A stretch of 29,216 nucleotides of DNA from a virus: the IMG/VR virus record IMGVR_UViG_3300032246_002341, positions 1 through 29,216 of that record, one strand, 5' to 3'. A program made the position numbers and the translations under genes. The stretch's first letter is position 1. Each line of letters starts with the position of its first letter. This document shows positions 1 through 29,216 of this stretch, in pieces. The notes under the pieces are model-generated. The model ran no database searches. It was not told where the DNA came from and saw only the letters and a list, made by a program, of their open reading frames with translations.

Positions 1-948
1 GCAACAATTACTGCAGCATTTACAAGTGGAGGTATAGTAACTTATACCGCAGCAAATACATTTCTTGCAGGAGAAACAGTATCTATATTTAACGTAGTTT
101 CAACTGGAAATACTGGAGGATTTACGGGTGCGGGATTTAACTTAGCATCAGCAACAATTGCATCAGCAACATCAACTCAATTTACAATTGCAAATGCTTT
201 GTCAGATACATATACATCAGGCGGAACTGTAACAACAACTACTGGTGGAGATATATTTCAAGTTTTAGATTCATCATCTACTCAATTATTTAAAGTTACC
301 ACTAATGGACCAAGTGCACCTAGTTTTTCTGCAACTAGTAGTGGATTTACTCAACAAAGTGCAGGTATAGCGCTTATACAAACAAATGGCCTTGTAATTG
401 AAGGTAATGGTACCAGTGGATGGATACGTCCATTTGTTGGAAATGGAACTGTTAGAATAACTACGAATGGAAATACTGGTGTAGTTTTAACTGTAAATCA
501 AGCTACAGGCGGTGGAACAACAGATCTTACACAATGGACAAATCAAACAAATACCGTATTAGCAAAAGTTGATTATGCTGGAAACATAACTGCTCCAAAC
601 TTACAATTAGATATACAATCAATAGATAATTTGTATTACAAGTTTGACGGAATTGAAAGTAGATTTCCTCTTACCTGGCAGGGCGTTTTGCAATCAATAA
701 CTAACCCATTTAGGCTTTTGATAACCCTTAATGGTATAATTCAAAGTGTAAGTTTACCAGAATATGTTTGGGGAACCCCGTTCAGTTATGATGGACTTAT
801 ACTAGATTCAGATGGATATATGTCTTTTTCTGAAGTCCCGCCAGCAGGAACTACTTTTGTAGGCAGGATTGAAGCGGGAAGCGCAGTATCATCAACAACA
901 TATTCTTATCCATTTAAACCAATGGACATTTTACTAGGAGCGTACTAA
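1..948 (+). CDS. Tail fibre / virion structural protein, 5'-truncated
   Basis: The reading frame is open from the first base, so the true start lies outside the window; the TTG at 199 is internal and has no SD. The visible part begins with a beta-rich module (a GETVSIF core, then SATSTQFTIANALSDTYTSGG) like the E1_FCCH-type beta domains in the next genes. Two fibre repeats of the form 'LTQWTNQTNTVLAKVDYAGNI' follow. The C-terminus has FRLLITLNGIIQS and FVGRIEAG, which I recognise as a short domain found at the ends of structural proteins in marine T4-like phages ('LISLNGVIQ' type). The role is inferred to be a virion-associated fibre or baseplate appendage. The stop is one base before the next ATG, so translation is probably coupled. 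The family assignment is from memory of motifs. Confidence 0.75.
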   Translation, partial: ATITAAFTSGGIVTYTAANTFLAGETVSIFNVVSTGNTGGFTGAGFNLASATIASATSTQFTIANALSDTYTSGGTVTTTTGGDIFQVLDSSSTQLFKVTTNGPSAPSFSATSSGFTQQSAGIALIQTNGLVIEGNGTSGWIRPFVGNGTVRITTNGNTGVVLTVNQATGGGTTDLTQWTNQTNTVLAKVDYAGNITAPNLQLDIQSIDNLYYKFDGIESRFPLTWQGVLQSITNPFRLLITLNGIIQSVSLPEYVWGTPFSYDGLILDSDGYMSFSEVPPAGTTFVGRIEAGSAVSSTTYSYPFKPMDILLGAY

Positions 949-949
949 T

Positions 950-3900
950 ATGGCAAGAAAGATTCTACTTGAAACAAGCTATGCATTTAATCCAGCAACA
1001 AGGACTGTGGTTATTCCTAGAATTATTACAAGAGAACGTCTTGTTCTTATAACTAACGTAACGGCCAATAAGGTAATATACAATTTTTCAGATCCGTCCC
1101 TCTTAGCATCATCATATGCAACATACGGAGATTCATCAACATTTTTTCAAGTAACAGCCGCATCTGGCTCAGGAACTGCTGCAACATATACAACATCTGC
1201 AGCACATGGTTTTATAGTAGGACAAACAGTAACAGTTACTGGTGTTACACCATATGCATATAACATAGTTGGAACAATCGCTTCTGTTCCTACAACTACA
1301 ACATTTACTGTAACAACAAATGCGGCTGGAACCTATGTATCTGGTGGACTTGTAGCAATTAACGAAAATACAGTTGTAACATTAAACTATAATACAACAG
1401 CTATGGCAACTACAGATAAGTTGCAAATTACAATTGACGAATATGCAGAAAAGTTTGAACCATCACAGGAAATGACTGATCCAGTTGGTAAGCTTAGAAC
1501 ATCTCAACCACAAGCTCTTGTTGATACAGATTTTGAATATTCATCTCAGGTTTCTAAATGGGAAAACCTTGGATTAATGAATAACCGTCCATTTGCTTAT
1601 GCATTTGTGTTTAACTCACTTAATACTTTAGATATTCAAACTGCAGCGGCAGGAACAAGAGCAACTACTGTTTATACAAACGCTTCTATTATAACTACAA
1701 CATCTGCGGGAGCATTTGGAAATGGTACAACAGCTCAATATACAACATCTGCTACACATAACCTATCAGTGGGACAATTAGTTGTAGTTACAGGATTAAC
1801 TGCTACAGGTGGTTCATATAATACTACTGTTGCAACTCCCGTTTTATCAACACCTACACCAACATCATTTATTATTGCAAGCAATGGAACAGGTGCAGCA
1901 ACAGGTACAGGAAACGTTGTATATAATATTGCACCAGCTCCAGGATCTCCTATTGTTGTATCAGATACATTTTCTCCAGCATCAATTGGTAACTATATAG
2001 TTGAAACAAACCCAACAGCTTCTATTACTGCAATTTCTGCAGGAACTGGAACACAGGTTACATATAATACAACAACTCCTCCACCAGTTGGATCAGCAGT
2101 AGTTATTACAGGTGCTGGAACAGCAGGAGCTAACGGAACATTTATTGTTCAGTCAATAGTTGCAGCAACTTCATTTACTGTAAATAATACTACAACTGGT
2201 ATTACAACATCTACAGCATCTGCATCTATACCTTCTGCACTTACATATTCAGCAAAAGGCCCAACTCCAACAATTTGGGCATCAACATCTATTTTTGATA
2301 CATATAAAACACAAGTACAAGCAGGAACATATTTTACAAATGCTTCAATAACTGCTGGAACAATAACAGCTCCAACAATGGCATACAATACAAATACAGG
2401 TGCTGTAACTGTTACAACAACAGTTCCCCACGGTTTAGCACTTGGAAATGAAATTGCAGTTGTTGGAACAACAGGTTTATCTGGAACAATTAACGGTAAT
2501 TATCATGTTGCTACAATTGTTACACCAACACAGTTTATATATTATGCTACAGCAGCACAAACAGGTACTCTTTCAGTATCTCCAACCGCTACAACTTCAA
2601 CAGGTTTAACGGGATCAAACATTATTACAGTAGCATCAGCTACAGGATTATCATTAGGTATGACAGTGTTTGCAGCAACTGGTATTCCTAATGGTTCAAT
2701 AATTAAAGATATTCAAGGTACAGTAATTACATTAAACAATAATTTAACTGCAGCTTTATCTTCAACATCAACAACATTCTATGCATCAATATTTGCACGT
2801 AATCAAGCTCAGGTTACACACCGTGCTTTTGATGGTGGTGTTATGTTCTCAACAAATAGTGGTTCAAATAACGTAGCTCAAGTTCGTCAAACACGTCGTT
2901 ATTTCCGTTATCAATCAGGTAAGGGCATTCAAATATCGTCTGGAACAATTCTTAAGCCAACATTTGGAATTGATTCTTTAACATCTTCTGGTACAACTGT
3001 AACGGTAAAAACAAAAGAACGTCATGGATTACAGCCAGGATATCAAGTAACAATTTATGGTGCTAACGAAAATGGATACAACGGTACATTTACTGTTGCA
3101 AACGTAACATCATTAACAGACTTTACTTATGTAGCATCTATTACTCCACAAGCAGCAACAGCTTCAGGTCAATATTATGTAGCAGTAAATGCTTGGAACG
3201 GTGCGTTTAATCGTTTAGGAATGTTTGATCAGCAAAATGGTGTTTTTTTTGAATTTGATGGAATAACATTATATGCAGTTCGTCGTAACTCTATTTTTCA
3301 ATCAGCGGGACGTGTAAGCGTTACACAGGGTTCAAATACAGTAACACAAACAAGCACAGCATATCCAACATCATTTAATAAGCAATTGGTTCCAGGAGAT
3401 TTTATTATTCTTCGTGGACAATCATATAAAGTTATTGATATTGCTTCAGATACATCTTTAACAATCCAGCCATCATATCGTGGAAATACAGCTACAAACG
3501 TAATTGTTTCTAAGACTGTTGAAACAAGAATTCCACAATCTGCATGGAATATTGATAAGCTTGACGGAACAGGCCCATCAGGATACAACTTAGATCTTAC
3601 AAAGATGCAAATGTTTTATATTGATTATTCTTGGTATGGTGCAGGTGCTGTACGTTGGGGCTTCCGTGGTCCAAAGGGTAATATTATTTATGTACACAAA
3701 TTAGCAAATAATAATCAAAATGCTATGGCTTACATGCGCTCAGGAAACCTTCCAGGTCGTTATGAATCAGAAACTAAGCCAGCGGTAACTCAAATACAAG
3801 CAAGCGTTGGAACAGCTGATACAACAATTACAGTTGCAAATACAACGGGATTTTACGCAGGATCTGCAACATTGCCAGGAACTGCAGTGATTAGATCTTC

Positions 3901-5101
3901 AGCGGCATATGAATACTTTAATTACACTGGTATAACTGGTAATACATTTACTGGTGTTACTCGTGCACAATCAGGCGCATTGGCTGCAGGTGGTGTTGCA
4001 ATTACAATTGCAGCAGGTTCAAATATTGCAACAATTGCTTCAGCAGCAGGTCTTCAGGTTGGACAAAGAGTTGTACATCCAACATTCCCAGATGGAACAA
4101 AAATTGAATTAATTTCTGGAACAACTTTAACATTATCTGCAGCGGCAACAACTGCAAACCCTACAGTTTACTTCCCACCAATGGGTGCTACAACAGGAAC
4201 AGCATTTACATATTCTGCAACTACACCAGTAGTTGTTGAGCAAGCATTTCCAACATTTGGACCTACAATGTCACACTGGGGTACATCTGTTATTATGGAT
4301 GGTCGTTTTGATGATGATAAGTCACTTCTCTTTACTTATGGTCAAGTTACACCTACCGTCCTTGCACCAGCGGGTGGTACAACAGCAACAGGTTCTACAT
4401 CAGGATCTTCAACTTCTGTAACATTATCTGCAGCAAATACAAACGTAGTTGCTGGTATGTATGTATCTGGAACTGGTGTTCCTGCAAATACATATGTTGC
4501 ATCAGTACAATCAGGTACAGCAATTACATTAAATAATGCGGTATCGCTTTCATCCGCTGCTCTAACATTTGCGGGAGCTACAACAAAAGCATTATTCTCA
4601 ATTCGTATCTCACCTTCAGTAGATACTGGTATTGCAGATTTCTTTGGTCGTCGTGAATTAATTAATCGTATGCAGCTTGTGTTTAAAACACTTGATATTT
4701 CTCTACTTGGTACAACTTCAGGTAACGTGTTCGTACAGGCTATTTTGAATGGAGTTCCATTCAATCCAACAGCAAACACATATGCAACTTGGACAAACCC
4801 AGTAAGAAACGCTGTATCTTCACCAACATCCTCACTTGGTCAAATTGCTGACTTTGCTGGTGGTAACTATATTATTCAGGGTGGTGAAACAACAGGTGGA
4901 TTCTTTGTATCAACAACTGGTTCAAATGAAATTAACACACTTCGTGATTTAGGTAATGCCATTACAGGTAATGGAACCCTATATTCAAATAATAATATTT
5001 ATCCAGATGGTCCCGACGTTCTTACAATTGTTGTAACTAACGTAGGTACTACAGCTCAATCAGTACTTGGACGTGTTGCTTGGACAGAAGCCCAAGCTTA
5101 A
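950..5101 (+). CDS. Large multidomain virion structural protein (T4-like marine phage type) with E1_FCCH-like beta modules
   Basis: This 1383-residue protein starts one base after the previous stop, with TAGGAG about 9 bases upstream. Its core motifs resemble large structural proteins of marine cyanophages: GKLRTSQPQALVDTDFEYSS near residue 180, RRYFRYQSGKGIQISSGT near 650, FEFDGITLYAVRRNS near 770 and MFYIDYSWYGAGAVRWGF near 890. Interspersed are at least four beta modules with an 'HG(F/L)..G..V.V.G' signature near residues 86, 270 (HNL variant), 492 and 690. Further Thr/Ala/Ser-rich beta segments include 'GLSLGMTVFAATGIPNG' and a similar one near the C-terminus. The modules resemble the FCCH domain seen in many phage proteins. 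A baseplate or tail-surface role is likely; the exact position in the virion is unknown. Codons are AT-rich like its neighbours. Confidence 0.75.
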   Translation: MARKILLETSYAFNPATRTVVIPRIITRERLVLITNVTANKVIYNFSDPSLLASSYATYGDSSTFFQVTAASGSGTAATYTTSAAHGFIVGQTVTVTGVTPYAYNIVGTIASVPTTTTFTVTTNAAGTYVSGGLVAINENTVVTLNYNTTAMATTDKLQITIDEYAEKFEPSQEMTDPVGKLRTSQPQALVDTDFEYSSQVSKWENLGLMNNRPFAYAFVFNSLNTLDIQTAAAGTRATTVYTNASIITTTSAGAFGNGTTAQYTTSATHNLSVGQLVVVTGLTATGGSYNTTVATPVLSTPTPTSFIIASNGTGAATGTGNVVYNIAPAPGSPIVVSDTFSPASIGNYIVETNPTASITAISAGTGTQVTYNTTTPPPVGSAVVITGAGTAGANGTFIVQSIVAATSFTVNNTTTGITTSTASASIPSALTYSAKGPTPTIWASTSIFDTYKTQVQAGTYFTNASITAGTITAPTMAYNTNTGAVTVTTTVPHGLALGNEIAVVGTTGLSGTINGNYHVATIVTPTQFIYYATAAQTGTLSVSPTATTSTGLTGSNIITVASATGLSLGMTVFAATGIPNGSIIKDIQGTVITLNNNLTAALSSTSTTFYASIFARNQAQVTHRAFDGGVMFSTNSGSNNVAQVRQTRRYFRYQSGKGIQISSGTILKPTFGIDSLTSSGTTVTVKTKERHGLQPGYQVTIYGANENGYNGTFTVANVTSLTDFTYVASITPQAATASGQYYVAVNAWNGAFNRLGMFDQQNGVFFEFDGITLYAVRRNSIFQSAGRVSVTQGSNTVTQTSTAYPTSFNKQLVPGDFIILRGQSYKVIDIASDTSLTIQPSYRGNTATNVIVSKTVETRIPQSAWNIDKLDGTGPSGYNLDLTKMQMFYIDYSWYGAGAVRWGFRGPKGNIIYVHKLANNNQNAMAYMRSGNLPGRYESETKPAVTQIQASVGTADTTITVANTTGFYAGSATLPGTAVIRSSAAYEYFNYTGITGNTFTGVTRAQSGALAAGGVAITIAAGSNIATIASAAGLQVGQRVVHPTFPDGTKIELISGTTLTLSAAATTANPTVYFPPMGATTGTAFTYSATTPVVVEQAFPTFGPTMSHWGTSVIMDGRFDDDKSLLFTYGQVTPTVLAPAGGTTATGSTSGSSTSVTLSAANTNVVAGMYVSGTGVPANTYVASVQSGTAITLNNAVSLSSAALTFAGATTKALFSIRISPSVDTGIADFFGRRELINRMQLVFKTLDISLLGTTSGNVFVQAILNGVPFNPTANTYATWTNPVRNAVSSPTSSLGQIADFAGGNYIIQGGETTGGFFVSTTGSNEINTLRDLGNAITGNGTLYSNNNIYPDGPDVLTIVVTNVGTTAQSVLGRVAWTEAQA

Positions 5102-5123
5102 TAAAAAGCGGGGGAGGTTCTAA

Positions 5124-7298
5124 ATGGCTTTAGACAAATTAAAGTATACATATCAAGATCCTGCCAAGGTATCTGAATTAAATGTTGATGACGTATTAAA
5201 CGTAACTAATACTATAAATACAACTAATATAAATACAACTAACGTTAATTCTAAATCTCAAATTATATCTCCAGTTGCATCAAGCATTGGTTTAACTTTA
5301 AAAAGTGCAACACTACCAAATTCTGATTTAATGCAATTACAAGATAACGTAGGATCAATAAAATTTGGAATAAACTCTGCAGGAAATATATACTCTGGAA
5401 CTGGACCAACATTTGCAATTGGAAATACAAACTATATACTTTCTAGTGCTATAGCAACATCTTCAACTACTGCAACTTTTGTGTATGCTTTAGGAACTCA
5501 ACCTTTATTTGTTGGACAACAAGTTCAAATATCATCAGTAACACCTAATTATTTTAATGGAGTATGGACGGTAACATCAGTATCTGGTGGTCCAAATCAA
5601 TGGTTATTTACAGTATTAGGATCAGGATTTACTCCAGGCGGTGTAGGAACGGGATTTGGAATATTAAGGCCAAGTCCTCAATTAAGCATAACATCAACCA
5701 ATGCATTAAATACACCATTTGTAATTCAAGCACACCCTTTGCAAAATGCTAACCTTATTGAATTTTTAGGTACATCTGGATCAAGAGTAGGATATGTTTC
5801 TGCTTCTGGAAACTTATTTTTTTCTGGAAATATGAATGTGCAAGGAACTTCATTTCTTACTGTTATTGCTGATCAAACTGCAACAAGTGCACAGATAACT
5901 CCTGTTGGAAATTCAATAAGTACATATAATTCTAGCGGAGTTAGAATTCGTGCTCTTGGTTCAAATCAACAAGCATTAACAGTAAGATCAACAATAAGCA
6001 CAGCTACAATTTCAGCTGCAACTGCAAACGGAACAACTATTACTTATACAAATAACAATTCACAATTTTTTTATCCTGGAATGGGTGTAACAATCACAGG
6101 AGTTGTTTCTACTGGAAATCCAAGTGCTACAGCAGGATCAGGATTTAATTTAACAAATGCAACAGTTGCAAGTGCTAACTTAAGTACATTTACAGTAACA
6201 AATAGTTTAGTAGACACTTATACTTCTGGTGGACTTGCAACAGCAACAACTACTGCAGACATTCAACAATGGCAAGATAGTGGTGGCGGAACAATTGCAA
6301 AAGTAACCTATACTGGTGGAGCACAATTTACTGGAAATACAGTAATATCTGGTGGATTATCAGTATCTGGTAATTATGGTGGATCCACCACAATGGCTAT
6401 TTCTAATAATCAAAATATCATTGGACTTACAATATCAGGTATTAATGGTCAAACCGCAGATCTTCAACAATGGAGAGACTACTTAGGAACTAATTTAGTT
6501 GCAGTTAATTCTTCTGGAAGTATATATTCTCCTTCTACAGAACTTATTTTGCAACAAACAGGAGATACTTATGGCACAACAAGATTACGCCTTCAAAGCC
6601 GTACGGGATTAAGTGGTGCTTTATTTGAAAATGCAGGACTAGACCTAGTTGATTTTGGTTTTAAAACTTCTTCTAACGTTACAGGACTTATTCGATATGA
6701 AAATAGAGTTGGTTTTACCGTATCGGGTGTTTCAGAATTTCAAATAGGCACAGGTGGCACAATAGCTTCTACTCCTCTTGCAATTACAGGAACCAATGTT
6801 GCAAGCTCTACGGGAAGAGTAATTGTTAATTCAACAGGTGCTTCTATTATTCCGCTTACAGTAAAAGCAGCAACAGCTCAAAGTGCTAATTTAACACAAT
6901 GGCAAGATTCTACTGCAAATCCTATTTCTGCTATTTTGTATAATGGATCAATATCAATTTCAAGAACAGCCGCTTATTATTTTAACAACGGAACAGTTGG
7001 AAATGAAAGAGCAAACATATCTTCAAATTCAAATAATGAATTAAGTTTTCAAATTACAGGTGGTAGTGAAGTAGCACATTTTTACGCTGGAACAAGCCCA
7101 ACAAATGCAATTGTATTTAATAACGTAAGCGGATATGCAACAGCAAATGTTTTTGTAATTAAAGGTGCAGGTGGGCAAAGCGGAGATTATTTACAAATAC
7201 AAAATGGAAGTGGTACAGTTCTTTCTAAAATAGATAATGTGGGCAATTTTACTAAAGGCGACGGAGACCAATTGGTCCTAGCAAGCCAGGTTTTTTAA
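5124..7298 (+). CDS. Repeat-built tail fibre-like protein
   Basis: A strong SD (GGGGGAGG) precedes the ATG. The 724-residue product contains about six copies of a fibre unit of the pattern 'LxIx(A)xxxQxaxLxQWxDsxGxxlaxVxxxGxi', for example ADLQQWRDYLGTNLVAVNSS and ANLTQWQDSTANPISAILYN. Two E1_FCCH-like beta modules are inserted, near residues 110-175 and 290-375. The N-terminus has an Asn/Thr-rich stretch (TNTINTTNINTTNVNSKSQ) that could be a flexible attachment region. Such repeats usually form elongated trimeric beta shafts in phage fibres; that structure is inferred. The same repeat occurs in the truncated first gene and in the gene at 17370, so these three proteins are related by module sharing. 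No enzymatic motif is seen. Confidence 0.7.
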   Translation: MALDKLKYTYQDPAKVSELNVDDVLNVTNTINTTNINTTNVNSKSQIISPVASSIGLTLKSATLPNSDLMQLQDNVGSIKFGINSAGNIYSGTGPTFAIGNTNYILSSAIATSSTTATFVYALGTQPLFVGQQVQISSVTPNYFNGVWTVTSVSGGPNQWLFTVLGSGFTPGGVGTGFGILRPSPQLSITSTNALNTPFVIQAHPLQNANLIEFLGTSGSRVGYVSASGNLFFSGNMNVQGTSFLTVIADQTATSAQITPVGNSISTYNSSGVRIRALGSNQQALTVRSTISTATISAATANGTTITYTNNNSQFFYPGMGVTITGVVSTGNPSATAGSGFNLTNATVASANLSTFTVTNSLVDTYTSGGLATATTTADIQQWQDSGGGTIAKVTYTGGAQFTGNTVISGGLSVSGNYGGSTTMAISNNQNIIGLTISGINGQTADLQQWRDYLGTNLVAVNSSGSIYSPSTELILQQTGDTYGTTRLRLQSRTGLSGALFENAGLDLVDFGFKTSSNVTGLIRYENRVGFTVSGVSEFQIGTGGTIASTPLAITGTNVASSTGRVIVNSTGASIIPLTVKAATAQSANLTQWQDSTANPISAILYNGSISISRTAAYYFNNGTVGNERANISSNSNNELSFQITGGSEVAHFYAGTSPTNAIVFNNVSGYATANVFVIKGAGGQSGDYLQIQNGSGTVLSKIDNVGNFTKGDGDQLVLASQVF

Positions 7299-7305
7299 GA
7301 AATAA

Positions 7306-7314
7306 TGATATACT
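7306..7314 (+). promoter_or_regulatory. Extended -10 promoter (TGATATACT)
   Basis: TG-A-TATACT lies in the 39-base gap between two genes, 23 bases before the ATG at 7338. That leaves room for a short leader carrying the SD AAGGAG (7326-7331). No good -35 box is seen at the expected distance. It would start a transcript covering the glycine-rich gene array. It is one of a set of similar motifs in the intergenic gaps of this window. Confidence 0.5.
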
Positions 7315-7337
7315 ATAGTAATAACAAGGAGATATAA

Positions 7338-7700
7338 ATGGCATCATATAGCAAAGTACAACTTTCAGGGGCTTCTCAAGGACTCCCCGTTTTAGTAGCA
7401 GCAACAGCTTCTACAGGTACAACAATTCATACAACTGGTACCTCATCTACAGCAATTGACGAAGTTTGGTTATATGCTTATAACTCATCTTCTGCAGCTG
7501 TTCTTTTAACAATTCAGTATGGTGGAACAACTTCTCCACTTAATGATATTAAGATTACAGTACCCTCACAATCAGGTTTGACTCTTATAGTCCCTGGCTT
7601 AATTTTGACGGGAAATGGATCAGCAGGAGCTTCAGTATATGCATATGCAGGTACAACTAACGTAGTTACAATTTCAGGTTACGTAAACCGTATAGCATAA
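7338..7700 (+). CDS. Small beta-rich virion-associated protein
   Basis: The 120-residue product has a strong SD (AAGGAG) seven bases before the ATG. It is rich in Thr, Ser, Ala and Val, without Cys or any catalytic signature, and its alternating pattern suggests a beta sandwich. Its overall plan resembles the 113-residue protein at 19325: an N-terminal 'TTIHTTGTSSTAIDEVWLYA' part, a central 'LLTIQYGG' strand and a C-terminal 'GASVYAYAGT' strand. Both sit just before or among receptor-binding genes, so a small adaptor or capping protein is plausible. No family was recognised with certainty. It is the first gene after a likely promoter and precedes the glycine-rich array. Confidence 0.65.
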   Translation: MASYSKVQLSGASQGLPVLVAATASTGTTIHTTGTSSTAIDEVWLYAYNSSSAAVLLTIQYGGTTSPLNDIKITVPSQSGLTLIVPGLILTGNGSAGASVYAYAGTTNVVTISGYVNRIA

Positions 7701-7710
7701 GGGGTAAACT

Positions 7711-8613
7711 ATGAAACAGTTTTTACCCAGAGGTGAAGTAAGTTCTCAAGTTAGTACATGGCATCCATCGTCTAATTCTTCAACTCCCGCATCAAATACA
7801 CATTTTATTTTACCTTATGGTTTAACTCTTCAACAAACAATCAACGCTGGAACCACATCAGTCACAATCCCTGCTGGTATTACTTGGGTATATGCAATTG
7901 CGGTTGGTGGCGGAGGTAGCGGTGGTTATGCATCGGGAGGTGCAGGTGGTATCGCTTGGGGTTGGACTCTTTCTAATTCAACTTGCGTAGTTGGTGCTGG
8001 TGGTACTGGTGCAAACTCAGGTAACTACACTCGTTACGGAAATGTAATTGCAGGTGGCGGCGGTGGTGGCTCAGGTGGAACTGGATTTTTAGGTGGTGCT
8101 GGGGGTAGCGCTGTTGCTGGTGGAACTAATTATTGGGGAATCCCCGCTGGTGCTGGTGGCACTACTAGTATAAAAGGCGGTAATGGTTCAGGCGGCGGCG
8201 GTGGTGGTAATGCTGCAAACGGCGGAACAGCAGGCAATGGTGGAGATGGAATTTCAGGCGGCGGCGGTGGTAGCGCAACAGTAGGTGGTGGTGCTGCAAC
8301 TAATACTGCTGGCAATGGTGGTAATGGTTTAGCAGGTGGGGGTGGTGGTAGAGCCGCTTCTGGTACAACAACAAATGTTGGCGGCAATGGTGGCAACGGA
8401 ATAAACATTTTGACGGGTGCTGTAACAACAGGTGGTGTTGGTACAACCAGCGCAACGCAAGGTACTGGCGGCGGTGGTGGTGGCGTTGCAGGTAATGGTG
8501 CTGCAGCAGTAACGACAACTCCTGGCGTTGGTGGCCTAGGCGGCGGCGGCGGCGGCGGAAGTGCTGGTGGTGGCGCAAATGGCGGCGCAGGAATACTTTA
8601 CCTTTTTTATTAG
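7711..8613 (+). CDS. Glycine-rich adhesin-like tail protein, copy 1 (subtype A)
   Basis: This 300-residue protein has two parts. Residues 1-65 are ordinary sequence with SSQVSTWHPSSNSSTP, PYGLTLQQTI and VTIPAGITWVYAIAVGG. From residue 66 on the protein is extremely glycine-rich (runs of GGGG separated by A, S, T, N), ending in the hydrophobic aromatic tail GILYLFY. Subtype A markers are 'TRYGN.IAGGG' and 'NYWGIP' near residue 143. Glycine-rich domains of this kind occur in phage receptor-binding proteins; in the phage S16 adhesin gp38 they fold as packed polyglycine type II helices. A host-binding role at a fibre tip is inferred from that. The gene follows the previous stop by 10 bases with an SD of AAGGGG. 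It contains a (GGC)6 run near its end. Confidence 0.7.
   Translation: MKQFLPRGEVSSQVSTWHPSSNSSTPASNTHFILPYGLTLQQTINAGTTSVTIPAGITWVYAIAVGGGGSGGYASGGAGGIAWGWTLSNSTCVVGAGGTGANSGNYTRYGNVIAGGGGGGSGGTGFLGGAGGSAVAGGTNYWGIPAGAGGTTSIKGGNGSGGGGGGNAANGGTAGNGGDGISGGGGGSATVGGGAATNTAGNGGNGLAGGGGGRAASGTTTNVGGNGGNGINILTGAVTTGGVGTTSATQGTGGGGGGVAGNGAAAVTTTPGVGGLGGGGGGGSAGGGANGGAGILYLFY
8539..8556 (+). repeat. (GGC)6 triplet microsatellite in glycine-rich gene
   Basis: Six consecutive GGC codons encode part of the last glycine run of the first adhesin-like gene. Slippage here would change glycine number without breaking the frame. Confidence 0.9.
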
Positions 8614-8622
8614 GAGAAAAAA

Positions 8623-9483
8623 ATGAGCGTATCTATATATAACAATTCATCTTTTACTGATACACCGTATGGACTCAAGCTACAACAAACTATAACATCT
8701 AGCGGATCAGTAGTCATACCCGCTGGAATTAATCGTGTGTACGCAGTTGTTATTGGCGGCGGCGGTGCTGGTGGCTCTAATGCAACTGGTGGAGCAGGCG
8801 GCGGCGGTGCTGGTGGATATTCTGCTGGTTGGACTTATATTTCAAATACTGTGACTGTTGGTGCTGGTGGCGTTGGTACTTCAACTACTGGCGGCGCTGG
8901 TGTTGGCGGCGGTTCAAGTATTTATGGAATGGTATTTGCTGGTGGTGGTTCAGGAGCAGTTAGCGCTATTATTGGTGGTGCTGCTGGGGGAGCAACAAAC
9001 GCATCAGGAACATCATCAACCATTTCTTATACAGGCGCACCTGCTGCTGGTCCAAATACAATTGGTTATGCTGGTGGTGGTGGTTCAAACTTTGTTGGAA
9101 ACCCTGGCGTATCAAGTGGCGGCACTATTGGCGCATCAGGAACTACTGGTGGACAAAGTGGCGCTCCTGGAACTCGCGGAATTATTTGTGGCGGTGGTGG
9201 TTCAGCAGGAACAACAGGCGTTGGTACAGGCGCTAACGGCGGTACAGGCGATTTTTATGCTGGCGGTATTGGTTCATCAGGAACAGGAACATCTTTTGGT
9301 GGCGGTGGTGGTGGTGCAGGTTATACAAGCGCAGGATTTAATGCTGGTTATCCCGCAGGAACTTCAACTGGTGCGTTAAATGATGGCGGCAAAGGCGGCA
9401 CAGGTGGTGGCGGTGGTGGTGGTGCTTCTACTGGCGGTACTGCTGGATCAGGCGGGGATGGAGTTGTTTTCTTATATTATTAA
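8623..9483 (+). CDS. Glycine-rich adhesin-like tail protein, copy 2 (subtype B)
   Basis: The 286-residue product starts after SD TAGGAG, which overlaps the stop codon of the previous gene. Subtype B has a shorter N-terminus (MSVSIYNNSSFTDTPYGLKL), then SSGSVVIPAGINRVYAVVIGG, and from residue 45 a glycine-rich body. Subtype markers are 'GYSAGWTYISNTVTVG', 'SIYGMVFAGGG' and 'ISYTGAP', shared with the fifth copy, and the tail is GVVFLYY. It probably forms a glycine-rich receptor-binding domain like the other copies, with different surface loops. The strong N-terminal match to the other copies (PYGLKLQQTITSSGSV) shows descent by duplication. The single Cys in a 'GIICGGGG' loop is notable. Function is inferred. 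Confidence 0.7.
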   Translation: MSVSIYNNSSFTDTPYGLKLQQTITSSGSVVIPAGINRVYAVVIGGGGAGGSNATGGAGGGGAGGYSAGWTYISNTVTVGAGGVGTSTTGGAGVGGGSSIYGMVFAGGGSGAVSAIIGGAAGGATNASGTSSTISYTGAPAAGPNTIGYAGGGGSNFVGNPGVSSGGTIGASGTTGGQSGAPGTRGIICGGGGSAGTTGVGTGANGGTGDFYAGGIGSSGTGTSFGGGGGGAGYTSAGFNAGYPAGTSTGALNDGGKGGTGGGGGGGASTGGTAGSGGDGVVFLYY

Positions 9484-9498
9484 GAAAACAAAATATAA

Positions 9499-10449
9499 AT
9501 GGCTAACTCATTTGAACGTGGATTATCAGGATCTCAAGTATCACAATGGGCTCAAAATGATACAAATACCCCACTAATAAATACATCTTTTATAACCCCT
9601 TATGGTTTAAAGCTTCAACAAGTTATTACATCAAGCGGATCGGTTACTATTCCCGAAAATATTACATTTGTTTATGCAATATGTGTAGGCGGCGGTGGCG
9701 GAGGTGGTTGGTATGGCTCAGGTGGCGGTGGCGCAGGAGGAATTGCTTGGGGTTGGACTATTGCAACTTCTAGTTGCATTATAGGTTCTGGTTCAATAGC
9801 TGCAGTAAACACAGTTTCTGTTCCAGCAGTTGGTGGCTATACACGTTATGGAAATATAATAGCAGGCGGCGGCGGAGCTGGTGCATACAATGGTTTGGGT
9901 AATGCAATAAATGGATATCTTGGTGGTGGCGGCGGCGGCGGCGGTACAGGGCAAGGTGGAGGATTTGGTTCTAATGGTAGTACAAATTATTGGGGAATAC
10001 CAGGAGGAAGTTTAGGAAATTCATCAATATTAAAAGGTTTTCCTGGTGCAGGTGCTGGAGGTGCATATGCAGTTTATCCATCAACTGGTGCTAGTGGCGG
10101 TGATGGTATTTCAGGAGGAGGCGCTTCTCAAACTGGTACTGCAAATACTGTTGCTTTTAATGGTGGCAATGGCTTAGCAGGTGGCGGTGCAGCTTTAGGT
10201 ACAGCAACTGTAGCAGGTGGAATTGGAGGAAAAGGAATTAATATAGCTACAGGAGCTATTACAACAGGTGGCATAGGTTCGCTTTTTGGTGTATCTGGAG
10301 CAGGTGGCGGAGGAGGAGGAACTGCTGGTAACGGAGTAAATGCATCAGGATATCTTGGCGGCGCAGGAGGTTTAGGCGGAGGCGGTGGCGGATCAGGAAA
10401 TACAGTAGGAGGTGCAGGCGGAAATGGAATTCTTTATCTTTATTATTAG
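9499..10449 (+). CDS. Glycine-rich adhesin-like tail protein, copy 3 (subtype A)
   Basis: The 316-residue product is the longest of the five copies. The N-terminus SGSQVSQWAQNDTNTP, FITPYGLKLQQVITSSGSV and FVYAICVGGGG place it with subtype A, as do 'YTRYGNIIAGGG', 'TNYWGIPGG', 'GGDGISGGGA' and 'GKGINIATGAITTGG'. It ends in GNGILYLYY. A seven-glycine run is encoded by GGC codons (near 9928). Unlike its neighbours the ATG has no convincing SD (only AAGAAAACAAAATATAA upstream), so expression may depend on coupling to copy 2, whose stop is 15 bases before. The likely role is host receptor binding, inferred from architecture and context. Confidence 0.7.
   Translation: MANSFERGLSGSQVSQWAQNDTNTPLINTSFITPYGLKLQQVITSSGSVTIPENITFVYAICVGGGGGGGWYGSGGGGAGGIAWGWTIATSSCIIGSGSIAAVNTVSVPAVGGYTRYGNIIAGGGGAGAYNGLGNAINGYLGGGGGGGGTGQGGGFGSNGSTNYWGIPGGSLGNSSILKGFPGAGAGGAYAVYPSTGASGGDGISGGGASQTGTANTVAFNGGNGLAGGGAALGTATVAGGIGGKGINIATGAITTGGIGSLFGVSGAGGGGGGTAGNGVNASGYLGGAGGLGGGGGGSGNTVGGAGGNGILYLYY
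9928..9942 (+). repeat. (GGC)5 triplet microsatellite in glycine-rich gene
   Basis: Five consecutive GGC codons, flanked by GGT glycine codons, encode a glycine run in the third adhesin-like copy. It is an in-frame repeat able to vary in length. Confidence 0.85.
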
Positions 10450-10458
10450 GAGTTATAA

Positions 10459-11358
10459 ATGACAAATGTATTTGGAAAAAATAAATCAAGCACACAAGTG
10501 TCTAATTGGCATGTTGCTAATAGTAGTAATACTCCTGTATCATTTACATCTTTTGTAAATCCATATGGATTAAAATTACGTCAAACAATAACATCTAGCG
10601 GATCAGTTACAATTCCCGCCGATATTACTTTTGTATATGCAATATGTGTTGGTGCAGGAGGAACTGGTTTTTATTCAGCAGGTAGTTATGGAGGAGGCGC
10701 AGCAGGCGGCATATCTTGGGGTTGGACTTTAGCAACAAATTCTTGCGTAATAGGTGCTGCAACAGTTGGCGCTGATGGCGGCTATACTCGTTATGGAAAT
10801 ATAATGGCAGGTGGTGGAAGAGCTAACACTGGACTTCTTGGTTCTGGCGGCGGCGGTGGTTTTTATGCTGGATCAACAAATTATTGGGGTATTCCTGGTG
10901 GTTCTGTAGGTACAGCAACATCTATAAATGGTGGAAATGGATCAGGTGGTGGTGGTGGATTTAATGGTACTACATTAGGCGGAAATGGAGGTAATGGAAT
11001 TTCAGGAGGAGGTGCTGGTAGTGCTACTGCATCTGGTTCTGCAAATAATATAGGGGGAAATGGCGGAAATGGTTTAGTTGGCGGAGGCGGCGGCGGAGCT
11101 GCAAATACAACAGGTGTTCGCACAGGCGGAAATGGCGGAAATGGTTTTAATATTGCAACTGGCGCAATAACAACTGGTGGTACGGGCTCAACTGGAACAA
11201 ATACAAATGGCGGCGGCGGTGGTGGCGCAGGAACTGCAGGTAATGGTGGAAATGCTTCAGGTTTAAATGGCGGTAATGGTGGACTTGGTGGTGGCGCAGG
11301 CGGCGGAGGAGTTACAGGTGGTGTTGCTGGTAATGGAATACTTTACCTATTTTACTGA
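10459..11358 (+). CDS. Glycine-rich adhesin-like tail protein, copy 4 (subtype A)
   Basis: The 299-residue product starts after SD TAGGAG overlapping the previous stop. Its N-terminus (STQVSNWHVANSSNTP, NPYGLKLRQTITSSGSV, FVYAICVG) and body markers 'YTRYGNIMAGGG', 'TNYWGIPGG', 'GNGISGGGAGS' and 'GFNIATGAITTGG' make it subtype A. The tail is GNGILYLFY, the same as in copy 1 apart from one residue. A 20-base tract at 10588-10607, within the TITSSGSV codons, is identical to one in copy 2, suggesting recombination across subtypes or strong conservation. Receptor binding is inferred. The stop is TGA, which also contributes the TG of a -10-like motif before copy 5. Confidence 0.7.
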   Translation: MTNVFGKNKSSTQVSNWHVANSSNTPVSFTSFVNPYGLKLRQTITSSGSVTIPADITFVYAICVGAGGTGFYSAGSYGGGAAGGISWGWTLATNSCVIGAATVGADGGYTRYGNIMAGGGRANTGLLGSGGGGGFYAGSTNYWGIPGGSVGTATSINGGNGSGGGGGFNGTTLGGNGGNGISGGGAGSATASGSANNIGGNGGNGLVGGGGGGAANTTGVRTGGNGGNGFNIATGAITTGGTGSTGTNTNGGGGGGAGTAGNGGNASGLNGGNGGLGGGAGGGGVTGGVAGNGILYLFY

Positions 11359-11364
11359 TATAAT
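11356..11364 (+). promoter_or_regulatory. Extended -10 promoter (TGATATAAT)
   Basis: TG-A-TATAAT matches the extended -10 consensus and overlaps the TGA stop of the fourth glycine-rich gene. The ATG of the fifth copy is 21 bases further on, with SD GATGGAG between them. No clear -35 box is seen. It would allow copy 5 and the small gene after it to be expressed separately. Confidence 0.5.
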
Positions 11365-11385
11365 AAGATACAAGATGGAGATAAT

Positions 11386-12144
11386 ATGAGCGTAGATATA
11401 TATTCAAATTCAAAATTTAGTGATACACCTTATGGGCTAAAATTGCAACAAACTTTTACTACATCTGGTCCTGTTACAATACCTGCAGGAATTAATAGAG
11501 TTTATGCAATTTGCATTGCAGGTGGAGGTGGAGGAAACGCTTACTCAACCAACTCTGGTAATGCAGGCGGAGGCGGCGGATACTCTGCGGGATGGACTTA
11601 TGTTTCAAATACAGTAACAGTAGGTTCAGGCGGCGCAGGAGGCGTTATGTCTGGTGGCGTTAACGCAGCAGGTTCAACAGGTGGTAATTCAATTTATGGA
11701 ATGGTATTTGCACTCGGCGGCGGCGGCGGAAATACTGTAACTTCTGGCGGAGCAGGGGGCGGAGGAGGTATTTCTTATACAGGTGCTCCAAGTGGTACAT
11801 ATAACGCAGGTGGCGGATCAAATACTCCTGGAGGATCAGGTGTTTGCGGAGGCGGTGGATCTATTAATGGCGGTGGCTCAGGTTTAACTGGCGGAGGCGG
11901 TGGTCACGGCGGCGGAGTTGGAACAAATGGAAGTGCAGGGGGTTCTGGTAATGGCGGCGCAGGTGGTACTACAGCACCTGGTGCAGGATCAGGCGGTGGA
12001 GGATTTATAGGCGCTGGAAGAAATGCTTCAACAAGCGTTGGCGGTAATGGTGGCGATGGTGGCGGCGGCGGAGGATCCGCTTATGGTGTGTCTACCGCAA
12101 CAGGAGGAAGCGGCGGTAATGGCGTTGTTTATTTATACTACTAA
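11386..12144 (+). CDS. Glycine-rich adhesin-like tail protein, copy 5 (subtype B)
   Basis: The 252-residue product is the shortest copy. It shares the subtype B start MSVDIYSNSKFSDTPYGLKL, then VTIPAGINRVYAICIAGGG, 'GYSAGWTYVSNTVTVG', 'SIYGMVFALGGG' and 'ISYTGAPSG', ending in GNGVVYLYY. From residue 45 glycine dominates. It differs from copy 2 mainly by missing segments in the glycine-rich body, so length change by repeat loss is likely. A single Cys occurs in 'GVCGGGGS', at a place comparable to the Cys of copy 2. It is separated from copy 4 by 27 bases carrying its own promoter-like motif. The expected function is host recognition, by inference. Confidence 0.7.
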   Translation: MSVDIYSNSKFSDTPYGLKLQQTFTTSGPVTIPAGINRVYAICIAGGGGGNAYSTNSGNAGGGGGYSAGWTYVSNTVTVGSGGAGGVMSGGVNAAGSTGGNSIYGMVFALGGGGGNTVTSGGAGGGGGISYTGAPSGTYNAGGGSNTPGGSGVCGGGGSINGGGSGLTGGGGGHGGGVGTNGSAGGSGNGGAGGTTAPGAGSGGGGFIGAGRNASTSVGGNGGDGGGGGGSAYGVSTATGGSGGNGVVYLYY

Positions 12145-12153
12145 GGAGATAAA

Positions 12154-12444
12154 ATGGGAACATATGCAGTAATGAGCGGTAACACAGTAAGTAATGTAAT
12201 AGTAACTGATGATGTAGAAGATGCATCAAATGTTTTACATGCTACTTTAATTGAATATACATCTGAGAATCCAGCAGGAATTGGATGGACATATGATCAG
12301 GAAACAGGTGCATTTACAGCACCAGAACCTGTTGAAATTGATCCAGTTCAAGCAGCAAATGATAAATTAATTGCGGCAGGATTAACTCAAGAAGAAATTG
12401 CAGCACTTGCTGCACAGGTGTCTTTACAGAACCCTACTGAGTAA
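12154..12444 (+). CDS. Small protein, possible tail-fibre assembly factor
   Basis: The 96-residue product has SD AAGGAG before the ATG. The first half (MGTYAVMSGNTVSNVIVTDD ... NPAGIGWTYDQETGAFTAPE) matches the 'YAVI..G.V.NVIV.D' and 'IGWTYD' pattern that I know from small proteins encoded beside phage tail fibres. The second half is a short acidic helical tail (DPVQAANDKLIAAGLTQEEI). Its position straight after the glycine-rich array fits an assembly chaperone or a small tail component. The family link is motif memory only. The -35 box of the next promoter lies inside its last codons. Confidence 0.6.
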   Translation: MGTYAVMSGNTVSNVIVTDDVEDASNVLHATLIEYTSENPAGIGWTYDQETGAFTAPEPVEIDPVQAANDKLIAAGLTQEEIAALAAQVSLQNPTE

Positions 12445-12452
12445 GATATAAT
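12423..12452 (+). promoter_or_regulatory. Sigma-70-type promoter driving a leaderless transcript of the glycan module
   Basis: TTTACA (12423-12428) and TATAAT (12447-12452) are separated by 18 bases: a five-of-six -35 and a perfect -10. Only six bases separate the -10 from the ATG at 12459, and no SD is present. Transcription would therefore begin at or within about one base of the start codon, giving a leaderless mRNA. It is the only promoter candidate in the window with a good -35 as well as a -10. Confidence 0.65.
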
Positions 12453-12458
12453 CAATAG

Positions 12459-13469
12459 ATGAATCTAGTTCAAAGATCAGTTTCTAATGGCGGTAAATTA
12501 GCGCCATTAGTTATTTCTAAGGGTCTTACATCTGGGACGGGATTAATGAATCCCTCCATTTTTGTAGATAATAATGGAGAAATATTAGTCAATCTTAGAC
12601 ATGTAAACTATACGCTATATCATTCTGAGAATACCCAAAAGTTCCCATCAAGATGGGGACCTTTGTCATATCTACACCCAGAAAAAGATATGCATTTGCG
12701 TACAACTAATTACATTGTTAGATTAGATAAAGATCTTGTAATGACTGATCATACTGTTATTGATACTAGTAAATTAGATGTAGAACCTTTATGGGAGTTT
12801 GTTGGTCTTGAAGATGCCCGACTTGTTCAATGGGACGGGGATTATTATTGTATTGGAGTAAGAAGAGATACAACAACAACTGGCGTAGGTAGAATGGAAT
12901 TATGTAAGATAGAGTTAGATAAAACTAATTGGTCTGCAAAAGAAATATCACGTATTAGAATTCCTGCTCCAGGAGCAGACGATTCATATTGTGAAAAAAA
13001 TTGGTATCCGATTTTAGATAAGCCTTATCATTTTGTTAAATGGACTTCTCCAGCAGAGATTGTAAGAACATATCCAGAACTTCCCGCCAGATGTGAGCAA
13101 GTATCACATACTGAAAATATTAAAGTACCTGTTGATCAAAGAGGCGGTAGCCAACTAATTTGCTGGAACAACCTATACCTATCAGTAACACATGAAGTAA
13201 ACTTATTCAATAATTACCTAAGTCAAAAAGATGGCATATATCGCCATAGACTATGTGTATGGGATGATGATTTAAATCTTGTTGGTATATCTCCAGAATC
13301 ATTCTCATTTTTAGATGCACGTATTGAATTTGCTGCAGGAGCAGCAAGATATAATGATGACCTGCTTATATCTTTTGGTTTTCAAGATAATGCAGCCTTT
13401 GTTCTTAAGGTGCCAAATAATGTAGTTGAAGAAATGATAGCGGAGGCTTTATTAAATGAATTCAATTGA
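12459..13469 (+). CDS. GH43/GH130-like five-bladed beta-propeller protein, putative glycan-modifying
   Basis: The 336-residue product contains, in order: GLMNPSIFVDNNGEILVNLR (residues 28-47), VGLEDARLV (115-123), EKNWYPILDKPYHFVKW (179-195), RGGSQ (228-232), THEV (244-247), YRHRL (261-265), EFAAGA (near 291) and ISFGFQDNAA (near 305). The N-P...NLR and G-EDAR pattern is that of GH43/GH130-type five-bladed propellers, a group including mannoside phosphorylases. The later motifs match a subgroup I have seen beside glycosyltransferases in bacteria and phages. Whether it is catalytic or only glycan-binding cannot be told. It overlaps the next gene by 14 bases and is read from a leaderless-type promoter, so it heads a compact operon. 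Glycan processing is the best inference; the exact substrate is unknown. Confidence 0.65.
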   Translation: MNLVQRSVSNGGKLAPLVISKGLTSGTGLMNPSIFVDNNGEILVNLRHVNYTLYHSENTQKFPSRWGPLSYLHPEKDMHLRTTNYIVRLDKDLVMTDHTVIDTSKLDVEPLWEFVGLEDARLVQWDGDYYCIGVRRDTTTTGVGRMELCKIELDKTNWSAKEISRIRIPAPGADDSYCEKNWYPILDKPYHFVKWTSPAEIVRTYPELPARCEQVSHTENIKVPVDQRGGSQLICWNNLYLSVTHEVNLFNNYLSQKDGIYRHRLCVWDDDLNLVGISPESFSFLDARIEFAAGAARYNDDLLISFGFQDNAAFVLKVPNNVVEEMIAEALLNEFN

Positions 13470-14028
13470 AGAGTTAATTGAAACTGTATCTCATGATATG
13501 CTCAATCCAGAACATAATTTTAATATTGCCATAAAATATGAGCAGTTAGGTCAAACTGCTTCTGCTGTTTCATTTTATTTAAGAGCAGCAGAATATGGAC
13601 ACAAATCTCATCCAGAAATAGTATATGCTTCATTATTAAGAATGTCTCATTGTTTTGAAGATCAATCTGGTCGGGAACATACAGTAAGCAATGTAATATT
13701 GCAAGCAATACAATACTTGCCAAATAGACCAGAGGCATATTTTTTAATGTCTAGATTTTATGAAAGATCTCAAAAATGGCAAGAATGCTATACATTTGCT
13801 GAAATAGGTTTAATGTTTGATCAAAATATTAATAGCTTGCCAGTAGATGTTGATTTTCCTGGCATATATGGCTTATTATTTGAAAAAGCTGTAGCTGGAT
13901 GGTGGATCGGAAGAGAAGACGAATCATTAATGATATTTACTCGTTTGCTTGAGCAAGATGTTAGAGAAGATTATAAAAATACAATAAAATATAATCTGGA
14001 AAAAATAGGTGGAAATGTTACTGTTTGA
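13456..14028 (+). CDS. TPR-like helical repeat protein of the glycan module
   Basis: The 190-residue product begins inside the end of the propeller gene with SD GCGGAGG. It is predicted all-helical from its sequence pattern, with TPR-type units such as 'NIAIKYEQLGQTASAVSFYLRAAEYG' (split here by eye, near residues 24-50) and 'PEAYFLMSRFYERSQKWQEC' (near 93-112). The latter plus the C-terminal AVAGWWIGREDESLMIF resembles the TPR portion of bacterial and phage glycosyltransferase-TPR proteins. No glycosyltransferase domain is attached, so the protein may act as a scaffold that links the propeller and methyltransferase to a glycan enzyme elsewhere. It overlaps the next gene by up to 20 bases. 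The function is inferred from context. Confidence 0.6.
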   Translation: MNSIEELIETVSHDMLNPEHNFNIAIKYEQLGQTASAVSFYLRAAEYGHKSHPEIVYASLLRMSHCFEDQSGREHTVSNVILQAIQYLPNRPEAYFLMSRFYERSQKWQECYTFAEIGLMFDQNINSLPVDVDFPGIYGLLFEKAVAGWWIGREDESLMIFTRLLEQDVREDYKNTIKYNLEKIGGNVTV

Positions 14029-14689
14029 TATTGGTGCTAATAGAGGAGATGCTGTTATAGCAGGATTAAATAAAGGTTTTGATAAAATTATTGCTCTAGA
14101 GCCCGCACCTAAAATGTTTTTTATGCTTTATAATAATTTTAAAAATGATGAAAGAGTTATACCTCTTAAATATGCTGTTGCAGACTCAAATAATCAAAAG
14201 ATTGAGTTTTATGAATGTGTAGAAGATGGACTTTCTACAATAGAAAAATCATGGCTTACTGGAGAAGGTGCTTTATATAAAGGTAAAGAATTTAAAATTA
14301 TATCTGCAAAAACAATAACCATAGATTTACTTATAGATAAGTATGGTATACCAGATTTAGTTAAAATTGATGTAGAAGGTGCAGAGTCTCAAGTATTTGC
14401 GGGAATGACAAAAAAACCTAAGAAACTTGCTTTTGAATGGAGTTTATTTACTTTAGATCAACATATAGAGCAATTAAAAAAATTACAAGATGTTAATGGA
14501 TATACAGAGTTTGCCTTACAATATATAACTTATCATCTAGATGAACCTTCAGAATACCGACCATTAACAGATTTAAATACTTTACCGCAATGGATTGAAG
14601 ATACAAAACATGCTTGGAAGAACGGTGGCTGGAGAGAAGCTGGTGCTATGAGAGAAGAACCTGATGTAGGAATGATTTGGGTAAAATAA
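14009..14689 (+). CDS. FkbM-type SAM-dependent methyltransferase
   Basis: The 226-residue product has a Rossmann methyltransferase motif I LLFDIGANRGD (residues 4-14), an acidic ribose-binding loop ALEPAP (29-34), a mid-region AVADS (56-60) and LVKIDVEGAE (117-126), the hallmark of the FkbM family. FkbM enzymes usually O-methylate sugars or polyketides, so methylation of a glycan is the likely role, either on the virion or on the host surface. The start may be GTG at 14009 (GGA eight bases upstream) or ATG at 14015; both lie inside the end of the preceding gene, so translation is coupled. The C-terminal third (YHLDEPSEYRPLT, WREAGAMREE) is not recognised. It is the last gene of the three-gene set. 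Confidence 0.8.
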   Translation: MEMLLFDIGANRGDAVIAGLNKGFDKIIALEPAPKMFFMLYNNFKNDERVIPLKYAVADSNNQKIEFYECVEDGLSTIEKSWLTGEGALYKGKEFKIISAKTITIDLLIDKYGIPDLVKIDVEGAESQVFAGMTKKPKKLAFEWSLFTLDQHIEQLKKLQDVNGYTEFALQYITYHLDEPSEYRPLTDLNTLPQWIEDTKHAWKNGGWREAGAMREEPDVGMIWVK

Positions 14690-14707
14690 TGTATTTTTTG
14701 ATTAGTT

Positions 14708-14716
14708 TGGTATACT
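14708..14716 (+). promoter_or_regulatory. Extended -10 promoter (TGGTATACT), near-leaderless
   Basis: TG-G-TATACT lies nine bases before the ATG at 14726, in a 36-base gap. The intervening bases TATAGCACC hold no SD. The predicted transcription start falls within a few bases of the start codon. No -35 match is seen at 16-18 bases. Confidence 0.5.
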
Positions 14717-14725
14717 TATAGCACC

Positions 14726-16096
14726 ATGTCACCTACCACAGATCATAATTTTAGATACCCCGCTTTAACTGATACTCCAAATGTGCCAAGAGATATTCAG
14801 GCATTAGCTGTTGATATTGCAGCATATATTGATGTGCACCCAGGTCCACAAGGTGTGCAAGGCACAACAGGTATTCAAGGTTTTTATGGAACACAAGGTC
14901 TTCAAGGAAGACAAGGCACCCAAGGTATTCAGGGCTTACAGGGACTACAAGGCACTCAGGGTATACAAGGCAATCAAGGTATACAAGGTGTGCAAGGTAC
15001 ACAAGGTGTGCAAGGTACACAAGGTGTGCAGGGCACACAAGGAACAATTGGCTTTCAGGGCACCACAGGCACACAAGGTTTGCAAGGAACAACTGGAACG
15101 CAAGGTGTTCAAGGAATTACAGGAGCAAGTGGTAGCTCTTCTTCATATTTTAATTACAAAGCAGATGCAAACTCACAAACAAATTCACAACCAGCCGATG
15201 GAAAATTAAGATGGAATAATGCAACACAAACTTCTGCCACAGCATTATATGTTAATCATTTAACAACAGATAATATTGACATTGATTTATTTTTAGCAAT
15301 ATTAAAAGCAGAAGATAAAATTTATGTACAAGATTCAAATAATTCTGATAATTATCAACAATTTAAAATAACTGGAACACCAAATCCAGGATCTAATACG
15401 TATGTTCAAATTCCCGTTTCTTATATTGGAGCAGGCGGAACAGGTGTTACTGGTTTTTCAAATAATTCATCAGTTGTACTTATTACATTTGCATCTGGTG
15501 TTCAAGGAACAACTGGTCTTCAAGGATCTATAGGAACGCAAGGTGTTATAGGTTTACAAGGATTTACTGGTGTACAAGGAATACAGGGTACTCAAGGTTT
15601 ACAGGGAGTGCTTGGAACACAAGGAACATATATAACAAGTGCTACTGCCCCATCTTCTCCATTACAAGGACTTGGTTGGTTAAATTTAAATGATGGTCGT
15701 TTATATTTATGGAGCGGAACTGAATGGTTTGAACCATATAATAATTTAACTGGACTTCAAGGAGTTCAAGGGGTTCAAGGTGTTTTTGGTCCTTCTACAG
15801 TTCCACAAAATTCACAAACAACATCTTACACTTTAGCGTTAACAGATGTTGGCAAACATGTTTCTATAACAACAGGTGGCGTAACAGTACCATCTTCAAT
15901 ATTCGGTATTGGTGACAATATCATGATTTACAATAATTCATCCTCCAGCCAAACTATAACACAGGGAAGCGGTGTAACATTAAGACTTGCAGGAACTTCA
16001 AGCTTTGGAAATAGAACATTATCTCAGTATGGCTTAACAAGTATTTTATGTGTTGCCTCAAACGTTTTTGTTATATCTGGTTCGGGGTTGAGTTAA
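14726..16096 (+). CDS. Collagen-like tail fibre protein
   Basis: The 456-residue product starts with a phage-type N-terminus (FRYPALTDTPNVPRDIQALA), which probably anchors the fibre. A collagen-like Gly-X-Y region covers residues 40-136, mostly of the form G-T-Q-G-V-Q. A globular beta region follows at about 140-255, then a second Gly-X-Y stretch near 258-302 and a third short one near 342-356. The C-terminal domain (SYTLALTDVGKHVSITTGG ... TVPSSIFGIGDNIMIYNNSS) is common at phage fibre ends. Collagen-like phage fibres form trimeric triple helices; Gln and Thr replace Pro here. A host-recognition fibre is likely. The stop overlaps the next ATG (TAATG). Confidence 0.75.
   Translation: MSPTTDHNFRYPALTDTPNVPRDIQALAVDIAAYIDVHPGPQGVQGTTGIQGFYGTQGLQGRQGTQGIQGLQGLQGTQGIQGNQGIQGVQGTQGVQGTQGVQGTQGTIGFQGTTGTQGLQGTTGTQGVQGITGASGSSSSYFNYKADANSQTNSQPADGKLRWNNATQTSATALYVNHLTTDNIDIDLFLAILKAEDKIYVQDSNNSDNYQQFKITGTPNPGSNTYVQIPVSYIGAGGTGVTGFSNNSSVVLITFASGVQGTTGLQGSIGTQGVIGLQGFTGVQGIQGTQGLQGVLGTQGTYITSATAPSSPLQGLGWLNLNDGRLYLWSGTEWFEPYNNLTGLQGVQGVQGVFGPSTVPQNSQTTSYTLALTDVGKHVSITTGGVTVPSSIFGIGDNIMIYNNSSSSQTITQGSGVTLRLAGTSSFGNRTLSQYGLTSILCVASNVFVISGSGLS
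14987..15040 (+). repeat. Three tandem 18-bp units coding Gly-X-Gln collagen triplets
   Basis: The unit GGTGTGCAAGGTACACAA is present at 14987-15004 and 15005-15022 without change, and at 15023-15040 with two mismatches. It codes G-V-Q-G-T-Q. Copy-number change would lengthen or shorten the collagen-like shaft in frame. Confidence 0.85.
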
Positions 16097-17370
16097 TGAC
16101 AGCGGTCATAGGATTTGCTGGACAAGGTAAAAATTACGTAAGAGACAATTTAGTTTTAAATCTTGATGCTTCTGTAAAACAAAGTTATGATGGTGCAGAA
16201 AATTTAATACCAGTCAGCGCACCTGATTATTTTGGTAATACAACTTATTATCCACCAATTAATGGATGGAGTCCAAACTTTAATTATTCAAATGCTCCAG
16301 ATGGCACACAAACTAGCGTTCAATGGGCAGCAGGTGGAGCATATGTAGGTCCTTATTCAAATTACACAGTTGGTGTACCAACAACTGGAAAGACTTATGT
16401 TATGAGCATTTATGGAAATGCTCCCCGTGTAGGTAATAATGGATCAATTTGGGTTGACCCAGGAAATAATAGATTGATGACTATTGATTGTAATGGTGGA
16501 ACAGTTACTTCTGTTGGTACCAGCATAATTAACTCTGGATCTATTAACTGTGGAAATGGTTGGTATAGATTTTGGAGCACATTTACTGGAAGTACTGGAG
16601 CAATATATCCAACTTATTATACAGCTCTAGGCGGCGGAACAAATTGTTATTTATGGGGACCTCAACTTGAAAGAGGAGTTTTTCCAGGACCGTATACCCC
16701 TACTATTGGGTCTGTAATAAATAGAAGCAATACTTGGAATGATCTTTCTGGAAATTCAAATAATGCTACTTTAAATATGCCATATTTTAATGAACAAGGA
16801 TATTTTGAATGGGATGGAAATTCAACTACCGATGTGGGCACAGTTCCAAATGCTACTTCAATAAATTTTTCAGAAGCTGCTGCATATTCAATTGATTTTA
16901 CAGCATATCCATATTCCAATCAACCAAATGGTTCAGGAGGAGCAAATTCTGGTGAAGCAGTAATATTTGAAAAATGGAATTATAGCGGAACAGCAGGATA
17001 CCCATACGCTATTAGATTAACTGGTTTAGGCGGAACACTTTCTTGGTTTGTAGCTGCTTATAATGGAACAACAGGCCTTAGTACTGGATCAACTGCAACA
17101 TTAAATGCATGGTCACATTTAACTGCCGTTTATGATTGGCCAAATAGCATTTTAAGATTTTATGTAAATGGCACACAAACAGCCACAACAGCACTTTCAG
17201 GAACAGGATTTAGTTCACCAACAAGTCCAATATATTTGGGGCAAAGAATTGGAACTGCAATAGATAGATTTGCTGGTAAAATAGGACATATAAGACAATA
17301 TAATAAAGCGTTGTCAGCTGCCGAAGTTTTACAAAATTTTAATGCAGTAAGAGGAAGGTTTAACATCTAA
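16096..17370 (+). CDS. LamG/concanavalin A-like lectin fold tail protein
   Basis: The chosen start is the ATG at 16096, which overlaps the previous stop as TAATG; an upstream in-frame ATG at 16048 would overlap the previous gene by 49 bases and adds an unlikely MCCLKRFCYIW. The 424-residue product begins MTAVIGFAGQGKNYVRDNLV. A first beta-sandwich, about residues 30-215, ends with YLWGPQLERGVFPGPYTPT, a pattern typical of phage carbohydrate-binding modules. A second domain, about residues 225-420, has FEWDGNS, AAAYSIDFTAYPY, LNAWSHLTAVYD and LRFYVNGTQ, then IGHIRQYNKALSAAEVLQNF, the usual close of a LamG-type lectin fold. Glycan binding is inferred. Its stop overlaps the next ATG. Confidence 0.75.
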   Translation: MTAVIGFAGQGKNYVRDNLVLNLDASVKQSYDGAENLIPVSAPDYFGNTTYYPPINGWSPNFNYSNAPDGTQTSVQWAAGGAYVGPYSNYTVGVPTTGKTYVMSIYGNAPRVGNNGSIWVDPGNNRLMTIDCNGGTVTSVGTSIINSGSINCGNGWYRFWSTFTGSTGAIYPTYYTALGGGTNCYLWGPQLERGVFPGPYTPTIGSVINRSNTWNDLSGNSNNATLNMPYFNEQGYFEWDGNSTTDVGTVPNATSINFSEAAAYSIDFTAYPYSNQPNGSGGANSGEAVIFEKWNYSGTAGYPYAIRLTGLGGTLSWFVAAYNGTTGLSTGSTATLNAWSHLTAVYDWPNSILRFYVNGTQTATTALSGTGFSSPTSPIYLGQRIGTAIDRFAGKIGHIRQYNKALSAAEVLQNFNAVRGRFNI

Positions 17371-19301
17371 TGCCAATTAGTTTTCCATCTAGCCCCGTGC
17401 TTAATCAACAATATACATACTCAGGTCACACCTGGCAATATAATGGTTCTGTTTGGCAATCAGTTGGTACCGCACAAGGTGTACAAGGTATACAAGGTAT
17501 TGCTAATCAAGGTATTCAAGGACCAGCAGGTTCTGTTCAAGGAACACAAGGAATTCAAGGTTTGCAAGGTTTTGGCTATGCACAGCTTCAAGGAACAACG
17601 GGCGCTCAAGGAACAACGGGAGCTCAAGGAACGCAGGGAATTCAAGGATTAACTCCTGCTAACGTAGCATTCCTAAACGTAGATAATACATTTACTGGAA
17701 AACTTTATACTTCAGGCGTTTATGATACTAATGATATAAGCGCACAAGCAGCATCAAATAATATTTCATTTTTACCAAATGATGTTTGGTTTGATAGACT
17801 AAGATTTCAAAATGGAGTATTTGAATCTTCTACAAATGGATCAACATGGACAAATACAACATTTAATTCATCTCCTTTTGATGGAAGAAATTATACATCT
17901 TTGACTATTCCCGCATTAACATATTATAGATGGACATTTTCAAATCTTAATTTTAACTACATACTTAATAAATGGTTAAGGGTTACTTGTACTTATAATG
18001 GTTCAAATCCTGCATATAATTTAACTTTTGAATCAAGTGCAAATGGTTCAACTTGGACAAATAAGGGTTCATGGACAAATCAGGCTTCATCTGTAACAAG
18101 AAGAATATTTAATACAACAGATATTGGTGGTGACGGATACATAAGAGTTACAATGCAAAATACTCATGCTACACAGGGCGTAAATCTTGCAAATATAGAA
18201 TTACTTTCATATCGTGCAGGAGATCAAGGTGGGGATGCAACAGGAATTGAAGGAAACCTTCCATTTGATTGGGATGGATATAGAGCAATTACAATGCAAT
18301 CAAAACATAGCGGAAGTATTCCATTAACTATTAGAAATAGACCTGTATTTACTACAGCAGTTACTTCTGCTACAGGAAATGGAACTACAGTAACTTATAA
18401 TTTTTCTGGATCTAGCTTTACCCCTCCAATGGCGGGAGAAACAGTAGGTATTAGTGGTGCCAACCCAACAACTTTTAATATTTCAAGTGGAACAATATTA
18501 TCAGCAACAGCTACATCTATTACAGTCGCAAATACTACATCAGATACTTATGTAGGAAGTGCAACTTTAAAGGTGGCAGGATTAAACAATTTACTACAAT
18601 GGTATAACAGCGACGGTTATATTTTAGGATATATTAACTCAAGTGGACAACTTAATATAGGTGCAAATTCATCTTCAGGAATGAATATTACTGGAACAGG
18701 ATATTTTATAGCATCTAGCAGTGGACTTCCAGCAATGAGAATACAACAAGCATCAGGTCAAACAGGAGATTTATTTGAATTTAGAAATTCAGCATATTCA
18801 ACAGTATTAGGATCAATGGCAGCAGATGCAACTTTAAAGTTTCCCGCCTTAACATCTCAGGCAGCAAGCAAAGCTTTATTAACAACAAATGGTGACACGG
18901 GTGGATTTTTAATTACTACTGTTGCAGCAGCAAATAAAGGTTTAGTTATTAAAGCATCTGCTTCACAAACTGCTAGTATGCAAGAATGGCAAGATTCAAC
19001 GGGTTCAATAGCAGCATCTATAAATGCTTATGGTTCTTTTCAGACTAGTGGAACATTATCTATAGGAAATTATTTAAGTGGTACACAAGCTTCTGTGACA
19101 CCTGGCGCATCCACAATTGGATTAATTATTAAAGCTGCCGCTTCTCAAACTGCCAATTTACAAGAATGGCAAAATTCATCAGGAACAGTTCTAGCTAAAA
19201 TTACAGCAGCGGGAGCAATAGATGTAAAATCAATTACTGTAAATGGAGCAGCAATATCAATATCAGCATTACCAGATATGTTCATGTTAATGGGCGCATA
19301 A
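17370..19301 (+). CDS. Collagen-containing repeat tail fibre protein
   Basis: The 643-residue product starts with MPISFPSSPVLNQQYTYSGH and TWQYNGSVWQSVG, a short N-terminal module common in phage fibres. Collagen-like triplets cover about residues 37-93 (GVQGIQG, GTTGAQG). A jelly-roll-like region follows, about 105-275, with duplicated 'ESS(T/A)NGSTWTN' strands. One E1_FCCH-like beta module (TAVTSATGNGTTVTYNFSGS) sits near 328-400. Four shaft repeats follow, such as TANLQEWQNSSGTVLAKITA, like those in the 724-residue protein upstream. It ends ALPDMFMLMGA. The SD is AGGAAGG. This is a composite fibre that has borrowed parts from several neighbours; a receptor-binding or shaft role is inferred. 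Confidence 0.7.
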   Translation: MPISFPSSPVLNQQYTYSGHTWQYNGSVWQSVGTAQGVQGIQGIANQGIQGPAGSVQGTQGIQGLQGFGYAQLQGTTGAQGTTGAQGTQGIQGLTPANVAFLNVDNTFTGKLYTSGVYDTNDISAQAASNNISFLPNDVWFDRLRFQNGVFESSTNGSTWTNTTFNSSPFDGRNYTSLTIPALTYYRWTFSNLNFNYILNKWLRVTCTYNGSNPAYNLTFESSANGSTWTNKGSWTNQASSVTRRIFNTTDIGGDGYIRVTMQNTHATQGVNLANIELLSYRAGDQGGDATGIEGNLPFDWDGYRAITMQSKHSGSIPLTIRNRPVFTTAVTSATGNGTTVTYNFSGSSFTPPMAGETVGISGANPTTFNISSGTILSATATSITVANTTSDTYVGSATLKVAGLNNLLQWYNSDGYILGYINSSGQLNIGANSSSGMNITGTGYFIASSSGLPAMRIQQASGQTGDLFEFRNSAYSTVLGSMAADATLKFPALTSQAASKALLTTNGDTGGFLITTVAAANKGLVIKASASQTASMQEWQDSTGSIAASINAYGSFQTSGTLSIGNYLSGTQASVTPGASTIGLIIKAAASQTANLQEWQNSSGTVLAKITAAGAIDVKSITVNGAAISISALPDMFMLMGA

Positions 19302-19324
19302 TTTAAAAATAAAGGAGGAATAAA

Positions 19325-19666
19325 ATGGCAACAAATTATAAAGTGTTAGGGCAGGTAAATCCAGCAGCAACAACTGCAACTACTCTATATACAGTTCCTA
19401 CAGCTACAACACAAACAGTAGTTTCAACTATTGTAATAGCCAACCTAGCTTCATCAAATGCAACATTTAGAATTGCGATAAGGCCAGCAGGAGCAACACT
19501 AGCAAATCAACATTATATAGCTTATGATATTACTGTTGGTGCATCAGATTCAACTACACTAACGTTAGGACTTACACTTAACTATGCGGCAGCAGGAGAT
19601 GTAATAACAGTATATGCATCTTCAGCTAATTTAGCATTTAGTGCTTTTGGAAGCGAAATATCATAA
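19325..19666 (+). CDS. Small beta-rich virion-associated protein
   Basis: The 113-residue product has a strong SD (AAAGGAGG). Sequence such as TTATTLYTVPTATTQTVVST, IVIANLASSNATFRIAIRP and DVITVYASSANLAFSAFG suggests a small beta sandwich without catalytic residues. I have seen similar short proteins ('YTVPA.TQ..VSTI.V.N') next to phage tail fibres. It resembles the 120-residue protein at 7338 in size, composition and placement. The next ATG follows by three bases, so it is co-translated with the first propeller gene. A tail adaptor or minor fibre role is likely but not shown. Confidence 0.65.
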   Translation: MATNYKVLGQVNPAATTATTLYTVPTATTQTVVSTIVIANLASSNATFRIAIRPAGATLANQHYIAYDITVGASDSTTLTLGLTLNYAAAGDVITVYASSANLAFSAFGSEIS

Positions 19667-19669
19667 AGA

Positions 19670-20740
19670 ATGGCAATATCTAGTGTAAAAACTTCATCGG
19701 TAGTTAATGGTTTTACAAAAAGCAGATCCTTGCTTAATGGCAACTTAACATCAGCAACACCATCTGGGTATTTTGCATTAGTAGTTTCATATTCTCCATA
19801 TGTTCAAGTTTATAGATGGTATGACGGTTTTGGTCAAAAATATTCTGATCCATCAACATTGATACAACCTACTTATACGCCAGGAATTGTTAGATGGTCA
19901 AATTCAGGAAATGATTTAGGCATTTCTGCATTGGGTAATTTATATATATATTCATGGAGCGACACAACTGGTTTTGGAACGCTGCATACGTCTGCTACAA
20001 TAGCTGGAATTCAAAGTTTTAGATTTAATAATTCAAATAATGCAATTGCTGTTGCAACTGGATCTTCTCCTTATGTAGCTGTTTACCCATTTACTTCTGG
20101 TACAGGGATTGGAACCAAATATGCAGATCCATCCACATTACCAACTGGCACTGGAACTGATGTAGCTTGGTCTCCATCTGGAGATGCAATTGCTGTATTT
20201 CACGCTACATCTCCTTATGTTTCTGTATATCCATGGTCAAACGGTTTTGGAACAAAGTATGCAAATCCAGCTACTTTGCCGACTGGAACAGCATGGAATG
20301 GTGGGTGGTCGCCGTCTGGAAATAATATAGCAGTTTCGCATAGTACGGAGCCAAATATAGCAATTTACCCTTGGTCAAACGGTTTTGGAACTAAATATGC
20401 AGATCCAATATCACCACTTCCAGGAGGAACTTCATACACAGCCGTATGGTCTCCATCGGGAAGTAATATAGCAATTACATCAACTAGATCCCCATATATT
20501 TTTGTATATCCATTTACATCGGGTACAGGTTTTGGAACAAAGTATGCAGATCCATTTGAAACAATACCTTCTGCAGCATATAATGTTCAATGGAATAAAA
20601 CAGAAAATGCTATAATGGTTTATCATGATAAATCTCCAGGTGTAAGTGCATGGAAATGGTCAAACGGATTTGGAAAAAAATATGACAATATTGAGGGTAT
20701 ATACCCTAATGGATATATAAACGATATATCTTTTAAATAA
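19670..20740 (+). CDS. Seven-bladed WD40-like beta-propeller tail protein, copy 1
   Basis: The 356-residue product consists of seven units of about 46 residues, each like 'W(S)PSGNNIAVxHxxSPYVxVYPW', then 'SNGFGTKYANPATLPTG'. I count seven by hand, the first and second being degenerate, which matches a closed seven-bladed propeller. There is no signal peptide. The domain looks like a protein- or glycan-binding platform, and placement among fibres suggests a role in receptor binding. The ATG lies three bases after the previous stop with only a weak SD, so coupling is expected. Blade 4 contains an 87-base tract identical to blade 6 of the second propeller gene. Confidence 0.7.
   Translation: MAISSVKTSSVVNGFTKSRSLLNGNLTSATPSGYFALVVSYSPYVQVYRWYDGFGQKYSDPSTLIQPTYTPGIVRWSNSGNDLGISALGNLYIYSWSDTTGFGTLHTSATIAGIQSFRFNNSNNAIAVATGSSPYVAVYPFTSGTGIGTKYADPSTLPTGTGTDVAWSPSGDAIAVFHATSPYVSVYPWSNGFGTKYANPATLPTGTAWNGGWSPSGNNIAVSHSTEPNIAIYPWSNGFGTKYADPISPLPGGTSYTAVWSPSGSNIAITSTRSPYIFVYPFTSGTGFGTKYADPFETIPSAAYNVQWNKTENAIMVYHDKSPGVSAWKWSNGFGKKYDNIEGIYPNGYINDISFK
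20201..20287 (+). repeat. 87-bp identical tract shared with the second propeller gene (copy 1)
   Basis: These 87 bases (from CACGCTACATC to CCGACTGGA) are identical to 21885-21971. They lie in blade 4 of the first propeller gene, but the partner lies in blade 6 of the second. The preceding ~60 bases also match with a few changes. Confidence 0.9.
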
Positions 20741-20755
20741 AAAAAAGGAGAAAAA

Positions 20756-21049
20756 ATGCAAAATAATAAAATAGAAGAAACAAAAATAAGACAAGAAGAA
20801 ATAAATTCATATTCAAACAATATTAAAAACTATGAAAATATATTGTCTACAATCAACGGTGTTTGGGATGAAAAATTAATTCATTTAAAGGGAATAGAAG
20901 TTCAAGAAGCTGCAAGACAATGCAGTATTGAAGATCTTGAAAGACTTGCAGAGTTACAACTATATGATCAAGTTGAAAATTTATTAAAAACTGAAATTGT
21001 TGAACGTTTTAAAGCACAAACAATTTTAAATTCTTTATTAAATTCTTAA
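20756..21049 (+). CDS. Small helical protein between the propeller genes
   Basis: The 97-residue product has SD AAAAGGAG. It is highly charged and appears almost entirely helical, with coiled-coil-like spacing in the first half (NNKIEETKIRQEEINSYSNN) and in 'EDLERLAELQLYDQVENLLK'. It has one Cys. No family was recognised. Since it is between two paralogous propeller genes, it may be an assembly chaperone or a small connector used by both. Its low-GC composition matches its neighbours. Confidence 0.65.
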   Translation: MQNNKIEETKIRQEEINSYSNNIKNYENILSTINGVWDEKLIHLKGIEVQEAARQCSIEDLERLAELQLYDQVENLLKTEIVERFKAQTILNSLLNS

Positions 21050-21071
21050 ATATTAAAAGAGGTAAAAAATA

Positions 21072-22133
21072 ATGGCAATTACTAAAATAAGTACAACAAC
21101 TATTAAAAAAATTAATAAAGGAATTTCTTTATTAAGCAATAATTTTGCCTATACAAATAATTTTATAGCCATAGGTTTAGGTTCAAACGATGTTTATATT
21201 TTTCCTTTTTATGAAGGATCATATATAGGATCTGCTTTAACCAGTGCAGTAACATCTCTATCATATGGATATGATGTTTCTTGGTCTTCATCAGGAGATA
21301 AATTTATACAAGGTGGTTTAGTCTCACCATATGTAAATGTATATCCGTGGTCAGACATTACAGGCTTTGGAACAAAATATTCAAATACAACAACAACTTC
21401 TACTAATGCCGCATATGGAGCAAGATTTTCTCCATCTGGCAATGATGTTGTGGTTGGTCACGCTGATTCTCCATATGTAAGTGCCTATGCTTGGTCTTCA
21501 GGTTTTGGAACAAAGTATGCTAATCCAGCAACTTTACCAACCAATGCCTCACAAGCTGTAAAGTTCTCACCATCTGGAAATAATATTGCTGTTGCAAGTT
21601 ATTCTTCTCCTTATTTATCAGTTTATCCATTTACATCTGGTACAGGTTTTGGAACAAAATATGTTGATCCAGCAACTTTACCAACCTCATTAGCATATGG
21701 TGTTGACTGGTCCCCATCTGAAAATGCAGTTGCGGTAGCGCATTTATCTTCACCATATTTATCAGTATATCCATTTACATCGGGCACTGGTTTTGGAACA
21801 AAATATACTAACCCAACAATATTACCTGCAGGCACTGGAAATGATGTAGCTTGGTCTCCATCTGGAAATAATATTGCTGTTGCACACGCTACATCTCCTT
21901 ATGTTTCTGTATATCCATGGTCAAACGGTTTTGGAACAAAGTATGCAAATCCAGCTACTTTGCCGACTGGAGAGGGACAAGGCGTAGCCTGGTCAAAATC
22001 TGGAAATACAATTGCGGTAGCGCATTTAGTTTCACCATATTTATCAGTATATAAGTGGTCAAATGGATTTGGCACAAAATATACAACGCCTACTTTTTCA
22101 ACAAACAATGTATTTAGCGTAGCATTTAAATAA
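21072..22133 (+). CDS. Seven-bladed WD40-like beta-propeller tail protein, copy 2
   Basis: The 353-residue product is a paralogue of the protein at 19670, with SD AGAGG. It again shows seven units of about 46 residues with 'SPYLSVYPFTSGTGFGTKY' and 'WSPSGNNIAVAHATSPYVSV' cores; the N-terminal blade is the most divergent. Blades 4 and 5 are close to each other, which suggests recent duplication of blades. Blade 6 carries the 87-base tract identical to the first propeller gene. A role in virion surface binding is inferred from the fibre-gene context. No enzymatic residues are evident. Confidence 0.7.
   Translation: MAITKISTTTIKKINKGISLLSNNFAYTNNFIAIGLGSNDVYIFPFYEGSYIGSALTSAVTSLSYGYDVSWSSSGDKFIQGGLVSPYVNVYPWSDITGFGTKYSNTTTTSTNAAYGARFSPSGNDVVVGHADSPYVSAYAWSSGFGTKYANPATLPTNASQAVKFSPSGNNIAVASYSSPYLSVYPFTSGTGFGTKYVDPATLPTSLAYGVDWSPSENAVAVAHLSSPYLSVYPFTSGTGFGTKYTNPTILPAGTGNDVAWSPSGNNIAVAHATSPYVSVYPWSNGFGTKYANPATLPTGEGQGVAWSKSGNTIAVAHLVSPYLSVYKWSNGFGTKYTTPTFSTNNVFSVAFK
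21885..21971 (+). repeat. 87-bp identical tract shared with the first propeller gene (copy 2)
   Basis: Partner of the tract at 20201-20287, in the same orientation, 1684 bases downstream, in blade 6. Confidence 0.9.
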
Positions 22134-22143
22134 AATTTATAAA

Positions 22144-22152
22144 TGATATAAT
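22144..22152 (+). promoter_or_regulatory. Extended -10 promoter (TGATATAAT)
   Basis: TG-A-TATAAT lies in the 38-base gap after the second propeller gene. The ATG at 22172 is 19 bases on, with SD AGAAGGG between. The -35 region holds only weak TTTAAA-like sequence. Confidence 0.5.
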
Positions 22153-22171
22153 AAAAAAGAAGGGAAAATAA

Positions 22172-24139
22172 ATGTCTTATAAAGAAACCGTCTTAAGAGA
22201 TGACCCAGTAGCGTACTGGCCTTTAACAGGCACATTTACAGCACGTACCTATGCTACTGTTATTGAACAGTATAACTCATATCAAGAATGGCTAAATTCT
22301 GAAGACACATATGCATATGAAGCAGGATCAATTACTTTTGAAGATATATCTGTAAATAAAAATCATGCTGCAGTAGGATTTGGTTCACAGCTACCTACAT
22401 TTTTAGATATCTTAACTCTTAACTCCCGCCTTTTTAGTGATTCAACAAATAATGGTTGTAGGCTTAACGACAATTCTATTATTAGTATTTTTGATACATA
22501 TAGTTTTTTTGACAAAAATTATGAAGGCGGGGTTTTTGGAGTAGAATTTTGGGTATTATTTCCAGAAATTCCAAATACTAAAACAAACTTGTTTAGCGTA
22601 GTAAATAGTTCAACAACTATCGCTGAAGTATATGCTCAAAACAACTATATTTATTTTACTTTAAATACTAATAATGGGTCATATACAACAAAGAAAAAAA
22701 TAACATCATGGGATAAAAAGGTTCACGTATACGTATCTTATAATGAAAGAAAAATTGAACTTATAGTAAATGGCTTATCTGATGAATCTATTTCAATACC
22801 GTTAAATGATAAATTTACAATGACCACAAATCTTTATGTTAAATATAAACTTGGTCCAGCAGCTACTGGCAAATATTTTACAATTAACGACCTTGCTTTT
22901 TATACTTATAAGCTTTCACAAAAAGAAATTGAAAATCATATTTTTTGGGCAAATACAGATTCAGGTCCTGATCATTTTGCTCAGCAAGGAAGTGCATATC
23001 ATTTTGATATTAAATCAACAAGTCAAATGATACACATGCAAAAACAATTTAAAACTGAACAAGATTATGATCAAGGTTCATATGTAAATCTTGTTCCAGA
23101 CAATTCGGGTATAACAATTAAAAAAACAGATACGACAGGAACTCTTACTGGTACCTGGTATTATAATTTTGCAATTGTTCAAAATATTAATTTTGCAGGA
23201 ATAAACATATCTTGGGATTCAGCAACTTCAAATACCGCATCTGGAGGCAGTAAAACCGTAAAGGTATATTCATCATACGATCAAGGAACAACTTGGTATG
23301 AAGTTTTAAGCAATGAATTGGTTCCATTCTTTTTACAAAATTCACTTAATAATTCAAATGCCAGCTTGATTGTTAAAGTTGAAATGTATTCGCCAGATAC
23401 GTCCTTGGACACCCAACCAAGACTAGATAACCTTTCTATCAAACTTTATAAAAGTCTTAACATTTCAGCAGATTCGGGCGGTTTCATAATGACCCCTACA
23501 TCAGGATCAACCTATATGATTAAAGAAGATTCAGACAATCTTTTATCAAGACATAAAAACATTGGTATTAATTTTGTAAATCAAACACCAGGAACGGGAT
23601 ATCCAGGATCAGCTGTTATTACTTCATCTAATAATACATCTTACAAAACAATAGAATTTTGGTTTAAATATGCAAGTACAAATGCAGCCACAGCAGCCGT
23701 TTTAGACACTGCAACCATATCAGGGGTAGACTTATCTATATCAAGTAGTTCAAACCTCTTATCAAGCAATCTAGGGGCTAATGCGACCCTATATATCAAT
23801 GGCGTACTACAATCAACAAATTCTTATTCTATAGTTCCTGGAGCAACTTATTTTATAACTGTTGTATATAATCAATCAACAACTAATCCAATATACATTA
23901 ATGGAAGTACAGATGGTTCTGTAGCATCGCCATCAGCAATGTATGGATATGTTACAATGTTTCCAGATGCATTAAGTGCAACAGAAGTTCAAACAAGATA
24001 CCTTTCATATCTTGCAACACAAACATCAACTGTTTATGACGCTTCAACTACACTAGGTACCATATTAGAGTACATTGGATCAGATCCTACAAGCTTAAAT
24101 GGTGGTCTTGCGGTCATTTCTCATGACCATACATATTAA
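22172..24139 (+). CDS. Large tail protein with two LamG-like domains
   Basis: The 655-residue product begins MSYKETVLRDDPVAYWPLTG, the usual start of a phage LamG/concanavalin A-like domain ('P.AYW.L'). The first sandwich covers about residues 8-260 (FEDISVNKNHAA, GVEFWVLFPEI, KIELIVNGL, FTINDLAFYTYKLSQKEIENH). A linking region follows at about 270-430, with HFDIKSTSQMIHMQ and YSSYDQGTTWYEVLSNE. A second sandwich covers about 430-625 (TIEFWFKYAS, NATLYINGVLQS, YFITVVYNQST, ALSATEVQTRYLSYL). The end, GGLAVISHDHTY, is compact. Two lectin-like domains suggest glycan binding at the virion surface. It is the last fibre-type gene before the head genes. Confidence 0.7.
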   Translation: MSYKETVLRDDPVAYWPLTGTFTARTYATVIEQYNSYQEWLNSEDTYAYEAGSITFEDISVNKNHAAVGFGSQLPTFLDILTLNSRLFSDSTNNGCRLNDNSIISIFDTYSFFDKNYEGGVFGVEFWVLFPEIPNTKTNLFSVVNSSTTIAEVYAQNNYIYFTLNTNNGSYTTKKKITSWDKKVHVYVSYNERKIELIVNGLSDESISIPLNDKFTMTTNLYVKYKLGPAATGKYFTINDLAFYTYKLSQKEIENHIFWANTDSGPDHFAQQGSAYHFDIKSTSQMIHMQKQFKTEQDYDQGSYVNLVPDNSGITIKKTDTTGTLTGTWYYNFAIVQNINFAGINISWDSATSNTASGGSKTVKVYSSYDQGTTWYEVLSNELVPFFLQNSLNNSNASLIVKVEMYSPDTSLDTQPRLDNLSIKLYKSLNISADSGGFIMTPTSGSTYMIKEDSDNLLSRHKNIGINFVNQTPGTGYPGSAVITSSNNTSYKTIEFWFKYASTNAATAAVLDTATISGVDLSISSSSNLLSSNLGANATLYINGVLQSTNSYSIVPGATYFITVVYNQSTTNPIYINGSTDGSVASPSAMYGYVTMFPDALSATEVQTRYLSYLATQTSTVYDASTTLGTILEYIGSDPTSLNGGLAVISHDHTY

Positions 24140-24184
24140 AAATGGTAGTCAGCAGTACATTTATTACGCTTTAACAACACAGAA

Positions 24185-24193
24185 TGGTATTAT
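24185..24193 (+). promoter_or_regulatory. Extended -10 promoter (TGGTATTAT), leaderless type
   Basis: TG-G-TATTAT ends six bases before the ATG at 24200. The six bases AACGAT contain no SD, so the transcript would start at the start codon. It lies in a 60-base gap between the fibre and head genes and would start the head operon. Confidence 0.5.
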
Positions 24194-24199
24194 AACGAT

Positions 24200-24538
24200 A
24201 TGGGAAAAATGAAGATTACCCCCGTAGATGAAGTCAACTGGGGATTATATATGTGGCAGATGCCAGACGAATCACTAGTTATGGATGATGAGGGCGGATA
24301 TCTTTGTGTCCCGTCACTTAAAGGTGACATTAAACAGATTAAAAAGATTAAAGAAGTAGCTAAATATCACGGTCTTTCAGAAGGAAAACCTATCTTTTTT
24401 GCTGGACATAGAACAGTAACAGACGATGAACTTGAAGAACAAAAAACCAGATCTAATTTAGGTCTAATTCCAGATACACAGGACATGCCTGCAATGATGG
24501 AATATGTTAAAGAAATGCGGGAGATGAAACTAGGATAA
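24200..24538 (+). CDS. Conserved-looking small protein preceding the portal
   Basis: The 112-residue product has motifs VNWGLYMWQMPDESLVMDDE and GGYLCVPSLKGD, then a basic stretch (IKQIKKIKEVAKYHG) and PIFFAGHRTVTDDELEEQ, ending in a Met-rich acidic helix. I associate it loosely with small proteins near phage portals but cannot name a family. An alternative ATG at 24209 would remove three residues. The last A of its TAA is the first A of the portal ATG (TAATG), so it is translationally coupled to the portal, implying a head-assembly role. There is no SD; a -10 box lies immediately upstream. Confidence 0.65.
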   Translation: MGKMKITPVDEVNWGLYMWQMPDESLVMDDEGGYLCVPSLKGDIKQIKKIKEVAKYHGLSEGKPIFFAGHRTVTDDELEEQKTRSNLGLIPDTQDMPAMMEYVKEMREMKLG

Positions 24539-26115
24539 TGGAACACAATGTAACAATAATGGACGATAACGAAGATAACGAAGTACAAGTTAGATCAAAC
24601 GTAGACTTTGGTTTTGGCAATTCTATATCAGAAGCATTTGAAGACCCATTTGCTAAATCGTGGGATGACATTAAAAAGATGGATGGGCTTAATCCAAATA
24701 TTCGTCGTCAAGCAAATAGACTTGAAAAGTCATTTACTGGCATAGATGATGCAAAATCTAAAAAGCTTGATCCACTTGATTTAACAGGTTATTCATTATT
24801 CCAGATTGTTCAACCTCCATTTAATATGCTTTATCTTTCACAGCTTTATGACGTATCTCCATATCATCACTCAGCAGTTAATGCTAAGGTTGCAAACGTT
24901 GTGGGTCTCGGATATAAGTTTGAAGAAACATTTAAGGTTACACAAAAAGTACAAGATGTAATTGATGAGCCAAAAAAGCTTGACAGATTACGTACAAAGA
25001 TTGAAGCAGCAAAAGTTGAATTGCGTGATTTTATTGAATCTTTAAATTCAGATGATTCTTTTACAGAAAACATGAAAAAGGTTTATACAGACCTAGAAGC
25101 AACAGGAAATGCATATCTTGAAGTTGGTCGCACAGCCACAGGAAAGATTGGTTATTTAGGACACATTCCTACAACCACAATGCGTATTCGTCGTCACCGT
25201 GATGGGTTTGTTCAAGTTGTTTATAATCGTTACACATTTTTTAGAAATTTTGGAGACACAGAAACTCCAGATCAAATTGGTACAGATCCACAGCCAAACG
25301 AAGTAATTCACTTTAAAAAGTTTACTCCGTCAAACACATATTATGGAGTCCCAGATATTTTATCTGCAAAGAATGCTGTAGCTGGTGATGAATTTGCACA
25401 AAGATTTAATTTAGATTATTTTGAAAACAAAGCTGTTCCACGTTATATTATTACAGTAAAGGGTGCAAAATTAAGCGCAGACTCTGAGCGTAAACTTCTT
25501 GAATTTTTTCAAACAGGGCTTAAGGGGCGTAATCATAGAACGCTTTATATACCACTCCCATCAGATGGTGAAAATAGTCGTGTTGAGTTTAAAATGGATC
25601 CAGTTGAAGCGGGAGTTCAAGACTCTTCATTTAACAACTACGCTATAGAAAATAGAGATCGTATCCTTATTGCTCACCGTGTTCCAATTTCTAAAATTGG
25701 CATGCCTGCTGGAGTATCATTGGCAAACGCTAAAGATGCTGACAAAACTTTTAAAGAGCAAGTATGTCGTCCAATGCAAGAAGAGCTTGAGTATAAGCTC
25801 AATAAAATACTTTCTGAGTTTACAGACGCATTTGTTCTTAGATTTGAGGAATTGTCTCTTACAGATGAAGAAACAATGGCAAGAATTGATGATACTTACC
25901 TAAAGGGTAAAGTAATACTTCCAAATGAAGTTCGTTCAAGAAAGGGCCTAGCCCCAATTGAAGGCGGAGACGAACCTTTGGAATTAAAACCTCAACAAGC
26001 AGCAGATGCAAGAATGGATGGCAGTAGAGAACGTGATACGCAAAGAAATCTAAACGCACCAGATAAATCTGGAGGCGGAAGAAATCCAAAAGGTGAAGGT
26101 AAAAAAGTACAATAA
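24538..26115 (+). CDS. Portal protein (PBSX/HK97-type)
   Basis: The 525-residue product has the features of PBSX-family portals. After a variable N-terminus comes PPFNMLYLSQLYDVSPYHHS (residues ~98-117), then AKVANVVGLGYKF. Further on are LEATGNAYLEVGRTATGKIG (~185-204), PNEVIHFKKFTPSNTYYGVP (~259-278) and the helix DEFAQRFNLDYFENKAVPRY. Next come AHRVPISKIGMPAGVSLANA, KTFKEQVCRPMQEELEYKLN and a C-terminal 'VRSRKGLAPIEGGDEP' module, the usual tail of phage portals. Twelve copies would form the ring through which DNA enters and leaves the capsid. Overlap with the preceding stop (TAATG) indicates coupling. The C-terminus is Gly/Lys-rich and disordered-looking. The length is normal for the family. 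Confidence 0.88.
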   Translation: MEHNVTIMDDNEDNEVQVRSNVDFGFGNSISEAFEDPFAKSWDDIKKMDGLNPNIRRQANRLEKSFTGIDDAKSKKLDPLDLTGYSLFQIVQPPFNMLYLSQLYDVSPYHHSAVNAKVANVVGLGYKFEETFKVTQKVQDVIDEPKKLDRLRTKIEAAKVELRDFIESLNSDDSFTENMKKVYTDLEATGNAYLEVGRTATGKIGYLGHIPTTTMRIRRHRDGFVQVVYNRYTFFRNFGDTETPDQIGTDPQPNEVIHFKKFTPSNTYYGVPDILSAKNAVAGDEFAQRFNLDYFENKAVPRYIITVKGAKLSADSERKLLEFFQTGLKGRNHRTLYIPLPSDGENSRVEFKMDPVEAGVQDSSFNNYAIENRDRILIAHRVPISKIGMPAGVSLANAKDADKTFKEQVCRPMQEELEYKLNKILSEFTDAFVLRFEELSLTDEETMARIDDTYLKGKVILPNEVRSRKGLAPIEGGDEPLELKPQQAADARMDGSRERDTQRNLNAPDKSGGGRNPKGEGKKVQ

Positions 26116-26149
26116 TAAGCACTGTAAATTATGAGTTAATTATAAACAC

Positions 26150-26158
26150 TGCTATTAT
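26150..26158 (+). promoter_or_regulatory. Extended -10 promoter (TGCTATTAT), near-leaderless
   Basis: TG-C-TATTAT lies 11 bases before the ATG at 26170 with no SD between, in the 54-base gap after the portal gene. A perfect 6-bp inverted repeat ATGTAA-A-TTACAT (26157-26169) partly overlaps it and abuts the start codon. Confidence 0.45.
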
Positions 26159-26169
26159 GTAAATTACAT
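26157..26169. promoter_or_regulatory. 13-bp palindrome at the protease gene start, possible operator
   Basis: ATGTAA, one base, TTACAT forms a perfect inverted repeat between the -10 box and the ATG. TGTAAATTA from within it is repeated directly at 26123-26131. This may be a regulator-binding site or chance in AT-rich DNA. Confidence 0.25.
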
Positions 26170-27546
26170 ATGGAACTACAAAAAACGTATTGGCAAAACA
26201 GCGAATCATCAATGGCCTTATCCTTCCCTATTGCAAAGGTGAATAAGGAAAAAAGAACCGTATCTGGATTTGCATCACTAGATAACGTAGATCGTCATGG
26301 CGACATTGTTACAGCTGAAGCAAGTAAAAAAGCATTTGAAAATTTTAGAGGAAATATCCGTGAAATGCACGGTCCATCTGCTGTAGGCAAAATGATTGAT
26401 TTTAAAGAAGATGCATTTTTTGATAAAGCATCTGGTAAAAAGTATAGCGGTGTTTATGTAACTGCATATATCTCAAAGGGTGCACAAGATGCATGGGAAA
26501 AAGTTTTAGACGGAACATATTCTGGTTTTTCAATTGGTGGAAACATCGTAGATGCAAAAATGGAAAAAGCAGATGGCGGAGATGAAGAACGCAGAGTTAT
26601 TCATAATTATGATCTTCATGAATTATCATTAGTAGATTCACCAGCAAACCCACTTGCTAATTTCTTTTCTATTCAAAAAATGGCAAAGGGCATGACATTG
26701 GAAAATGTATTTTGGTGTAAAGAAGATGAAGTTGCTTCAACAACAACAGAAATTACAAAAGATTGTTCAGTTTGTGGAGATGCAATGACAAACGTTGGTT
26801 GGGTTGAACAAGCAGATACAGAAAAGTTTGAAGCAATTGAAAAAGTAATTGATTCTTATTTTAAGAAAGATGATGCGCCAGGACCAACACATTCAGCTTT
26901 AGAAACAGCAGCTCCAACAAATGTAGTTGATACTAATTCAGCAATCAATCTTTATCCAGATCAAAATAAAACAAAAAAGGTTTCGCCTATCAATGTTGAT
27001 GCGGCGATTATAAAGAAAAATGAAGGAGGAAATGAAATGACAGAAGAAACAAACGCAGAAGTAGCTCCAGAAGTTACTGAAGTTGAAACTCCCGCTGTTG
27101 AAGAAGTAGCAGAAGTTACAGAAGCACCAGCAGTAGACGCAGGAGAAGCAATCGAAAAGGCTGTTGCTATTTCAGAGGTTGAGGATACACTTGATTTCAC
27201 AAAGATGGTAACTGACCTTAAGACCTTCTTTAATGATTCTATTGAAAAGAATTATGCAACCCATGCAGCAACAGTTCAAGATGTTTATCGCATTGTTGAG
27301 GAAACAAGGGCAGAAATGTCAAAAGCGATTGACGAAATTAAGGCTAAGCATGATGAAATCAACAAGTCAATTACAGATATGTATGGAAAGATTGAGTATG
27401 TTGATAATAAGCTGAACGGATTTGAGTCCGCAACAGCAGTTAAGAAGTCCAGTGATCTTAACGGATCATTGGAGCAAGAAAAAATCCAAAAAAGTATATG
27501 GCAAGGACACTTCCTCGGTGTTAATAGCTTAACTAAAAATCTATAA
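26170..27546 (+). CDS. Capsid maturation protease with C-terminal scaffold domain
   Basis: The 458-residue product has an N-terminal protease domain of the S78/XkdF kind (about residues 18-170): VSGFASLDNVDRHGDIVTAE, then REMHGP with the likely catalytic His67, then AWEKVLDGTYSGFSIGG with the likely Ser121, then HNYDLHELSLVDSPANPLAN, a strong family hallmark. A Cys cluster follows (FWCKEDE, DCSVCGD near 183-202). Residues 290-458 are acidic (EVAPEVTEVETPAVEEVAEV) and then coiled-coil (TRAEMSKAIDEIKAKHDEIN), a typical scaffold. It lies between portal and capsid genes as in HK97-like phages. Residue 15 is an alternative start Met. An internal ribosome-binding site within the gene suggests a second product. 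Confidence 0.82.
   Translation: MELQKTYWQNSESSMALSFPIAKVNKEKRTVSGFASLDNVDRHGDIVTAEASKKAFENFRGNIREMHGPSAVGKMIDFKEDAFFDKASGKKYSGVYVTAYISKGAQDAWEKVLDGTYSGFSIGGNIVDAKMEKADGGDEERRVIHNYDLHELSLVDSPANPLANFFSIQKMAKGMTLENVFWCKEDEVASTTTEITKDCSVCGDAMTNVGWVEQADTEKFEAIEKVIDSYFKKDDAPGPTHSALETAAPTNVVDTNSAINLYPDQNKTKKVSPINVDAAIIKKNEGGNEMTEETNAEVAPEVTEVETPAVEEVAEVTEAPAVDAGEAIEKAVAISEVEDTLDFTKMVTDLKTFFNDSIEKNYATHAATVQDVYRIVEETRAEMSKAIDEIKAKHDEINKSITDMYGKIEYVDNKLNGFESATAVKKSSDLNGSLEQEKIQKSIWQGHFLGVNSLTKNL
27023..27029 (+). promoter_or_regulatory. Internal Shine-Dalgarno (AAGGAGG) for the nested scaffold start
   Basis: AAGGAGG, complementary to the anti-SD, lies seven bases before an in-frame ATG at 27037 inside the protease-scaffold gene. 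It is as strong as any SD in the window, and its place at the domain boundary argues against chance. Confidence 0.65.
27037..27546 (+). CDS. Nested in-frame scaffold protein (internal start in the protease gene)
   Basis: The ATG at 27037 is codon 290 of the protease gene and is preceded by an ideal SD. Translation from it gives a 169-residue protein, MTEETNAEVAPEVTEVETPA onwards, consisting only of the acidic and coiled-coil scaffold half. This arrangement is known from phage lambda, where Nu3 scaffold is translated from an internal start in the protease gene C. The sequence here shows both the SD and the domain boundary; production of the short form is inferred. Excess free scaffold over protease would be expected to help procapsid assembly. 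Confidence 0.6.
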   Translation: MTEETNAEVAPEVTEVETPAVEEVAEVTEAPAVDAGEAIEKAVAISEVEDTLDFTKMVTDLKTFFNDSIEKNYATHAATVQDVYRIVEETRAEMSKAIDEIKAKHDEINKSITDMYGKIEYVDNKLNGFESATAVKKSSDLNGSLEQEKIQKSIWQGHFLGVNSLTKNL

Positions 27547-27570
27547 AAAAATAAGGTGGTGAAATAAAAA

Positions 27571-28698
27571 ATGAGTAATGAACTATTACAAAAAGTAATT
27601 GATACAACTAATCTCGGTGCAAGCGGAGTACAAGCGTCAACTGACACTTCTACACTTAGCGGTTCTGGACTTCTATATCCAGATCAAGCTAATCGTTTCC
27701 TAGATTACATGTGGGATGCGACTATTTTAGCAAAGGCAGCTCGTACAATTCGTATGCGCTCCAATACAACTGAAATTGATCGTGTTTCAGTCGGTCAGAG
27801 AATTATGACTGTTGCTTCTGAGGACCAACCTCGTGACTATGTCAGCGCAACAGAAAATGCTTCTTTTACAAACGCAGCTGCAACTTTCTCAAAGGTTTCT
27901 TTGACAACACGCAAGCTTCGTCTTGACTGGGAACTTTCATCAGAGTCTCTTGAAGACAATATTGAAGGTCCAGATCTAGAAGACCACATTGCACGTCTTA
28001 TGGCTACCCAGGCTGGTAACGATATCGAGGATGTTCTCATCAACGGTACAGGTACAAGCACAGGTTTGCTTTCAGCGTTTAAGGGCTTCAGAGCACTTGC
28101 ACTCGCAAATGCACACGTTGTGGATGCTAACGGACTAGGACTTGACAAGGCTGTATTCAACCTTGCAATCAAGACCCTTCCACGTAAGTACAAGCAACGT
28201 CGTAACCAACTTCGATTCTTCTCAGGATCAAACTTGGTACAAGATTATTTGTACAACCTAACTGCTAACGCAGGTAACGGCAATCCATTCGATATCGCTT
28301 CTGGCGTTATCCGTGGTGATGTTTCTGCTAACGATGGCGGTCCAGGTACTGTAACACCATTCGCATTTGGTATTCCAGTGATTAACGTTCCATTGATGGA
28401 TGAAACTCGTGCAGGAGACTATTCAAGCCCAAGCGGTTTGCATGGTGATCTTCACTTGACATTCCCACAGAACTTTATCATCGGTATCAAGCGTGATGTT
28501 ACTGTTTATCGTCTATTCCAACCAAAGAAGGATACAATTGAGTACACTCTCTTTATCCGTGTTGGTTGCCAAGTAGAAAACTTCGATGCACACGTAATCG
28601 TAAAGAACATTAAGGTATCAGGCTCAACAGGTACATCATTTGGTTCCGTAACACACGGATCAAACGTAACTGGTGGCTCAGGAACCTACACATACTAA
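27571..28698 (+). CDS. Major capsid protein (HK97 fold)
   Basis: The 375-residue product has a long strong SD (AAGGTGGTGA) nine bases before the ATG. Family-like features are the N-terminal arm with LLYPDQANRFLDYMWDATIL (residues ~34-53) and RKLRLDWELSSESLEDN (~113-129). Also seen are the helix IARLMATQAGNDIEDVLINGTGTS, 'FGIPVINVPLMDE' and TFPQNFIIGIKRDVTVYRLF near the C-terminus, the usual P-domain and A-domain parts of HK97-like capsid proteins. Its place directly after the protease-scaffold gene supports this. It uses more C-ending codons than its neighbours (27 of 60 bases are G or C in 28141-28200, against 15 of 60 in 25021-25080), fitting high expression. The C-terminal Gly/Ser/Thr tail may be exposed. 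Confidence 0.85.
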   Translation: MSNELLQKVIDTTNLGASGVQASTDTSTLSGSGLLYPDQANRFLDYMWDATILAKAARTIRMRSNTTEIDRVSVGQRIMTVASEDQPRDYVSATENASFTNAAATFSKVSLTTRKLRLDWELSSESLEDNIEGPDLEDHIARLMATQAGNDIEDVLINGTGTSTGLLSAFKGFRALALANAHVVDANGLGLDKAVFNLAIKTLPRKYKQRRNQLRFFSGSNLVQDYLYNLTANAGNGNPFDIASGVIRGDVSANDGGPGTVTPFAFGIPVINVPLMDETRAGDYSSPSGLHGDLHLTFPQNFIIGIKRDVTVYRLFQPKKDTIEYTLFIRVGCQVENFDAHVIVKNIKVSGSTGTSFGSVTHGSNVTGGSGTYTY

Positions 28699-28720
28699 TA
28701 TTTATTAGTTGCAAGATTGG

Positions 28721-28744
28721 GGGAAGGATAGAAATATCCTTCCC
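28721..28744 (+). terminator. Hairpin terminator after the major capsid gene
   Basis: GGGAAGGATA-GAAA-TATCCTTCCC is a perfect 10-bp stem with a GAAA tetraloop, extendable by two G-T pairs at its base. It is followed by TTAATCATTTTCT, only moderately T-rich. It lies 22 bases after the capsid stop and before a new -10 box. It would terminate transcription or protect the 3' end of capsid mRNA. Confidence 0.75.
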
Positions 28745-28756
28745 TTAATCATTTTC

Positions 28757-28765
28757 TGCTATAAT
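28757..28765 (+). promoter_or_regulatory. Extended -10 promoter (TGCTATAAT)
   Basis: TG-C-TATAAT follows the hairpin by 12 bases and precedes the ATG at 28792 by 26 bases, with SD AGAGGAAG between. No -35 match is clear. Terminator and promoter together reset transcription after the capsid gene. Confidence 0.55.
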
Positions 28766-28791
28766 TAAGTTACATTAACGAGAGGAAGATA

Positions 28792-29190
28792 ATGTCATTT
28801 TCAGATTTAAAAATAAGCGAGTTAAAAAAGGCAGCCGAGTCATTTGGAGTAGATCTTGATGGATCTAAAACAAAGACAGAAATTGTAGCACTTCTTGAAG
28901 AAGAAGGAATCACTTATCAAATGTATGAAAAGTTTACCAATACTGAAAAGCAAGAAATTGAAATTTCAGAGCTAGACAAGAAACAGAGAGAGAAGAAAAT
29001 TATGAAAACTGAAAACTCAGTACTAGTAAAAATGGATAGAGATAATTTCTCTTACCAAGCAATGGGTCATTCTTTTACACAACAGCACCCATTTGTAGCT
29101 ATGTCAGAATCAGATGCACAACGTATCTTTGATACACAAGAAGGTTTTAGACTTGCGACTCCAAGAGAGGCTCAAGAATTCTACGCATAA
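28792..29190 (+). CDS. SAP/HeH-like domain head protein
   Basis: The 132-residue product begins with a short helix-extension-helix motif (FSDLKISELKKAAESFGVDL ... SKTKTEIVALLEEEGI, residues 1-40) of the SAP/HeH or Rho-N-like type, known for nucleic-acid contact and often found in small proteins next to phage capsid genes. A charged helical linker follows (KQEIEISELDKKQREKKIMK). The C-terminal half, ENSVLVKMDRDNFSYQAMGH then FTQQHPFVAMSESDAQRIFD and GFRLATPREAQEFYA, is a compact domain I have seen in other phage head regions. It may be a head-completion or capsid-associated protein. It has its own promoter and SD. Confidence 0.65.
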   Translation: MSFSDLKISELKKAAESFGVDLDGSKTKTEIVALLEEEGITYQMYEKFTNTEKQEIEISELDKKQREKKIMKTENSVLVKMDRDNFSYQAMGHSFTQQHPFVAMSESDAQRIFDTQEGFRLATPREAQEFYA

Positions 29191-29204
29191 CGGAGGCGTT
29201 TTAA

Positions 29205-29216
29205 TTGCAAAATATA
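29205..29216 (+). CDS. Start of the next gene, truncated by the window end
   Basis: A TTG codon followed by CAAAATATA lies eight bases after GGAGG (29192-29196), just after the stop of the previous gene. Only four codons (M-Q-N-I if TTG is the start) are visible, so no function can be given. In phages with this order the next gene is often a head-tail connector. Confidence 0.4.

Follow-up and report, generated by a model that had tools for sequence, protein, structure and literature searches.

Whether five adjacent glycine-rich genes in a viral genome act as alternative host-binding tips, as co-displayed parts of one assembly or as mere duplicates of each other is the question raised by this locus. 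We searched the window, by which we mean the whole 29,216-base record, with a profile of the family and identified exactly five copies, all on the (+) strand and without internal stops. The copies, their putative docking tails and the neighbouring genes referred to below are:

950..5101, + strand: virion protein, 1383 aa (PHROG 5838, E=2.8e-262)
5124..7298, + strand: fibre-like protein, repeat-rich, read as a fibre by repeat composition alone
7338..7700, + strand: g4, 120 aa (PHROG 30535), proposed adaptor or platform
7711..8613, + strand: copy 1, type A, 300 aa
7711..7812, + strand: putative docking tail at the N-terminus of copy 1, 34 aa, begins MKQFLPRGEVSSQVSTW
8623..9483, + strand: copy 2, type B, 286 aa
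8623-8664, + strand: B-type tail of copy 2, first 14 aa
9499..10449, + strand: copy 3, type A, 316 aa
9499-9597, + strand: A-type tail of copy 3, begins MANSFERGLSGSQVSQW
10459..11358, + strand: copy 4, type A, 299 aa
10459-10560, + strand: A-type tail of copy 4, begins MTNVFGKNKSSTQVSNW
11386..12144, + strand: copy 5, type B, 252 aa
11386-11427, + strand: B-type tail of copy 5
12154..12444, + strand: g10, 96 aa (PHROG 14370), at the 3′ edge of the cassette

Composition of the array and its surroundings

The initial annotation had described five adjacent Gly-rich paralogues produced by duplication, and both points hold. The ORFs are intact, with head, Gly-rich body (34 % Gly in copy 4, 38 % in copy 5) and aromatic C-terminus all present, and the other copies are 49-61 % identical to copy 1. 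Profiles of types A and B align over their full length (hhalign, E=5e-39) and the non-Gly columns Y36, L38, Q42, P54, W85, Y109, Y141, P145 and Y300 are invariant across the copies, indicating that these are true homologs rather than an artefact of composition. The same annotation had spoken of five in a row; this is correct for the number of genes but not for their equivalence, as they fall into two types and the upstream partner g4 had been overlooked. Type A (copies 1, 3 and 4) has a tail of 33-34 aa, the motifs WGWT and TNYWGIP and the C-terminus ILYL[FY]Y, while type B (copies 2 and 5) has a tail of 14 aa, SAGWT, SYTGAP and the C-terminus VV[FY]LYY, giving the order A-B-A-A-B. With a spacing of ~9 nt and Shine-Dalgarno-like sequences preceding most starts, the array genes are likely co-expressed. 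No inverted repeats were found within the array, leaving inversion-type phase variation without support. Predicted promoter-like sites (30 vs a shuffled expectation of 25.8, sd 5.4) were not above expectation and terminator-like sites (10 vs 5.6, sd 2.4) were somewhat above it, both counts being uninformative.

The protein at 950-5101 matches virion structural proteins of the cyanophages S-PM2 and S-H9-1 (tblastn, 44-47 %), and the genome is a mosaic of this cyanophage-related gene and a Streptomyces-phage-like protease and capsid at 24538-28698. The capsid and protease are 57 % and 40 % identical to those of Streptomyces phages, a resemblance that makes an actinobacterial host likely; the setting appears to be freshwater, as read from the apparent sources of neighbouring contigs. 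A fibre-like repeat, LTVKAA.AQSANLTQWQDS, is common to the proteins at 1-948, 5124-7298 and 17370-19301. Directly after the array, window 12459-14689 holds a gene annotated in relatives as a beta-mannosyltransferase, a second ORF and a methyltransferase, possibly for modification of virion glycans; a similar set also lies among the tail-fibre genes of Synechococcus phage DSL-LC02. The same virion-gene region encodes two alike repeat proteins (19670-20740 and 21072-22133) with units like YPWSNGFGTKYADPATLPTG, possibly beta-propellers.

Array order, putative docking tails and the upstream gene g4

Across 71 distinct complete arrays, comprising that of the window and those of viral contigs retrieved by querying with A, B and their neighbours, the first gene was of type A and the last of type B in every case (71/71), a count to be read with caution as the contigs are mutually related and most were fetched with these proteins as bait. 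The layouts were AB (42), AAB (17), AABB (6), ABB (3), ABAAB (2) and ABAB (1), with 2 to 5 genes at the equivalent place in relatives and intergenic gaps mostly of 8, 9 or 12 nt. As a scan with the B profile was overrun by poly-Gly patterns, the B N-terminus was used in its place. A survey anchored on g4, partly overlapping the 71 arrays, gave AB 12 times, AAB 5 times and ABAAB once with no true exception; two of its arrays appeared to be A-only (L316 and L367), an appearance we discarded since a contig end cuts both. Single, more distant Gly-rich genes on L225 (3203-4048), L231 (12649-13494) and L266 were counted outside the arrays, one of the first two being in reverse orientation at its locus. 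Decay of the array, which had been raised as a possibility, was almost absent among relatives, the arrays being largely intact. The sole decayed copy noted is a B copy on L130 (9998-11322) broken into two short ORFs, possibly by a sequencing error. No relatives were confirmed in prokaryote genomes, no Gly-rich ORF was found in the stretch 1-90 kb read of Actinomycetia phage DSL-LC01, and tblastn against INPHARED with a whole Gly-rich copy and with the A head alone gave no match in any cultured phage at E up to 5, a search weakened by the low-complexity filter.

Of the 66 arrays for which an upstream ORF was called, 63 have a g4-like gene directly 5′. Comparison of the first and second A copies in 24 AA pairs showed the tails to be slot-specific (mean same-minus-cross 0.189, 0/2000 permutations as high) while the heads (p=0.09) and bodies (p=0.29) of the same pairs were not, and the pattern was repeated in both tail lineages separately (tails p=0.0004 and 0.0016; bodies p=0.21 and 0.78). 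The A tails also follow g4. In 35 AB arrays similarity of g4 correlated with that of the A tail (rho 0.81), a correlation explained in part by shared lineage as there are two tail lineages, vs rho 0.11 for the A body, where the narrow spread of body similarities (sd 0.05-0.07 for type A) means that the missing correlation could partly be saturation. In 14 AAB arrays the tails of slots 1 and 2 tracked g4 with rho 0.75 and 0.80 and each other with rho 0.94, compared to 0.38 for the A body with g4. The second A tail lies ~1 kb from g4, past a body that tracks g4 less, a pattern not explained by simple linkage, though common lineage may account for part of it.

Using g4 as bait we surveyed the first gene 3′ of it. 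The docking-tail motif was present in 45 of 66 such genes and in 12 of 404 other ORFs, all 12 being A-type copies or occupants of the same slot; since the motif was composed after viewing these tails, it is the positional contrast and not the count that serves as evidence. The cargo following g4 included A-type Gly-rich proteins, other Gly-rich proteins (PF21722 in those tested), ConA-like Laminin_G_3 proteins (clear in L348 and L387, under the curated cut-off in L351) and a fibre with an S74 chaperone (L358). In L351 the tail MSSALHRMVSSSQVSDWF is fused to the probable ConA-like domain; the N-termini of the clear Laminin_G_3 and S74 proteins differ from the docking tails. In L331 a canonical tail operon begins with the tape measure and Dit genes, continues with tail proteins and a tail fibre and then has g4 followed by the adhesin. 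No tape measure or Dit gene is recognisable in the window, and the tail location is thus drawn from related contigs such as L331. Of the 38 arrays for which a downstream ORF was called, 17 have a g10-like gene directly 3′, and the L331 gene at the equivalent place matches PHROGs 7759 and 14370, as does g10, which is a weak candidate for an assembly helper.

Predicted fold and its known counterparts

One A and one B copy were modelled as monomers with AlphaFold2 from alignments of their relatives (69 for type A, 62 for type B). Copy 4 (type A; pLDDT 89.0, pTM 0.84) and copy 5 (type B; pLDDT 86.8, pTM 0.85) both gave ordered, confident models, in keeping with the adhesin-like Gly-rich fold proposed from the sequence. 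The models contain few strands and no helices of at least four residues, and nearly all of residues 1-22 of copy 4 have a pLDDT below 50. A-type relatives show conserved GG.GG.G motifs interleaved with variable segments; confident, non-helical and mostly non-strand, with Gly motifs and variable segments, the bodies may be called packed extended strands of polyglycine II (PGII) type by likeness. In Foldseek searches of the PDB, copy 5 matched chain Qa of the Bxb1 tail tip best (E=7.5e-6, TM 0.50/0.54) and then the Pam3 fibre (E=2.3e-4), followed by the glycine-rich domains of ALK/LTK, which were not significant. Copy 4 again returned Bxb1 and Pam3 but weakly (E=1.6e-3 to 1e-2, TM about 0.3), and in BFVD many phage proteins described as glycine-rich domain-containing. 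Sequence searches of the PDB with A, B and g4 profiles gave no match.

The Gly-rich brush domain of 9D93 is that of gp33, in the tail wing (PMC13243192), and from this paper and the chain length we take chain Q to be Bxb1 gp33. It is the best solved-structure match for type B, with the same fold, and a weaker one for type A (E=9.3e-3). Common features are a short N-terminal part, a VP.G...GGGGG head, a Gly-rich body and a C-terminal hydrophobic strand, and gp33, from an actinobacterial phage, is encoded among the minor tail genes. It lacks an adjoining A/B array in the stretch read, and sequence-profile homology was not detected (hhalign probability 0.3 %, E=0.18 over 35 columns). Pam3 gp24 (7YPX/7YFW) combines a beta head with a layered Gly-rich domain in which the GRMs are conserved and the tips vary (PMC9608196), and matched type A at E=1.6e-3 and type B at the value given above. 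It is however a single gene with a chaperone, and its N-terminus forms a long alpha-helical trimer domain, whereas the tails in the arrays are of about 14-34 aa, were not confidently folded when modelled as monomers and show no such domain.

The initial annotation had also compared the array to the gp38 of S16. Likeness exists in that S16/T2-type gp38 has a PGII sandwich whose Gly-rich motifs are constant and whose loops are hypervariable (PMC12892980), but gp38 caps gp37 whereas the array comprises 2-5 copies of two types downstream of g4. Solved gp38 chains are absent from both the Foldseek and the sequence matches in the PDB, where Bxb1 gp33 and Pam3 gp24 are nearest in structure, and membership of the gp38 family is not supported. 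Homology at the family level was found with PF21722 (Gly_rich_2): at E<=0.01 it matched 55/62 relatives of type B and 19/69 of type A, the best hit having E=9e-13. Within the window copy 2 (20.0 bits, E=7.4e-4) and copy 5 (21.6 bits) fall below the curated cut-off of 24.3 bits and copies 1, 3 and 4 did not match. Modular receptor-binding proteins of Klebsiella phages similarly keep a structural N-terminal module fixed and exchange the specificity module (PMC8262889). They carry depolymerases, whereas the array has a short peptide, a small gene of its own upstream and Gly-rich subunits in pairs. By analogy the tips may work like those of Bxb1 gp33 and Pam3 gp24. Gly-rich tips are already known as single proteins or domains; the new part is the logic of the array.

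Replacement of the array and its probable role

Identity to L088 is 69-71 % in the array and 87-94 % in g4, g10 and g11, and dS is 0.94-1.31 in the array vs 0.19-0.49 in these neighbours, which points to replacement by recombination (array dN/dS 0.19-0.27). L117, whose array is AB only, shares 97 % identity in the 950-5101 protein and 65 % in the array. Overall, near relatives are 65-71 % identical in the array vs 87-97 % in flanking genes, with dN/dS of 0.19-0.30 and no stops in the compared pairs, and judged by dN/dS the array is under purifying selection. Copy 3 clusters with its slot counterpart in L088 (support 99). The tip set turns over much more rapidly than the surrounding genes, and these phages probably change hosts in this way. 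An additional Gly-rich array 5′ of the first was observed in L088 (2-2557), L117 (1-2313), L113 (3537-7031) and L082 (4904-8266), preceded in the latter two by a collagen-like fibre gene and not by g4. In L088 and L117 the extra array lies just 5′ of the homologue of the first gene of the window, and a second array may therefore lie just to the left of the window.

We think it likely that the five genes form a tail-tip receptor-binding cassette in which a conserved adaptor and slot-specific docking tails carry exchangeable PGII-type bodies, the A/B sets being co-displayed. Each gene would encode a compact Gly-rich domain of packed extended strands whose variable loops contact the host surface, and a short N-terminal peptide would dock each protein at a fixed place in the virion, most likely via or beside the ~120-aa g4 protein. 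Types A and B would be two kinds of subunit, both required, in which case the five proteins would be co-displayed as A/B sets and not switched. Recombination and the exchange of cassettes would alter the bodies, with docking tails and g4 staying matched, so that host specificity could change without rebuilding of the tail. We infer the virion location, the docking partner, co-display and receptor binding. Heteromeric assembly or co-display had been offered earlier as one of several options and can be retained as a serious one given the obligatory A...B order, the gaps of 8-12 nt and the slot-specific tails. A more specific version, which we put forward tentatively and with some doubt, is that a mixed receptor-binding tip needs both A and B as its subunits and that g4 serves as a common platform reading slot-specific docking peptides. 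Freshwater phages would then plug in different adhesins (Gly-rich, lectin or S74-type fibre) and retain their tail and adaptor, a plug-in system of host recognition with an order code.

The strong divergence of the bodies between phages and the variable number of copies (2 to 5) would also suit alternative tips, one or few being mounted per virion to give a single phage several host options. Against this, no complete array was purely A or purely B; the tails, moreover, are specific to their slots rather than rivals for one place, the array is without inverted repeats, and its ~9 nt spacing and Shine-Dalgarno-like starts make co-expression likely. We regard this arrangement as unlikely. Decoration of the head or fibre shaft, giving general adhesion to glycans or particles instead of specific receptor binding at the tail tip, is quite unlikely in our estimate: it is suggested by the 'head and packaging' label of the PHROG matched by the 950-5101 neighbour and by the portal, protease and capsid genes downstream, but in L331 the g4-adhesin slot comes straight after the genes for tape measure, Dit, tail and fibre, and the proteins nearest in structure belong to tail tips and tail fibres. 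Neutral tandem duplication without any division of function is highly improbable, for although duplication is visible and copy number changes frequently, dN/dS is 0.19-0.30, the compared pairs lack stops, the tails are position-specific and the A-to-B order is fixed.

An ordered, paired array with tails kept by position and tips exchanged would explain how host recognition diversifies in uncultured freshwater phages. Ordinary similarity searches miss such proteins because glycine-rich sequence is masked, and g4 together with the tail motif would offer a genomic handle for finding receptor-binding proteins.
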